A stretch of DNA of 64,000 bases from Actinopolymorpha singaporensis. GTDB lineage: Bacteria > Actinomycetota > Actinomycetes > Propionibacteriales > Actinopolymorphaceae. The DNA lies in the NCBI RefSeq assembly GCF_900104745.1, contig NZ_LT629732.1, positions 4,203,981-4,267,980 on the forward strand, in the 5' to 3' direction. Both the position numbers and the translations under genes were made by a program. The number at the start of each line of letters is the position of its first letter. Position 1 is the stretch's first letter. Positions 1-64,000 of this stretch are shown here, piece by piece. The notes below the pieces were generated by a model, which had not been told where the DNA came from, searched no databases, and was given only the letters and a program-made list of their open reading frames with translations.

Positions 1-890
1 TACTGACGTCGGCCGACCTGGCCGACCCGTCCAGCCTGCCCGGTCTGCCCGAGCCGGACGTCGTGGTGGACTCGGACGCGATCGGCGTGACCCACCGGCG
101 GCTCGGTGACGTCGACGTGTACTTCGTCGCCAACACAGCGAACACCCGGCAGGAAGCCACCTTCACCCCACGCACCCGTCGTTCGTCGTACGAGCTGTGG
201 GACGCGAAGAGCGGGAGCGTCGTCCGGTCCGGCAGCGGCTCCACGGTCGACCTCGCCCTGGATGCGTACGAGGCGACTGTGATCGTGACCTTCGACGCGC
301 CGGCCGAGGTGCGTACGCCCGGCGCACCCATCAGCCGGCGACAGGTGCGCGACTTCGCCTTCCGCGGAGCTCCGGTCGAGCTGCCGCACCGGTGGGAGGA
401 CACGCGTGCGGGGTATTCCGGGAAGGGCGAGTACGAGACACGGTTCCACCTGGACTCGGTGACCGACCGCCGGTTGTTCCTCGACTTCGGTGAGGCGCGG
501 CCGATTCGAGAGGACCGGCCACGAACGCTCCGGTCGTTCCGTGCGCTGGTACGCCCGCCGGTCGGCGAGGTCGTCCGCGTCGTTGTGAACGGCTCCGACG
601 CCGGCGTGGTGTGGTCGGCGCCGTACCGCGTCGAGATCACCGGCCTGCTTCGCGACGGCGACAACATCCTGAAGCTGGTGGTCAGCAACACCGCCGCCAA
701 CGCACTGACCGAGGAGACCGAGATCCACCGGCTCGCCGCCGACAGTGAGCAGCGATACGGCCGGCGGTTCGCCATGCAGGAGCTCGACCGGGCAGGCGAC
801 GACCTGCACTCTGGCCTGCTCACGACGCCGGCGCTGGTGGAGTGGTCGGCTTCCGCACCGTGCAACCGGGGGACGGTCTCAGGCGTTTGA
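1..890 (+). CDS. C-terminal part of an alpha-L-rhamnosidase-like glycoside hydrolase (partial)
   Basis: The reading frame is open from the first bases of the window, so the gene starts upstream and only about 295 C-terminal residues are present. The visible part has a beta-rich segment with the pattern DVYFVANTAN followed by ELWD and a G near a valine-rich stretch, then a jelly-roll sugar-binding-like domain with the motif VVWSAPYRVEITGLL and GDNILKLVVSNT. This arrangement is typical of the tail of large GH106-type rhamnosidases and related glycosidases; the catalytic barrel lies outside the window. The likely role is removal of rhamnose from plant polysaccharide or glycosides, which fits the sugar genes further along. 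The family assignment rests on the accessory domains only, so another large glycosidase family is possible. Confidence 0.6.
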   Translation, partial: LTSADLADPSSLPGLPEPDVVVDSDAIGVTHRRLGDVDVYFVANTANTRQEATFTPRTRRSSYELWDAKSGSVVRSGSGSTVDLALDAYEATVIVTFDAPAEVRTPGAPISRRQVRDFAFRGAPVELPHRWEDTRAGYSGKGEYETRFHLDSVTDRRLFLDFGEARPIREDRPRTLRSFRALVRPPVGEVVRVVVNGSDAGVVWSAPYRVEITGLLRDGDNILKLVVSNTAANALTEETEIHRLAADSEQRYGRRFAMQELDRAGDDLHSGLLTTPALVEWSASAPCNRGTVSGV

Positions 891-944
891 ACGCCGGATG
901 GAGCCGCACGGGTAGCGGCTCTCGTACTCCCGGGGGATTCACGT

Positions 945-1475
945 ATGACCGATCATCAGCCGTGGCGTGCCGTCGACCACCTCAGCCGACGGGTGGCCGT
1001 GGCGATTTACGGGCTGGTTCTGGGTGTCGTGCTCGCTTCGTGTGCGGCCGGAGGGCCGGATGGTGCGGGAACGACGGCGGCTGACACGCCCAAGCCGGCG
1101 CCGACGGTCACGGTGACGGCGACGCCGGAGCCCGCGCCGACGGTCACGGTAACGGTGACGATGACGCCCGAGCCCGCGCCGACGGTGACGGTGACCGCGA
1201 AGGCGAGCATCCAACCGACGGCTCCGCGGGCGAAGTCGGCGCCGAAACCCTTGCCGGCGCGGCCGAAGGTGACCCACCGGCCGACGAGGACGACGTCACC
1301 GCGGCCCGCGCCCCCGCCCGAGCCTGCTTCCTGCTACCCGCGCAGCAACAGCGGCAACTGCTACCGGCCAGGACAGTACTGCCGGAACTCCGACCACGGG
1401 AGGACCGGCGTGGCGGAGAACGGCGAAGCCATCAGGTGCCAGGACGACAACGGCTGGCGGTGGGAGTCGATCTAG
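945..1475 (+). CDS. Small secreted lipoprotein with Thr/Val/Pro repeats and a Cys-rich C-terminal domain
   Basis: A 176-residue protein. A hydrophobic segment at about residues 17-33 ends in LASC, a lipobox, so it is probably a lipoprotein anchored on the outer face of the membrane. Residues about 50-95 carry three copies of a PAPTVTVT unit joined by ATPE or MTPE, a flexible stalk; then comes a basic proline-rich stretch. The last 50 residues form a small domain with four cysteines and the pattern NCYRPGQYC, ending in GWRWE. Similar cysteine-containing tails occur on actinobacterial hypothetical secreted proteins. The start has GGGGGA seven bases upstream. No enzymatic motif is visible and I cannot name a function. 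Confidence 0.7.
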   Translation: MTDHQPWRAVDHLSRRVAVAIYGLVLGVVLASCAAGGPDGAGTTAADTPKPAPTVTVTATPEPAPTVTVTVTMTPEPAPTVTVTAKASIQPTAPRAKSAPKPLPARPKVTHRPTRTTSPRPAPPPEPASCYPRSNSGNCYRPGQYCRNSDHGRTGVAENGEAIRCQDDNGWRWESI

Positions 1476-1587
1476 GCAGGGCCGGATGTGAGGAAGGTCT
1501 CCGGTCCGAACGCCGAAAGGCTGTCACGTTCCGGCCGCGACTTCTGTCCTAGGGGTGACTGACGCCGATCAGGTTGGGAGGCATCCG

Positions 1588-3012
1588 ATGCGCCGGTTGC
1601 GCAGGGCCTGGGATCTGCCGCACACAGGTCGGTTCGCCGCCAGGCTGCGGACGAGGGCCTTTCCGGACGATCTGTCCGTTCTGCTCGCCCAGATCGGGGC
1701 CTTCAGCTTCGTCCTGGTCGCGATCAGTGGCGTGGTGTTGATGTTCTTCTACGACCCGTCGATGGAGAAGGTGACCTACGCCGGGTCGTACACCCCGCTC
1801 GCGGGGGTGGAGATGTCGCGGGCATTCGCCTCCACCCTGGACATTTCGGTCGGGGTACGCGGTGGTCTGCTGATGCGCCAGGTGCACCACTGGAGCTCAC
1901 TGGTGATGACGGCCGCGATCATGGTGTACCTGCTGCGGTTGTTCTTCACCGGCGCGTTCCGCCGGCCACGGCGGTGGACGTGGCTGATCGCCGTCGCGTC
2001 CCTGCTCCTCGCGATGGCAGGCGGCCTGACGGGCTCGGCGTTGCCCGACGACCTGCTGTCCGGAAGCAGCATGGCGGTCCTCGACGGCGTCCTCGCGGGG
2101 ACGCCGTTCGTCGGCGGGTTGCTGTCGCGGCTGGTGTTCGGCGGCCCGGCACCCGGTGACGTCACCGCGGTGTTCTACCCCGTGCACGTCGTACTTCTTC
2201 CCGCGGCACTGGTGATCACCTACGTCGTGCACGCGATTCTCGGCCTTCGCCGTAAGCCTGCCCAGTACGCCGGACGCGAACGGCCGGGCACCAACCTCGC
2301 CACGTTCCTGGTGAGGAGTGCGGGCCTGTTCCTGCTCGTGAGCGGAGTGGTCGCCGCGATGGCCGCGACGCTCACTGTCAACCCGGTCTGGCGGTACGGC
2401 CCGGCGGATCCGGCCAGCGCGACCGCCGGATCGACGCCGACCTGGTATCTCGCCTTCCTCGACGGCGCGCTCCGCCTCGCTCCTGGCTGGGAGTTCAGCT
2501 GGCTGGGACGAACCTGGTCCGTCGCCATCCTGCTTCCGTTGCTCGTCGGCACGCTGTTCTTCGCGGTCCTGGCCGCGTATCCGTACCTCGACCAACTGGT
2601 GACCAGAGACAGGGCCGAGCACCATCTGCTCCAACGCCCGCGCAACCACCCGGTCCGTACCGGCGTCGGGGTGGCCGGGATCGTCTTCTACGGCGTGCTG
2701 TGGGCCGCCGCGGGCGTCAACGCGATCGCCCTCGTCTTCCACGGCTCGGTGGAATGGCTCATGTACTCCCTGCAGGTGCTGCTCGTGCTCGGCCCGGTGG
2801 TCGGGTTCGACGTCACCCGGCGGATCTGCCTCGGACTGCAGCGCAACGACCGGGAAGTCCTCCTGCACGGACGGGAGACCGGCCGGATCGTACGGACGCC
2901 GAGCGGCGGGTACGTCGAGATCCACGTGCCGGTGCAGCAGATCCGGGCGGACGAGCGCCGGCCGGCGGCCATCACCCCCTCCGAGGACCGCGAACTGTCG
3001 CAATTTCCCTGA
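1588..3012 (+). CDS. Stand-alone QcrB-like cytochrome b paralogue with altered haem ligand and Qo motif
   Basis: A 474-residue membrane protein colinear with actinobacterial QcrB, the cytochrome b of the bcc menaquinol oxidase: N-terminal half with STLDISVGVRGGLL, helix B, helix D with His200 and His215, then the QcrB-type tail (LLQRPRNHPVRT, LQRNDREVLLHG). It is shorter than QcrB (about 540). Two key positions differ. On helix B the first ligand His100 is present, but the residue 14 further on, normally the second haem ligand, is Tyr114 (codon TAC). The Qo-site motif PDWY/PEWY reads PTWY at 284-287. No qcrC or qcrA neighbours it. I chose ATG 1588, with GGGAGG six bases upstream, over GTG 1555. 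The function may be a partial-haem or quinone-binding protein; ordinary Q-cycle activity looks unlikely. Confidence 0.85.
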   Translation: MRRLRRAWDLPHTGRFAARLRTRAFPDDLSVLLAQIGAFSFVLVAISGVVLMFFYDPSMEKVTYAGSYTPLAGVEMSRAFASTLDISVGVRGGLLMRQVHHWSSLVMTAAIMVYLLRLFFTGAFRRPRRWTWLIAVASLLLAMAGGLTGSALPDDLLSGSSMAVLDGVLAGTPFVGGLLSRLVFGGPAPGDVTAVFYPVHVVLLPAALVITYVVHAILGLRRKPAQYAGRERPGTNLATFLVRSAGLFLLVSGVVAAMAATLTVNPVWRYGPADPASATAGSTPTWYLAFLDGALRLAPGWEFSWLGRTWSVAILLPLLVGTLFFAVLAAYPYLDQLVTRDRAEHHLLQRPRNHPVRTGVGVAGIVFYGVLWAAAGVNAIALVFHGSVEWLMYSLQVLLVLGPVVGFDVTRRICLGLQRNDREVLLHGRETGRIVRTPSGGYVEIHVPVQQIRADERRPAAITPSEDRELSQFP

Positions 3013-3347
3013 GGCACCGCGACCGCGCACGGCGACCAGGTGTGCACGCCCTTTCCGGACCGCCTTGCGGCCACGGCCCGACGTCTCCCACGTCGGCCGG
3101 TGACCGAGCGTACCCGGACCGCCACCCTGACGGGGAGGCCCGCCTGGCGCAACACGACGTCATGGTTCGTTCACGGTGAGCGGCATGCTGGCAGCGACAT
3201 TCGAACCAGGGAAGGAGTTTCGCCTCGGATCGCCACCGGCCACTGGCCTCCGGTCGTGCTGCGTGCCGCCTGCCAGGACGGCACCACGAGCGTCTGCGAC
3301 AACACCGGAGTATGGTCGGCGGGCCGTCTGACCAGAAAGGAACCCCC
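3013..3347. other. Intergenic region before the symporter
   Basis: About 335 bases without a convincing gene. Short open frames here have no ribosome site or recognisable protein pattern. A GGTTCGAATG string on the minus strand (near 3200-3210) recalls a tRNA T-loop, but the flanking bases do not pair into a stem. It probably holds the promoter of the downstream symporter operon; I could not place a clear -35/-10 pair. Confidence 0.4.
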
Positions 3348-5021
3348 GTGGGCAACTCACTGAGAATCGGCGCCGGGTTCATCGACTACGCGTTGATCTT
3401 CGTCTACTTCGCCGTTGTCCTGTTGGTCGGACTCGCCGCGCGCCGGGGGGTCTCCAGCAGTCTCGACTTCTTCCTGTCGGGTCGTTCACTGCCCGCCTGG
3501 ATCACCGGCCTCGCGTTCATCTCGGCCAACCTCGGTGCCGTGGAGATCATCGGCATGTCGGCCAACGGTGCGCAGTACGGCATGCCGACCATGCACTACT
3601 ACTGGATCGGCGCCGTCCCGGCCATGCTCTTCCTCGGCGTGGTGATGATGCCCTTCTACTACGGGTCGAAGGTGCGCAGCGTCCCGGAGTTCATGCGCCG
3701 CCGCTTCGGCACCGGTGCTCACCTGGTCAACGCACTCACCTTCGCCCTGGCCCAGGTGCTCATCGCCGGCATCAACCTGTTCCTGCTGGCCACGGTGGTG
3801 CACGGACTGCTGGGCTGGCCGCTGTGGGTTGCCCTGGTCCTCGCCGCCGCCATCGTGCTGAGCTACATCACTCTTGGTGGGCTCTCCGCGGCCATCTACA
3901 ACGAGGTCCTGCAGTTCTTCGTCATCGTCGCCGCGCTGCTGCCGCTGACCCTCGTCGGCCTGCACCGCATCGGTGGTGTGGACGGGCTGACCAAGAAGGT
4001 GACCGCCGCGGTAGGCGGTGGTGCCGAGCAGCTCAACTCCTGGCCGGGCAACGACCTCGCCGGGTTCAGCAGCTCCTTCCTGTCCGTCGTGGGCATCGTG
4101 TTCGGCCTGGGTTTCGTACTCTCCTTCGGTTACTGGACCACCAACTTCGTCGAGGTCCAGCGCGCGATGGCCACCAACTCGATGTCGGCCGCGCGCAGCG
4201 CGCCGATCATCGCCACGTTCCCGAAGATGTTCATCCCGTTCGTGGTGGTGATCCCGGGCATGATCGCCGGCGTGCTGGTGCCCGAGGTGATCAAGATGAA
4301 GTCGGGCCACTCCGGCGGGGGGATCACCTACAACGACTCGATCCTGCTGCTCATGCGTGACGTGCTCCCGACCGGGTTGCTGGGTATCGCGCTGACCGGT
4401 CTGCTGGCCGCGTTCATGGCCGGCATGGCGGCCAACATCTCGGCGTTCAACACGGTCTTCAGCTACGACCTGTGGCAGCAGTACGTCAAGAAGGACCGTC
4501 CCGACGGCTACTACCTCAAGGTCGGCCGGTTGGCGACGGTCGGTGCGACGATCCTGGCGATCGGCACCGCGTTCATCGCCTCGCAGTACGACAACCTGAT
4601 GAACTACCTCCAGACGCTGTTCGGCTTCTTCAACGCACCGCTGTTCGCCACCTTCATCCTCGGCATCCTCTGGAAGCGGATGACGGCGACCGCCGGCTGG
4701 GTGGGGCTGGTGTCCGGCACGCTGGGTGCGGTCTTCGTGTGGGGGCTGAACGAGCTGGGCGTGATCAGCCTGCCCGGTCAGGGTGCAGCGTTCCTGGCCG
4801 CCGGTGCGGCGTTCGTCGTGGACATCGTGGTGAGCATCGTGGTCAGCCTGGTGACCGCGCCCAAGCCGAGGAGCGAGCTGGCCGGGCTGGTTCTCTCCGA
4901 GACCCCCAAGTCGAAGCGCACCGACCCGGCCGCCGGCCGCCAGCCCTGGTACCAGGCGCCGGTGAAGCTGGCGGGCGTCTCCCTGGTGCTCGTCATCGCG
5001 CTCAACGTGGTCTTCCGGTGA
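3348..5021 (+). CDS. Sodium:solute symporter (SSS family)
   Basis: A 557-residue protein with about 13-14 hydrophobic segments. Recognisable SSS features are the N-terminal SSLDFFLSGRSLPAW segment, SANLGAVEIIGMSANGAQYG in helix 1-2, and YNDSILLLMRDVLPTGLLGIALTGLLAAFMAGMAANISAFN in the region that contributes to the sodium site (quoted in parts here: the LLGIALTGLLAAFMAGM piece is diagnostic). It should co-transport sodium with a sugar, sugar alcohol or organic solute; the substrate cannot be read from sequence. GTG 3348 is preferred because AGAAAGGAA precedes it; an in-frame ATG at 3312 has no ribosome site. A small two-helix membrane protein follows 31 bases later and both end at a strong terminator, so they form a two-gene operon. 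Confidence 0.9.
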   Translation: MGNSLRIGAGFIDYALIFVYFAVVLLVGLAARRGVSSSLDFFLSGRSLPAWITGLAFISANLGAVEIIGMSANGAQYGMPTMHYYWIGAVPAMLFLGVVMMPFYYGSKVRSVPEFMRRRFGTGAHLVNALTFALAQVLIAGINLFLLATVVHGLLGWPLWVALVLAAAIVLSYITLGGLSAAIYNEVLQFFVIVAALLPLTLVGLHRIGGVDGLTKKVTAAVGGGAEQLNSWPGNDLAGFSSSFLSVVGIVFGLGFVLSFGYWTTNFVEVQRAMATNSMSAARSAPIIATFPKMFIPFVVVIPGMIAGVLVPEVIKMKSGHSGGGITYNDSILLLMRDVLPTGLLGIALTGLLAAFMAGMAANISAFNTVFSYDLWQQYVKKDRPDGYYLKVGRLATVGATILAIGTAFIASQYDNLMNYLQTLFGFFNAPLFATFILGILWKRMTATAGWVGLVSGTLGAVFVWGLNELGVISLPGQGAAFLAAGAAFVVDIVVSIVVSLVTAPKPRSELAGLVLSETPKSKRTDPAAGRQPWYQAPVKLAGVSLVLVIALNVVFR

Positions 5022-5052
5022 GCATCGGTCTTCAGTGGAAGGGAATCGGGAC

Positions 5053-5394
5053 ATGAACGACCGCCAGCGCAGCGCGAGCCGGAGCGGCAGCGCGCAAGGA
5101 GACAACAAGAAGAAGGCCGGCGCCTTCGACGTCCGCGTCGTCATCGCGGGCCTGATCGGGTTCTACGGCGTCGTACTCGTCGTCATGGGGTTGGTCGCGG
5201 ACGATGCCGTGGCGCGGGCCAAGACCGGCGACGTGAACGCCAACCTGTGGGCCGGCATCGGGATGGTGGTCTTCGCCGCGGCGTTCGTGATCTGGGCACG
5301 CCTGCGGCCCGTGGTCGTCGCGTCCCCCGAAAGTCCTGCGGAGGATGCTGACACCGCCGGCGCACACACGCCCGCCGGAGAGCGCACCGGCTGA
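5053..5394 (+). CDS. Small two-helix membrane protein, companion of the symporter
   Basis: A 113-residue protein with a charged, serine-rich N-terminus, two transmembrane segments (about residues 28-48 and 66-84) joined by a short acidic loop, and a hydrophilic acidic tail. The start ATG 5053 has GGAAGGGA eight bases upstream. It lies 31 bases after the symporter and before a shared terminator, so it is almost certainly co-transcribed with it. No known domain is apparent. By position it may be an accessory subunit or stability factor of the transporter, as small partners are known for some SSS carriers; this is inference. Confidence 0.7.
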   Translation: MNDRQRSASRSGSAQGDNKKKAGAFDVRVVIAGLIGFYGVVLVVMGLVADDAVARAKTGDVNANLWAGIGMVVFAAAFVIWARLRPVVVASPESPAEDADTAGAHTPAGERTG

Positions 5395-5420
5395 GCTCCG
5401 CCCGAAACACCACCCCGCTG

Positions 5421-5448
5421 GGGGGCTGCTCCTGATGGAGCGGCCCCC
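5421..5448 (+). terminator. Rho-independent terminator of the symporter operon
   Basis: A 12-bp stem (GGGGGCTGCTCC and GGAGCGGCCCCC, one G-T wobble) closes a four-base TGAT loop and is followed by TTGGCTTTT. It starts 26 bases after the stop codon of the small membrane protein. Confidence 0.85.
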
Positions 5449-5474
5449 TTGGCTTTTGGGGGACCCGCCTGCCT

Positions 5475-5523
5475 CGACGTACCGAGACGCGCACTGACGT
5501 GCCCTGACGTACCTTGACGTCGC
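5475..5523. repeat. Clustered GACGT short repeats
   Basis: Four GACGT words (CTCGACGTACC, ACTGACGTGCC, CTGACGTACC, TTGACGTCGC) lie within 49 bases between the symporter terminator and the next gene, three spaced about 11 bases apart, one helical turn. They could be a regulator-binding array or chance. Confidence 0.35.
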
Positions 5524-5654
5524 GCCGTGCACAGGCGTTGGCTGACTCGATGGGTTCATTCTCCCGCCGGCCGTCACGTCCACCGCCCGCTGCCCTGTCC
5601 TAGCTGGTGACCGGCGGGCAACGGGTGCCCTCGGGACATCGAGGAAGGTTTGGC

Positions 5655-6410
5655 ATGAAGATCGTCGTCATCGGAGGAACCGGCCTGATCGGGTCGAAGC
5701 TCGTTGCGAAACTCGGCAGGCTCGGACACGAAGCGGTGCCCGCTTCGCCGAGCACCGGCGTGAACACCCTCACCGGCGAGGGCCTGGCAGAGGTGCTGAC
5801 CGGTGCGCAAGTGGTGATTGACGTCACCAACTCTCCGTCGTTCGAGCGCAGCGCGGTCATGGAGTTCTTCGAGACCTCCACTCGCAACCTGCTCGCGGCC
5901 GAGGCCACCGTGGGTGTGGAGCACCATGTGGTGCTGTCGGTGGTGGGAACGGAGCGGATGCCGGAGAACGGCTACTTCGCGGCGAAGATCGCCCAGGAGC
6001 AGTTGATCGAGAAGTCGGGCATTCCGTTCTCCATCGTGCACGCGACCCAGTTCTTCGAGTTCGTCCGGGGAATCGCCGACGAGGCCACGGACGGCGGCAC
6101 GGTGCGGATCGCGCCGGTGCGCTTCCAGCCGATGGCAGGCGACGACGTCGCGCAGGCGGTCGGCCGGGTCGCGGCCGGCGCGCCGTTGAACGGCCGGGTC
6201 GAGACCGGCGGGCCCGAGCAGTTCCGGATGGACGAGTTCTTCCGCGACGCCCTGGCAGCCTGGGGCGACTCGCGGCAGGTGGTCACCGACCCGCAGGCGA
6301 CGTACTTCGGAAGCGTGCCGGGTGAGCGGACGCTGGTGCCGGGGGACGGCGCGACCCTCGGAACGATCCACTACCGGGACTGGCTCGCCAAGAACACGCC
6401 CGCGAAGTAG
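5655..6410 (+). CDS. NAD(P)-binding, NmrA/atypical-SDR-like oxidoreductase
   Basis: A 251-residue protein opening with the Rossmann motif GGTGLIGSKL (residues 7-16), then VVIDVTNSP and HHVVLSVVGTERM, typical of atypical short-chain dehydrogenases of the NAD(P)H-binding/NmrA type that lack the classical Tyr-Lys pair. Such proteins act as quinone or sugar-nucleotide reductases or as redox sensors. ATG 5655 follows GAGGAAGG by six bases. It is followed 23 bases later by a cupin gene in the same direction, so the two are likely co-expressed. The substrate is unknown. Confidence 0.8.
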   Translation: MKIVVIGGTGLIGSKLVAKLGRLGHEAVPASPSTGVNTLTGEGLAEVLTGAQVVIDVTNSPSFERSAVMEFFETSTRNLLAAEATVGVEHHVVLSVVGTERMPENGYFAAKIAQEQLIEKSGIPFSIVHATQFFEFVRGIADEATDGGTVRIAPVRFQPMAGDDVAQAVGRVAAGAPLNGRVETGGPEQFRMDEFFRDALAAWGDSRQVVTDPQATYFGSVPGERTLVPGDGATLGTIHYRDWLAKNTPAK

Positions 6411-6433
6411 ACCCACCGCGAGAGGCGGTTCCC

Positions 6434-6856
6434 ATGTCCAACGTCCATGCCAGGCCGAGGTCCGATGCGTGGCAGACGGCGCTCACCGTGCTGCAGGAGG
6501 TGGAGCCGCCGTACGTTCCCACCGGCGCCCACGCGATGACAGTGGTCGTCGAGTACCCGCCCGGCGACCCCGGCGCGCCGCCACACCGCCACAGCGGACC
6601 GGCGTTCGGATACGTACTCGAAGGCGAGATGGTGTTCGAGCTCGAGGGTGAGCCAGAGCGGGTCGTACGCGCCGGCGAGGTCTTCTGGGAGGCGGGTGGC
6701 GACGTCATCCACTACCAGGACGGCAACAACCGTGAGGACATCCCCGTCCGGTTCACCGTCACGATGCTGTGCGAGCCGGGCAAGCCGATGTTGACACTGG
6801 TGAGCGAAGAGGAGCTCGCCCAGCGCGAGAGCCGGCGAGCCCCGCGTCCGTCCTGA
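6434..6856 (+). CDS. Cupin-domain protein
   Basis: A 140-residue single-cupin protein. The first cupin motif is visible as PPHRHSGPAFGYVLEGEMVFELEGE (shown here by its key residues H-R-H, then G and E), and the second as GDVIHYQDGNN, giving His and Glu residues for one metal ion. Small cupins of this kind serve as sugar isomerases, dioxygenases or sensory proteins; nothing here fixes the reaction. It follows the NAD(P)-binding protein by 23 bases. Confidence 0.8.
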   Translation: MSNVHARPRSDAWQTALTVLQEVEPPYVPTGAHAMTVVVEYPPGDPGAPPHRHSGPAFGYVLEGEMVFELEGEPERVVRAGEVFWEAGGDVIHYQDGNNREDIPVRFTVTMLCEPGKPMLTLVSEEELAQRESRRAPRPS

Positions 6857-6893
6857 CGACCGTGCTGGTACGGAGGGGTTGATCCGGAGCACA

Positions 6894-7643
6894 CTAGACG
6901 AACTGCTGCCCTCCGTCGATGTCGTACGTGGCGCCGGTGAGCGCGGTGTTCGCCATCAGGTGGACCGCCAGGGCGGCCACGTCGGCGGGGCCCACGACGC
7001 GGCCGATGGGGAGCTTCGCCCGGAGTTCGTTCCGGCGCTCCTCCAGCCGATCTCCGAGCAGCGCCGCCGACAGCGGCGTGTCCACGAAGCCCGCGGCGAT
7101 GAGGTTGACCCGCACCGGAGCGAGTTCGAGGGCGAGCGCCGCGGTGAAAGGAGGCAGCGCGGCCGTGGCGGCGGAGGCGAGGCCGAGGCCGGGGGCGACC
7201 CGTCGTGCCCCGGTGCCGCCCATGAGCACCAGGGAGCCCCCGGGCCGCATCTTGCCCACCGCGTTGCGTGCCACCAGCAGAGCCAGCACCGCATGGTCGG
7301 CGATCGCGTCGCGGACCTGCGCAGGGTCCAGTTCGAGCATCGGCCCGTACCGCGGACCCCCGGCCGTGATCATCACGTGGTCGATCGGACCGGGCAGGTC
7401 CTGGAAGAACCTCTCGACGGCGCCCTCCTCATTGACGTCGAAGGCCGCCGTACGTCGCGCACCGACGTCGAGCGCCGCCTGTTCGAGCCGATCGGCCCGA
7501 CGGCCGGTGAGAATCACCTCGGCACCCTGAGCCCGGGCACGTCGAGCTGTCTCCAGCCCGATGCCGGCGCTGCCGCCGATGAGGACGACGTTCTGCCCGG
7601 CAAGCTCAGGCTCGGGGCGGCCCGGCACCGCGCTGCTGGTCAT
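6894..7643 (-). CDS. Atypical short-chain dehydrogenase without the Tyr-Lys catalytic pair
   Basis: A 249-residue Rossmann protein with the cofactor motif GGSAGIGLETA (residues 23-33) and LTGRRADRL, which suggests NADP(H). The tail APVRVNLIAAGFVDTPL is normal for SDRs. The catalytic YxxxK is absent: the expected stretch reads ASAATAAL (156-163), with Ala and Thr in the two positions, and NNAG is replaced by ITAGG. Such divergent SDRs occur in bacteria, and their activity is uncertain. Its ATG overlaps the stop codon of the alcohol dehydrogenase by four bases (ATGA), so the two are translated together and may act on linked steps. Confidence 0.85.
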   Translation of the reverse strand: MTSSAVPGRPEPELAGQNVVLIGGSAGIGLETARRARAQGAEVILTGRRADRLEQAALDVGARRTAAFDVNEEGAVERFFQDLPGPIDHVMITAGGPRYGPMLELDPAQVRDAIADHAVLALLVARNAVGKMRPGGSLVLMGGTGARRVAPGLGLASAATAALPPFTAALALELAPVRVNLIAAGFVDTPLSAALLGDRLEERRNELRAKLPIGRVVGPADVAALAVHLMANTALTGATYDIDGGQQFV

Positions 7644-8665
7644 GATGTCGTGAGCACCATCCGGAAGCGGGCCTTGCCGGCGAGCATCTTCTGGTACGCC
7701 TCGCCGGCGCGGTCCAGCGGAACCTTCTCCGTCATCGGGCGGATGCCGTGCAGGACGCTGAACGCCATCGTGTCCTCGACGTCCTGCGATGTGCCCGAGG
7801 GGTGTCCCCGGACGACGCGGGCGCTCATCAGTAACTGCACAGTGCTGATGCCCAGCGGTTCAGGGTCCGCTCCGATGGCCACCAGTTCCCCGCGAGGGGC
7901 CAGACCGTCCACCGTCGCGGTGATGGCGGCGGAGTTGCCGGCGGTGGCCAGGACCACCTTGGCGCCGCCGAGCGCCTGCAGCGCTTCGGCGACCGGGGTG
8001 CCGGAGGTGCTGTCGACGTAGTGGTGGGCGCCGAGCTGCTTGGCGAACTCGGCCTTCTCCGGGCCGCGGGCGATGCCGACCGTCTCGAAGCCCATCGCCA
8101 CGGCGTACTGCACTCCGAGGTGTCCGAGGCCGCCGAGCCCGAGCACGGCGACCAGATCACCGGGGCGGGCGGAGCTGCGCCGCAGTCCGTTGTACGTCGT
8201 CACACCCGCACAGGCCATGGGGCCCGCGTCGCTCGCGTCCAGTCCTTCCGGGATCCGGGCCAGAGCGTCGGCGGGCGCGATCACCTTCTCGGCGAACCCT
8301 CCGTCGTACGCCCAGCCTGGGACCTTCAGGGTCTCGCAGACGATGAAGTCGCCCCGCCGGCAGGACCTGCAGTGGCCGCAGCTGCCGCCGAACCAGCCGA
8401 CCGCCACCCGGTCACCGACCTGCCAGCCGCGGTCTGCCACTCCGTCGCCGAGGTCCTCGATCCGCCCGGCGATCTCGTGCCCCGGGACCACCGGGAAGGA
8501 CACCCCGGGCACGCCGGCGTTCACGAACAGCGCGTCGCTGTGGCATACACCGCACGCCTCCACGGCGATCCGCACGTGACCGGGCCCCGGGCTCGGCACC
8601 TCCCGCTCAACCAGCTCGAACGTTCCACCCGGCTCGGTGACCTGCGCGACGCGGTAGGGGCTCAT
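7640..8665 (-). CDS. Zinc-dependent alcohol dehydrogenase (MDR family)
   Basis: A 341-residue medium-chain dehydrogenase. CGVCHSD gives the catalytic zinc Cys, GHEIAGRIEDLG the His-Glu pair, and GSCGHCRSCRRGDFIVC the four-cysteine structural zinc lobe. The NAD(P) fold carries GLGGLGHLG at about residue 170. It resembles NADP-dependent bacterial alcohol dehydrogenases of the AdhA/AdhT type that oxidise or reduce primary alcohols and aldehydes. GGAGG lies six bases before the ATG. It is the first gene of a coupled pair with the atypical SDR and lies downstream of transketolase. Confidence 0.9.
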   Translation of the reverse strand: MSPYRVAQVTEPGGTFELVEREVPSPGPGHVRIAVEACGVCHSDALFVNAGVPGVSFPVVPGHEIAGRIEDLGDGVADRGWQVGDRVAVGWFGGSCGHCRSCRRGDFIVCETLKVPGWAYDGGFAEKVIAPADALARIPEGLDASDAGPMACAGVTTYNGLRRSSARPGDLVAVLGLGGLGHLGVQYAVAMGFETVGIARGPEKAEFAKQLGAHHYVDSTSGTPVAEALQALGGAKVVLATAGNSAAITATVDGLAPRGELVAIGADPEPLGISTVQLLMSARVVRGHPSGTSQDVEDTMAFSVLHGIRPMTEKVPLDRAGEAYQKMLAGKARFRMVLTTS

Positions 8666-8716
8666 GCGTTCCTCCGGAGAACAAGCTCGGACGGTCCGTC
8701 GCCGGCCAGCCTAGCC

Positions 8717-8822
8717 GCGGGCCGCTGAAGATCGGGGCCTTGTCGACCAACGGCTCCTGCCGCCGGGCGAGCGTGCTGACGGCCCAGTCGACCTCCTTGA
8801 CGGTCAGTTCCCGCACGGTCAT
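8717..8822 (-). pseudogene. Truncated start of a GNAT-like acetyltransferase gene
   Basis: An ATG at 8822 overlaps the transketolase stop codon by four bases (ATGA) and opens a frame beginning MTVRELTVKEVDWAVSTL, followed by ARRQEPLVDKAPIFSG. This looks like the first 35 residues of a GNAT acetyltransferase (beta1, alpha1 and the APxF element). The frame then loses any such pattern and runs into the next gene. It is probably the 5' stub of a deleted third gene of the transketolase operon. The family match is by pattern only. Confidence 0.35.
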
Positions 8823-10636
8823 CGGCGTACCGCCGCGGCGATGGAGTCCGCGTCGATCCCCGCTTCGTGCAACAGCTCGGCCGGCGAACCCGAACCAGGC
8901 ATCCTGCGGACCGCGAGCTTGTGCACCGGCGTGCTCTGTTCGGTCTCCGCCAGCGCCTCGAGTACGGCATCACCGAGGCCGCCCTCGGCCCAGTGGTCCT
9001 CCACGGTGAGGATCCGGCCACACTCACGCGCCGCGGCCCGGATCGTCTCGACGTCGATCGGCTTGATGGAGTACGCGTCGACGACCCGCGCCTCGATCCC
9101 CTCGCCCGCGAGAGTCTCGGCGGCCTCGACGGCTTCGTCGACCGTGACTCCGCACGCGATGATCGCGACCGCGCTTCCTTCCCGGACGACACGGGAGCCG
9201 CCGATCCTGACCTGCTCGTCGGCCGGCGTGCGGACCGTCGTCTTGCCTCGCAGCGTACGGAGGAAGGAGATTCCCTCCCGGTCGGCCATCGCGGCGACGA
9301 GCTGAGCGGTCTGGTTGGCGTCGGAGGGCGCCAGCACGGTCGAGCCGTGGATGGCGCGGAACGACGCGAGGTCCTCCAGCGCCATCTGCGAGGGGCCGTC
9401 CTCACCGATCGAGACGCCGGCGTGGGAGCCGGAGAGCCGCAGGTCGGCACGCGAGATCGCGGCCATCCGCACGAAGTCGTACGCCCTGGCGAAGAAGGCC
9501 GCGAACGTCGAGGCGAACGGCACCCAGCCCCGCACCTGCATGCCGACCGCCGCTGCGATCATCTGCTGCTCGGCGATGAACATCTCGAAGTAGCGGTCCT
9601 CGTGTGCCTCGCGGAACAGCTCCGAGTGCGTGGAGTTGGAGACCTCACCGTCGAGCGCGACGACGTCGCCTCGCATGGACCCGAGCGCGGCAAGCGCCTC
9701 GCCGTACGCCTGGCGGGTCGCCACCTTCTCGCCCACGTCCCACGACGGCAGCTTCCCGCCGGAAGTGTCGAAGACGTGGGGCTTCGCGTCGTCGGGCCGC
9801 CGCAGTCGCACCGAGATGTCGCGTTCGCCGCCGAGCTCTGCGATGGCGGCCTCCGGGTCGTCGAGCGGCTTGCCGTGCTTGCCGGGCTGGTCCTCGACGG
9901 CTTTGACGCCCTTGCCCTTCTTCGTCCGGGCGATGATCACGGTCGGGCGCCCGGAGGTGGCGAGTGCCTCGTCGTAGGCAGCCTTGACGGCGTTCACGTC
10001 ATGGCCGTCGACGGTGATCGCGTGCCAACCGAACGCCTCGGCGCGCGCCTTGTAGCGGTCGAGGTCCCAGCCGACCATCGTCTCGCGGGTCTGGCCGAGC
10101 CGGTTGACGTCGATGATCGCGGTCAGGTTGTCCAGCCCGTTGAAGGCGGCGTGCTCGAACGCCTCCCAGATGGAGCCCTCGGCCATCTCCGAGTCGCCGC
10201 ACAGACACCATACGCGGTACGGCAGGCGGTCGAGCCTGCGGCCGGCCAGCGCGACGCCCACGGCGATCGGAAGGCCCTGCCCGAGCGAACCGGTGGCGAC
10301 GTCCGTCGGAGGGATCTTCGGTGTCGGGTGCCCCTCGAGCCGGCTCCCGAATTTCCGGAACGTCAGGAGTTCGGCATCGTCGATGATGCCGGCGGCCTTC
10401 AACATCGAGTAGTAGAGCGGCGACGCGTGGCCCTTGGAGAAGATGAGGTGATCGTTCGCCGGGTCCTTCAGGTCGTCGACGTTCCAGGCGAGGTAGCCGC
10501 CGTCCATCAGCACCGCCATCAGGTCGGCCGCCGACATCGACGAGGTCGGGTGTCCTGACCCGGCCGCCGCCGCGGCGCGTACCGAGTCGACTCGTAGCTG
10601 CTGGCCGAGTTCGGTGAACCGCTCGCTGGCATCCAT
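8819..10636 (-). CDS. tkt: Transketolase
   Basis: A 605-residue single-chain transketolase. The thiamine diphosphate module shows GHPTSSMSAADLMAVL (residues 25-40), GSLGQGLPIAVGVAL, and the metal-binding motif GDSEMAEGSIWEA with Asn and Asp after it; the pyrimidine and C-terminal domains follow (VALDGEVSNST, ASTFAAF, SHAGVSIGEDGPSQMALED). It transfers two-carbon ketol units between pentose and triose or hexose phosphates. It is about 60 residues shorter than E. coli TktA, as in other compact actinobacterial or archaeal-like forms. ATG 10636, preceded by GGAGGTG, is preferred over an upstream in-frame codon. With the neighbouring xylan genes it could serve pentose breakdown. Confidence 0.92.
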   Translation of the reverse strand: MDASERFTELGQQLRVDSVRAAAAAGSGHPTSSMSAADLMAVLMDGGYLAWNVDDLKDPANDHLIFSKGHASPLYYSMLKAAGIIDDAELLTFRKFGSRLEGHPTPKIPPTDVATGSLGQGLPIAVGVALAGRRLDRLPYRVWCLCGDSEMAEGSIWEAFEHAAFNGLDNLTAIIDVNRLGQTRETMVGWDLDRYKARAEAFGWHAITVDGHDVNAVKAAYDEALATSGRPTVIIARTKKGKGVKAVEDQPGKHGKPLDDPEAAIAELGGERDISVRLRRPDDAKPHVFDTSGGKLPSWDVGEKVATRQAYGEALAALGSMRGDVVALDGEVSNSTHSELFREAHEDRYFEMFIAEQQMIAAAVGMQVRGWVPFASTFAAFFARAYDFVRMAAISRADLRLSGSHAGVSIGEDGPSQMALEDLASFRAIHGSTVLAPSDANQTAQLVAAMADREGISFLRTLRGKTTVRTPADEQVRIGGSRVVREGSAVAIIACGVTVDEAVEAAETLAGEGIEARVVDAYSIKPIDVETIRAAARECGRILTVEDHWAEGGLGDAVLEALAETEQSTPVHKLAVRRMPGSGSPAELLHEAGIDADSIAAAVRR

Positions 10637-11000
10637 CAAAGCCACCTCCGTCAACGCGACGTTTCGCATCGGCGACGCTGCCGCGGCAGGCGTTCGCCGT
10701 ACGAAGCAGGAACGCCAGCCTATGCCCGCACCCTGTGGTGTCCCAAGCAGGCGGGCGGACGGTTCGCAGGCCGTGACGAGCGGGGGAGGGGGCGGGGTCG
10801 CTCCCCAGGCGCCAGGAAGCCGTACGGGGTCGTGCGGGCGTCGGTGGGTGAGAGCGTCGCGGGGACCGTTTCCTTGTTTGAAACATTCTCGGAACGGCGG
10901 CGGTGGGCGTCGTCAGTCCGCGTGCTGGCGGTACCCGGCACGGGATTGGTGAGGGTCTTCGCCGGAGCTTGCCGTCCTGGTGTTCGGAAGCGGCGATGGT
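10637..11000. other. Intergenic region upstream of transketolase
   Basis: About 364 bases separate the end of the leftward endonuclease/phosphatase gene from the start of leftward transketolase. No credible gene is seen; open frames here are weak and lack ribosome sites. It contains an 11-bp palindrome TGTTTGAAACA at 10875-10885, overlapping a GTTTC/GAAAC inverted repeat, which may be an operator for transketolase. No clear terminator hairpin was found. Confidence 0.4.
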
Positions 11001-11831
11001 TCAGCTGAACAGCGAGGTGACCAGCAGGGCGTCGTGGTCGGAGTAGGTCATCGGCGGCGTGGTGGCGACCGGGTGATGGAACCAGCGGTAGGTGCCGTAC
11101 GCATGCTGGATTCCGGGGCTCTGCGAAGCCGCACTGTCCTGGCGGGTCCAGAAACCGACCGGCACGCACGTGGTCTGCCGGTTCATGTCGCCGGCGGCGA
11201 TCACCGGCCTGCCGGTGGACGCGAACCCGGCAAGCAGCTCGCCGAACTCCGCGCACTGGCCGTCGTTCGCAGCCGAGTTCGGACCTGCGGGATCGGCGTC
11301 ACGTACGGCGAGGTGGGTGACGCAGGCGGTCTGCCCGTCGACCGTGGTGGCGCAGACGCGGCGGCGCTGCTCGTTGCCGTTCTGCGCCTGGTACGGCGCG
11401 TCGTCCACCGCGGCGATCGGCCGGCGGGTGAGGACGGTGATGCCGTAGACGCCGCGGCCCGTCGGCTTCACACACGGCAGCTGTGCGCCCTTGTAGATCA
11501 CGGCACCGAACGCCAGGTGGTAGCCGGTCTCGTCCGCGATGCGCTGCGCGTCGCCGCTGCACGTCTCGACCAGGGTGGCGACGTCCGGGGCGTTCGTGCG
11601 GATCTTGTCGACAGCCTCGTCGACCACGGCGGGGTAATGCGTCCCCGCGTAGCAACCGGCGATCCCGGACAGGCAGAGATTCATCTGCAGCAGCTCGTAC
11701 GACGGGGGGCGTTGGGTGTCCGTCGTGGTCGCCGTGGTCGACGCGTTCGCGACAGGTGCGGCGACCGCCAACACCACAGCGAGCAGGAACGCCAGCCAGG
11801 CACACCGCCGTACGCGCCTCGTCAAGGTCAT
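11001..11831 (-). CDS. Secreted endonuclease/exonuclease/phosphatase-family protein
   Basis: A 276-residue protein with an N-terminal signal peptide (basic start, hydrophobic core, ANAS cleavage region near residue 30). The mature part has the EEP-fold landmarks LLQMNLC, TLVETC, VIAAGDMN and the closing SDHD, which supply metal and catalytic residues for phosphodiester cleavage. Five or more cysteines suggest disulphides, in line with export. Substrates in this fold range from DNA to phospholipids and inositol phosphates; none can be chosen here. It is divergent from a LacI regulator, with the LacI operator in the shared 195-base gap. Confidence 0.8.
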   Translation of the reverse strand: MTLTRRVRRCAWLAFLLAVVLAVAAPVANASTTATTTDTQRPPSYELLQMNLCLSGIAGCYAGTHYPAVVDEAVDKIRTNAPDVATLVETCSGDAQRIADETGYHLAFGAVIYKGAQLPCVKPTGRGVYGITVLTRRPIAAVDDAPYQAQNGNEQRRRVCATTVDGQTACVTHLAVRDADPAGPNSAANDGQCAEFGELLAGFASTGRPVIAAGDMNRQTTCVPVGFWTRQDSAASQSPGIQHAYGTYRWFHHPVATTPPMTYSDHDALLVTSLFS

Positions 11832-11980
11832 CGTTCAGTCGTACCAGTAGTCGTCACTTCACAGACGTCTGCTTTCCTGGATCGGTCACCACCCTCAGGT
11901 GACGCCGCGATCAAACGCCATGTCCGGTCCCGGACGCTCGGGTTGCAAGCCCGCACTATGTCGTTAATCTTCTCGACACG

Positions 11981-12002
11981 TTGCTGCAAACGTTTACCGC
12001 AA
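11981..12002 (+). promoter_or_regulatory. LacI-type operator in front of the first LacI gene
   Basis: A 22-bp inverted repeat centred on 11991/11992: outer arms TTGC and GCAA, inner perfect palindrome AAACGTTT. It lies 24 bases before the ATG of the LacI gene. The central CG step is typical of LacI/GalR operators, so autoregulation is likely; control of the downstream transporter and glycosidase genes is inferred. Confidence 0.65.
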
Positions 12003-12026
12003 CGGCAGCTCGATGACGGGACCGCA

Positions 12027-13046
12027 ATGGGCAAAGGCTCGACCCTGCACGAGATCGCACGAGACGCGGGCGTCTCCATCGCGACCGTGTCCCGTGTGGC
12101 ACGGGGGGTTGGCCAGGTCTCACCCGCGACTCGGCAGAAGGTGCAAGAAGCCATTGACAGGCACAACTTCCGTCCGAGTCACTTCGGTCGTGCTCTCGTC
12201 AACCGGCGGCACGGCGCCCTCGGAATCGTCTTTCCGGGGTTGTCCGGGCCGTACTACTCCGACGTCATCAACGGTTTCGAGGAAGAGGCCGTCAACGCAC
12301 AGGTGAGTGTGCACATCATGGGCACGCACTTCCTGCGCCAGTCGGTCGACATGGTTCTGGACATGGCGGATCGGGTCGACGGCATAGCGGTGATGGGCGA
12401 CGTCATTCCCGAGGATGCGGTTCGCCGGCTCACCGACCGGGGTGAGCGGGTGGTGCTGCTCGCCGGCGGTCCGCTGGTGGGCGTTCCGACGGTTCGTACG
12501 GAAAATCTGGCGGCGATGGCGCGGCTCACCACGCACCTGCTGTCCGATCACGGCTACGGCCGGCTGGTCTTCGTCGGCAATCCCGACGGCTCACCCGACG
12601 CAACCTACCGTTGGCAGGGCTTCCTGCAGGCACATCGGCGACTCGGTGTCGAACCACCGGACGAACCGATCCGCGTCGGACTCGCGCAGTCGCACGGTTT
12701 CATCGCCGTGAGCCGGCTGCTCGACGAGAAGGAACTCCCGGACGCGGTCGTCTGCGCCAACGACGAGATCGCGCTCGGCGCCGTGGTCGCGCTCATGGAC
12801 CGCGGGGTGCGGGTGCCGGAGGACGTCGCGGTCACAGGATTCGACGACATCTCCATGGCGGGGCTCGCCGCGTCGGGCCTCACCACAGTTCATCAACCCA
12901 TGCGTGAACTCGGCGCGGAAACCGCGCGTCAGCTGTTGCGGCACGTCGAGGGGGATCTCGACGTCTCGCTGGATCGTGTCCTCGAAACGCAGGTCGTCGT
13001 ACGCGGCAGCTGCGGCTGTGGCGTGGACGATCCGTCAGCGAAGTAA
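12027..13046 (+). CDS. LacI-family sugar-responsive transcriptional regulator
   Basis: A 339-residue regulator. The N-terminal helix-turn-helix reads TLHEIARDAGVSIATVSRVA (residues 6-25) and is followed by a hinge helix and a periplasmic-binding-protein-like sugar domain (GIVFPGLSGPYYSDVING, AVVCANDEIALGAV, VTGFDDISMAGLA). It should bind a palindromic operator and release it on binding a sugar or oligosaccharide. A strong candidate operator lies 24 bases upstream. The gene precedes a family-5 ABC transporter and two glycosidases in the same direction, which are its probable targets. The short tail SCGCG holds two cysteines of unknown meaning. Confidence 0.92.
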   Translation: MGKGSTLHEIARDAGVSIATVSRVARGVGQVSPATRQKVQEAIDRHNFRPSHFGRALVNRRHGALGIVFPGLSGPYYSDVINGFEEEAVNAQVSVHIMGTHFLRQSVDMVLDMADRVDGIAVMGDVIPEDAVRRLTDRGERVVLLAGGPLVGVPTVRTENLAAMARLTTHLLSDHGYGRLVFVGNPDGSPDATYRWQGFLQAHRRLGVEPPDEPIRVGLAQSHGFIAVSRLLDEKELPDAVVCANDEIALGAVVALMDRGVRVPEDVAVTGFDDISMAGLAASGLTTVHQPMRELGAETARQLLRHVEGDLDVSLDRVLETQVVVRGSCGCGVDDPSAK

Positions 13047-13216
13047 GAGATTCTCGAAGCTTTTCCGTACTACCGGATGTAACACCGGCGGCCAGTTGCC
13101 GGCCGGCCGGGTCGAGTCGGCTGCCGCGGGGCGCAGTTTGACGGAAATGGGTGATCGGCAAGACCGGACACTGCCCGGACCAGATGGTTCGACGGCAATC
13201 ATGAGGAGCGGTGTAC

Positions 13217-14887
13217 ATGTTGTTGCGGAAGATACTGGTCACCGGAGCGGCCGCCTCGCTGTTGCTCCTGCCGAGCTGTGCGGGAAGCGCGAAGGACACC
13301 TCCTCCGGTGGCGGCGGCGGGGGCGGGATGGTCCCGCAGCTCAACCTGCCGGCTGAGGTCGACGCCTCGGTCGGGAGCCTCGTCAACTACAACCCCTACT
13401 CTGCCAAGCCGGCGACGCAGACCTGGCTGTACGAGCCGCTCATGATGCAGAACTCGCTCGACTGCAAGGTCACTCCGTGGCTGGCGAGCGCCTACGAGTG
13501 GGACGGCTCCGACAAGCTCGTCTTCACCATCCGCAAGGGCGTGAAGTTCGCCGATGGTTCCGAGCTCACCGCCAAGGACGTGGCGTTCACCTTCAACCTC
13601 ACCAAGAAGTACCCCGCGATGGACACCGCGGCCGTGTGGAACGACACCTTCGGGGCGCACGCGACCTCGGTGACCGCCCAGGGCGACAAGGTCACCTTCC
13701 AGTTCAGCGGTGCCGCCGTTCCGAAGTTCCAGGGGATCATCAGCCAGAAGATCCTCCCCGAGAAGAAGTACGCCTCGGTGGGTGACCCCACGAAGTACAT
13801 CGACAAGAACCCGAACGGAACCGGCCCGTTCAAGGTCGGCAGCTTCAACGGTCGCCGGCTCGAGCTCGTACGCCGAGCCGACTACTGGCAGGCGAGCAAG
13901 GTGAAGGTCTCCAAGCTCGTCCTCGAGGGACAGCCCGACGCCACCCAGGCGCTGCTGCAGCTGCGGTCCGGGAAGCTGGACTTCTACAGCGGCGAGATTC
14001 CCAACCCGCGCAAGGCGTTCGTCTCCTCCAACCCGAAGCTGAACCACGTCTGGTACGCACCCAACGGCATCACCGCGCTGGCGCCCAACCTCAAGAAGGC
14101 CCCCTTCGACGACGTGAAGTTCCGCGAGGCGCTGGCGTACGGGATCAACAAGCAGGACGCCACGCTCAAGGCGACCTACAACATGATGCACGTGGCCAGC
14201 CAGTCCGGGCTCGTCATGCCGCTGCGGGAGTCGATGCTGCCCGAGCCCTACACGGCGGAGAACACCGTGCTGCCGTTCGATCTGACGAAGGCCGGAAAGC
14301 TCCTCGACGCGGCCGGCTACAAGAAGGGCGCGGACGGTTTCCGCACCAACAAGGACGGCTCCCCGCTGACCATCAAGTTCGCCGTGCAGGCGGGCTGGAT
14401 CGACTACGAGGCGATGGCCGACTCGATCACCGCGTCGTTACGGAAGCTCGGCCTGAACATCAAGGAGGTCAAGTCGCCGCCCGACTCGGTGGACCTCGCC
14501 AAGAAGACCGGGCAGTTCGACATGATGATCAACTTCGTCGGATCCGGCTGTGACTATGCCAACGGTCTCGGCGCGACTCTCCAGACCGCGCAGATCCCGA
14601 CCAAGACCGAGGTCAGGGGCAACGTCGAGCGGTTCTCCGATCCGGCCGTCGACGAGGCCGTGAAGGCCCTGCAGGCCACGACCAGCCCCGCCGCCGTCAA
14701 GCAGCAGGTCGGCGTACTGGCCAAGGCGATGATGACGCAGTACCCCGTCATGCCGATCCTGTACGCACCGGCCCGGGGCATCTACCGGACCGACAAGGCG
14801 GTCGGATGGCCGACGGAGAAGGACCCGTACGCCAACCCGCAGGACGCGATCCTGCTCATCATGACCCACCTCGAGCCGGCCAAGTAG
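13217..14887 (+). CDS. Family-5 extracellular substrate-binding lipoprotein of an ABC transporter
   Basis: A 556-residue lipoprotein: signal peptide ending in LLPSC (Cys near residue 22), a Gly/Ser linker with seven glycines, and an SBP_bac_5 body (LVFTIRKGVKFADGSELTAKDV region, NPNGTGPFKV, KFREALAYGINK, AGKLLDAAGYKKG). This family carries peptides, nickel or oligosaccharides. The genes downstream are two permeases, a fused ATPase and two glycosidases, so a plant oligosaccharide is the likely ligand. I chose ATG 13217 because GAGGAG lies eight bases upstream; GTG 13211 is too close to it. Confidence 0.9.
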   Translation: MLLRKILVTGAAASLLLLPSCAGSAKDTSSGGGGGGGMVPQLNLPAEVDASVGSLVNYNPYSAKPATQTWLYEPLMMQNSLDCKVTPWLASAYEWDGSDKLVFTIRKGVKFADGSELTAKDVAFTFNLTKKYPAMDTAAVWNDTFGAHATSVTAQGDKVTFQFSGAAVPKFQGIISQKILPEKKYASVGDPTKYIDKNPNGTGPFKVGSFNGRRLELVRRADYWQASKVKVSKLVLEGQPDATQALLQLRSGKLDFYSGEIPNPRKAFVSSNPKLNHVWYAPNGITALAPNLKKAPFDDVKFREALAYGINKQDATLKATYNMMHVASQSGLVMPLRESMLPEPYTAENTVLPFDLTKAGKLLDAAGYKKGADGFRTNKDGSPLTIKFAVQAGWIDYEAMADSITASLRKLGLNIKEVKSPPDSVDLAKKTGQFDMMINFVGSGCDYANGLGATLQTAQIPTKTEVRGNVERFSDPAVDEAVKALQATTSPAAVKQQVGVLAKAMMTQYPVMPILYAPARGIYRTDKAVGWPTEKDPYANPQDAILLIMTHLEPAK

Positions 14888-14928
14888 TGCCCCTACACAC
14901 GAGCTGGTGATGCGGAGGTGAGGCGCGG

Positions 14929-15918
14929 ATGAAGTACTTCCTTCGGAAGATCGGCTTCTTCCTGCTCACACTCTGGGCCGTCGTGACGCTCAACTTCCTG
15001 ATCCCCCGGCTTCAGCCGGGGGATCCGGCGGAGCTCATGGTCCAGAAGCTGGCGGGCAAGGACGCACAGCTCAACCTGGCCCAGGTCCGGGCGATGCGGG
15101 CGATGCTCGGGACACCGACTGGTTCGCTGTGGAGCCAGTACTGGGAGTACATGAACCACCTGGCCCACGGGGATTTCGGCCTGTCCTACACGTACTTCCC
15201 ATACAAGGTCACCGACGTCATCGGACAGGGACTGTGGTGGACGCTCGTCCTCGTGGCGTGCACCCAGATCCTGTCGTTCGTCATCGGTGTGATGCTGGGC
15301 GCCTACGCGGCATGGCGGCGCAACTCGAGGTTCGACTCGGTGGTCACTCTGGGCTCGACATTCGTCGGGACGCTCCAGCCGTTCTGGATCGCCCTGCTGC
15401 TGTTGTACGTGTTCGCGTACTCGCTGGGCTGGTTCCCCACCTCGGGTGGGTACTCGTCGTCCACCCCGGGGTGGAACCTCGGTTTCGTGTACGACGCGGT
15501 GTCGCACGCGTTCCTCCCGGCGGTGGCGTTGATGATCGTCACCCCGATCGGGTGGATCCTCGGGATGCGCAACACGATGATCATGAACCTCGGCGAGGAC
15601 TACATCCGGCTCGCCAAGGCGAAGGGGCTGCCGGACCGCACGGTCGCCCTGCGGTACGCCGCGCGCAACGCGTTGCTGCCGAGTGTCACCGGGTTCGCCC
15701 TCGCCCTCGGCGGCCTGCTCGGTGGGGCGATCCTGGTGGAGACGGCGTTCGACTACCCCGGTCTGGGCCGGCTGATGGGTGAAGCGGTGGCGAACAAGGA
15801 CTATCCGCTCCTGCAGACCCTGATGCTCCTCACGACGACCGGCGTCCTCGTCGCCAACCTCATCGCAGACCTGCTCTACGGAGTTCTCGATCCGCGGGCC
15901 AGGAGGGCCGAACGATGA
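14929..15918 (+). CDS. ABC transporter permease, DppB type
   Basis: A 329-residue membrane protein with six predicted helices and the N-terminal signature of family-5 permeases (FLIPRLQPGDPAELM). The cytoplasmic EAA-like loop is at DYIRLAKAKGLPDRTV followed by ALLPSVTGFAL. It pairs with the next permease to form the channel for the oligosaccharide or peptide bound by the upstream lipoprotein. Its stop codon overlaps the next start by four bases. Confidence 0.92.
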   Translation: MKYFLRKIGFFLLTLWAVVTLNFLIPRLQPGDPAELMVQKLAGKDAQLNLAQVRAMRAMLGTPTGSLWSQYWEYMNHLAHGDFGLSYTYFPYKVTDVIGQGLWWTLVLVACTQILSFVIGVMLGAYAAWRRNSRFDSVVTLGSTFVGTLQPFWIALLLLYVFAYSLGWFPTSGGYSSSTPGWNLGFVYDAVSHAFLPAVALMIVTPIGWILGMRNTMIMNLGEDYIRLAKAKGLPDRTVALRYAARNALLPSVTGFALALGGLLGGAILVETAFDYPGLGRLMGEAVANKDYPLLQTLMLLTTTGVLVANLIADLLYGVLDPRARRAER

Positions 15919-16856
15919 CGACATCGGGTTTCACTCCCGCCGGCGCTCCGGACCAGGCGAAGAACGTCGAGGTCGATCCCGAGGAGACGGCCAAGGACGC
16001 CTCCGCCGAACGACCCGAGGCGTGGTACTCGGTCATCTGGAGCAGCAAGAAGGCCCGCGTCGGTGTCATCACGGTCGGGATCTTCATCCTGATCGCGGTC
16101 TTCGCCCCGTGGATCGCACCGCACGACCCGACCGACTCCTCGTTCGTACCGCTGGCCGGCCCGAGCGGGTCGAACTGGCTCGGCACCACCACCAACGGCC
16201 AGGACGTCGCCTCGCAGCTCGTGTACGGCACCCGGGTCTCGCTGATCGTAGGACTCTTCGGAGGCCTGCTGGCCACGGTGATCGCCCTGGTCGTCGGCAT
16301 GATCTCGGGGTACGCCGAGGGAACGTGGCTCGACGACGTGCTGACCTTCGTCACCAACGTCGCTCTCGTCATCCCGGTGCTGCCGCTGATCATCACCCTC
16401 GTCGCGTACTCGTCGACGCGCGGGGTGACCCTGATCATCTTCGTCATCGCGATCACGTCGTGGGCCGGCGCGGCCCGGGCCAAACGGGCGCAGATCATCA
16501 CCCTGCGAAACCGGGACTTCGTCACTGCCGCGAAGTTCTCCGGTGAGGGGACCTTGCGGATCGTCTTCCGCGAGATCATGCCGAACATGACGTCGCTCGT
16601 CGCGGCGAGCTTCGTCGGCGCGGCGACCGGCGCCATCGGAGCCGAAGCGGGACTGGCGGTTCTCGGCCTCGGAGACAACAACCAGGTGTCGTGGGGGACG
16701 ATGCTCTACCAGAGCAACGCCCAGGGCGCGATCGCGCAGGGCTTGTTCATCTGGGTCTTCGCGCCCGGCCTGCTGCTGGCGATCCTCATCACCGCCATGT
16801 GTTTCGTCAACTTCGGCGTCGACCTGCTCAGCAACCCCCACCTGAGGGAGGACTGA
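15915..16856 (+). CDS. ABC transporter permease, DppC type
   Basis: A 313-residue membrane protein with a soluble N-terminus (about 40 residues) and six helices; the order IFAPWIAPHDPTD then WLGTTTNGQDVASQLVYGTRVSL is the DppC/OppC hallmark (key words PHDPTD and GQDV). The coupling loop is RNRDFVTAAKFSGEGTLRIV. It overlaps the first permease by four bases and ends one base before the ATPase gene, so the set is translated together. Confidence 0.92.
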   Translation: MTTSGFTPAGAPDQAKNVEVDPEETAKDASAERPEAWYSVIWSSKKARVGVITVGIFILIAVFAPWIAPHDPTDSSFVPLAGPSGSNWLGTTTNGQDVASQLVYGTRVSLIVGLFGGLLATVIALVVGMISGYAEGTWLDDVLTFVTNVALVIPVLPLIITLVAYSSTRGVTLIIFVIAITSWAGAARAKRAQIITLRNRDFVTAAKFSGEGTLRIVFREIMPNMTSLVAASFVGAATGAIGAEAGLAVLGLGDNNQVSWGTMLYQSNAQGAIAQGLFIWVFAPGLLLAILITAMCFVNFGVDLLSNPHLRED

Positions 16857-16857
16857 C

Positions 16858-18735
16858 ATGCCCCTGCTCGACATGCAGCACCTGTCGGTCCGCTACGAGC
16901 CGAAACGCAACCAGCCCCTGACGGCGGTTCAGGACGTGTCGTTCTCGATCGGTGACGGTGAGTTCGTCGGCCTGATCGGTGAGTCGGGGAGTGGCAAGAC
17001 GACCCTCGGCATGGCGCTCCTGCGCTTGCTGGAGCGGCCGGGGCGGATCTCCGACGGGAAGATTCTCTTCAACGGCGCCGACATCACCCACCTGACGCAG
17101 GACGAACTCCGGCCGACACGGTGGCGGGACGTCTCCACGGTCTTCCAGTCGTCGATGAACTCCCTCAATCCGGTCACCCGGATCGAGGCGCAGTTCCGCG
17201 ACGTCATCGAGTACCACACGAAGCTTCGGGGCGAAGCCGTCACCAGGCGCGTTCGCGAACTCTTCGAGATGGTCATCATCGACCCGAAGTTCGTCACCGC
17301 CTACCCGCACGAGCTCTCCGGCGGGATGAAGCAACGGGTCAACCTCGCGATGGCACTCGCGATCGAACCGAGGTTCGTCCTGCTGGACGAGCCGACCACC
17401 GGCCTGGACGTCGTGGTCCAGCACGAGATCCTGCAGAACATCCGGCGGCTCCAACGTGAGCAGGGGTTCGCGGTGCTGTTCATCAGCCACGACATCGGCA
17501 CCGTGCTCAACCTGTCGGACCGGCTTCTCGTCATGTACGCCGGCCGGATCGTCGAGGAGCAGGGAGCAGACTCGATCCTGCGCGATCCGCTGCACCCCTA
17601 TTCCAAAGGCCTGCTGGGCTCCTACGGTGACCCGCGCGCCGAGACGGTGCAGATCACCTACGTCCCGGGACGCCCGCCGGACCTCACCCAGCGTCCGGTC
17701 GGATGCAACTTCGCCCCGCGGTGTCCCGAGCGGATCGAACGCTGCCTGACCGACGACCCGCCGCTGTTCCGGATCGGTTCGGCGCGGGCCGCCTGCCACG
17801 TCGCCGCGCTGCAACGACTCGGCGGGGACGGGGCGGAGGAGGTCGGCCCACCGACACGCACCTTCGCCGGTCCGCGGTTCGTCAAGACCTCCGAGGAGTC
17901 GAAGGCTGCCCTGCGCGGGGAGGTGCTGCTGTCGGTCGAGAACGTCTCGAAGGTGTTCGAGCGGCGTCGCGGCCTGAAGGTTCATCGGGTGCAGGCCGTC
18001 CAGGACGTGTCGTTCGAACTGCGCCGCGGCGAGGTGGCCGCACTGGTCGGCCAGAGCGGAAGCGGCAAGTCCACCCTCGCCTCGATGATCACCGGCGTCG
18101 ACACCCCCACGGCGGGCCGGATCGTCTTCCACGGCGACGGGGGAGCCCAGGAGGTCGCGAAGTTCCGGGGACGGCACCTGCGTGACTACCGAAGCCACGT
18201 GCAGATGGTCTTCCAGGACCCGTACTCCTCGCTCAACCCGGCCAAGACGCTCGGCTACATCCTCAGCAGGCCGCTGGCGAACTACAAGGGAATCAAGGGC
18301 AAGGCCGCCCGCGAGCGGGTCTTCGAGCTGCTCGAGACCGTGGCGCTCAATCCCCCCGAGCGCTACGTCAACCGCTTCGCGTACGAACTGTCCGGAGGAC
18401 AGCGTCAGCGGGTGGTCATCGCCCGGGCGCTCGCGGTGGAGCCCGAGCTCATCGTGGCCGACGAGCCGATCTCCAGCCTGGACGTCTCCATCCGCGCGGA
18501 GATTCTCGAGCTGTTGAACAAGCTCGTCCAGGACAGCAACGTCGGCATCCTCTACATCACCCACGACCTGTTGAGCGCCCGGATGCTCTCCGATGAGGTC
18601 ATCGTCCTCAACCAGGGCCACGTGGTGGAGTCCGGGCCGTCGCTGGAGGTCATCCGTAACCCCAAGGACGCCTACACGAGGCGGCTGCTGGAGGCGATCC
18701 CGTCGCCGGACACTCGGTCCGCCCCCACGAAGTAG
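16858..18735 (+). CDS. Fused double ATPase of the family-5 ABC transporter (DppD-DppF type)
   Basis: A 625-residue protein with two complete ATP-binding cassettes. The first has Walker A GESGSGKTT (41-49), signature LSGGMKQR, Walker B FVLLDEPTTGLD, and the oligopeptide-type C-terminal extension with a four-Cys-like element CNFAPRCPER. The second has Walker A GQSGSGKST near residue 400, LSGGQRQR and LIVADEPISSLD. Most dipeptide systems use two separate ATPases; here one chain supplies both sites. It powers import through the two preceding permeases. Confidence 0.92.
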   Translation: MPLLDMQHLSVRYEPKRNQPLTAVQDVSFSIGDGEFVGLIGESGSGKTTLGMALLRLLERPGRISDGKILFNGADITHLTQDELRPTRWRDVSTVFQSSMNSLNPVTRIEAQFRDVIEYHTKLRGEAVTRRVRELFEMVIIDPKFVTAYPHELSGGMKQRVNLAMALAIEPRFVLLDEPTTGLDVVVQHEILQNIRRLQREQGFAVLFISHDIGTVLNLSDRLLVMYAGRIVEEQGADSILRDPLHPYSKGLLGSYGDPRAETVQITYVPGRPPDLTQRPVGCNFAPRCPERIERCLTDDPPLFRIGSARAACHVAALQRLGGDGAEEVGPPTRTFAGPRFVKTSEESKAALRGEVLLSVENVSKVFERRRGLKVHRVQAVQDVSFELRRGEVAALVGQSGSGKSTLASMITGVDTPTAGRIVFHGDGGAQEVAKFRGRHLRDYRSHVQMVFQDPYSSLNPAKTLGYILSRPLANYKGIKGKAARERVFELLETVALNPPERYVNRFAYELSGGQRQRVVIARALAVEPELIVADEPISSLDVSIRAEILELLNKLVQDSNVGILYITHDLLSARMLSDEVIVLNQGHVVESGPSLEVIRNPKDAYTRRLLEAIPSPDTRSAPTK

Positions 18736-18795
18736 CCCGTTCATGCGTGCAATTCATCCAAGCGTGGCAGCGCGTGGCAGCAAGGAGCAACTGAC

Positions 18796-20637
18796 GTGAG
18801 CAAGCCCATGGCCGACGCCCGTGCCGACTGGGAGGCGCGGATCGCCACCCGTTCGGACAGCAGTCGTGCGACCGAGCCTCCCCAGCTGCCTGCGCCCGGC
18901 GGGCTGATGGCCGAGCCGGGGGTCGGCCAGGTGACCCTGCGCTGGCAGCCCGTCGAGGGAGCGGTCGGCTACCTCGTACACCGCGCCGACGCGCGGGAAG
19001 GCCCGTTCGCCCCCGTCGACCACCTGGGTGGTGACGTGCTGTCGGTGCCCGACACGTGGTACGTCGACACCACCGGTGAACCCGGCCGGACCTACCACTA
19101 CGCGGTCGCGTCGGTTCCGGAGGTCACCACGTGCGGTGAGCTCGGTGGCGGCATCGCTGCGTCCTCGCAGGTGCCGGGCGGCGCGGTGCCCACGGTCACA
19201 CTGACCACGGACGCCGGCGCCGCCGGATCCCCGCTGCACAAGCCGTGGCAGCCGATGATCGGCAGCGAGCGACTCAGCCAGTTGCTGTGCACCGACACCT
19301 CCGGTGGCCGCGAGATCGGCACCGAGCTGTTCGCCGCCCTGCGCCGGGTGGCCGAGGAGATCGGGGTGACGTCGGTACGCGCGCACGCCATCCTGCACGA
19401 CGACCTGGGCGTCTACCGGGAGGTCGACGGCGAACCGGTGTACGACTTCTCCGAGGTCGACGAGGTGTACGACGCGATCCTCGGGATCGGCCTGCGCCCG
19501 GTGGTGGAGATCGGCTTCATGCCCCGCGACCTGGCGAGCGATCCGGACCGGACCGTGTTCGAGTACGGCGCCATCATCTCCCCACCGAAGGACTGGCAGC
19601 GCTGGGGCGACCTGGTGCACGCGCTCGTGAGGCACCTGGTCGACCGGTACGGCATCGACGAGGTTCGCCGGTGGGAGTTCGAGGTCTGGAACGAAGCGAA
19701 CCTCGAGGTGTTCTGGTCCGGAACCCGGCAGGAGTGGATGCACCTGTACGACGTGACGGCGTTCGCCGTGAAGGACGTCGACTCCCAGCTGGTGGTGGGC
19801 GGCCCGTCCTCGGCGGCCGCGGGCTGGGTGGACGAACTCCTGGCACACGTCGCCGAGTCCGGCGCACCGTTGGACTTCGTCTCGACCCACACCTACGGCA
19901 GCCCGCCGCTGGACCTGCGCCCCACGCTGGCGCGGTTCGGCCGGTCGGACGCGAAGATTCTCTGGACGGAGTGGGGCGTCACCCCGACCCACTTCAACCC
20001 GGTGAACGACTCGGCGTCGTCGGCGATGTTCCTGCTGCAGGGAATGCGCTCGTCGGCCGGACGGCTGGACGCGCTGTCGTACTGGGTCGCCTCGGACCAC
20101 TTCGAGGAGCTGGGCAGGCCGCCCAGGTTGCTGCACGGTGGTTTCGGCCTGCTCACGGTCGGCGGCCTCGCGAAGGCGCGCTACCACGCGCTGTGGCTGT
20201 TGTCGCTGCTCGGCGACACCGAGCTTCCTGCCACGGTTGACGGTGACGGTGCCGGTGGCCTGGTGCAGGGCTGGGTCAGCCGGCGGGCCGACGGCTCGCT
20301 GGTCGTCCTGGTGTGGAACCACACCCTGGACCAGTCCAAGGCCCACGGCGGCGCGGGGCTCGACCGGCGGATCCGGCTGAAGGTCGCGGGTCTCGACAGC
20401 GGTGCTGTCGACGGCGTACGTCCGGCCACCCTGACCCGGCTGGACCGCGAACACGGCGACATCTCGGAGCTGGCCGAACACCTCGGCGTGCAGGACTGGC
20501 CCACGGACACCCAGTGGGAGCAGCTCGCCGCGATCGACGCCCTGACGCCGGACAAGGTGGCCGGACACGTCGAGGACGGCGTACTCGTGCTCGAGTTCGA
20601 CCTGCCGCAGCCGGGCGAGGCCCTGGTCGAGGTGTGA
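18796..20637 (+). CDS. GH39-family glycosidase (beta-xylosidase-like) with an N-terminal Fn3-like domain
   Basis: A 613-residue protein without a signal peptide, so probably cytosolic. Residues about 35-110 resemble a fibronectin type III fold (VTLRWQPVEGAVGYLVHRA). The barrel carries the GH39 acid/base Glu300 in EVWNEANLEVFW and the nucleophile Glu392 in ILWTEWGV. The family removes xylose, or iduronic acid in animals, from oligosaccharides. It follows the transporter ATPase by 60 bases with AAGGAG before the GTG start and probably cleaves the imported oligosaccharide. Confidence 0.85.
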   Translation: MSKPMADARADWEARIATRSDSSRATEPPQLPAPGGLMAEPGVGQVTLRWQPVEGAVGYLVHRADAREGPFAPVDHLGGDVLSVPDTWYVDTTGEPGRTYHYAVASVPEVTTCGELGGGIAASSQVPGGAVPTVTLTTDAGAAGSPLHKPWQPMIGSERLSQLLCTDTSGGREIGTELFAALRRVAEEIGVTSVRAHAILHDDLGVYREVDGEPVYDFSEVDEVYDAILGIGLRPVVEIGFMPRDLASDPDRTVFEYGAIISPPKDWQRWGDLVHALVRHLVDRYGIDEVRRWEFEVWNEANLEVFWSGTRQEWMHLYDVTAFAVKDVDSQLVVGGPSSAAAGWVDELLAHVAESGAPLDFVSTHTYGSPPLDLRPTLARFGRSDAKILWTEWGVTPTHFNPVNDSASSAMFLLQGMRSSAGRLDALSYWVASDHFEELGRPPRLLHGGFGLLTVGGLAKARYHALWLLSLLGDTELPATVDGDGAGGLVQGWVSRRADGSLVVLVWNHTLDQSKAHGGAGLDRRIRLKVAGLDSGAVDGVRPATLTRLDREHGDISELAEHLGVQDWPTDTQWEQLAAIDALTPDKVAGHVEDGVLVLEFDLPQPGEALVEV

Positions 20638-20638
20638 C

Positions 20639-23014
20639 ATGACGGCAGTGGAGAGCGTCCGGCTCAGCCGCCGCAGGTTGCTGCTGAACGGCAAACCCGA
20701 GCTGGTGTTCGCCGGTGAGGTGCACTACTTCCGGCTGCACCGTCGTGACTGGGCCGACCGCCTGGACCGCCTGACGGAGGCAGGCTGCACGGCGGTGGCG
20801 AGCTACATGCCATGGCTGGTGCACGAACGCCCGGACGGTGCGATCGACCTGCGTGGGGACACCAGCGGATACCGTGACCTGGTTGGCTTCCTGGACCTCG
20901 CGGCCGAGCGCGGTCTGCTCGTGATCGCCCGTCCCGGCCCGTTCGTGATGGCCGAGCTGAAGAACGAGGGCATTCCGTACCGCGTCTACCGAGAGCACCC
21001 GGAGATCCTCCCGGTCGGCTGGGACGGCAGGCCCGGCACCACCAGGACGGTCGACTACCTCGCGCCGGGCTTCCTCACCGAGGTCGACCGATGGTACGCC
21101 GAGATCATGCCGGTGCTCGCCGAGCGCCAGGTCGGTCGTGGCGGCCCGGTCGCAGCGGTCCAGCTGGACAACGAGATCGGGATGCTGTCCTGGGTGAGCA
21201 ACACCCCGGAGCTCACCGACCAGACGTTGACGGACTTCGCCGGCTGGTCGACGAAGCGCTGGGGCAGCGATGGGGTCCGTACGCGCTACGGGTTCGACCC
21301 GGACGACGTACCGGCCTGGCGGGACGGTGTGCGCTCGCCGGCGCCCGGTTCACTCGCGTTGCACCACGACCTGTCGGAGTATCACCGCGACCGTTACGAC
21401 CGCTACGTCACCCACCTGCGGGACGGTGCGGAGTCGCACGGCGTCACCGCCGTTCCGTTCCTGATCAACATCCACGGCACCGGCGGCGGGCGTGGCCGCA
21501 CGTACCCGATCGGGATCAGCCAGCTCTACCCCTCCTACCGTGGCAAGCCGCGGTTGACGTCCGGATCGGACCACTACCTCGGCGACCTGACCGTGGAGAA
21601 CGTCGCCGACCTCTACGTCATGAACGCCTTCATGTCGGCGGTGCACGACGTGGACCAGCCGCTGACCTCACTGGAGTTCGAGGCCGGGCTCGGCGACTAC
21701 GGGGAGGACCTCAGCCGGTTCGTTCCGCCGGAGGCGCTCGCCCTGAAGACCCGGCTGTGCGTCGCCCAGGCCAACCGACTGGTCAACTACTACCTCTTCG
21801 CCGGTGGCCACAACCCACCACTGGAGGAGGCCGTGGCCGACGGCAACGACCGGATCGCCTTCACCGGCGAGCGGCACGGGTTCACGGCGCCGATCGGGCC
21901 GGAGGGCGTGCCCAACGCGTCGTACCCCGTGCTGCGTGACACAGTGACCGCGGCGCGCGGAGCCGCTCACCTGCTCGCCGACATGGACGAGGAGTACGAC
22001 GACCTGGCACTGGCGTTCGTACCCGATCACTACCTCACCGAGTACTGCCACCCCGGCGACGACGCCCGCCGGGAGGTGGTCGCCGAGCTGGAGCAGTTCC
22101 GCGGGATGGGCTCGCGGGACGTCGTCGCCAGGGCGATGCTGCTGGGGGGATTCTCCTTCCCTGCGGTCGACGTGCAAGCCGACCTTGACACCAATCCCGC
22201 CACGGGCCGCGCGATCGTGCTGGCGAGTGCGTCGACCCTGGCCGCCTCCGTCCAGCAACGCCTCGCGGACCTCGTGCACTCCGGCGGGCGCCTGCTGATG
22301 GCCGGAGTGCTGCCGACCCGCGACACCGACGGCTCCGCCTGCACGATCCTGGCGGACGCGCTCGAGGTGTCCGGGGGCGAGATCGTCATCGGGAACGAAC
22401 GCGTGTTTCCCTCCGTCCGGGCCGTGGGCTGGACCACGGCACAGGCGGAGGTCCGGGTCGGCGTCATGCAGCACCTGGCGCCACGGGGAGATGCCGAGGT
22501 GTTCGCTCGGGACGTCGCGAGCGGCAACCCGGTCGCGGTGGAGGTGCGCCCGGGTCGTGGGCACGCGTTGGTGCTGGCCTGCGACTACATCTGCGACCTG
22601 GGCTTCTGGACCGCGCTTCTGGCACGCCTCGGAGTCCGGCCGCGCCACACCCACGACTCCACGAGTCCGGGCATCGTGGTGACGTCCACCGCGGACGACC
22701 GGGGCCAGCGGCTGCTCCACCTGATCAACGTCGGACCGGTGGACCAGGCGATCGTCGTACATGACGGAGCGGGTCCGCTGTTCGACGGTGCGCGGGTTCA
22801 CCTTCCGGCTCGTGCCGGGCGGATGCTCCCGTTGAACGTACGCACCGGCGACGGCGTCCTGGCCTGGTCCACCTGCGAACTCGCCGGGGTCCGCGACGGA
22901 ACCCTGCTGGTCCGGCGTACCGGCGTCGGCGACGCGGTCCGCTTCCACGGCAGGGATCCCCACACCTGGCCGGACGCTCCGGAGGCGGCGGGCAAGGTTG
23001 TCGTGGTGGCTTGA
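20639..23014 (+). CDS. GH35-family beta-galactosidase
   Basis: A 791-residue cytosolic protein. The barrel begins with LLLNGKPELVFAGEVHYFR, then LLVIARPGPFVMAEL; the acid/base Glu179 sits in VQLDNEIGML and the nucleophile is expected in SLEFEAG (344-350). C-terminal beta domains follow. It hydrolyses beta-galactosides such as galacto-oligosaccharides or galactosylated xyloglucan pieces. The ATG lies one base after the GH39 stop codon, so the two enzymes are translated together and may share one imported branched substrate. Confidence 0.88.
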   Translation: MTAVESVRLSRRRLLLNGKPELVFAGEVHYFRLHRRDWADRLDRLTEAGCTAVASYMPWLVHERPDGAIDLRGDTSGYRDLVGFLDLAAERGLLVIARPGPFVMAELKNEGIPYRVYREHPEILPVGWDGRPGTTRTVDYLAPGFLTEVDRWYAEIMPVLAERQVGRGGPVAAVQLDNEIGMLSWVSNTPELTDQTLTDFAGWSTKRWGSDGVRTRYGFDPDDVPAWRDGVRSPAPGSLALHHDLSEYHRDRYDRYVTHLRDGAESHGVTAVPFLINIHGTGGGRGRTYPIGISQLYPSYRGKPRLTSGSDHYLGDLTVENVADLYVMNAFMSAVHDVDQPLTSLEFEAGLGDYGEDLSRFVPPEALALKTRLCVAQANRLVNYYLFAGGHNPPLEEAVADGNDRIAFTGERHGFTAPIGPEGVPNASYPVLRDTVTAARGAAHLLADMDEEYDDLALAFVPDHYLTEYCHPGDDARREVVAELEQFRGMGSRDVVARAMLLGGFSFPAVDVQADLDTNPATGRAIVLASASTLAASVQQRLADLVHSGGRLLMAGVLPTRDTDGSACTILADALEVSGGEIVIGNERVFPSVRAVGWTTAQAEVRVGVMQHLAPRGDAEVFARDVASGNPVAVEVRPGRGHALVLACDYICDLGFWTALLARLGVRPRHTHDSTSPGIVVTSTADDRGQRLLHLINVGPVDQAIVVHDGAGPLFDGARVHLPARAGRMLPLNVRTGDGVLAWSTCELAGVRDGTLLVRRTGVGDAVRFHGRDPHTWPDAPEAAGKVVVVA

Positions 23015-23030
23015 CTCCTACAGTGGGGCG

Positions 23031-23591
23031 GTGATCATCGTCGAGGAGTACGACCCCGCCTGGCCCGAGCGCTTCCAGGCGCTGCGAGACGAGTACGAAG
23101 CGGCGATGGCGGCGGCCGGCGTTCCGGTCGTCGCCATCGAGCACGTCGGCAGCACGTCTGTGCCGGGACTCGCGGCCAAACCGGTCATCGACTGCGACAT
23201 CATCGTCCGCGAGGCTCACGTCGCGGCGGCGAGCGAAGTCCTGGTGTCGCTGGGGTTCGTGCCGCTGGGGGAGCTGGGGATCCCGCAGCGATGGGCGTTC
23301 AGGGAGCCCACGAGGCTGTCCGGCACCAACACGTACGTGATCGTGGACGGCTGCCTGTCACTGCGCAACCACCTGGCCCTGCGCGAGTTGCTCCGGTCGG
23401 ATGCGGCGTTGCGGGAGGAGTACTCCGCGGTCAAGCGGCAGGCCGGCGCACGTGCCGCCGACATCGACGAGTACGGCCGGCTGAAGACCGGCATGGTGCA
23501 GAAGATCCTCGCGGCTGCGGGGCTGACGGACGCCGAGCGGGCTTCCATCGCCGGCAACCAGGTGCCGTCCCACGCCGACCTACCCCGCTAG
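23031..23591 (+). CDS. GrpB (UPF0157) family nucleotidyltransferase-fold protein
   Basis: A 186-residue protein with the GrpB pattern: YDPAWPERFQALRDE, HVGSTSVPGLAAKPVIDCDI (the nucleotidyltransferase-like core with GST and two Asp residues) and LRDYLR-like LRNHLALRELLRSD. Members are related to nucleotidyltransferases and some act as dephospho-CoA-kinase-linked domains; the role here is unknown. The start is uncertain: GTG 23031 gives a normal N-terminus, an upstream codon at 22998 overlaps GH35. It converges with the leftward oxidoreductase gene. Confidence 0.8.
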   Translation: MIIVEEYDPAWPERFQALRDEYEAAMAAAGVPVVAIEHVGSTSVPGLAAKPVIDCDIIVREAHVAAASEVLVSLGFVPLGELGIPQRWAFREPTRLSGTNTYVIVDGCLSLRNHLALRELLRSDAALREEYSAVKRQAGARAADIDEYGRLKTGMVQKILAAAGLTDAERASIAGNQVPSHADLPR

Positions 23592-24613
23592 GCCCCCAGC
23601 GGTACGGAGCGGGAACCGTTCGCGGCCGAGTCGTACGCGGCGAGTGCCACCTCCAGAGCGCGCAGCCCGTCGGTCCCGGTGGCACACGGGTCCAGATGAC
23701 GCCCGGCGACCACCGAGGAGACGAACGCCTCGACCATCGCCGCGTCCGGGTCCTCGCCGAAACCGACGAGGCGAAGCCCGTCTCCGGCCGTGGCGCTGAC
23801 CAGTTGGAGCGACTCGGAGATGTCGTCGAGGTCGGCGCCGCCGTCGGTCCCGACCAGGTGGAGGAAGAAGTCGTAGTCCCACGGGTTGTTCGCCGGCACG
23901 GACCAGCTCGGGTCGATGTTCGCCACCGCGCCGCCGTGGAACTCCAGGGACACCAGCGCGCAGTCCTCCACGGCCAGGTCGTGCAGCAGCCGCCCCGTCA
24001 CGGCGTTCACCCGCCGGACCTCCTGCCCGGTGAGGTGGCGCAGCACGTCGGTGAGGTGCACCGAGTGGTCGATCAGGGCGCCGCCACCGGACAGCTCCGG
24101 AGTGGTGATCCACGGCGGGTAACGCGGCGGCAGCGGTGGCACTCCACGGTTGCCTGCCCGTGCGCCGATCACCTGACCGAATGCGCCCTGCGCCAGCGCT
24201 GCCCGCAGCGTCCGTACCTGCGGGAGGAACCGGCACACGAACGCGACGTGGAACTGGATCCCGGCATTCTCGGTCGCGGTCACCATCGCCCGGGCGTCCT
24301 CGACCGTGGTCGCGACCGGCTTCTCGCACAGCACATGTGTGCCGGCGTCGGCGGCGAGCTCCACATGGCGGCGGTGCTCGCTCGTCATCCCGCAGATGAT
24401 CACCGCCCGCACGTCGTCCGACCCGACCAGGCCCGCCAGGTCGTCGGTGTACGGCACGCCGAAGTCGTCCGCGACCGAGTGCCCGAGCGCCGGGTCGGAG
24501 TCGTACACGCCGACCAGCCGGGCGTTCGGCGAGGAGGTGACGGCGCGGGCGTAGGACCACGCGTGCTGCCGATGGGCGCACCCGACGAGGGCGATGCCCA
24601 GCCTGTCGTTCAT
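23588..24613 (-). CDS. Gfo/Idh/MocA-family sugar oxidoreductase (second of a pair)
   Basis: A 341-residue NAD(P)-dependent oxidoreductase: ALVGCAHRQHAWSYAR at the Rossmann start, HVLCEKPVATTVEDA (the family's conserved EKP Lys) and VPPLPPRYPPWITTPELSGGGALIDHSVHLTDVLR with the His-containing catalytic region (GGALIDHSVH). It oxidises or reduces sugars or inositol-like rings. ATG 24613 overlaps the preceding gene's stop by four bases and GGAGG precedes it. It is the last gene of the sugar ABC operon. Confidence 0.88.
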   Translation of the reverse strand: MNDRLGIALVGCAHRQHAWSYARAVTSSPNARLVGVYDSDPALGHSVADDFGVPYTDDLAGLVGSDDVRAVIICGMTSEHRRHVELAADAGTHVLCEKPVATTVEDARAMVTATENAGIQFHVAFVCRFLPQVRTLRAALAQGAFGQVIGARAGNRGVPPLPPRYPPWITTPELSGGGALIDHSVHLTDVLRHLTGQEVRRVNAVTGRLLHDLAVEDCALVSLEFHGGAVANIDPSWSVPANNPWDYDFFLHLVGTDGGADLDDISESLQLVSATAGDGLRLVGFGEDPDAAMVEAFVSSVVAGRHLDPCATGTDGLRALEVALAAYDSAANGSRSVPLGA

Positions 24614-25611
24614 GCGACCTCCCACGTCGTCAGGTCGACGGGTTCTCCGGTGTCAAGCGAGTGTTGCGCGGCCAGTGCCGTCCGCGTGGACTGGAAAGCC
24701 GCCTCGACGGGCACCGGCGAGGGGCCGCCGGCGCGGACGGCGTGCACGAACGCGGTCACCTCGCGGGCGAACCCGCGCTCGCCGAGTGGATCGAGCAGGG
24801 TCCGGCCGGTCTGCCTGGAATACATCGCGCCGCCGTTGATCGAGTCGTAGTCCCAGGCGAGTCGGCCGAGCGTTCCGGCGAGCTCGACCGCGACCTTGAA
24901 GCCGCGCTCGGCCGGGTGCGCCCAGCTGACCTCGATCTGGCCCATCGCGCCGTTCGCGTAGGCCAGGGTGGCCAGTGCGTACGTCGCCGGACCGGCGGGA
25001 CTGTCGGCGCCGATCGCGTACACCCTGGTCGGCGCGCTGCCGTTCACCCAGGACAGGTAGTCGAAGCTGTGCACGGCCAGGTCGAGCAGCGGGCCGCCGG
25101 AGCGTCGCGGGTCGGTGAGCCAGCCACCCTCGCTCCAACCCGGCAGCGAGGTCGTCATCGAGTGGCACAACATCGCCAGCCGGCCGAGCCGGCCCTCGTC
25201 GACGAGTTCCTTGGCACGCTGGTGATCCGGCTCGAACCGGCTCACGTGCCCCACGCAGACGACGGCTTGCGTCGTGTGCGCGGCCGCGACGATGCGGCGG
25301 GCGTCCTCGAGCGTGCCCGCCAGGGGCTTCTCGCACAGCACGTGGGCGCCGGACTTGATCGCCGCCACCGCGAGCTCGGCGTGGGTGTCCGGGGGAGTGC
25401 AGACACTGATCACGTCCACGCCGGCGTCGAGCACGGCCTCCAGGCCGTCGAACGCGCGCGCACCCACGGTCGAGGCGAGAGCCTGTGCCTTCGTCTCCCG
25501 CGGATCCGCCACACCGACGATGGAGACCCCAGGCACCGTCGCGTACGCCCGGGCGTGCACACCCGCGATCAGACCCGCTCCGACGATGCCGACCCGCAAC
25601 GCGGTGGTCAT
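24610..25611 (-). CDS. Gfo/Idh/MocA-family sugar oxidoreductase (first of a pair)
   Basis: A 333-residue oxidoreductase with GIVGAGLIAGVHARAY at the cofactor site, HVLCEKPLAGTLEDA, and GGPLLDLAVHSFDYL as the catalytic His region. It shares fold and layout with the following gene but is clearly divergent, so the two probably act in sequence, for example oxidation then reduction at another carbon to epimerise a sugar. It lies 42 bases after the second permease. Confidence 0.88.
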   Translation of the reverse strand: MTTALRVGIVGAGLIAGVHARAYATVPGVSIVGVADPRETKAQALASTVGARAFDGLEAVLDAGVDVISVCTPPDTHAELAVAAIKSGAHVLCEKPLAGTLEDARRIVAAAHTTQAVVCVGHVSRFEPDHQRAKELVDEGRLGRLAMLCHSMTTSLPGWSEGGWLTDPRRSGGPLLDLAVHSFDYLSWVNGSAPTRVYAIGADSPAGPATYALATLAYANGAMGQIEVSWAHPAERGFKVAVELAGTLGRLAWDYDSINGGAMYSRQTGRTLLDPLGERGFAREVTAFVHAVRAGGPSPVPVEAAFQSTRTALAAQHSLDTGEPVDLTTWEVA

Positions 25612-25653
25612 GGACGTCTCCTCATCTCTTCACGCCCTTCATCCCTGCATGCC

Positions 25654-26640
25654 TCATCCCTTGAGGCCGCTGAGGGTGATGCCCTTGATGAACTTCCGCT
25701 GGAAGACCACGAAGATCGCGATCATCGGCAGCGTGGCGATCACCGACCCGGCGAACAGGAGGTTCCAGGAGGTCTTGTTCTTCACCACGAACAACGCCAG
25801 GCCAAGCGGAGCCGTGTAGTGGTCCGGGCTGGAGATGATGATCAGCGGCCACAGGAAGTCCTCCCAGGACGCCTGGAAGGTGAAGATCGCGGTGGCGGCC
25901 AGCGCCGGCATGCACAGCGGAAGCACCACCGACCAGAACACCTTGAACTCATTGGCACCGTCGATCCTCGCCGCGTCCAGGAGCTCGTCCGGAATCGACA
26001 GCATGTACTGCCGGAGCAGGAAGATGCCGAACGCGCTGACCGTTCCCGGGACGATCAGCCCCCAGTAGGAGTCGAGCCATCCGTGACCGCCGTTGCCGAG
26101 GATGTCGTTGCCGCCGAACAGCGGGATGTGCTTGACGATGATGTAGTTGGGGATGAGGGTGACCTGCCCCGGGACCATCATGGTGGCCAGGAAGACCATG
26201 AAGATGCCGTTGCGGCCGGGAAACCTCCGCTTGGCGAAGACGTAGGCGGCGAGCGCGTTGAAGAACGTCTGCAGCACGGTGACGGACGTGGCGACGAAGA
26301 CGCTGTTGGCGAACCACTTCCAGTCGCCGGTGCCCTGTCCGTGCTGGGCCGCGCTGAGGTGGCCGAGGTTCAGGAACTGCTGGTAGCCCGCGATCGTGGG
26401 ATCGTCGGGGATCCACTGCGGCGGGGTGGAGAAGATCTGCCCCATGGTCTGGAAGGACGCGCTCACCATCCAGGCGAACGGCGCCACGAAGACGATGGCG
26501 CCGGCCACCACGACGACGTAGACCAGCCAGTGACCGACGCTCCACCTCCCGGGGCGTGCACGGCCCGGGACCGACCGGGCGCCGTCGCCGCCCGCGCCGC
26601 GGTCGGTGGCGCGTTCGGTCACCTGGTCGAGCGCGGTCAT
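25654..26640 (-). CDS. Carbohydrate ABC transporter permease (MalG type)
   Basis: A 328-residue membrane protein with a disordered N-terminus of about 35 residues and six helices. The MalG-type EAA loop is DELLDAARIDGANEFKVFW, and MVPGQVTLIPNYIIV and the tail QRKFIKGITLSGLKG are characteristic. The ATG overlaps the stop of the first permease (ATGA). It forms the membrane channel together with that protein. Confidence 0.92.
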   Translation of the reverse strand: MTALDQVTERATDRGAGGDGARSVPGRARPGRWSVGHWLVYVVVVAGAIVFVAPFAWMVSASFQTMGQIFSTPPQWIPDDPTIAGYQQFLNLGHLSAAQHGQGTGDWKWFANSVFVATSVTVLQTFFNALAAYVFAKRRFPGRNGIFMVFLATMMVPGQVTLIPNYIIVKHIPLFGGNDILGNGGHGWLDSYWGLIVPGTVSAFGIFLLRQYMLSIPDELLDAARIDGANEFKVFWSVVLPLCMPALAATAIFTFQASWEDFLWPLIIISSPDHYTAPLGLALFVVKNKTSWNLLFAGSVIATLPMIAIFVVFQRKFIKGITLSGLKG

Positions 26641-27572
26641 GCGTCCGCCTTCCGGTAGAGCCGAAGCTGGACGAGCGTGACGACGAACAACAGCGCGAAC
26701 AGCCCGAACGCGAGAGTGCTCGCGTACCCCATGTCGTAGAACTCGAACGCCGCGCGGTAGATGAAGTAGACCATCGTGGTGGTGCGCTCGACCGGCCCTC
26801 CGCTGGTCATGATGAAGATCTGGGTGAAGATCTGGAACGAGCCGATGATTCCCATCACCAGCAGGAAGAGCGTCGTCGGCCGCAGCATGGGGATGGTGAT
26901 GTGACGCAGCCGGGCCAGCGCGCCGGCGCCGTCGATCCTGGCCGCCTCGTACAGCTCGTCCGGTATGGACTGCAGGCCCGCGAGGTAGACGACCATGGAG
27001 AAGCCCACCCCGCCCCAGACCGCCATCAGGATGACCGCCGGCATGGCGAGGTTCTGGTCCGACAGCCACAGCAGCGGCTTGTCGACGAGGTGTGCTCGCA
27101 CCAGGTAGTAGTTGAACAACCCGAAGTCGCCGTTGTAGAGCCACTTCCACAGGATCGCCACCACCACGAGCGGGGTCACCACGGGCAGGTAGTACAGCGT
27201 CCTGAACAGTCCTCTGAACCTGATCGGCTGGTTGAGCAGCAGCGCGACCCCGAGGCCGATCACCATCGTCAGCGGCACCGAACCACCGGTGAAGTAGAAC
27301 GTGTTGATGATCGAACGCCGGTAGTCGGCGTCACCGATCATCCGCTGGTAGTTGTCCAGGCCGACGAACGGCTTGTCCGGCTGCAGGATGTTCCACTCGT
27401 GGAAGGTGAGATAGAGGGCGAACACGAGCGCCGCGACCGTGAAGACGGAGAAGACGATGCCGCCGGGCAGCAGGAAGACGTACGCCGACCACTCCCGCCG
27501 CATGCGGAGGAGAGTACGTCGTACCGCACCGGCGTTCGCCCGGGGTGTCTCGCGAGCGACGGTCGCGGTCAT
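26637..27572 (-). CDS. Carbohydrate ABC transporter permease (MalF type)
   Basis: A 311-residue membrane protein with six helices. The N-terminal part (SAYVFLLPGGIVFSVFTV, LTFHEW) and the coupling loop DELYEAARIDGAGALARLRHITIPMLRPT (key words EAARIDGAG) are typical of carbohydrate-uptake transporters. It overlaps the binding-protein stop by four bases. No ATPase is encoded in the operon, so a shared MsiK-type ATPase elsewhere is probably used, as in streptomycetes. Confidence 0.92.
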   Translation of the reverse strand: MTATVARETPRANAGAVRRTLLRMRREWSAYVFLLPGGIVFSVFTVAALVFALYLTFHEWNILQPDKPFVGLDNYQRMIGDADYRRSIINTFYFTGGSVPLTMVIGLGVALLLNQPIRFRGLFRTLYYLPVVTPLVVVAILWKWLYNGDFGLFNYYLVRAHLVDKPLLWLSDQNLAMPAVILMAVWGGVGFSMVVYLAGLQSIPDELYEAARIDGAGALARLRHITIPMLRPTTLFLLVMGIIGSFQIFTQIFIMTSGGPVERTTTMVYFIYRAAFEFYDMGYASTLAFGLFALLFVVTLVQLRLYRKADA

Positions 27573-28885
27573 TGCTCGAGAATCGTCTCCGCGGCCTTCG
27601 CCGCGTTGTCCAGCGCCTGCTCGGCGGTCTGGTTGCCGTAGAACGCCTTGCCCAGCTCCTTGTTGAGCTCCTGCTCGACCCTCGGGAACTTCGGGGTCGG
27701 CACATTGCTGGAGACGCCGCACTTCATCAGCTCCGCGAACCCCTTCAGGATCGGCTTCTCCTTGACCAGGTCGGGGGAGTCCAGCAGTGGGGTCAGCGGC
27801 GGAAGCTCGGTGCCGTTCGCCGACTTGTAGGTCCACAGCGCGACGTTGTCCGGCGTGGAGAGGTACTCCATCCACAACCACGCGGCGTCGGCCTGCTTGG
27901 TGCCGGCCAGCATGACCAGCGAGTCCCCGGCGATGGTCGTCTTGCATCCGGCCGGGCCGTTCGGCAGGGGAGCGGCCGCCCACTTCCCGGCGATCTTCGG
28001 ATACTCCGAGTTCAGGGTGCCGGCGAACCACGAGCCGGCCATGTACATCCCGACCTGCCCTTGTGCGAAGGCCACTCGGCCGTCGTAGGAGTTGGAGTTC
28101 AGGTAGTCCGGGGGTGAGTACTTCGCCAGGCCGACGTAGAAGTTCGCGGCCTTCTTGGCCTGCGGGCTGTTGAACAGGATCTTGTTTCCCTTGCCCAGCA
28201 GGTCACCACCCGCCTGGTAGAGCCAGGGGTACCAGTAGTAGGCGGCCTCGGGGGCGAACACCTCGTAGCCGTACTGCTTCCTGGCGGGGACGGTGAGCTT
28301 CTGTGCGGCACTCAGGAACTCGTCCCATGTCTTCGGCGGGGCGGGTATTCCTGCCTGCTCGAACAGGTCGGTGCGGTAGAACAATCCGGTCGACTCGCCG
28401 TCGATCGGCAGCCCCCACAGGTGTTTGTCGTACGTCACGAAGTCCTTGAATGCCGGGACGTAGTCCGCCGCCTTCACCACCTTGCTGCGGCGGATGTAGT
28501 TGTCCAGGTTGACCAGCGACTGGCGCGAGGCGAAGTCGGAAGTGGCGCTGGCGTCGATGTAGGCGACGTCCGGCGGGTCGCCACCGGCGATCTGGGTGGT
28601 GAGCTTCTGGCTCGCGTTGTCCGCCGAGACGTTCTGGAAGCGGATGGTGATGTTCGGGTGCGACTTGTGGAATTCGGCGGCCAGCTTCTTCATCGTCGGA
28701 TCGCCACCGACCCAGGACGAGAAGGTGACCGACACCGGGGAGGTCGGGTCCTTGACCGGCCCCTTGCCGGCCCCGACGTCCGTCTTCGACGAGTCATCGG
28801 GCGAGGAGCAACTTGCCAGCGCGATGCCGGTGACGGCCAGTGCGGCGATGATCCGGGGCAACTTCGATACCGTGCGAACGCCCAT
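27569..28885 (-). CDS. Extracellular sugar-binding lipoprotein of an ABC transporter (family 1)
   Basis: A 438-residue lipoprotein: signal peptide with lipobox ALASC (Cys near residue 26), then an SBP_bac_1 body (VTFSSWVGGDPTMKKLAAEFHKSHPNI region, FYRTDLFEQAGIPAPPKTWDEFL, AGTKQADAAWLWMEYL). It captures a mono- or oligosaccharide outside the cell. ATG 28885 follows AGGGAG. It is the first gene of a five-gene leftward operon (binding protein, two permeases, two oxidoreductases) with two LacI-type palindromes in its upstream region. Confidence 0.92.
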   Translation of the reverse strand: MGVRTVSKLPRIIAALAVTGIALASCSSPDDSSKTDVGAGKGPVKDPTSPVSVTFSSWVGGDPTMKKLAAEFHKSHPNITIRFQNVSADNASQKLTTQIAGGDPPDVAYIDASATSDFASRQSLVNLDNYIRRSKVVKAADYVPAFKDFVTYDKHLWGLPIDGESTGLFYRTDLFEQAGIPAPPKTWDEFLSAAQKLTVPARKQYGYEVFAPEAAYYWYPWLYQAGGDLLGKGNKILFNSPQAKKAANFYVGLAKYSPPDYLNSNSYDGRVAFAQGQVGMYMAGSWFAGTLNSEYPKIAGKWAAAPLPNGPAGCKTTIAGDSLVMLAGTKQADAAWLWMEYLSTPDNVALWTYKSANGTELPPLTPLLDSPDLVKEKPILKGFAELMKCGVSSNVPTPKFPRVEQELNKELGKAFYGNQTAEQALDNAAKAAETILEQ

Positions 28886-28941
28886 CCAAGGGCTCCCTGC
28901 TCGAGTCCGATGAACAGTTGTGGCGAAGTGCAAGCCAGGTG

Positions 28942-28952
28942 CAAATCGTTTG
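28942..28952. promoter_or_regulatory. LacI-type operator, site 1 in the divergent region
   Basis: CAAATCGTTTG, with matching CAAA and TTTG arms around a central TCG, 57 bases before the ATG of the binding-protein gene. It resembles the second site 45 bases away. Confidence 0.5.
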
Positions 28953-28996
28953 GCTTCGGCAGAGCATCGTCCGGGACGAATTCCTTGTCAAGAGGA

Positions 28997-29008
28997 CAAA
29001 TCGATTTG
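28997..29008. promoter_or_regulatory. LacI-type operator, site 2 in the divergent region
   Basis: CAAATCGATTTG is a perfect 12-bp palindrome with a central CG, between the leftward sugar ABC operon and the rightward LacI gene (116 bases before its ATG). It could control both directions. Confidence 0.65.
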
Positions 29009-29123
29009 CGTTCTCCCCCGGAAAGCGCTATGAAATCCGTGGACAGGTGCGGGACGCCGCGTCGGCTCGGGTCGCCGAGCCAGGAGCGGGGACCACCTCG
29101 CACTCCACCCGGAAAGGGTACGC

Positions 29124-30158
29124 ATGCCCAAGCAGAAGGCGCCGGCCGCCGACACCGGCCGGCCCCGGGTGACCATCACCCAGGTCGCCGCACACGCCGG
29201 CGTCAGCCCCACCACCGTGTCGCACGTCCTGTCCGGCAAGCGCCTGGTGGCCGAGGAGACGCAGGCCACCGTGCACGAGGCGATCCGGACCCTCGGCTAT
29301 CGCCCCAACCACGTCGCGAGGTCACTGCGTACCCGTCGTTCGCAGATGATCGCGGTGGTGGTCCCGGACATCACCAACACTTTCTACAGCGTGCTCACCC
29401 GAGGGCTGGCCGACGTGGTCGACGCCGACGGGTACGGCACCTACGTGTGCAACACCGACGGCCTGCCCGACCGGGAGACGAAGTTCTTCGAGGACATCCT
29501 CGACCGGGGCGCCGACGGCATCGTGCTGGCTGCGGTCGACGAGGCGTCGGTGGGTGCGCTCGGGCCGGCGAACATGGGCGTGCCGGTGGTGTCCATCGGC
29601 GAGCGGCTGGACCACCCCGAGGTCGACGTCGTGACGGTGGACGACGAGGTCGGCGCGTACGCCGCGACCACCCACCTCCTCGGCCGGGGAGCCAGGCGGG
29701 TGGCGATGATCTCCGGCCCGTCGCAGACCGGCCGCAACCGGGTCGCGGGCTTTCGGAGGGCGCTGTCGCAGGCCAGGCGGCGGGCGAACCCCTCGCTGCT
29801 CGTCGCCGGTGACTGGACCCGCCAGGGTGGCCGCGACGCGATGCGGTCACTGCTCGCCCTTCCGGCACGCCGTCGGCCGGACGCGGTGTTCTGTGCCAAT
29901 GACCTCACCGCGATCGGGGCCATCGACGCGCTGCGCGAGGCCGGGTTGAACGTGCCCGACGACGTGGCGGTGGCGGGCTTCGACGACGTGGACGCCGCGA
30001 CGATCGTCCATCCCGCTCTCACCACGGTGGTCAACCCCGCCTACGAGATCGGCGCGACAGCGGGGCGCCTGCTGACCAGACGGCTCCGGGGCGAGCGGGA
30101 CCGGGATCGTACGACCGTGGTGCTGCCCTGCCCGCTGGTGGTCCGCGGATCCGCGTAG
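29124..30158 (+). CDS. LacI-family transcriptional regulator of the sugar ABC and xylanase genes
   Basis: A 344-residue LacI-type regulator: helix-turn-helix TITQVAAHAGVSPTTVSHVL (about residues 14-33, first residue of that block uncertain), hinge, and sugar-binding domain (IAVVVPDITNTFYSVLTRGL, FCANDLTAIGAIDAL, VAGFDDVDAATIVHPALTTV). GGAAAGG precedes the ATG. It sits between the sugar ABC operon, from which it diverges, and the xylanase/PhyH operon, with which it converges; similar palindromes precede both, so it probably regulates both. Confidence 0.92.
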   Translation: MPKQKAPAADTGRPRVTITQVAAHAGVSPTTVSHVLSGKRLVAEETQATVHEAIRTLGYRPNHVARSLRTRRSQMIAVVVPDITNTFYSVLTRGLADVVDADGYGTYVCNTDGLPDRETKFFEDILDRGADGIVLAAVDEASVGALGPANMGVPVVSIGERLDHPEVDVVTVDDEVGAYAATTHLLGRGARRVAMISGPSQTGRNRVAGFRRALSQARRRANPSLLVAGDWTRQGGRDAMRSLLALPARRRPDAVFCANDLTAIGAIDALREAGLNVPDDVAVAGFDDVDAATIVHPALTTVVNPAYEIGATAGRLLTRRLRGERDRDRTTVVLPCPLVVRGSA

Positions 30159-30173
30159 GCGGACTCACCAGAG

Positions 30174-32276
30174 TCACGCGTCGCCGCGAAGCTCCACGAT
30201 GCCGTACACCCCCACCCGGGGGATCGAGACCTCGACCGTCATGCCGTCCCGGCGAACGGGGAGGTCGAACGAGGGAATTCCGGGAGCGTGGTAGACCACC
30301 CGGCCGCTCGTCGCCACCGGAAGACGGACCCGCAACGAGACGTCGGTGTGGTGGCGTACGGCGTCGATCTCGGCGTCGTAGGCGTAGTTGACCAAGTGCA
30401 CCGCGGCGCTGCCGCCGCTCAGCCTGGCCACGTTGACCGCGACGTCGGCAGCACCCGTCGAGACGGTGACCTGTGCGGCGCCGGCGACGGCGGGGACGTC
30501 CTCCGCGACGGCCCGCCGAACGCCCGGTCGGCGGAGCAGCCGGTCGCGCATGTCAGCCGGGAGGTTCTCCGCGAACCGGTCGGTGACGACGACGACCACG
30601 CCGGCGTTCACGCAGGTCTCCAGTACCTCCACCTGCCGTGGCGTGAGCACGTGGCAGTCCGGAAGCACAATCCGCTCGTACCGCGTCAACGTCTTCGCGT
30701 CCACGCGATCGGGAGCGACATCGCCATCGGCGAACACCGCCACGTCGAACGGCACCGCCGCCGCCGACAGACCTTCGGTGACGACCCGGTAGGGAACCCG
30801 CACCGAGTCGTTTCGTGCGTTGGTGATGTTGTCGCTCACGTCCGCCCGGCGAATCAGGTCGCGGGTGCTGGCCACGCCGAAGACGACGCACACCTCGTGC
30901 CAGGAGTCGTGGGAGTACAGGTGTTCGTGGTCGGCGAGGAAGTTCTGCACCTCGACCGCGAGGTCGTGCGGAGGGTGGAACGAGTCCTCGATCGTCGCGC
31001 CCATCCACGCGCCGTAGGGCACCGACATGTTCGCGCCGAACGCCGCACCTTCGTACAACGACAGCCGGAACAGGTCGTAGCCGCGTCCCTTCCGCAGCTG
31101 TTCCACCAGCTCCGGAACGACTCCGCCGTAGGGGTTCTCGACCACGACGACGTCCTTGCCGGCCGCGAATCCCGCGACGTAGCGGTACCACTGCGGCTGC
31201 CGGTAGGTCGTGTTGCGCATCTCGGTGACGACGACGTCCACGTCGTCGACCAGCGCGAGATAGGACGGGTCGCAGTTGAAGAAGTTGCCCGAGATCAGCA
31301 CGTTCCGGCCCTGCTCGCGTGCGTACTCCCTCGCGTACTCGGCGAGCTCGCCGAAGTAGCGTTTGATCGTCCGGCACTGGAAGCGGTAGTAGTCGCCGAA
31401 CAGCGGCGCGGACTCGCGGTCGGTCTTGAAGTCGTGGCCTCGCGCCAGCAGCCAGTCGCCGTAGTGGAACGTGTCCAGGTCGACGCCGTCCAGGGCCGGG
31501 TCGCGCAGATCGGGCGGAAGCTCCTTCAGGTACGTACGAAACAGCCGCATGCAGTCCCGGCAGAAGCACGCGCCGTACTGGAACGCGCCCATCGGCAGCT
31601 CGGCCTCGTCCAGCTGCACACCGTCCACGCCGGCGTCGATCTGGATCCGGATGACCGCCTTGAGGTACTCCCGCCACACGGGGTTGTTGCGGTCCATGTA
31701 GTAGCACTGGTGGTCCCGGTCGGGGCACTCCACCCACTTCGCGTGACAGGGTTGCTGGTGGATGTCGCGGGCGACGCACTCGTCGATCAGGTCCGTCACC
31801 GACTCACCGTCGCTGTTGACCAGCCCGTCGGGGAAGTAGTGCTCGACCGGTTTCCACAACCGGGGATAGCGGTTCGCGGAGAACTCGCGCAGACCGAGCC
31901 AGTCCCGCCTGCCCACGCCGCGGAGCTCGTTCAGGGCGAGGATGGTGGTCTCGTCCTCGTCCAGCTCGACCGGAAACTCCCAGCCCTGGGCCTCGAAGAC
32001 GATGCCGAAGACCGCGATGCCGTGGCGGTGGCACTCGGCGATGAACTCACTGTCGTTGACGAAACCGTAGAACCGCGCGCGGGGATCGACCGGGCCGAAG
32101 GCTTCCTGTTCGAGATAGGGCAGGCCGAGCGACCCACCGCCCATCGCCGCCCACACGAGCATGTCCGCGCGGTAGTCCACGAGGTCGTCGACCATCCGCA
32201 GTCGCCGGGGTGGCAGGCTCGGGTGGTAGCAGTGCTGTCCGGGAAACCAGCCGTCGAAGTAGACGCCCCGCCTCAT
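30174..32276 (-). CDS. Large TIM-barrel glycosidase-like protein of unassigned family
   Basis: A 700-residue cytosolic protein, last gene of the GH10 operon. An N-terminal alpha/beta barrel (about 1-430) has the strand DGVQLDEAELP (219-228) with Asp223, Glu224 and Glu226 as candidate catalytic residues, followed by a metal-like cluster ACFCRDC (Cys237, 239, 242). Residues about 480-600 resemble the flavodoxin-like trimerisation domain of GH42 beta-galactosidases (PFDVAVFADGD, YERIVLPDCHVLTPRQVEVL), and a small beta sandwich closes the chain. This architecture occurs in several poorly characterised glycosidase groups. I cannot assign a family or substrate. ATG 32276 overlaps the PhyH stop codon by four bases. 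Confidence 0.7.
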   Translation of the reverse strand: MRRGVYFDGWFPGQHCYHPSLPPRRLRMVDDLVDYRADMLVWAAMGGGSLGLPYLEQEAFGPVDPRARFYGFVNDSEFIAECHRHGIAVFGIVFEAQGWEFPVELDEDETTILALNELRGVGRRDWLGLREFSANRYPRLWKPVEHYFPDGLVNSDGESVTDLIDECVARDIHQQPCHAKWVECPDRDHQCYYMDRNNPVWREYLKAVIRIQIDAGVDGVQLDEAELPMGAFQYGACFCRDCMRLFRTYLKELPPDLRDPALDGVDLDTFHYGDWLLARGHDFKTDRESAPLFGDYYRFQCRTIKRYFGELAEYAREYAREQGRNVLISGNFFNCDPSYLALVDDVDVVVTEMRNTTYRQPQWYRYVAGFAAGKDVVVVENPYGGVVPELVEQLRKGRGYDLFRLSLYEGAAFGANMSVPYGAWMGATIEDSFHPPHDLAVEVQNFLADHEHLYSHDSWHEVCVVFGVASTRDLIRRADVSDNITNARNDSVRVPYRVVTEGLSAAAVPFDVAVFADGDVAPDRVDAKTLTRYERIVLPDCHVLTPRQVEVLETCVNAGVVVVVTDRFAENLPADMRDRLLRRPGVRRAVAEDVPAVAGAAQVTVSTGAADVAVNVARLSGGSAAVHLVNYAYDAEIDAVRHHTDVSLRVRLPVATSGRVVYHAPGIPSFDLPVRRDGMTVEVSIPRVGVYGIVELRGDA

Positions 32277-33022
32277 CGGCTCGGCGTCCTCTCCGGCTGG
32301 TAGACGTTGCCGGCCGTGTCCCGGCCCCGGGCGAGCCAGATCTTCCACCCGGCGTTCTGTTCGACCGGCAGCACGCGGACGGACGCGGGGAAGTACCGCA
32401 TGGTGTAGCCGGTACGCCGTACGTCGCTGGTGTTCGGCTTCGCGCCGTGGATGATGCGGCCGTCGTGCAGGGAGAACTCACCGCGGTCGAGGACGAAGTC
32501 GACCGCCCGGCTCTCGTCGACTCCCTGGATCTCGGCATGGAACGTCTGGGTGGTGCGGTCGGTCGGGGCGTAGTTGTCGGAGAATCCGTTCACATGCGTG
32601 CCGGGAATCACCCGCATGCACCCGTTGGAGGTGTCGCTCGGCTTCTCCAGCGCCAGCCACACCGTGACGATGCGGTCGTACGCGCTGAGCCGGCCCTTCC
32701 AGTAGGCGCTGTCCTCGTGCCAGGGCGTGGCGCGTCCGACCTTCGGGTCCTTGGAGATGAAGTGGCTGGTCCACAGGGCGATGTCCGGCCCGACCAGCGG
32801 TTCGACGGTGTCGAGCACCTCGTCGGAGAGCAGGAAGTCCAGCAGTTCGGGGTCGCGGAAGTGTGGGGTGTCCAGCTCGTCGGAGAGCTTGTCACCCTTG
32901 TCCCGAAGGTGCCGGTTGAAGATCGCCTCCAGGCGCGCGAGCTTGTCCTCGGAGAACAACTGGGTGTGGGGGAGGAGATATCCGTTGGCGCGGAAGAATC
33001 TCACGTCCTCGTCGGTCAGCAT
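32273..33022 (-). CDS. PhyH-type Fe(II)/2-oxoglutarate dioxygenase
   Basis: A 249-residue protein of the phytanoyl-CoA dioxygenase family. The iron-binding facial triad is visible as His102 and Asp104 in WHEDSAYW and His192 in IIHGAKPN; the oxoglutarate-binding Arg is probably in RRTGYTMRYFP. Members hydroxylate lipids, natural products or small metabolites. Here it is embedded, with short overlaps (7 and 4 bases), between a Gfo/Idh oxidoreductase and a glycosidase-like gene behind a GH10 xylanase. Its substrate may therefore be a sugar or aglycone from plant material; this is inference. Confidence 0.88.
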   Translation of the reverse strand: MLTDEDVRFFRANGYLLPHTQLFSEDKLARLEAIFNRHLRDKGDKLSDELDTPHFRDPELLDFLLSDEVLDTVEPLVGPDIALWTSHFISKDPKVGRATPWHEDSAYWKGRLSAYDRIVTVWLALEKPSDTSNGCMRVIPGTHVNGFSDNYAPTDRTTQTFHAEIQGVDESRAVDFVLDRGEFSLHDGRIIHGAKPNTSDVRRTGYTMRYFPASVRVLPVEQNAGWKIWLARGRDTAGNVYQPERTPSR

Positions 33023-34110
33023 CGTTCCGCGCCTTTCTGTGTGTGGTGGGCGAGCCGGATGATCTCGGTGAACAGCTCGAGGTCCTGCACGAAGTCCTCG
33101 GGAGTCGTCCTGACCGGAACGCCGGCGGTGACCGACGCGTGGAACGCCTCGAGTTCGTGGGTGTAGGGGTCCTTCAGGTGTGGCCGGACCACCGAACGGG
33201 TGTAGGCGTCCCCGTTGCTCTCCTCGAACATCAAGACGGTGGGCAAGTGCCGGACGTAGGGCGTGTCGTACTGGATCCGCATCGACGTGGTCTCGCCGTA
33301 GACCTCGATGTGTGCGTCGAACCGAAGCTGTTCGTCCACGCCGGTCTCGTAGACCGCCAGGTGGTCGTCGTACTCGAACAGCGCGACCACGAACTGCCCG
33401 TCGCGCCACTGGCGGGCGGCGGCGACTCCGCGGGGCCGCCCGAGCAGCTCACGCATCGCCGACAGGTCGTGGCTGCCAAGCCCGCACAGCAGGCGGTAGG
33501 TGCCGCCGAGCACGTCGGGAACATCTCCGAGCGCCTCCCGCACCAACCGGCGTCCGCGCTCGTGCCGGTCCGCCAGGGCTGCCGCCGGAAGGTCGTGCGG
33601 ACGGAGCACGTGCGCGGTCTGGTCGATCAGCAACTGGTTGCGGCCGATGACGTCATGGACGCGTACGTAGTTGACCCGTCCCAGCTTCGTCAACTGCTCC
33701 TTGGCAGCGGTGAACGCGGGGGCGAATCGCCGCATGTAGCCGACCATGACCACACATCCCGAAGCATCCCGGGCGGCGACGATCCGCTCCGCCTCCCGGG
33801 GGCTGAGACACATCGGCTTTTCCACCAGCACGTGCAGGGACTGCCCCAGCGCCGCGGTCACGGCGTCGCAGTGGTACTCGTCGTTGTTGAGCACGAGCAC
33901 ACAGTCCAGGGTCTGGTCGCGTGCCAGCTTCTGGAAGTCGTCGTAGCGCCGTTCCACGCCGTACCGCCTGCCCACGACGTCGAGCAGGGTGGGGGAGAGG
34001 TCGCACACGGCGGCCAGCTCGTAGAGCTCTGGCAACGATTCCAGGATGGGCAGATGAATGACCTGAGCGACCTCGCCGAGGCCGATTACACCGACTCGAA
34101 GCGGGCTCAT
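33016..34110 (-). CDS. Gfo/Idh/MocA-family oxidoreductase in the xylanase operon
   Basis: A 364-residue oxidoreductase: GVIGLGEVAQVIHLPIL at the cofactor site, HVLVEKPMCLSPREAERIV with the conserved Lys, and LLCGLGSHDLSAMRELLG with the conserved His of the catalytic region. It has a somewhat long insertion around residues 165-200. The ATG lies 10 bases after the GH10 stop and the GAGGTG ribosome site overlaps that stop codon. The substrate is likely a sugar or sugar lactone. Confidence 0.88.
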   Translation of the reverse strand: MSPLRVGVIGLGEVAQVIHLPILESLPELYELAAVCDLSPTLLDVVGRRYGVERRYDDFQKLARDQTLDCVLVLNNDEYHCDAVTAALGQSLHVLVEKPMCLSPREAERIVAARDASGCVVMVGYMRRFAPAFTAAKEQLTKLGRVNYVRVHDVIGRNQLLIDQTAHVLRPHDLPAAALADRHERGRRLVREALGDVPDVLGGTYRLLCGLGSHDLSAMRELLGRPRGVAAARQWRDGQFVVALFEYDDHLAVYETGVDEQLRFDAHIEVYGETTSMRIQYDTPYVRHLPTVLMFEESNGDAYTRSVVRPHLKDPYTHELEAFHASVTAGVPVRTTPEDFVQDLELFTEIIRLAHHTQKGAERC

Positions 34111-34120
34111 GGACGCCACC

Positions 34121-35329
34121 TCACCGGTGGGTGCAGGTTCGCGGGGACTTCCAGGCCGGTCGCCTCCGGGGCGCACTGCCAAGGCTGCGGCGTTCGGCGT
34201 GGTAGGCGCGAACGGGCCGCAGGTCGGCGTCGAAGGGCAGCGGGCGCCGGTGCGTCCCGTCCTCGCGTGGGTAGTCCTCGTCCAGCCAGGTGTAGCGGTC
34301 GGACAAGCCGAAGTCGACGACGGCCACCACGTCCGCGCACTCGAGCGTCACGTCGAGGTAGCGGCGGTAGACGTCGGCGACCATCCGGTCGCGGGGCCCG
34401 GTCGCCGTGGGCAGCCCGTCGTCGAGGACGTCCAGCTCGGTGATCAGGATCCTCAGGCCGCGGTCGGCCAGCTCGGAGAGGAACCGGAGGTACTGCCGTG
34501 CGTGGAAGCGTTCGTGGAACCGGTCGGCCAGCAGGTGACCCTGGATCCCGAACGCGTGCACGGGAACCCCGGCACCGAGCAGGTCGTCGAGCACCCGGAG
34601 GGTGTTGCGCTGCTTGTCGGCCGGCTCGTCGCCCCACTGGTTGACGGTCTCGTAGCCGAAGTCGTTCATCATCAGGCACGCGTGCGAGTCGGTATCGTGC
34701 GCGACCCGGAACGCGTGTGCCACGTAGTCGGGGCCGATGGTCTGGAACCACGGGACGTCCTCCCGCAGCCCGCCGTGCCCCGTGTCCGTCCCGTTGACGA
34801 TCGCCTCGTTGACCACGCTCCAGATCGGCACGCGGTGGCGGTAACGCCGCATCACTGCGCGCATGGTGCCGTAGAGCAGCTCGCGGGCACGGTCCTCGGG
34901 GATGTTCCACAGGTCGTCCTCGCCCCAGCCGTCGCCGAACCCCTGGTCCCACACCAGGTGGGCACCCAGCACGAGTTGCCGGTTGCGTTCGGCGAACTCG
35001 ACGATCCGGTCGGCGTAGGTGAAGTCGAGCCCGGAGTCGGGAGTGGGCCGCAGCCGCCACCACAGCATGTCGTCCTCGGTCAGCAGGAGCGCGGCATGCC
35101 TGGCGTGCAGGGCGGCGTAGTCGGCGTCCTCCAGTTGCCACGTCGCCGCGGAGGATCCCAAGAGGAGTCCCTTCCTGGCCGCGGCTCGCCACAGGGGTGG
35201 TACGCGTGTCCCGGCGACCTCTGCCGCGTGTGCCGTTTCCGCCGTCCCCAGGCCGACGACACCGGCCGTGGCGGCGGCTCCGGCGCCGAGCAGGAAGGCC
35301 CGCCGGTGCAGGGATGTGCTGGTGCCCAT
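34121..35329 (-). CDS. Tat-exported GH10 endo-beta-1,4-xylanase-like hydrolase
   Basis: A 402-residue protein. The N-terminus LHRRAFLLGAGAAATAG with AHA near residue 35 is a twin-arginine signal peptide. The catalytic barrel shows AHLVW (121-127 region), acid/base Glu175 in WSVVNEAIV and nucleophile Glu298 in ITELDV, all standard for GH10. It should cut xylan or a related beta-1,4-glycan outside the cell. The last 25 residues are basic and unlike the family. GGAGG precedes ATG 35329. It leads a four-gene leftward operon; a LacI-type operator lies about 90 bases upstream. Confidence 0.9.
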   Translation of the reverse strand: MGTSTSLHRRAFLLGAGAAATAGVVGLGTAETAHAAEVAGTRVPPLWRAAARKGLLLGSSAATWQLEDADYAALHARHAALLLTEDDMLWWRLRPTPDSGLDFTYADRIVEFAERNRQLVLGAHLVWDQGFGDGWGEDDLWNIPEDRARELLYGTMRAVMRRYRHRVPIWSVVNEAIVNGTDTGHGGLREDVPWFQTIGPDYVAHAFRVAHDTDSHACLMMNDFGYETVNQWGDEPADKQRNTLRVLDDLLGAGVPVHAFGIQGHLLADRFHERFHARQYLRFLSELADRGLRILITELDVLDDGLPTATGPRDRMVADVYRRYLDVTLECADVVAVVDFGLSDRYTWLDEDYPREDGTHRRPLPFDADLRPVRAYHAERRSLGSAPRRRPAWKSPRTCTHR

Positions 35330-35414
35330 GCTGTCCTCCGCTTCGCGCCACGAGGGCGGACTGGTCACAGGACGCTGCAAGGAACGACGATGCACGAACG
35401 ATGCTGCAGGAGGA

Positions 35415-35430
35415 TGCAAAACGATTTACA
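35415..35430. promoter_or_regulatory. LacI-type operator upstream of the GH10 operon
   Basis: TGCAAAACGATTTACA, an imperfect 16-bp inverted repeat (6 of 8 positions symmetrical) with a central CG and the same AAA/TTT arms as the sites at 28.95 kb. It lies 86 bases before the GH10 start codon. Confidence 0.55.
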
Positions 35431-35503
35431 ACCTCAGGCCTGAGAGCCTAGGGGTGCCGGACACAAAGGGCAATAGCCTCCCGGCGGCCGCAACCGACGA
35501 GGC

Positions 35504-36394
35504 TCACCCGCGTCGCCGGTAGGCGCCTGGCGCGGTTCCGAACTCCCGCTTGAACGCGTTGGCGAACGCGAACTCCGAGGCGTAGCCCACCCGCTGGGCC
35601 ACCGACTGCAGCGAGCTGTCGGTCTCGCGGAGCAGCCGTGCGGCGGTGGTCAGCCGCCACCAGGTGAGGTACGCGAGTGGCGGTTGCCCGACGAGGGCGG
35701 CGAACCGGCGGGCGAACGCGGCCCGGGACAGTCCCGCCTCGGTGCCGAGGCTCTCGACGGTCCAGGGATGCCCGGGGTTTCGGTGGATGGCCGACAGCGC
35801 CGTACTGACCGGGCGATCTCTGAGTGCGGCTGCCCATCCGCTGCCCTCGTCGCAGTCCTGATCATCCGTCCACGCCCGAAGGATGAACAGCAACAGCATG
35901 TCGAGCAGCGCTGGTATCGCCGCGTCGGTTCCGGGCCGCCGGTCCTGCACCTCCCGGCCGAGGAGGTCGATGGCCGCCCGAAGTGAGGGATGGTGGCCCA
36001 GGCGGGCCGGGAGGTGGACGTACTCCGGCAGCTCCAGCAGCATCGGATGGACCCGTGAACGGTCCAGCCCGTACGCCCCGCAGAGGAGCACGGTAGTCGG
36101 GCCGTCGCCGTCTGCGGCGGTGTCTGCGGCGGTGCCGACCCCGGGGAGGGGAGTCGTGGCGCTGTCGGCCAGCGCGTGTCCGGCACCCTGTGGTGTGAAA
36201 ACCACGTCCCCGACACCGAGCGCAACCGGCTCCGTCCCGGACGGGAGCAGGACGGCCGATCCCTGAAGGATCACGTGAATCCCCGCTCCCTGGACGGGTG
36301 GGTACGAGCGGTGCCAGGGGGCGTGGTGGGTGATCAGAGACGACGCGGGTTCTCCCGTCCGCATCGTGGCGACCAGTTGGCTGAGCGCGTCCAC
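35504..36394 (-). CDS. AraC-family regulator with an N-terminal cupin
   Basis: A 296-residue regulator. The N-terminal part is a cupin ligand domain (AWHRSYPPVQGAGIHVILQG region and GDVVFTPQGAGHALAD), and the C-terminal 100 residues carry the two helix-turn-helix motifs of the AraC family (HPWTVESLGTEAGLSRAAFARRF and SLQSVAQRVGYASEFAFANAF; key words GLSRAAF and GYASEFAF). GTG start. It diverges from the FMN reductase gene with 114 bases between the starts, so it probably controls that gene. Confidence 0.9.
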   Translation of the reverse strand: MDALSQLVATMRTGEPASSLITHHAPWHRSYPPVQGAGIHVILQGSAVLLPSGTEPVALGVGDVVFTPQGAGHALADSATTPLPGVGTAADTAADGDGPTTVLLCGAYGLDRSRVHPMLLELPEYVHLPARLGHHPSLRAAIDLLGREVQDRRPGTDAAIPALLDMLLLFILRAWTDDQDCDEGSGWAAALRDRPVSTALSAIHRNPGHPWTVESLGTEAGLSRAAFARRFAALVGQPPLAYLTWWRLTTAARLLRETDSSLQSVAQRVGYASEFAFANAFKREFGTAPGAYRRRG

Positions 36395-36508
36395 GCCCGT
36401 CAGCGTAGCTCCGTCCGTCTGTCCCGGACCTGGTCACGAAGACGCTCGAGTATGGTCGCGAGACTTTCGCGCATGGGACGTCTTCCTCGTGGTCCGTACG
36501 GTCGAACC

Positions 36509-37120
36509 ATGACCAGAGTGGGAATCATCATCGGAAGCACCCGGCCCGGGCGTAACGGCGAAGCCGTGGGCCGCTGGGTGCAGGAGGTCGCACACGCTCA
36601 CGGCGGCGGGGAGTACGAGCTCATCGATCTGGCGGCCTTCGACCTGCCGCACCTGGACGAGATCGTCCCGGCCGCGGCGGGGCAGTACGCCCTCCAGCAC
36701 ACGCGGCGCTGGGCGGAAACGATCCGCGGCCTCGACGCCTTCGTCTTCGTCACGCCGGAGTACAACCACTCGATGCCGGGCGTCCTGAAGACCGCTCTCG
36801 ACTTCGTGTACGCGGAGTGGAACCACAAGGCCGCAGGCTTCGTCGGGTACGGCGCCGACGGCGGGGTCCGCGCCGTCGAGCAGCTCCGCCAGGTGATGGC
36901 GCACCTGAAGGTGGCCGACGTCGGGCCACAGGTCACGTTGTCGCTGTGGACGGACTTCGTGAACATGAACGAGTTCCGGCCCGACGCCCGGCACGAGGCG
37001 ACGCTCGCAACCATGCTGGACGAGCTGCTCAGCTGGGCCCGCGCGTTGCGAACGGTCCGGACCGAGTCCGTGCACAACGGGACGGTGCGAAAGGAGGCCG
37101 TGGCCGAGCCGGTCGGCTGA
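36509..37120 (+). CDS. NAD(P)H-dependent FMN reductase (flavodoxin-like)
   Basis: A 203-residue flavodoxin-fold protein. The FMN phosphate loop GSTRPGRNGEAV (9-20) and TPEYNHSMPGVLKTALDF are family marks of NADPH-dependent FMN or quinone reductases such as YieF/ChrR and azoreductase relatives. It reduces flavin, quinones or xenobiotics. No strong ribosome site is seen before ATG 36509, and translation may begin from a short leader. It is divergent from an AraC regulator and followed by a deaminase. Confidence 0.88.
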   Translation: MTRVGIIIGSTRPGRNGEAVGRWVQEVAHAHGGGEYELIDLAAFDLPHLDEIVPAAAGQYALQHTRRWAETIRGLDAFVFVTPEYNHSMPGVLKTALDFVYAEWNHKAAGFVGYGADGGVRAVEQLRQVMAHLKVADVGPQVTLSLWTDFVNMNEFRPDARHEATLATMLDELLSWARALRTVRTESVHNGTVRKEAVAEPVG

Positions 37121-37176
37121 CGACGCGGCCCGTCGGAGAAGCCTCGCCCCGGTACGCCACTGCTAGCCTGCCGGGA

Positions 37177-37689
37177 ATGGAACCTGGACGTCACGAGGAC
37201 GCCGGACTCACCGCGGCTGACCGCGGCTACCTGCGCCGCTGTGTCGACCTGGCGCGGGAGGCGCTGGAGGACGGGGACGAGCCGTTCGGCTCCCTGCTCG
37301 TCGACGATCAGGGAGTCGTACGGTTCGCCGACCGCAACCGCGTCAAGGACGGCGACGAGACTCGCCATCCGGAGTTCGAGATCGCCCGGTGGGCGGCGTC
37401 GAACCTCTCACCCGCGCAGCGGCGCGACAGTGTCGTCTACACCTCCGGAGAGCACTGCCCGATGTGCAGTGCCGCCCACGCCTGGGTTGGCCTGGGCCGG
37501 ATCGTCTACGCGACGAGCTCGGAGCAACTGGTCGGCTGGCGGAAGGAGTGGGGCGCTCCGCCGGCACCCGTCGCACCGCTGCCGATCACCACGGTCGCAC
37601 CCGGCATTCGGGTCGCCGGCCCCGATCCCGAGCTCGCTGACGAGGTGCGCGCCCTGCACGCCCGGCTGCTGGGTGTGACGGACAAATAG
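37177..37689 (+). CDS. Nucleoside/CMP-type zinc deaminase
   Basis: A 170-residue protein with the zinc-binding motifs of the cytidine/deoxycytidylate deaminase fold: HPEFE (His and the proton-shuttling Glu) and HCPMC (two cysteines after the expected Pro is replaced by Cys-Pro). EDGDEPFGSLLVDDQG opens the domain. It probably removes the amino group of guanine, cytosine or a related nucleobase. There is no obvious ribosome site at ATG 37177, consistent with a leaderless mRNA. Confidence 0.85.
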   Translation: MEPGRHEDAGLTAADRGYLRRCVDLAREALEDGDEPFGSLLVDDQGVVRFADRNRVKDGDETRHPEFEIARWAASNLSPAQRRDSVVYTSGEHCPMCSAAHAWVGLGRIVYATSSEQLVGWRKEWGAPPAPVAPLPITTVAPGIRVAGPDPELADEVRALHARLLGVTDK

Positions 37690-37717
37690 GTCCGGACAAC
37701 AGGGTCCGGACAACAGG
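37690..37717. repeat. Perfect 14-bp tandem duplication
   Basis: GTCCGGACAACAGG occurs twice head to tail directly after the deaminase stop codon. Each copy holds TCCGGA, itself a palindrome. A 6-bp hairpin CCCGGA/TCCGGG follows at 37730-37744 and may be a weak terminator. Confidence 0.7.
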
Positions 37718-37902
37718 GCGACCACGCCACCCGGACGCTCCGGGGGGAACATTTCGGTTTCGCCACATGGTGCTAACGGTCCGGGAAAGCTCGGTTCCCT
37801 CGCCCGCCAGGCTTCTTGACGGTCGCCTGCCGGAGGCTCATCCTCGCGGGCACGTGGGGCCGGTGCGGCGTCGTCATGCGCGGCCCCGAAGGGGTGTGCG
37901 AG

Positions 37903-38775
37903 ATGACAACCGACTCCACCGCGGCCGGCGCTCGCCAGCTGCTTCGGCGTACCGATCTCTATCTGCGGCTCGGGATGGTCCTGCTGGTGTTGTTGCTGGC
38001 GGCCGCCATCACCTTGGAGTGGTTCCGGTACGGCTCGCTGCTGGACTCGGTCAGCGCCTACTACTACACGCCCGCGCACGCGGTGTTCATCGCCTGCCTG
38101 TGTTCGCTTGGGGCGTGCCTGATCATCTATCCCGGACGCACCGGGTTCGAGGACGTGACCCTGAACGCGGCGGGATTCCTGGCGTTCCTGGTCGCATTCG
38201 TACCCACCAGCCGCGGCGAGGCGGAGTGTGATCCGCGCCGCGCCTTCTGCGACATCCCGTCCTCGACGATCGCGGCGAACGTGGCGGCGGTGCTGATCAT
38301 CGGCGGCGTCGGCCTGCTGGTCGCCTATCTCGCACCGATCCTGCGCGCCGGGCATGGAGCCTTGCCTCACGCGGGTGACCGGCACGCGAGGATCGCGCTC
38401 CACGTGCTCGCGGTCGGATACGTGGTACTGGTGGCCGGTTTTCTCGCTGAGCGGGCCACGTTCCTGCGGACGGGGCACGGCTTGTCCGCCCTGGTGCTGT
38501 TCGCGGGCTTGATCATCGTGGTCGTCAACTCGGGCTTGCATCTCGGCCATCAAGGGGGGCGGCGCGTCTGGTACTGGGCGATCCTCGCGGTCGTGATGCT
38601 CGCGATGGCGATCGTCTGGATCGCCGGGAAGCGAGGCGCCATGGAGCACTGGATCTTCGTCGAGGAGTCCGTCGTGATCCTCGGGTTCACGTTCTTCTGG
38701 ATCACGCAGAGGGTCGCGGAGGTCTGGGCCGAACCCGAGGCCGACGCCGAGCCCACCGATCGGGTCCTCACGTGA
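37903..38775 (+). CDS. Multi-pass membrane protein of unknown function
   Basis: A 290-residue protein with about eight hydrophobic helices. An N-terminal helix follows a short charged start (LYLRLGMVLLVLLLAAA region), and a conserved-looking stretch SVSAYYYTPAHAVFIACL precedes helix 2. A loop with two cysteines (ECDPRRAFC) lies between helices 3 and 4. The pattern SxSAYYYT is seen in actinobacterial membrane proteins without assigned function. ATG 37903 was chosen for the GAAGGGG upstream; an earlier in-frame codon would add about 29 residues. Confidence 0.75.
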   Translation: MTTDSTAAGARQLLRRTDLYLRLGMVLLVLLLAAAITLEWFRYGSLLDSVSAYYYTPAHAVFIACLCSLGACLIIYPGRTGFEDVTLNAAGFLAFLVAFVPTSRGEAECDPRRAFCDIPSSTIAANVAAVLIIGGVGLLVAYLAPILRAGHGALPHAGDRHARIALHVLAVGYVVLVAGFLAERATFLRTGHGLSALVLFAGLIIVVVNSGLHLGHQGGRRVWYWAILAVVMLAMAIVWIAGKRGAMEHWIFVEESVVILGFTFFWITQRVAEVWAEPEADAEPTDRVLT

Positions 38776-38808
38776 CGGCGGTCTCGTCGGCATGACATCC
38801 TCTGCGGG

Positions 38809-40305
38809 GTGACAGGACAGGGCCTCCTAGTGGCCGGTACGACGTCCGACGCGGGCAAGACCGTCGTCACCACGGCACTGTGCCGGGCGTTGCGCCGGCG
38901 GGGCTACCGGGTCGCGCCGTTCAAGGCGCAGAACATGTCCAACAACTCGATGGTCACCGCCGAAGGCGCGGAGATCGGCCGGGCCCAGTGGGTGCAGGCG
39001 GTGGCTGCCGGTGTGGAGCCGGAGGCGGCCATGAACCCCGTACTCCTCAAGCCCGGCAGCGATCTGCGTAGCCACGTCGTGGTGATGGGCCGTCCGTACG
39101 GCACTCTCGACGCGTCGGACTTTCTCGGCGGGAGAGGTGCGCTGGCTCGGGCCGCGTTCGACGCGTTCGACGACCTGCGGACCCGCTACGACGTGGTGGT
39201 GTGCGAGGGCGCGGGCAGCCCGGCGGAGATCAACCTGCGCAGGTTCGACTACGTGAACATGGGTCTCGCCCGGCATGGCCGAGTCCCGACGATCGTGGTG
39301 GGCGACATCGACCGGGGCGGGGTGTTCGCGTCGATGTACGGCACGTTGGCCCTGCTGGAGCCGGACGACCAGGCGCTGTTGTGTGGCTTCGTGGTGAACA
39401 AGTTCCGTGGCGACGTCGGGCTGCTCCGGCCCGGACTGGACAGCCTGGAGGAACTCACGGGGCGACCGGTGCTCGGCGTACTGCCCTGGCTGGGAGGACT
39501 GTGGCTGGACTCCGAGGACGCCCTCGCGCTGGAGTCCCGCCCTCGCCCGGACGTCACTGCGCCGGGGGAGCGGCTGCGGGTCTCGGTGGTGCTGCTGCCG
39601 CGGATCAGCAACTTCACCGACGTCGACGCGCTGTGCCTGGAACCCGGCCTGGACGTGGATTTCGTGCACGACGCGCGAGGGCTGGGTTCGCCGGACGTCG
39701 TGGTGCTCCCTGGCACGCGAGCCACCCTCTCCGACCTGGCCTGGCTGCGGCAGCGAGGTCTGGCCGACGCGATCACCGCCCATGCCGCGCGCGGCGGGGT
39801 GGTGCTGGGCATCTGCGGAGGGTTCCAGATGCTTGGCCGTGAGGTGCGCGACCCGGACGGCGTCGAGGGACCTGCCGGTGCGTGCGCCGAGGGGCTCGGC
39901 CTGCTGGACGTACGTACCGACTTCGGGCCCGACAAGGTGCTCCGGTTGCCGTCCGGCGAGGCGCTCGGCGTACCGGCCGGTGGTTACGAGATCCATCACG
40001 GCCGGGTCCACCTCGGTGCCGACGAACCGTTCCTCGGCGGTGCCCGACGCGGCTCGGTGTTCGGGACCATGTGGCACGGCAGTCTGGAAGGCGACGCGTT
40101 CCGCCGTGCCTGGCTGGGTGAGGTCGCATCCTTGGTCGGCTTGTCCATCGAGCCTGGGCAGGTCAGCTTCGCAGCGGCGCGCGAACGGCGCATCGACGAC
40201 CTCGCCGACGCCGTCGAGGAGCACCTCGACCTGGAAGCCATCGTGCGGCTGGTCGAGACCGGCCCGCCCGCGAACCTTCCGGTGGTCAAGGGGTCGCTGA
40301 CTTGA
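38809..40305 (+). CDS. cobQ: Cobyric acid synthase
   Basis: A 498-residue enzyme that amidates four side chains of adenosylcobyrinic acid a,c-diamide using glutamine and ATP, in the cobalamin pathway. The N-terminal domain has the P-loop variant GTTSDAGKTVVTTALCR and FKAQNMSNNSMVT, diagnostic of CobQ/CbiP; the C-terminal glutaminase domain has GICGGFQMLG with the catalytic Cys near residue 330, and the His in GTMWHGSLE. GTG start after a weak GGGG. No other cobalamin gene and no B12 riboswitch are seen nearby. The last 20 bases overlap the tail of the decayed DUF222 gene on the other strand. Confidence 0.95.
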   Translation: MTGQGLLVAGTTSDAGKTVVTTALCRALRRRGYRVAPFKAQNMSNNSMVTAEGAEIGRAQWVQAVAAGVEPEAAMNPVLLKPGSDLRSHVVVMGRPYGTLDASDFLGGRGALARAAFDAFDDLRTRYDVVVCEGAGSPAEINLRRFDYVNMGLARHGRVPTIVVGDIDRGGVFASMYGTLALLEPDDQALLCGFVVNKFRGDVGLLRPGLDSLEELTGRPVLGVLPWLGGLWLDSEDALALESRPRPDVTAPGERLRVSVVLLPRISNFTDVDALCLEPGLDVDFVHDARGLGSPDVVVLPGTRATLSDLAWLRQRGLADAITAHAARGGVVLGICGGFQMLGREVRDPDGVEGPAGACAEGLGLLDVRTDFGPDKVLRLPSGEALGVPAGGYEIHHGRVHLGADEPFLGGARRGSVFGTMWHGSLEGDAFRRAWLGEVASLVGLSIEPGQVSFAAARERRIDDLADAVEEHLDLEAIVRLVETGPPANLPVVKGSLT

Positions 40306-41852
40306 GCTCGTCCCTGCAGCGCCCCACGCGCGAGATCGGATTTCGGAACGGCGGTCGATCGTCGGTCTCTGCGGTGCTGGTGGTGGCAGATGCCGGTTGG
40401 GCTGTCACGGGGGGTGGTGAGGGATGGTGCCTGGCTGCGGTATTGGCGGCCGTAGGGGTCGGTGAGAGTGTGTTCGCCGGGTCGGGTCTGTTGGAGTGTC
40501 CAGTCCCGTTCACTCTTCGCCTTGTGGTGGCGCGGGCACAACGGCGCGACGTTGCCCACCGAACTTGCACCACCGCCGGCATATTCGGTGTTGTGGTCCA
40601 GGTGGCACGTCGCCGCGGGCCTCCTGCACGTGGTCCACGCACACCGCTGGTCGCTTCGATCTTCGAGCGTGTTCGTATGGCACCCCAGCTCGGCTGCGAG
40701 GAAGACCAGGGCGGTGATGTCGAAGCGCCGGCGTGGGCAGCTGCATTCTCTACGGCTGCGTTGCCCTCCGTCTGGTTGTCCCCGGCTGCATCCCCGCCGG
40801 CTGTGCCGCATTCCGCTGCGTTCTGTGCGGCACTGTGGGCGGCGGTGTTGTGGATCGGGACGCCGTTCTTCGCGGCCGCGCCGCACACCCTGCAGCTGGT
40901 GACCGGCGCCAGGGAGCAGTCGCCACACTCACACCAGCTGTCGTGCAGGTCATGGTCGGGGAACCGGTGAACGGCACAGTGCCCCTGCCCGCCCCGCTCG
41001 GTCCCGTCCGGGTCAGCTTGCGTGGGGGCGGAGCAGTCGGTGATGTCGGCGGTGCCGGTGAGCAGTGCGGCGGCGACGTCGGCGCGGAGGTGGCTGAGGG
41101 GTCGGGTGTCGCCGGTTGCTTTGACGGCGCGGGCGATGGCGTCGATGTTGCCGTACGCCTCAGCGGCCTGGTCAGCCGACAGGCCGCGGACGGCGAGGTC
41201 GGCTACACCGTCCACGGCGGGCCAGATCGCGACGTTCCGCCCGGTCCGCGCGGCCCGGTGCCGTTTGACGGCGGCTTCGGGGTCGGCCTTGAGAACCTCT
41301 GCCTCCACCTTGGACCGCAACAACCCGCCCCGAAGCTCCAGGACTTTGGGGAAGATCGCGTCCTCGATGGCACCCCACAGGTCGGGTTCGGCGTCGGTGA
41401 TGCGGTCCACGATGGTGCGCATGTCGCCGAGTTCGAGCCCGCCGGACGCCAGAGTGTCCCGTACCTGTGGCAGGCGGGGGGAGGGTGGTGGCCAGCGAGA
41501 GGTACCAGTCGGCGTGGTGGCCGGTCCATCCCAGCAGCGGTTCGAGGACGGCCTGGGTCATCGAGTCCAGCTCGGCACAGCGTTCAGCTGGCTCATCGGG
41601 CATGCCGGGGCTGGTGTGGGCCAGCACGTTCACATCGGACAGGCACTCAGCCTCCAGGCAGCAGATCAGCCGCCGCCGTGCCTTGATCGACTCCTCCAGC
41701 TCGAATCCGTTACACACCCTCCGGTCGACCGAGGCGACCAGCACGGCAAGCCGCGGCCCGGCTGGCAAGTCCGCCAACCCCGCAGGCAGCACCTGACGGC
41801 CACCGGGACCTTCGCCCGAGTGGCCGTCGAAGCCCTCGCCGTCGTCGCTCAT
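40286..41852 (-). pseudogene. Decayed DUF222/HNH endonuclease (13E12 repeat type)
   Basis: Frames in this stretch match the intact protein encoded at 61823-63736, but no single frame does. Residues to about 135 (GFELEESIKARRRLICCLEAE) are in one frame; after a G6 run on the plus strand at 41476-41481 (C6 in the gene, one base longer than in the intact copy) the match continues in another frame from IVDRITDAEPDLWGAIED to SSQPSWGAIRTRSKIE. There about 230 bp are missing, and the HNH part (CAWTTCRRPAATCHLDHN) resumes in a third frame. Similarity extends about 80 bp upstream of the start ATG 41852. It is a non-functional paralogue in inverted orientation. Confidence 0.85.
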
Positions 41853-41955
41853 GTATTCGATTCTATCGTGCATGATCGGCCCATGCGCGCGGGAAACCGC
41901 TTGTCCACAAGACAGTTCGCGTCAACGTCAACCTGCGTGAGAGGCTGGGCCGCCG

Positions 41956-42000
41956 TGTTGGAAACTGCCCTGTTGGAAACGGCCGTGCTGGAATCGGACA
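41956..42000. repeat. Three tandem 15-bp repeats
   Basis: TGTTGGAAACTGCCC, TGTTGGAAACGGCCG and TGCTGGAATCGGACA lie head to tail between the decayed DUF222 gene and the aldolase gene. The first two differ at three positions, the third is more diverged. It may be an operator array or replication-slippage product. Confidence 0.65.
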
Positions 42001-42106
42001 CCAAGGGCCACTGGAAAGCCACACCTGCTTGGATTGGCGTACCTACACGATCGGCCGGTCGACATCGCGACTCTCGTCGGCCCACGACCAGGTGAGGAGT
42101 GGTTCG

Positions 42107-42892
42107 GTGAGTGGTCTTGCGACGGAGTTCGCCGCCAGGATCCGTAGGCGGGAAAGGGCGATCGGCTACTGGTCGGCCATGGACGCCCCGGTGGCCACCG
42201 AACGGATCGGCCGGCTCGGCTACGACTATGTCGTGCTCGACGCACAGCACGGCCTGATCGGATACTCCGGAATCCTCAACGGACTGACAGCGATCGACGC
42301 CGGCGCACAGGCGGTCGGGATGGTCCGGGTGGAGGACAACCACCTGACGCTGACGCCGATCGGGCGCGCGCTCGACGCCGGTGCGGCCGGCGTCATCGTG
42401 CCGCTCGTCAACACGCCCGCTGAGGCGGCCAGTGCGGTGAGCGCCACCCGTTACCCACCGGCGGGCAGGCGTTCGTACGGACCCATGCGGTCAGGTTTGC
42501 GGATCGGCCCGCGTCCGTCGGAGGCGGATGCGAGCACGCTGGTGTTCGCGATGATCGAGACCCGCGAGGGCCTGGAGAACGTCGAGGCGATCTGCCGTAC
42601 GCCCGGACTGGACGGTGTCTACGTCGGTCCGTCGGATCTCGTTCTCGGGCTCGGGGGAGCGTTCCCGGGTGACCCCGCAGTCGCCGGTGAGTTCGAGGCG
42701 GCGTTGCGGGCGGTGAGTGAGGCCGCGAAGGCCGCTGGTGTGGCGTCCGGTATCCACACCCATGACGGCGAGGTGGCCGCGAAGCGGCTGGCCGAGGGTT
42801 TCACGTTCGCCAGCGTCGCCTCTGACCTGGTGCATCTGGAGCTGGCGGCACGCGCGCACCTGACCGCCGCGCGTGGCAGGACGCACCAGTGA
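42107..42892 (+). CDS. HpcH/HpaI-family aldolase
   Basis: A 261-residue class II aldolase-like barrel. DYVVLDAQHG carries the catalytic His, VRVEDN the substrate Arg, MIETREGLENV the metal-binding Glu and GVYVGPSDLVLGLG the second metal region with Asp. Relatives cleave 2-keto-3-deoxy sugar acids or hydroxy-ketoacids to pyruvate plus an aldehyde. GTG 42107 has GAGGAG seven bases upstream. Its stop overlaps the start of a decayed sialidase-like gene (GTGA), so the two once formed an operon, which suggests sugar-acid catabolism. Confidence 0.88.
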   Translation: MSGLATEFAARIRRRERAIGYWSAMDAPVATERIGRLGYDYVVLDAQHGLIGYSGILNGLTAIDAGAQAVGMVRVEDNHLTLTPIGRALDAGAAGVIVPLVNTPAEAASAVSATRYPPAGRRSYGPMRSGLRIGPRPSEADASTLVFAMIETREGLENVEAICRTPGLDGVYVGPSDLVLGLGGAFPGDPAVAGEFEAALRAVSEAAKAAGVASGIHTHDGEVAAKRLAEGFTFASVASDLVHLELAARAHLTAARGRTHQ

Positions 42893-43212
42893 GCCGTCGC
42901 CAAACCGGTGCGGAGCCGAGGGCGAGGAGAGCGCACCCGGGCGACAGCCACGCGGCCACGTTGGTCGCCACCCTGCGGGAGACACAGTTCCGCTGGGCTC
43001 CCGACGGAGAGGGTGGCATGCGCCGCAAAACGCTTCGCACGCCGCTCACGCTCGCGTTGTCCGAGGACGAGGGAACCACCTGGCCGCACTGACGCAACCT
43101 GCAGATGCAGGACGAGGAGTACCTCGACAACGAGTTCGGCTACTCCTACCCCTGGCTTCTGCAGGCCACGAACGGGGACCTGCACGTCGTCTACTCGTCG
43201 CTCACTGGAACG
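42889..43212 (+). pseudogene. Sialidase/BNR-repeat protein remnant
   Basis: GTG 42889 overlaps the aldolase stop. The frame contains GDSHAATLV, typical of the start of secreted or cytosolic sialidase-family proteins, then jumps to a C-terminal-type segment TPLTLALSEDEGTTWP (an Asp-box), hits an in-frame TGA at 43090-43092, and continues in the same frame as EEYLDNEFGYSYPWLLQ and GDLHVVYSSL, the usual end of the family. The central 200 or more residues are missing. The frame then runs into the opposite YCII gene. It is an internal-deletion relic with a nonsense mutation. Confidence 0.7.
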
Positions 43213-43525
43213 GCCGCACCTCGATCTTCCGATCGCAGACCTTCGACGCCTCGGCGGCGAGCTCGAGCGCCACATCCAGATCAGGGGCCTCCCACACCCA
43301 GACACCGGCGAGGTACTCCTTCGACTCCACGAAAGGCCCGTCGCTGAACACCGCCTGCTCGCCCCGGTTGTCGACGACCGTGGCCGCATCGGTGTCCGCA
43401 AGTCCGCCCGCGAAGACCCAGTAGCCCTCGGCGATCAGTCGTTCGTTGAACGCGCTGATGGCAGGCTGCCTGTCCGTACTGCCGGGATTGCTCTTGTCAT
43501 CGATCACAGAAATCAGGTACCGCAT
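43202..43525 (-). CDS. YCII-domain protein
   Basis: A 107-residue protein of the YCII/DGPF fold: MRYLISVIDD, FNERLIAEGYWVFAGGL, and the DGPF box FSDGPFVESKEYLAGVWVWEA. In this fold a His-Asp pair is often seen; the DGPF subgroup is common next to sigma factors in actinobacteria and its activity is unknown. No ECF sigma gene accompanies it here. It ends against the sialidase remnant. Confidence 0.85.
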   Translation of the reverse strand: MRYLISVIDDKSNPGSTDRQPAISAFNERLIAEGYWVFAGGLADTDAATVVDNRGEQAVFSDGPFVESKEYLAGVWVWEAPDLDVALELAAEASKVCDRKIEVRPFQ

Positions 43526-43673
43526 CTGACCATCATCTCCTGCGGCAGCTCACCTGGAGCCGGCGAACTGCTCGTAGGTGCGCCGGCCGAACAGGAAGAC
43601 CGATGACTTCGGGCCACTGCCGCGGTCTACCGTCTACGCGGACTCACCCAGGAAGGGGGAGGAGAGATCGCTC

Positions 43674-44033
43674 ATGGCGACGATCAGCGATGTCCGGCCA
43701 CTCGGAACGTCACTGGAGCGCTCCTACGAGGTGTGTGTGCGCGGCAGGTTGAAGTTCCGGGTCAGGCAGATCGTGTACGTGGCCTTCTCCATCGACGAGA
43801 GCGTCATGGGTTTCGCGTTCCCCGTCGAGGAGCGAGCGGCGCTCGTCGCGGGCGAGCCGCACAAGTTCCACCTGCCGGCGACATCGGACATGCGGTTCAA
43901 CTGGGTGCACGCCGACCTCGCTGCTCTCGACCCGACGGAGGCCCGCGAACTCGTTGTCGACGCGTGGCGCATGGTCGTGCCGGCGAAGCTCTCCCGTGCT
44001 TTCGACGCAGCTCACCCCAAAGGTCCTGGCTGA
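43674..44033 (+). CDS. MmcQ/YjbR-like protein
   Basis: A 119-residue protein with the YjbR layout: SLERSYEVCVRGRLKFRV, a beta hairpin VYVAFSIDESVMGFAFPVEER, then DMRFNWVHADLAALDPTEARELVVDAWRMVVPAKL (key words RFNWV and DAWRMV) that ends in a helix with a terminal Lys. The fold resembles the double-wing motif of DNA-binding proteins but its role is unknown. GGAGGAGAG precedes ATG 43674. Confidence 0.75.
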   Translation: MATISDVRPLGTSLERSYEVCVRGRLKFRVRQIVYVAFSIDESVMGFAFPVEERAALVAGEPHKFHLPATSDMRFNWVHADLAALDPTEARELVVDAWRMVVPAKLSRAFDAAHPKGPG

Positions 44034-44070
44034 GCCTTGCCGAGCAACGGGACCCGTCGGCCGGAGTGAC

Positions 44071-44958
44071 TCACGTTTCGTGCGCGGGTGCACCCGTGGC
44101 GGACGCGAGTTGCTGGATGCCGACGACGCGCAGCAACGCGAGGGCGTCGGCCTCGGAGGTGCCCGGTGCGGCGGAGTAGACGACCAGCGTCTGGTCGGTG
44201 TCGGGGATGTGGAGGGTGTCGCACTCGAGGGTGAGTTCGCCCAGCGACGGATGGACCAGGGTCTTGGTGTGGCTGCGGAAGGTGGAGGCGTCGACGGTGT
44301 CCCACAGCTCGCGGAATTCCGCCGAACGCCGCCGCAGGTCCTCGAGCAGCCGCCGCAGACCCGGGTCCTCCGGATACCGGCCCGCCGCCGAGCGCAGGTT
44401 GGCGACGGTCTGGGCGGAGGTCTGGGCGCGGTCCTCGGCGGAGCCGCCGATCACGGTGCGCGGGGGCTCGTTCGGGTCGGGGAGGAACCTGAGCCGGGTC
44501 TGGTTGCGCCGATCCGGCGAGAGTGCGGACCAGTCACCGTGCAACGCGGACGACATGGCGTTCCAGGCGAGGATGTCGCTTTTCGCGCTGAGCACCATCG
44601 CCGGGAGGTCGGTGAAGCGGTCGATCAGCCGAAGGATCCCTGGGCGTACGTGCAGGTCGATCAGGCCCTGTCGCGGCGGCGTACCTCCGGCGACGTGGAA
44701 GAGGTGGTCACGCTCGTCGGTGTCCAGACGGAGCGCCCGCGCCAGGGCGGACAGCACCTGCTCCGAGGGCCGGGGGCCGCGGCCCTGCTCGAGCCGGACG
44801 ACGTAGTCGACGCTGATCCCGGCGAGCTGGGCGAGCTCCTCGCGCCGCAGACCGCGAACGCGGCGGTGGCGGCCTACCGGCAGCCCCACCTCGCCGGGTC
44901 CGACGCGCTCGCGGGCGCGTCTGATCACCCGGGCCAGCTCCTCGCGGTTCGCCTTCAC
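44071..44958 (-). CDS. XRE-type regulator with MmyB-like ligand domain
   Basis: A 295-residue regulator. Residues about 1-75 form a helix-turn-helix (LRREELAQLAGISVDYVVRLEQGRGPRPSEQV; key words AQLAGIS and RLEQG). The rest matches the MmyB-like domain with DILAWNAMSSALHGDW and the closing beta hairpin SLGELTLECDTLHIPDTDQTLVVYSA (key words GELTL and DQTLVVY), which in other members binds fatty acids or related ligands. GTG 44958. It diverges from a short-chain dehydrogenase gene with 111 bases between starts, a common regulator-target layout. Confidence 0.9.
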   Translation of the reverse strand: MKANREELARVIRRARERVGPGEVGLPVGRHRRVRGLRREELAQLAGISVDYVVRLEQGRGPRPSEQVLSALARALRLDTDERDHLFHVAGGTPPRQGLIDLHVRPGILRLIDRFTDLPAMVLSAKSDILAWNAMSSALHGDWSALSPDRRNQTRLRFLPDPNEPPRTVIGGSAEDRAQTSAQTVANLRSAAGRYPEDPGLRRLLEDLRRRSAEFRELWDTVDASTFRSHTKTLVHPSLGELTLECDTLHIPDTDQTLVVYSAAPGTSEADALALLRVVGIQQLASATGAPAHET

Positions 44959-45069
44959 CCATCCAGCATGCCCTCGGCTGCCCGGCCGCACCAGTCGCGA
45001 GGGTGGGACCGGCGGTCCCACGATCGGCCGGTCCTGGCAGCCCGTCACGGGTCGTCACAGAGTGGGGCC

Positions 45070-45825
45070 ATGACCGAGAACCCCAACCACAGCGAGAACC
45101 CCAGGCACCACGACCGCACCACCGTTCTGGTCACCGGAGCCAACAAGGGCCTGGGCCTGGAGACGTCCCGCCGGCTTGCCCTGCTGGGCTGGACCGTCTG
45201 GATGGCTGCCCGCGACGAACAGGCCGGCCTCGACGCCGCGGCCAGGATCAGGACAATCCAGCCGGATGCCGACGTACGCCCCGTCGTGCTTGACGTCACC
45301 GATGACAAGTCCGTCTTGACGGCGTACGACATCGTCGCGGAATCCGGCACCGGACTGGACGTCCTGATCAACAACGCCGGCGTGGCCGGTTTCCACAGGA
45401 CGACACTGGAGACCGTGCCCGCGGACTTCCTTCCGGTGTTCGGCGTCAACGTCCTCGGCCCGGTGCGGGTGACGCATGCCTTCCTGCCGTTGCTCACCGC
45501 TTCGCCAAGCCCTCGGCTGGTGATGGTGTCCAGCGGCCTGGGATCGATCGCCCTGGTCAACGATCCCGAGCGCACCGAGTCGCGCGTACCGGGGATGGTC
45601 TACCAGTCCTCCAAGGCGGCGCTGAACATGATCGCCAACCAGTACGCCAGGGACCTGCCGGGCGTTCGGGTCACCACCGTCGACCCCGGCTACACCGCCA
45701 CCGACCTCAACGGGCACCAGGGGCACCAGACCGTCACCGAGGGCACCGACGCGATCGTGGCCGCCGCCTCCGCCGACACCGTGGCCGGTCCGCACATCGA
45801 CCGCCACGGCGTGGTCCCACACTGA
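45070..45825 (+). CDS. Classical short-chain dehydrogenase
   Basis: A 251-residue SDR with TGANKGLGLETSRRLA at the cofactor site, NNAGVAG, catalytic Ser in VMVSSGLGS and the Tyr-Lys pair in YQSSKAAL. GANKGLG is typical of carbonyl-reductase-like members. It reduces a ketone or aldehyde; substrate unknown. It is divergent from the XRE/MmyB-type regulator that probably controls it. Confidence 0.9.
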   Translation: MTENPNHSENPRHHDRTTVLVTGANKGLGLETSRRLALLGWTVWMAARDEQAGLDAAARIRTIQPDADVRPVVLDVTDDKSVLTAYDIVAESGTGLDVLINNAGVAGFHRTTLETVPADFLPVFGVNVLGPVRVTHAFLPLLTASPSPRLVMVSSGLGSIALVNDPERTESRVPGMVYQSSKAALNMIANQYARDLPGVRVTTVDPGYTATDLNGHQGHQTVTEGTDAIVAAASADTVAGPHIDRHGVVPH

Positions 45826-45870
45826 TCGCACCCAGCCCGCACCGAGCCCGGTCGCAGGTGGACGCGGACA

Positions 45871-46314
45871 TCATCGTCGGGCAGTGGTGTTCGCACCGTC
45901 CAGCGCCTCCCGGATGATGTCCGCGTGCCCGGCGTGCTGGGCCGTCTCCCGGATCAGGTGCAGCAGGATCCGGCGTACGGGCCAGTGGACCGGCTCGGGC
46001 GGGGACCATGGCGTGACCGGGAGCAGCACGCTCCGGCCGAGGTCGGGCATCGTGCCTACGACATCCTCCAGCCCCTTCGCCGCCGCCTCGTACGACTCCA
46101 GCAACACCCGGAGGGAGTCGTGCTCGGCCATGCGGTACTGCCCGATGTCGAGCATGCCGTCCGGCAGTTCCCCGTCACCGGTGACGATGATCCGCGTCCA
46201 GACCCGCTCGCCGGTGGCCAGGTGCCGGACGATCCCGCCCAGGGTGAGCTCGCTCACGGTGGTACGCCGCCTCGTCTGCTCGTCGGTGACACCGCGGAAG
46301 GTCAGGAGGAGCAA
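45871..46314 (-). CDS. DinB/DUF664-family protein, N-terminus shortened
   Basis: A 147-residue four-helix protein with LGGIVRHLATGERVW and HLIRETAQHAGHADIIREALDG, holding the three metal-binding His positions of the DinB-like superfamily. Members include bacillithiol or mycothiol S-transferases and DNA-damage proteins. The usual first helix (about 20-25 residues) is absent: an in-frame TGA lies two codons before the only available start, a TTG at 46314 without a good ribosome site. The gene may be 5'-truncated. It follows the epimerase by 49 bases. Confidence 0.7.
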   Translation of the reverse strand: MLLLTFRGVTDEQTRRRTTVSELTLGGIVRHLATGERVWTRIIVTGDGELPDGMLDIGQYRMAEHDSLRVLLESYEAAAKGLEDVVGTMPDLGRSVLLPVTPWSPPEPVHWPVRRILLHLIRETAQHAGHADIIREALDGANTTARR

Positions 46315-46363
46315 CGGTCAGTTGACGGCCTCAATTCGAGTCGTTCCGTGTGGGACGGACCTC

Positions 46364-47209
46364 CTACCGTTCGTCGACGACCAGATGGCGGGCGTGGAAG
46401 CCGAGCAACTCCTCGGCCCGGGTGATGACGTACGGCGTCTGCCGCCCGACCAGCGGCGTGCGTACCTCGCTGGTCGGGTGGTAGCGGGCGATCAGCTCGG
46501 CGGTCGGGCGGTCTGCGAGGGTGTCCGGCGCCATGACGTACACCGGCTGGAACCCCGGCACCTCGCTCTCCACCCCGAGCCGGATCGCCTCGGCCGCGTC
46601 CCGCAGGTCGAGGTAGGCCCACAGCTCCCGCACCGCCTCTGCCGGGTCCGCGCGTACCTGGGCGGCGCGCTCGGCCAGCGCGCTCGCGGAGGTGGTGAAC
46701 GGGAAGCGGTAGGCGAGGATCGGCATCCCGAAACGCCGGTGGATCATCGCCGCGGTCGCCTCGTCCACCTGTTTGGACAGGCCGTAGGACTCCTCGGGCC
46801 AGAACGGGTGGTCCTCGTCGATCGGCACGTACGCCGGTGAGTTCACCTCACGGGCCCACGCCAGGCCCAGCGCAGACACACTGGAGGCGATGACCGCCCT
46901 GCCCACGCCGGCCTCGGCGGCGTACTGCAGCACGACCAGGGTCGCGCAGGAGTTGTTGACGAACACGTCCTCCGGCCGTCCGAGGGGTGCGGGCGTCGCC
47001 GCGAGGTGCACCACGGCGTCGACGCCGGTCACCGCCCGCGACACCGCCGCCGGGTCCGTGGCGTCTCCGCGTTCGACCTCGACGCCGCTGGTGTCCGGCG
47101 GTGTGTCGTCCTCGCGCACCAGCGCCCTCACTGCGTGCCCGGCCTCGACGAGCCGGGCGGTGGCCGCTCCACCGATGGCGCCGCCGGCCCCCGTGACAAG
47201 AATCCTCAT
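46364..47209 (-). CDS. NAD-dependent epimerase/dehydratase-family protein
   Basis: A 281-residue extended SDR: TGAGGAIGGAATARL at the cofactor site, VVHLAATPAPLGRPEDV, Ser in VIASSVSALGLA and YGLSK as the Tyr-Lys pair. It acts on a nucleotide sugar or a similar polyol or ketone. AGAGGAAGCC precedes the ATG. Its start is 169 bases from the divergent P-loop kinase gene. Confidence 0.88.
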   Translation of the reverse strand: MRILVTGAGGAIGGAATARLVEAGHAVRALVREDDTPPDTSGVEVERGDATDPAAVSRAVTGVDAVVHLAATPAPLGRPEDVFVNNSCATLVVLQYAAEAGVGRAVIASSVSALGLAWAREVNSPAYVPIDEDHPFWPEESYGLSKQVDEATAAMIHRRFGMPILAYRFPFTTSASALAERAAQVRADPAEAVRELWAYLDLRDAAEAIRLGVESEVPGFQPVYVMAPDTLADRPTAELIARYHPTSEVRTPLVGRQTPYVITRAEELLGFHARHLVVDER

Positions 47210-47378
47210 GGCTTCCTCTGCTCCTCGGCCTCAACTGCCGCGGATCCACGCGGTGACGCGGACCCGCACCGGTCGCCTCCCGACGTCCGTCCTACTACGA
47301 GGCGGCGGACACGTCCACGATGCGGCCGGTCACCACCCGCGACGTCCCGCGCCGCATCCCCGGAACATGATGGGGGAC

Positions 47379-48131
47379 ATGGAGCTTTCGAACGTGCTGT
47401 GGATCGGTGGTCCGGCCGGCGCGGGCAAGACGACGGTCGCCCGGAAGCTGGCGCGGCGGCACGGTCTTCGCTGGTACAACTCCGACAGCCGCACCTGGAT
47501 CCATCGCGAGCGGGCGCGCGCCGCCGGTGTGCCCGTGCCCGACCGCGGCCCGGCACACAACCTCTACGACCGCGCCCCGATGATCGTCGACGACCTACGT
47601 GCGCTGCCCGCGTCCCCGCTGGTGGTGGCCGAGGGCGGGCCGATCAGCCCGGCGATGGTGACCGTTCCCGGCAGGGCGGTGTGGCTGATGCCGTCGCGGG
47701 AGGTTCAGCACGAACGGTTGCGCCGGCGGCATCCGGAGGGCGTGCCGGCGTACTACCTGCAGACCTGGGACCGGCTGACCACGATGCTCGCGGACTCCCC
47801 GGTCACCACGCTCGTCGTCGACGACCTGACCGAGGAGGAGACCCTCGCGGAGGTGGAGCGGATCTTCGCATCGGCACTTGCCGGGGGCCTGACGGCCACG
47901 AGTGTGGAGGAACGCCGCGCGCTCGTCCGGTACGGCAACGACGCGCTGGTCACGCAGCATGCCGGTCCGTTGACCAGGCCCGAGGTCCCGGTCGACACGT
48001 CGACGGTCGTACGGACCTTCGACTGCGAGTGCGCCGACCCGGAGTGCACGGCACTGGTGGACCTCATCGTCGCCGACGCGGTGGCCGCGGTCGCCGAACC
48101 GGCGCCTTCGATTCTCGCCGCCGGGCACTGA
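47379..48131 (+). CDS. P-loop nucleotide kinase-like ATPase
   Basis: A 250-residue protein with Walker A GGPAGAGKTTVARKLA (residues 9-24), YNSDSRTWIHRERARAAG as a possible lid, and VVAEGGPISPAM. A C-terminal extension carries CECADPECTALV, a three-cysteine cluster that may bind metal and is often seen at the end of actinobacterial proteins of this type. It looks like a small-molecule kinase; substrate unknown. ATG 47379 is chosen because GGGGG precedes it; ATG codons at 47367 and 47370 lack ribosome sites. Confidence 0.75.
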   Translation: MELSNVLWIGGPAGAGKTTVARKLARRHGLRWYNSDSRTWIHRERARAAGVPVPDRGPAHNLYDRAPMIVDDLRALPASPLVVAEGGPISPAMVTVPGRAVWLMPSREVQHERLRRRHPEGVPAYYLQTWDRLTTMLADSPVTTLVVDDLTEEETLAEVERIFASALAGGLTATSVEERRALVRYGNDALVTQHAGPLTRPEVPVDTSTVVRTFDCECADPECTALVDLIVADAVAAVAEPAPSILAAGH

Positions 48132-48161
48132 TCGGGTCAGCGTGCCCGGCGTCGTGCGTAC

Positions 48162-53315
<5,154 letters not shown>

Positions 53316-53619
53316 CGCGATCTCCGGGGGTCTGGGGTGCGTTTCCTCGACCGTGGGAGCCGTACGGCGCCCGGCACGGGAATGTCATCACGGTGCGATC
53401 TCCACACCACCTGACCATCTCCTCGCCGGCACAGGGCCGAAGGTCCCGAGCTGGCGACGGGATGAGGGAGAGCGGTCACCGGCCACTGACCGCTGCGACA
53501 GGGCGCCATACAGTTACCGGCTCCGCGGCCAGGGAACTGTCGAGCGGTCGGTTAGTTAGGCTAGCCTTCGCTTGGGAAGGCTGACCTGTCGAACGTAACC
53601 GTCGTGTCGGAGTGGACGA
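53316..53619. other. Divergent promoter region between the kinase and efeU
   Basis: About 304 bases without a gene separate the leftward kinase from the rightward iron-uptake operon. The efeU side holds an iron box (listed separately). Short open frames in this stretch have no support. Confidence 0.6.
53551..53570 (+). promoter_or_regulatory. Iron box (IdeR/DmdR1-type operator) before efeU
   Basis: TTAGTTAGGCTAGCCTTCG contains the 10-bp palindrome AGGCTAGCCT and resembles the actinobacterial iron-regulator consensus built on TTAGGCTAACCT. It lies about 50 bases before the efeU start, where repression in iron-replete cells would act. Confidence 0.75.
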
Positions 53620-54501
53620 ATGCTGGCGAACTACCTGATCGGACTGCGCGAGGGGCTGGAGGCATCCCTGGTCGTGGTCATCCTGGTCGCCTACCTGGTG
53701 AGGTCGGATCGCCGCCGCCTCATCCCGCGGATCTGGGCGGGGGTGGCGGTCGCGGTCGGTGTCTCGATGGCGTTCGGTGCACTGCTCACCTTCGGGCCTC
53801 GCGGCCTTAGCTTCGAGGCGCAGGAGGCGATCGGCGGTTCGCTGTCCATCGTGGCCGTCGGGTTCGTGACCTGGATGGTGTTCTGGATGGCACGCTCGGC
53901 CCGCGGGCTTTCGTCGGAGCTGCGTGGCCGGATCGACCGGGCTGCCGACGGTGGCCGGGCGAGCCTGGTCGTCGTCGCCATGCTCGCGGTCGGCCGCGAG
54001 GGTCTGGAGACGGCGTTGTTCCTGTGGGCGGCCACCCAGGCAGCCACCCGGACGACGCAGGGCACGACCTCCACCGTGGGCCCGCTGGCCGGTGCGGCGC
54101 TCGGGATCCTCACCGCGGTGGGCCTTGGCTACCTCATCTACCGGGGAGTGCTCCGGCTCAACCTCTCCAAGTTCTTCACCTGGACCGGCGCGTTCCTGAT
54201 CCTGATCGCCGCGGGTGTGGTCGCCTACGGCGTGCACGACCTGCAGGAAGCCCGGATCCTGCCCGGGGTGAACAACCTGGCCTTCGACGTGAGCGGCACG
54301 ATCGCCCCGACCTCGTGGCTGGGCACGCTGCTCAAGGGAACGCTGAACTTCTCACCCGCCACCACCTGGCTCGAGGCCGCCGTGTGGGTCGCCTACGTGG
54401 TCCCGGTGATGTTCTGGTTCTTCCGCCGGATCCGCCAGAACAACGCTCCCGCCACACCCACCGCACCGGCCGTCCCCGCGTCGGCGTCGAGTGCCGGCTG
54501 A
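53620..54501 (+). CDS. efeU: EfeU, FTR1-family iron permease
   Basis: A 293-residue membrane protein with seven predicted helices. The two REGLE motifs that line the iron path are present (REGLEASL at about residue 9 and REGLETAL near 126). It moves ferric iron across the membrane after oxidation by the partner proteins. The ATG follows GGAGTGG. It leads the operon efeU-efeO-efeB and is controlled by the upstream iron box. Confidence 0.93.
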   Translation: MLANYLIGLREGLEASLVVVILVAYLVRSDRRRLIPRIWAGVAVAVGVSMAFGALLTFGPRGLSFEAQEAIGGSLSIVAVGFVTWMVFWMARSARGLSSELRGRIDRAADGGRASLVVVAMLAVGREGLETALFLWAATQAATRTTQGTTSTVGPLAGAALGILTAVGLGYLIYRGVLRLNLSKFFTWTGAFLILIAAGVVAYGVHDLQEARILPGVNNLAFDVSGTIAPTSWLGTLLKGTLNFSPATTWLEAAVWVAYVVPVMFWFFRRIRQNNAPATPTAPAVPASASSAG

Positions 54502-54523
54502 CCGTGGGCTCGGCAGACCCGAA

Positions 54524-54557
54524 CCAGCCGATCCAGCCGATCCAGCCGATCCAGCCC
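54524..54557. repeat. 9-bp tandem repeat between efeU and efeO
   Basis: The unit CCAGCCGAT occurs three times in a row plus a partial fourth (CCAGCCC), in the 83-base gap between the two genes, just upstream of the efeO ribosome site. Confidence 0.85.
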
Positions 54558-54584
54558 AGATCCGGACCAGAAGGACACCCGTCC

Positions 54585-55784
54585 ATGCGTCTCCCGAAGC
54601 ACCCGCCGGTTCCCGCCGTCCTCTGCGTGCTCGCCGCGGCCGCCGTCATGCTGGCGTCGGCGGGCTGCACGTCCAACGAGCCGCGTACGTCCGCCGGCCG
54701 GGGCGACGGCGAAGGCGCCAAGGGTGGGATCACGGTGTCCGCTACGGACGACGCGTGCTCGGTGTCCACCACCGAGGCGCCCTCGGGGACGCTGGTGTTC
54801 GACGTGACGAACGACGGCAGCAAGGTCACCGAGTTCTACCTCTACCGTGCGGACGGGAAGACGATCGCGGGCGAGGTCGAGAACATCGGCCCGGGCCTCA
54901 CCCGACAGCTCGTCGTACGTGCCCAGCCCGGCACCTACACCACGGCCTGCAAGCCCGGCATGTCCGGCGACGGTATCCGGGCGCGCTTCACCGTGACCGG
55001 TTCGGGCACGGCTGTCACCGGAGCCGACCAGCGCCTGCTCGACCAGGCGGCCGCACGCTATCGGTCGTACGTCGCGGCCGAGGCCGGCAGGCTGCTCAGC
55101 GGTACGAAGCAGTTCGTGGCCGCCTACAAGGCGGGGCAGTACGACCGGGCCCGTGAGCTGTACGCCCCGGTGCGCGTGCACTGGGAACGCATCGAGCCGG
55201 TCGCGGAGTCCTTCGGTGACCTCGACCCGAAGATGGACCTCCGCGAGGCGGATCTGGCGGCGGGCCAGACCTGGACCGGCTGGCACCTGCTGGAGAAGGA
55301 CCTCTGGTGGCCGGCCGACGCGCGAGGCGCGCAGCGGCTCACCGACGCCGAACGCGCGAAGTACGCCGACCAGCTTCTCGCCGACACCGGCGACCTGCGC
55401 AAGCGGGTCGCGACCCTGAACTACCAGCCGGACCAACTGGCCAACGGCGCCAAGGAACTCCTGGACGAGGTGGCCACCGGCAAGGTCACCGGCGAGGAGG
55501 AGATCTGGTCGCACACCGACCTGTTCGACTTCCAGGCCAACATCGACGGTGCCAGGGTCGCCTTCGACGCGCTGCGTCCCGTGGTGGACAGGAAGGATCC
55601 CGCCCTGGGCAGCGTCATCGAGCACCGCTTCGCCGCTCTGCAGAAGCAGCTCGCCGAATACCGCCGCGGCGACGGATTCGTCTCCTACACCGACCTCTCC
55701 CAGACCCAGGTCAAGCAGTTGTCGGACTCGGTGAACGCACTGGCCGAGCCGCTGTCCCGCCTCACCGCCACCGTCCTGGTGTGA
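54585..55784 (+). CDS. efeO: EfeO, cupredoxin-M75 iron-binding lipoprotein
   Basis: A 399-residue protein. A signal peptide ends in SAGC, so it is lipid-anchored. Residues about 48-135 form the cupredoxin-like domain (TLVFDVTNDGSKVTEFYLY) and the rest the M75 imelysin-like domain with HWERIEPVAESFGDLDP, whose HxxE motif binds metal, and WHLLEKDLW. It delivers iron to EfeU. AAGGA precedes the ATG. Confidence 0.93.
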   Translation: MRLPKHPPVPAVLCVLAAAAVMLASAGCTSNEPRTSAGRGDGEGAKGGITVSATDDACSVSTTEAPSGTLVFDVTNDGSKVTEFYLYRADGKTIAGEVENIGPGLTRQLVVRAQPGTYTTACKPGMSGDGIRARFTVTGSGTAVTGADQRLLDQAAARYRSYVAAEAGRLLSGTKQFVAAYKAGQYDRARELYAPVRVHWERIEPVAESFGDLDPKMDLREADLAAGQTWTGWHLLEKDLWWPADARGAQRLTDAERAKYADQLLADTGDLRKRVATLNYQPDQLANGAKELLDEVATGKVTGEEEIWSHTDLFDFQANIDGARVAFDALRPVVDRKDPALGSVIEHRFAALQKQLAEYRRGDGFVSYTDLSQTQVKQLSDSVNALAEPLSRLTATVLV

Positions 55785-55788
55785 CGAC

Positions 55789-57138
55789 ATGACCGACGAC
55801 GCCATCCGGAAGTCCACCCCGAAGTCCACCCCGAAGTCCATCCCGAAGTCCACCCGGGACGGCGTGAGCCGGCGCCGGCTGTTCGGCCTGGCCGGGGCCG
55901 GTGCGGCCGTGGGCGCGGCCGGGTTCGCCGGCGGGTTTGGGGTTGCGCATGCCGCCGAGGCGGATGCCTTCGACCCCGCCCGGTCGTCGGACCGGGGCGC
56001 TGGGGACCGGTACCCGTTCCACGGCGCCCACCAGGCCGGCATCGTCACGCCCGCGCAGGACCGGCTGCACTTCGCGGCGTTCGACGTCACCGCGACGACC
56101 CGCGCCGAACTCGTCTCGCTCCTGCGGGAGTGGACCGCCGCCGCTGTCGCGCTGACCCATGGCGACACGGTCGGTGGCGGCACGCCGGGGGCGTACGAGG
56201 CGCCTCCGCCCGACACCGGAGAGGCGCTGGGCCTGCCGCCGTCGCGGCTGACCCTGACGTTCGGCTTCGGGCCGTCCCTCTTCCGCGACGCCGAGGGGAA
56301 CGACCGGTTCGGGATCGACGACCGAAGGCCGCGGGGACTGCGCCGGCTGCCGCACTTCCCCAAGGACAACCTCGACCCGGCCCGCAGCGACGGCGACCTG
56401 TGTGTGCAGGCGTGCGCGGACGATCCGCAGGTCGCCGTACACGCGATCCGGAACCTGTCCAGGCTCGCCTTCGGCACGGCCGCGTTGCGCTGGTCCCAGC
56501 TCGGTTTCGGCCGTACGTCATCGACGTCGAGGACCCAGCAGACGCCGCGCAATCTCTTCGGCTTCAAGGACGGCACCGCCAACCTCAAGGCGGAGGAGAC
56601 CCGGCTGGTCGACCAGCACGTGTGGGTGGGCGCCGCCGACGACCCGAAGGCGCGCTGGCTCGCCGGCGGCTCCTACCTCGTTGCCCGCCGGATCACCATG
56701 AACATCGAGACGTGGGACCGTACATCCCTGCGGGAGCAGGAAAATCTCGTCGGCCGGGACCGGCCCGAGGGTGCACCGCTGTCGGGTGGGACGGAGTTCA
56801 CCCCACCCGACCTCACGGTGAAGGGATCCGACGGCAAGCCGCTGTTGACAGCCGACTCCCATGTCCGGCTTGCGCATCACAGCCAGAACGACGGCGTACG
56901 GATGCTGCGGCGCGGCTACAACTTCACCGACGGCAACGACGCGCTGGGCCGGCTCGACGCTGGCCTGTTCTTCGTCGCGTACGTTCGCGATCCGGACACG
57001 CACTACATCCCGATGCAGACCAGGCTGGCCGCCCGGGACGGCCTGATGGAGTACCTCCAGCACCGCGGCTCGGCGCTGTTCGCCGTGCCGCCGGGCGTGC
57101 GCCCTGGTGAGTACGTCGGCCAGGCGCTGTTCACCTGA
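55789..57138 (+). CDS. efeB: EfeB, Tat-exported DyP-type haem peroxidase
   Basis: A 449-residue protein. The twin-arginine signal [15 protein letters not shown] lies at residues 29-43, preceded by an unusual [15 protein letters not shown] stretch. The body has the DyP peroxidase motif GFKDGTAN with the catalytic Asp, and the proximal-haem region near [22 protein letters not shown] (His and Arg). It works with EfeUO in iron uptake, possibly releasing iron from haem or oxidising Fe(II). It follows efeO by four bases, and its last bases overlap the opposite dioxygenase gene. Confidence 0.93.
55810..55857 (+). repeat. 12-bp repeat encoding KSTP in the EfeB leader
   Basis: Four copies of AAGTCCACCCCG (third with one change, fourth with one) encode [16 protein letters not shown] just before the twin-arginine motif. 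Confidence 0.85.
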
Positions 57139-58105
57139 CCGCCGGCACCTCGGAGTAGTGCGAGGCGTCGCCCTTGCGTACGGCACTTCGCTCACCGTCC
57201 ACGCTCACCGGAACGTCGCCGGCCAGGGTGATCCGGTGCAGCAGCCGCGGATGGTCGTCGTAGTCGTCGACGGCGTAGTGCTGGGTCGCGCGGTTGTCCC
57301 AGATCACGAGGTCGCCGGGCAACCAGTTCCACCGGACGGTGTTGTCCAGCCGGGTCACGTGCCGCTGCAGGAGTTCGAACAGTTCGCGGGAGTCTCGGGT
57401 GCTCAGGCCGACGAACCGGCGTACGAAGTGACCGAGCAGCAGGGACCGCTCGCCGGTCTCGGGGTGGACGCGCACGACCGGGTGCTCGGTCTCGAACTCC
57501 TCCTGCCCGAACTCGGCACGGTACTCCTGCTGCCTGACGTCGATCCCACCGAGCCGCCGCTCGTCCCGCTCGGCCGCGTAGTCGTAGAGGTTGGAGTGCA
57601 CCGCCCACAGTTCGTTCGCGAGGGCCTGGAGCGCGGGGTGCAGGGTGTCGTACGCCCGTACGGTGTTGGCCCACACCGTCGACCCGCCGTAGGGAGGAAG
57701 GACCAGCGCGCGGAGCAGGCTGATCGCGGGCACCCGGTCGACGAACGTCACGTCGGTGTGCCAGCTGTTCGCCTTGCTGTAGTCGGAGTCGATCGGCAGG
57801 ACCGCGTCGCCGTCTCCGGCCACGGTGGGATGCGGTTTCGTCGGGGTGCCGAGCAGCGACGCGAACTCCCGCTGGCCGGCGTCGTCGAGGTGTTGCTGGT
57901 CGCGTAGGAAGACCACCCGGTGCGCCAGGAGGGCCCGCCGGATCTCGGCGACAGTGGCCGGTTCGACGTCGCCGCCGACGCTCACTCCGCCGATCACGGC
58001 GCCGATGGTCCCGGAGGTCGGGCGTACTTCGATGCGTTCGTAACCGTCCTCGGTCGCGTCGGGCCGGTCGGTGGTCAGGTCTGAGAGCGTGGTGAGCGTG
58101 GTCAT
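57131..58105 (-). CDS. TauD/TfdA-family Fe(II)/2-oxoglutarate dioxygenase
   Basis: A 324-residue dioxygenase. The iron triad is His116 and Asp118 (WHTDVTF) and His276 in [12 protein letters not shown], followed by the oxoglutarate Arg in [11 protein letters not shown]; these match TauD. It probably releases sulphite from a sulphonate such as taurine or cleaves a related compound. No sulphonate transporter adjoins it. The start ATG 58105 is divergent from the GNAT operon; the promoter gap holds GGGATAGTAGGGAT, a repeated GGGAT that may be an operator. Confidence 0.88.
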
Positions 58106-58211
58106 AATCCCTACTATCCCGCTGGGAATTGTCGCTAAACCAGGGCTGTCCCGACCCGTGGACGGTGGTTAGGCTGGCTCGACGTTGGGCGAACACCCTC
58201 TGGAGGTCACG

Positions 58212-58232
58212 ATGACCGTGGTGCGCCGATGA
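58212..58232 (+). CDS. Six-codon mini-ORF coupled to the GNAT gene
   Basis: ATG 58212, six bases after GGAGG, encodes MTVVRR and ends with TGA at 58230-58232, which overlaps the ATG of the GNAT gene by four bases. The GNAT start has no other good ribosome site within range, so ribosomes that finish the mini-ORF probably re-initiate there. It may be a leader peptide or simply a false start; its use cannot be proved from sequence. Confidence 0.45.
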   Translation: MTVVRR

Positions 58233-58993
58233 CGAGCCTGGAGCAGTCGCCGTCGGCCGGAACGAACGGTTCCGTGGGATCCGCCGGCGGGCACCCACTG
58301 GACAACCCGGTGTACGCGGCGCTGACCGGTCCGCACGCGCACCTTGCCGAGACTCTCGGACGGGCCGTTCGCTACCAGCCCGACGTCTCGCCGTTCGCCG
58401 CACTGCCCGGCGAGCCGACCGAAGCCGACTGGGCCGACCTGGCCCGGCTGACCGGTGCCGGGTCGGTCGTGACCCTGTCCGGCGGGCACGTCGTTCCGCC
58501 GGACGGGTGGGGTGTGGTGCAGCGACTCGAGGGTGTCCAGTTCGTCGAGTCCGGGGTCGACTTCCGCGCGGACGAGGAGGCCGAGCCCCTCGGCGCGGAC
58601 GACCTGCCGGAGATCCTCGACCTGGTGAAGCGAACGCAGCCGGGACCGTTCCGGAAGCGCACCATCGAGTTCGGCGGCTACCTCGGAATCCGTCGCGGCG
58701 GCCGCCTGGTGGCCATGGCCGGCACCCGCGTGCACCCGCCCGGGTGGACCGAGATCAGCGCCGTGTGTACCGACGACGCACACCGCGGCCAGGGCCTGGC
58801 CGGCCGGCTGGTCCGCACCGTGGCCGCCAACATCCGAGCCGATGGACGGACGGCGTTCCTGCACGCGGCGGCCACCAACGCCTCGGCCGTTCGGCTCTAT
58901 ACCGCGCTCGGGTTCGTGTTGCGGTGCGAGACGCCGTTCGTCGTCCTGCGCGTCCCGGAGCACGCCGGCAGCGCGGAGGGAGCGAACCGATGA
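58229..58993 (+). CDS. GNAT-family acetyltransferase
   Basis: A 254-residue protein with an N-terminal extension of about 110 residues and a C-terminal GNAT domain (FR47-like): GYLGIRRGGRLVAMAGTRVH, then the acetyl-CoA loop AVCTDDAHRGQGLAGRLVR with the R/Q-GxG/A pattern, and LHAAATNASAVRLYTALGF. It acetylates an unknown amine or protein. Its stop overlaps the next gene's start by four bases; with the Gfo/Idh protein and cupin it forms a coupled three-gene operon. Confidence 0.88.
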   Translation: MTSLEQSPSAGTNGSVGSAGGHPLDNPVYAALTGPHAHLAETLGRAVRYQPDVSPFAALPGEPTEADWADLARLTGAGSVVTLSGGHVVPPDGWGVVQRLEGVQFVESGVDFRADEEAEPLGADDLPEILDLVKRTQPGPFRKRTIEFGGYLGIRRGGRLVAMAGTRVHPPGWTEISAVCTDDAHRGQGLAGRLVRTVAANIRADGRTAFLHAAATNASAVRLYTALGFVLRCETPFVVLRVPEHAGSAEGANR

Positions 58994-60153
58994 CGATCGA
59001 CGTCGCGGTGGTGGGCGGGAGGTTCGGCGGTGAGTTCCTGCCGCTGTACCGCAGCCATCCCGAGGTGGGCCGGGTGGCGCTCTGCGACATCGACCAGGAC
59101 ACCTTGCACAGGGTCGCCGACACGTACGGCGTACGCGACCGGTTCGACAGCCTGGAAACGTTGCTGGCCTCCGACGACTTCGATGCGGTGCACATCGCCA
59201 CTCCGGTTCGCTTCCACGTCGACCAGAGCGTCGCGGTGCTCGACAGCGGCCGGCACTGCGCGTCGGCGGTGCCGATGGCGACGACGCTGGACGGGATCCG
59301 CCGGGTGCTGGCCGCGCAACGGTCGTCTCGACGTACGTACATGATGATGGAGACGATGGTCTTCGGGCGGGAGTTCTTCCACGTCCGTGACCTGTACGAG
59401 CGTGGTGAGCTCGGTGCGTTGACGTTCCTGCGCGGCGCGCACATCCAGAACCTCGACGGATACCCGCGCTACTGGTACGGCTACCCGCCGATGACGTACT
59501 CCACGCACGCGCTCTCCCCGCTGCTGGCGCTGGCCGGTGCCCGGGTGCGGACCGCCGTAGGGCTGGGGTCGGGCCGGCTGACCCCCGACCGCCGCGGCGA
59601 CTTCGACAACCCGTTCCCGGTGGAGACGGCACTTTTCCAACTGGACAAGGGAGATCTGGCAGCCGAGGTCACGGTGTCGTTCTTCCAGACCGGTCGTACG
59701 TACTACGAGGGTTTCTCCGTGTACGGGCACGAGGCGGGCGTGGAATGGCCGCAGCTCAACGAGGACGACGGACTGCGGGTGTACAGGTTGGAGCCGCTCG
59801 GCGGCGGAGACGGACCCGTCGGCCGCGGCCGCAGCGCGTCGGCGACCGTCGTCCACCCGCTGGACCGTCCGGACCTGTTGCCGCCGGAGCTGGCGCCGTT
59901 CGTTCGGCCCACGACCTTCCACCCTGGCGAGGGTGCGCCTGCCGTGCGACTGGGCAGCGCGCACGGCGGTTCACACCCGCATCTTGTGCACGAGTTCGTG
60001 ACCAGCATCGTGGACTCCCGCGCGCCAGTGGTCGACGCACTCACCGCCGCGGCCTGGACGGCGCCCGGGATCTGTGGACACGAGTCGGCGCTGCGAGGCG
60101 GCGAACGCATCGAGGTCCCGGACTTCGTTTCCGAGCAGGAGGTACGCGCATGA
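58990..60153 (+). CDS. Gfo/Idh/MocA-family oxidoreductase, divergent
   Basis: A 387-residue protein with VAVVGGRFGGEFLPLYRSHP at the cofactor site and HCASAVPMATTLDGI, where the usual EKP is replaced by AVP, so the canonical Lys is missing. The conserved His region reads MTYSTHALSPLLAL. The C-terminal domain is normal in size. Loss of the Lys suggests altered chemistry or a different proton donor. It overlaps the GNAT stop and the cupin start (ATGA in both cases). Confidence 0.85.
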   Translation: MTIDVAVVGGRFGGEFLPLYRSHPEVGRVALCDIDQDTLHRVADTYGVRDRFDSLETLLASDDFDAVHIATPVRFHVDQSVAVLDSGRHCASAVPMATTLDGIRRVLAAQRSSRRTYMMMETMVFGREFFHVRDLYERGELGALTFLRGAHIQNLDGYPRYWYGYPPMTYSTHALSPLLALAGARVRTAVGLGSGRLTPDRRGDFDNPFPVETALFQLDKGDLAAEVTVSFFQTGRTYYEGFSVYGHEAGVEWPQLNEDDGLRVYRLEPLGGGDGPVGRGRSASATVVHPLDRPDLLPPELAPFVRPTTFHPGEGAPAVRLGSAHGGSHPHLVHEFVTSIVDSRAPVVDALTAAAWTAPGICGHESALRGGERIEVPDFVSEQEVRA

Positions 60154-60659
60154 ACCACCCCGCTGTCCCGCCCGTCCCGGACGACCCGTTCCACCGGATG
60201 CTGCACCACGTCGCGCCGGCGGGGCTGTCCGAGGCGACCGCGCAGAGTGCGGGGATGCGACGGGTGGAGGCGATCAGTGGCAAGTCGGTCGGGTCCCGTC
60301 GGCTGTGGATGGGCCAGACGCACGTAGCGCCGGCGACCGCCTCGGAGAACCACCACCACGGTCATTCCGAGACAGCGATCTTCGTGGTGAGCGGGCGACC
60401 GGAGTTCGTCTTCCTCGACCTGGAAGGGCCTGAGCCGCGGGAGGTCCGGATCGTGACCGGCCCGGGGGAGTACATCTACGTGCCGCCGTACGTCCCGCAC
60501 CGGGAGGAGAACCCGGACCCCGACCAGGAGGCACTGGTCGTCATCGCCCGTACGACGCAGGAGGCGATCGTGGTCAACCAGCCGGACCTGCGCTGGACCG
60601 GTCCGGTGATGACCAACAGCGAGGACGTCAGGGAGCGCCAGCGCCGTCGCCGCCGATGA
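60150..60659 (+). CDS. Cupin-domain protein of the GNAT operon
   Basis: A 169-residue single cupin. Metal-binding residues are in ENHHHGHSETAIFVVSG (several His and a Glu) and the second motif GEYIYVPPYVPHREEN. It could be an isomerase, epimerase or dioxygenase acting on the product of the neighbouring oxidoreductase. Its 3' end overlaps the tail of the opposite frameshifted gene. Confidence 0.82.
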   Translation: MNHPAVPPVPDDPFHRMLHHVAPAGLSEATAQSAGMRRVEAISGKSVGSRRLWMGQTHVAPATASENHHHGHSETAIFVVSGRPEFVFLDLEGPEPREVRIVTGPGEYIYVPPYVPHREENPDPDQEALVVIARTTQEAIVVNQPDLRWTGPVMTNSEDVRERQRRRRR

Positions 60660-61680
60660 ACGTGACGCGCCGGAGGCCGTCGAACAGCGGATGGTCGCCG
60701 GCGCCCTCGGTCAGCGCCTGGCAGTCGAAGAGTTCGAGTACGAACCCCTCGCCGCCGAGCTTCAGGTAACGGGTGGGCAGGACGTCGCGGGATCCGAGAC
60801 GGTGCAGGTTCATCGGGTCGAGTCCCAGTACTCGCAAGGGCTTGTGGCCGGTAGTGGTGAGCACCACCTTGTCGTTGCGGGCAAGGAGGGCTTGACGGCG
60901 GGAACGGCGTTCCTCCCGCAGCGCCGCGACGGCTTCCCGTGCCCGGGCGACGGCGGTCGCGCGGTGTCCGGCGGAGAAATCCCTCCGCGTGGCGTCGGCG
61001 ACGGCAGGTTGGAGCAGGTCGTCGAGGTACGACGTGTCGTCGGTCTCCAGCCTTGCTTGCCAGCCTGGCGTGAACCGGTCGAGGAGCAGCGCGATCGCCT
61101 CCCCGGTCGCGTAGGCGGCACGGCGGATGTCGTCCGGACGTACCGGCTCGGCCAACGCCCCCAGGCACCGCGGTCTGCCCGCTACCCTGCCCTCCACGTA
61201 GTACGCGAGACCCTCGCAGCGCTCCACATCACGCTCGTACTGCGCGGCCGCGTCAACGAGGATCTGCCGGCGCTCCCGCCGCAGAGTGAGAGCCGTCGCA
61301 GCCCAGCCGGCCGACGTCTTCCGGGCGCCGGAGTCTGAGCCGGTCTCGAAGGCGGCGAGCACGGCGCGGCGGAGGGCCTCTGCCTCCAGGCGGCGCAGCG
61401 TGAGCACGTCCGCGTCTTCAACGGGGTAGCCCAGGGCCGCGGACTCGTCCACGAATCTCCTGGATGACGCTGCCGGCAGAAGACGTGGAAGGTCTCGTGC
61501 GCGATCTCCGCCCGTACGTCCAGATCGTCGCGCCCGGCCCTGAGGACTGTCGGCGTGAGCACGCCACCGAGTTCGACCGCTGAACTGGCGACGACGGCCG
61601 GGTGCCGACCGGCGAAGACGAGGGCGTCGTCTGCCTGCGGCTGGAATCCGGGTACGGGACACGGCCACGGCGCCGGTCAC
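60628..61680 (-). pseudogene. Frameshifted HExxH-containing protein of unknown family
   Basis: Two frames together give one protein. From about 61665 to 61460 one frame reads DDALVFAGRHPAVVASSAV, then LTPTVLRAGRDDLDVRAEIA and HETFHVFCRQRHP, with an HExxH zinc-protease motif. Near 61455-61465 the coherent text moves to another frame (RRFVDESAALGYPVEDADV) and continues for about 270 residues to the stop at 60628. The N-terminal frame has a stop (TGA) just upstream and no start codon except GTG 61562, so the 5' end is missing. It lies next to the intact DUF222/HNH gene. I do not recognise the family. Confidence 0.6.
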
Positions 61681-61822
61681 CGCGCGCGCCCGACCACCGG
61701 CTCGATGACCGGCGACCTACGCAAGAAGCATGGTTCGCGCAAGTTAGGTTGGCGTTGATTCGTCTTGTGGGTAAGGGGTTTCCGGCGCGCATGAGCCGAT
61801 CTTGTTCGGTAGAATCGAACGC

Positions 61823-63736
61823 GTGAGCGATGGCGGTGGGTGCTTCGACGGCCACCTGGGTGATGAGCCCGGTGGCCGTCGGGTGCTGCCTGCGGGGTTT
61901 GCTGATCTGCCGGCGGGTCTTGGGTTGGCTGCCGCGGTGGCGGGGGTCGACGTGGCTGGGTGTAACGGGTTCGAGTTGGAGGAGTCGATCAAGGCACGGC
62001 GGCGGCTGATCTGCTGGCTGGAGGCTGAGTGCCTGTCCGATGTGAACGCGCTGGCCTACGCCGAGCCCGGCATGGTTGACGGCCCGGCCGGACGCAGGGT
62101 GACGCCGGATCCGATGACCCCGGAGGTCCTGGAGCCGTTGCTGGGGTGGACCGGCTACCGGGCGCACCAGTACGTGGCCCTGGCCGCCACCCTGCCCCGC
62201 CTGCCGCGGGTACGTGAGGCGTTGGCCAGCGGGCAGCTGGAGCTCAACGATGTGCGGGTGATCGTGGACCGGATCACCGACGCCGAACCCGATGTGTGGG
62301 GTGCCATCGAGGAGGCGATCTTCCCCAAAGTCCTGGAACTGCGGGGCGGGTTGTTGCGGGCCAAGGTGGAGGCCGAGGTCGTCACAGCAGACCCCGACGC
62401 CGCCGCCAAACGTCACCGCGCGGCCAGGTCCGGGCGGAACGTCGCGATCTGGCCCGCCGTCGACGGCGTCGCCGACCTCGCCATCCGCGGCCTGTCCGCA
62501 GGCCAGGCAGCTGAGGCGTACGGCCACATCGACGCCATCGCCCGCGCAGTCAAATCAACCGGTGACCCGCGCACCCTCAGCCAACTCCGCGCCGACGTCG
62601 CCGCCGCCCTACTCACCGGCACCGCCGACATCAAAGACTGCTCAGCCCCAGCGGCCACCCACCACACCAAGCAAGAAGAGGCGCAAAGCCAGGCACAACA
62701 CCAGCCTGCGCAGGACCAGGCCGAACGAGCCGAAGGTGAATCCGAGCAGACGCCGGACGAACAGGGGCACTGTCCCATTCACTGCTACCCCGACCACGAC
62801 CTGCACAGCGCCGGATGTGACTGCGGTGACTGCGCTCCCGCCGGAACCGCAAACACCACCGCCCACTACACCCCCTGCCACTGCTCCACCACGCACGACA
62901 GCGCAGCCCACGACGCCGCGGAGCGCAGCGCAGCCGCAGAGGACGCAGATAGCAGCGCCATCGGGCAGAACGCAGCGGGACGCGGCGCAGCCACAGGCGG
63001 TGCAGCTGCTCCCGACGGCGGGCGGCCTACCGCGGGTCAGATCCCGCGGCAGAACCGCCGACCCGACGAAACGGCCGACCCGCCGGATCCGCCTGATCCA
63101 CCGACAGGTAACCCGACACCACCAACACCGCCCTGGTGCTCCTCACAACCGAGCTGGGGTGCCATACGAACGCGGGCGAAGATCCAGCTGAACGTGCCGC
63201 TGACCACCCTGATGGGACTCAGCAGCCAGCCTGGTGAGCTCGGCGGGTTCGGGCCGGTCATCACCGAGGTCGCCCGCCGCGTGGTGGCGAACAATCTCGG
63301 CAACCCCGAGGCGAGATTCAGTGTCGGGGTCACCCACCCGGTCACCGGGCGGTTGTTGCATCTGCATCCCATCCCGGCGAGGTTCCTGCGCGGGCTGCAG
63401 GCAGAGCTGGTGCATGCCCGCGACCAGCGCTGCGCATGGACCACCTGCAGGAGACCGGCGGCGACCTGCCACCTCGACCACAACACCGAACACCACCACG
63501 GCGGCCAAACCGCCGTGGACAACATCGCACCGCTCTGCCCACGCCACCACAAAACCAAGACCGAACGCGACTGGAAACTCGAGCAGACCGGCCCCGGCGA
63601 ACACATCCTCACCGACCCCCACGGCCGGCAATACCACAGCAGAACACCATCCCTCACCGACCCGGTGGTACCACCCGAGCGAGCAGTCACCACCACGGGC
63701 ACAAGGACGGTCGACAATGACCTACCGCCGTTCTGA
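61823..63736 (+). CDS. DUF222/HNH endonuclease protein (13E12 repeat family), intact copy
   Basis: A 637-residue protein: DUF222 domain (about 1-270, GFELEESIKARRRLICWLE, IVDRITDAEPDVWGAIEE), a long Gln/Ala/Pro-rich and Cys-containing linker (270-450), then the conserved GAIRTRAKIQLNVPLTTLMGL segment and the HNH nuclease (CAWTTCRRPAATCHLDHNTEH, IAPLCPRHHKTKTERDW; key words HLDH and HHKTK). Members are multi-copy in actinobacteria; function is unproved, though DNA cleavage is expected. The start is GTG 61823, matching ATG in the paralogue. About 80 bp upstream are also shared with the broken copy at 41.9 kb, so promoter and gene were duplicated together. Confidence 0.9.
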   Translation: MSDGGGCFDGHLGDEPGGRRVLPAGFADLPAGLGLAAAVAGVDVAGCNGFELEESIKARRRLICWLEAECLSDVNALAYAEPGMVDGPAGRRVTPDPMTPEVLEPLLGWTGYRAHQYVALAATLPRLPRVREALASGQLELNDVRVIVDRITDAEPDVWGAIEEAIFPKVLELRGGLLRAKVEAEVVTADPDAAAKRHRAARSGRNVAIWPAVDGVADLAIRGLSAGQAAEAYGHIDAIARAVKSTGDPRTLSQLRADVAAALLTGTADIKDCSAPAATHHTKQEEAQSQAQHQPAQDQAERAEGESEQTPDEQGHCPIHCYPDHDLHSAGCDCGDCAPAGTANTTAHYTPCHCSTTHDSAAHDAAERSAAAEDADSSAIGQNAAGRGAATGGAAAPDGGRPTAGQIPRQNRRPDETADPPDPPDPPTGNPTPPTPPWCSSQPSWGAIRTRAKIQLNVPLTTLMGLSSQPGELGGFGPVITEVARRVVANNLGNPEARFSVGVTHPVTGRLLHLHPIPARFLRGLQAELVHARDQRCAWTTCRRPAATCHLDHNTEHHHGGQTAVDNIAPLCPRHHKTKTERDWKLEQTGPGEHILTDPHGRQYHSRTPSLTDPVVPPERAVTTTGTRTVDNDLPPF

Positions 63737-63764
63737 GAAGCCTTTCAAGAGCTGTTAACGAAGC

Positions 63765-64000
63765 TCACGATCTCTGCCATGGTGGGTCGTATCCATCGGT
63801 CGTGTCGACCATCAGCGTCGGCGCGGAGAGGGAGATCGCGGCATGGATGTCCTCCTCACCCGCGGGATTTCGGTCTCCGATCGTCGTGGCGTGGGCGGCC
63901 TTCCGCACCGGATTGGACGCAACCAGTACGCCAAAGAACGTAGGCAACGTCTGTCTGGTGAGCGGATCACCTGGACCCGGTCGAAAGCCTGGGTTGGCGT
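63765..64000 (-). CDS. Possible partial reading frame at the window edge
   Basis: A minus-strand frame is open from the window end to a stop at 63765, giving about 78 residues with ASNPVRKAAHATTIGDRNP and APTLMVDTTDGYDPPWQ. Third-position GC is lower than in neighbouring genes and I see no known domain. It may be the end of a gene that begins outside the window, or chance. Confidence 0.25.
   Translation of the reverse strand, partial: ANPGFRPGPGDPLTRQTLPTFFGVLVASNPVRKAAHATTIGDRNPAGEEDIHAAISLSAPTLMVDTTDGYDPPWQRS

Follow-up and report, generated by a model that had tools for sequence, protein, structure and literature searches.

A LacI-operator-linked gene block in Actinopolymorpha singaporensis that combines an oxygenase, its Gfo/Idh partner and a putative glycosidase

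Our analysis of a 64-kb stretch of Actinopolymorpha singaporensis DNA (hereafter, the window) reveals a four-gene block, encoding a GH10-family glycosidase, a Gfo/Idh/MocA oxidoreductase, a PhyH-type dioxygenase, and a 700-residue barrel protein, that shares an operator with a sugar importer. The evidence leaves evenly balanced the proposal that these four genes encode the core enzymes of a catabolic regulon, controlled by LacI and devoted to a single imported oligosaccharide or glycoside of plant type; in it, PhyH would perform an oxidation, Gfo/Idh would handle the resulting carbonyl, and the barrel would perform the hydrolysis. The block, its operators, and its neighbours are as follows:

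34121..35329, minus strand: GH10-family glycosidase, Tat-exported by motif (Pfam PF00331, E = 3.4e-51; xylanase alignments)
33016..34110, minus strand: Gfo4, Gfo/Idh/MocA oxidoreductase, the oxygenase's partner (Pfam GFO_IDH_MocA, E = 9.1e-22)
32273..33022, minus strand: PhyH-type Fe(II)/2-oxoglutarate (2OG) dioxygenase (Pfam PhyH, 7.4e-30; invariant ligands; fold matches)
30174..32276, minus strand: 700-aa barrel, putative GH42/alpha-agarase-like glycosidase without Pfam or NCBIfam family (model, fold match, conservation)
29124..30158, plus strand: LacI-family regulator of the regulon (Pfam LacI and Peripla_BP_3)
27569..28933, minus strand: sugar ABC importer, substrate-binding protein (SBP; Pfam SBP_bac_1, 3.8e-51)
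26637..27572, start approximate, minus strand: sugar ABC importer, permease F (translation; order kept in relatives)
25654..26640, minus strand: sugar ABC importer, permease G (translation; clade-1 orthologues)
24610..25611, minus strand: Gfo_a, Gfo/Idh oxidoreductase, IolG-like (Pfam)
23588..24625, minus strand: Gfo_b, Gfo/Idh oxidoreductase (Pfam)
35415..35430, no strand assigned: LacI-type operator TGCAAAACGATTTACA, preceding GH10 by about 90 bp, matching GCAAAWCGWTTTGC with no more than one mismatch, conserved in relatives
28940..28955, no strand assigned: LacI-type operator TGCAAATCGTTTGGCT, at the SBP promoter
28995..29010, no strand assigned: LacI-type operator GACAAATCGATTTGCG, between SBP and lacI

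The layout is exactly that described in the initial annotation, with the minus-strand order GH10 (35329 to 34121), Gfo/Idh (34110 to 33016), PhyH (33022 to 32273), and barrel (32276 to 30174), and with a 10-bp gap followed by 7- and 4-bp overlaps (10, −7, −4); the Pfam match likewise bears out its assignment of the second gene to Gfo/Idh.

The initial annotation took an absence of synteny in relatives as grounds for refutation; the genes stay together in other genomes, over several phyla. A first search of 148 relatives detected the barrel in 6 genomes, one of them the window's own; in the close ones, PhyH and Gfo/Idh adjoin it. A named-genome scan then provided the best 80 of 137 barrel loci, a sample biased toward closer relatives, from Actinobacteria, Thermomicrobiales/Chloroflexi, Thermoleophilia, and Firmicutes. 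The barrels fall into two groups, clade 1 (>55% identical to that of the window) and clade 2 (43–52%), and clade 2 also has lyxose isomerase and MPI-like genes. In actinobacterial clade 1 the typical order is ThuA, nucleoside hydrolase, levoglucosan-dehydrogenase-like Gfo/Idh, Gfo4, PhyH, IolE-like TIM barrel, barrel, and Zn-dehydrogenase, followed by LacI, AraC, the ABC importer, Gfo_a, Gfo_b, and GH10; a lacI orthologue adjoins the barrel in nearly all of these loci, and permease G orthologues in clade-1 loci are 57–78% identical. The window's exact order, GH10-Gfo4-PhyH-barrel, is found again in Microlunatus flavus and Desertihabitans. Among the 65 mapped loci of at least 12 kb, taken from the best 80 of 137, PhyH is present in 31, every one with Gfo4 (31/31), and GH10 in 14, every one with both PhyH and Gfo4 (14/14); the same 65 loci contain the IU nucleoside hydrolase in 35, the importer SBP in 26, Gfo_b in 14, and Gfo_a beside the importer in 13. 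Paenibacillus psychroresistens (L064) is a seeming exception, with PhyH just beyond the fetched locus. Across 395 genomes of the class, a PhyH orthologue (E ≤ 1e-40) occurs in 9, all among the 10 barrel genomes (9/10 vs 0/385 others; Fisher p = 1.7e-17, indicative given the relatedness of the genomes). For all computed statistics, related genomes are not independent and metagenome-assembled genomes (MAGs) have gaps.

Comparison of the window's intergenic regions yielded the palindrome TGCAAAnCGnTTTGCA, a LacI-type operator. The window contains three sites with at most one mismatch to the core GCAAAWCGWTTTGC, versus 0.00 expected, and the 23 clade-1 loci, the window's own included, contain 51 sites with at most two mismatches, versus 0.3 expected. 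In particular, 19 of these sites lie upstream of the SBP gene, 7 upstream of GH10, and 11 upstream of Gfo4 or the lead gene of its operon. The operator is common to GH10, the Gfo/Idh-PhyH-barrel operon, and the sugar importer, which constitute one regulon, and the LacI regulator encoded beside the sites is predicted to bind TGCAAAnCGnTTTGCA as its natural reader. A search for simple promoters and terminators gave nothing above chance. The co-occurrence of PhyH with the barrel and the shared operator together take the gene block beyond chance, ruling out a fortuitous neighbourhood of four genes. No fitting paper on a PhyH/Gfo/GH cluster was found in open-access texts, which does not prove that there is none.

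The place of PhyH in the block is occupied by either of two unrelated metal proteins. Specifically, non-actinobacterial clade-1 loci have, where PhyH would lie, a 461-aa DUF455-related protein with the two conserved ExxH motifs of a ferritin-like di-iron protein. By genome search, PhyH is found in all 8 actinobacterial clade-1 genomes (8/8; one match, in the genome of locus L034, being a 45-residue contig-edge fragment) and in none of the 8 others (0/8), and the di-iron protein is present in 0/8 actinobacterial and 8/8 other (Thermomicrobiales-type) clade-1 genomes. Among 61 genomes of one order (that of genome G511), the di-iron protein occurs in 8, including 6 of the 7 with a barrel (p = 3.4e-6). 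It adjoins the barrel in several MAG contigs, not in all, and no more than two loci from di-iron-protein genomes (L040 and L042) showed Gfo4. With this replacement, the oxygenase and Gfo/Idh appear to form a single coupled O2-dependent step, the simplest reading being an O2-dependent oxidation by either metal enzyme with Gfo4 as partner. As expected of an O2 step, anaerobic Clostridia with clade-2 barrels have neither PhyH, nor the di-iron protein, nor Gfo4; Cohnella and Paenibacillus have both PhyH and Gfo4. Clade-2 barrels also occur in aerobes such as Mycetocola without any oxygenase; hydrolysis as such therefore needs no O2 step. We put forward tentatively, at somewhat less than an even chance, that in aerobes an O2-dependent oxygenase must modify the imported oligosaccharide before the founding member of a new GH family acts on it, and that this slot was filled twice: Actinobacteria and Firmicutes would use an Fe/2OG enzyme, Thermomicrobiales and relatives a ferritin-like di-iron enzyme of DUF455 type.

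The sequence features of PhyH and Gfo4 fit their assigned families. The iron triad of PhyH, which the initial annotation had called complete, comprises H102-x-D104 and H192; these ligands and R203, the Arg that probably binds 2OG, are invariant in 34 sequences. With the DSBH fold of the model (pLDDT 89.8), whose fold relatives are ThoJ, SyrB2, SnoK, and EvdO2, these residues place PhyH in the Fe(II)/2OG dioxygenase family. A halogenase (TIGR01762 match; SyrB2-like) is ruled out by the invariant Asp ligand, D104, in place of Ala or Gly. Since the fold matches (ThoJ, SyrB2, proline hydroxylase) are hydroxylases of a broad kind, the case for a sugar substrate rests on context. In 39 sequences of Gfo4, G7, G10, G12, E97, K98, and P99 are conserved, as is an HD motif; the GxGxxA-type Rossmann motif and the catalytic EKP lysine identify the protein as a Gfo/Idh/MocA oxidoreductase.

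The structure model of the barrel (pLDDT 94.4, pTM 0.94) resembles alpha-agarase and GH42 enzymes. The top Foldseek hit is alpha-agarase AGA from Catenovulum maritimum (9m0b; E = 5.7e-25, TM 0.61), which also leads the profile search (E = 5.8e-9); AGA differs, however, in having only 16% identity and another gene context, and the barrel is without an evident signal peptide. Further fold matches are a GH42 alpha-L-arabinopyranosidase, an alpha-L-fucosidase, and GH66. The likeness to GH42 beta-galactosidases and the alpha-L-arabinopyranosidase (5xb7) extends to the TIM barrel, a cluster of Cys residues following beta4, and a trimerisation-like domain. The Cys cluster (ACFCRDC) and the GH42-like trimerisation domain had both been noted beforehand: C237 and C242 are invariant in 76 barrels and C239 is nearly so, and the domain is supported by the fold and by a PF08532 match in 1 of 26 members. 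That match is the sole hit in searches of the window sequence and 26 members of the 76-member alignment, which otherwise gave no Pfam or NCBIfam family; the barrel also has no significant single-sequence PDB match and no plasmid homologues. Across the 76 barrels, D223, E224, and E352 are invariant and E380 is present in 75, at the ends of beta4, beta6, and beta7, and we propose E224 (beta4) and E380 (beta7) as a putative GH-A-like catalytic pair. In the comparison with the GH42 fold (E = 4.7e-18) E224 and E380 are conserved, but D223 and E352 are invariant too; moreover, the GH42 acid/base motif NEYGG aligns with the non-conserved Q233, nine residues downstream of E224. Plain GH42 membership is rejected, there being no Glyco_hydro_42 catalytic-domain match in the 26 members. 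The barrel is very probably a glycosidase, in keeping with the cleavage originally ascribed to it, of a family unnamed as judged against Pfam and NCBIfam.

In the proposed pathway, the Tat-exported GH10 enzyme would cut the substrate outside the cell and the ABC importer would bring the product in. PhyH, with O2 and 2OG, would then oxidise a sugar C–H beside a substituent (O-methyl, amino, or hydroxyl) to a carbonyl, Gfo/Idh would use NAD(P)H to reduce or otherwise resolve the carbonyl, in the manner of KanJ/KanK acting on kanamycin, and the barrel would hydrolyse the glycoside, E224 probably serving as acid/base and E380 as nucleophile. In kanamycin biosynthesis, the 2OG non-heme iron dioxygenase KanJ makes a sugar ketone that the dedicated NADPH reductase KanK reduces (PMC5533434). 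The oxygenase and oxidoreductase form a strict pair here too, but that system serves antibiotic biosynthesis whereas this one is a catabolic regulon with an importer and glycosidases, and KanJ is absent from the PDB sequence matches of the window's PhyH at E 0.01. EvdO1, EvdO2, and HygX are likewise PhyH-fold 2OG oxygenases acting on oligosaccharides (PMC8234114), but they form orthoesters in biosynthesis and are about 25% identical to the window's PhyH. Because Gfo4 accompanies PhyH so strictly, we slightly favour a carbonyl made by PhyH and handled by Gfo4, by analogy with the ketone formation and reduction of KanJ/KanK, over plain demethylation.

The initial annotation had envisaged PhyH removing a methyl or acyl decoration from a xylan-derived sugar, followed by redox adjustment and cleavage by the barrel. 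Its sugar-catabolic frame agrees with the synteny and with the regulator site common with the importer; the xylan source and plain demethylation by PhyH fared less well. As to the latter, PhyH would hydroxylate the O-methyl group of a sugar such as 4-O-methylglucuronate, 2-O-methylxylose, or 2-O-methylfucose, giving formaldehyde and free sugar, after which Gfo/Idh would oxidise the freed hydroxyl and the barrel would cleave the glycoside. The lack of the O2-dependent step in anaerobes, the FucU-like L-fucose mutarotase that follows the operator in some relatives, and the action of the barrel's fold neighbours on alpha-L-galacto-configured sugars are consistent with this route. Demethylation, however, needs no dedicated reductase, yet Gfo4 is in all 31 PhyH loci drawn from the best 80 of 137; no formaldehyde-handling gene was recognised in the regulon, and open-access texts gave no match for dioxygenase demethylation of methylglucuronate. 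We regard it as possible, on the unlikely side.

We consider it distinctly improbable that PhyH acts on a non-sugar aglycone (terpenoid, steroid, or phenolic), for example of a saponin, with extracellular release of the entire oligosaccharide by GH10 and its trimming by the barrel. In some relatives, genes for a Rieske ferredoxin and an Amidohydro_2 protein likewise follow the operator, which could point to an aromatic part of the substrate; other barrel loci have GH106-like, GH78, GH3, and GH35 genes nearby, and ginsenosidases reportedly come from GH families 1, 2, 3, 10, 39, 42, 51, and 78 (PMC10653915). Against this, the importer type is one for sugar oligosaccharides, the core (Gfo/Idh, xylose-isomerase-like, ThuA) consists of sugar enzymes, and anaerobes retain the barrel without an oxygenase.

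Relatives' regulons resemble 3-keto-glycoside, levoglucosan, and ThuA pathways in having ThuA, a levoglucosan-dehydrogenase-like Gfo/Idh, an IolE-like TIM barrel, and a Zn-dehydrogenase. We know of no such pathway that needs an O2-dependent oxygenase, and the window's locus differs in being without ThuA and the TIM-barrel isomerase, no close orthologue of the latter being found in the window's genome. For lack of a decisive gene, we did not adopt as substrate the xylan reducing-end sequence, RG-II methyl sugars, nucleosides (despite the IU nucleoside hydrolase), mannose or lyxose (despite the clade-2 lyxose isomerase and MPI-like genes), L-fucose (FucU-like), or saponins.

The GH10 enzyme had been called a Tat-exported xylanase. 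Its Tat motif, LHRRAFLLGAGAA, is indeed there and also occurs in relatives, and the PF00331 match and the intact catalytic Glu pair (VVNE and ITELD) establish GH10 membership; xylan specificity did not find confirmation. The residues that we take to form the xylose subsite (Cex numbering) are N44 and K47 in ENxMKW and H80 and Q87 in GHTLVWHxQ. Where the solved xylanases that match best have these motifs, the window's enzyme has EDDMLW and GAHLVWDQG, and relatives' GH10, where aligned over them, have EDDLLW and AHLxWDEG, with the same subsite changes in 14 relatives; by sequence, the enzyme lacks the xylose-subsite residues of GH10 endo-xylanases. Since this GH10 subgroup has lost the canonical residues, the xylan reading of the block is weak: plain xylan use, with a GH10 endo-xylanase, the barrel as xylosidase or alpha-glucuronidase, and PhyH and Gfo/Idh for methylglucuronate, has GH10 membership and the Glu pair in its favour but is very improbable given the altered motifs, the many loci without GH10 (present in 14/65, from the best 80 of 137), and the failure to recognise GH67, GH115, or GH43 among the neighbours scanned.

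To our knowledge, oxygenases are hardly known in bacterial sugar breakdown. A conserved oxygenase/oxidoreductase pair, exchangeable with an unrelated di-iron protein and tied by an operator to an importer, a secreted GH10 enzyme, and an unnamed putative glycosidase family, points to a widespread glycoside whose breakdown requires oxygen. DUF455-type di-iron proteins would thereby gain a testable substrate class, and the block would show that members of GH10 are not all xylanases.

Among the barrel loci fetched from other genomes (L-numbers; the barrel is a 700-residue predicted glycosidase), the position of PhyH, a predicted Fe(II)/2-oxoglutarate dioxygenase, is taken by a DUF455-type di-iron protein in L040 (432-1814), L041, L044, L045, and L039, with ferritin-like ExxH pairs in the second half of that protein. 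Two PhyH genes occur within a single locus in L038 and L070 (Phytoactinopolyspora halotolerans, Cohnella zeiphila). In the window, reading by eye revealed an apparent TauD-like dioxygenase at 57131-58105, adjoined by a Tat-exported protein resembling a DyP-type peroxidase.

The shared operator, a LacI-type palindrome, is flanked by divergently transcribed genes for a Rieske ferredoxin and an Amidohydro_2 protein in L130 (2166-3768), L131 (1633-4562), L021, L024, and L046, and in some of these loci a FucU-like gene also lies next to the operator. In the window, the regulon is adjoined by a dipeptide-type ABC transporter, a GH39 gene, and a GH35/exo-beta-glucosaminidase-like gene (13211-23014), and no operator site was found in this region.

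Cupins accompany clade-2 barrels (43-52% identical to the window barrel) in L053 (16401-17075), L063 (13967-14503), L054, and L057: D-lyxose isomerase-like ones lie next to the barrel, and Mycetocola, Leifsonia, and Curtobacterium have MPI-like ones. The Clostridial operon has the order barrel, GH106-like, IU nucleoside hydrolase, GH4, PfkB (L059, L065, L071, L074, L077, L085, and L088); a nucleoside hydrolase lies near the barrel in 35 of the 65 loci of at least 12 kb, across several phyla.
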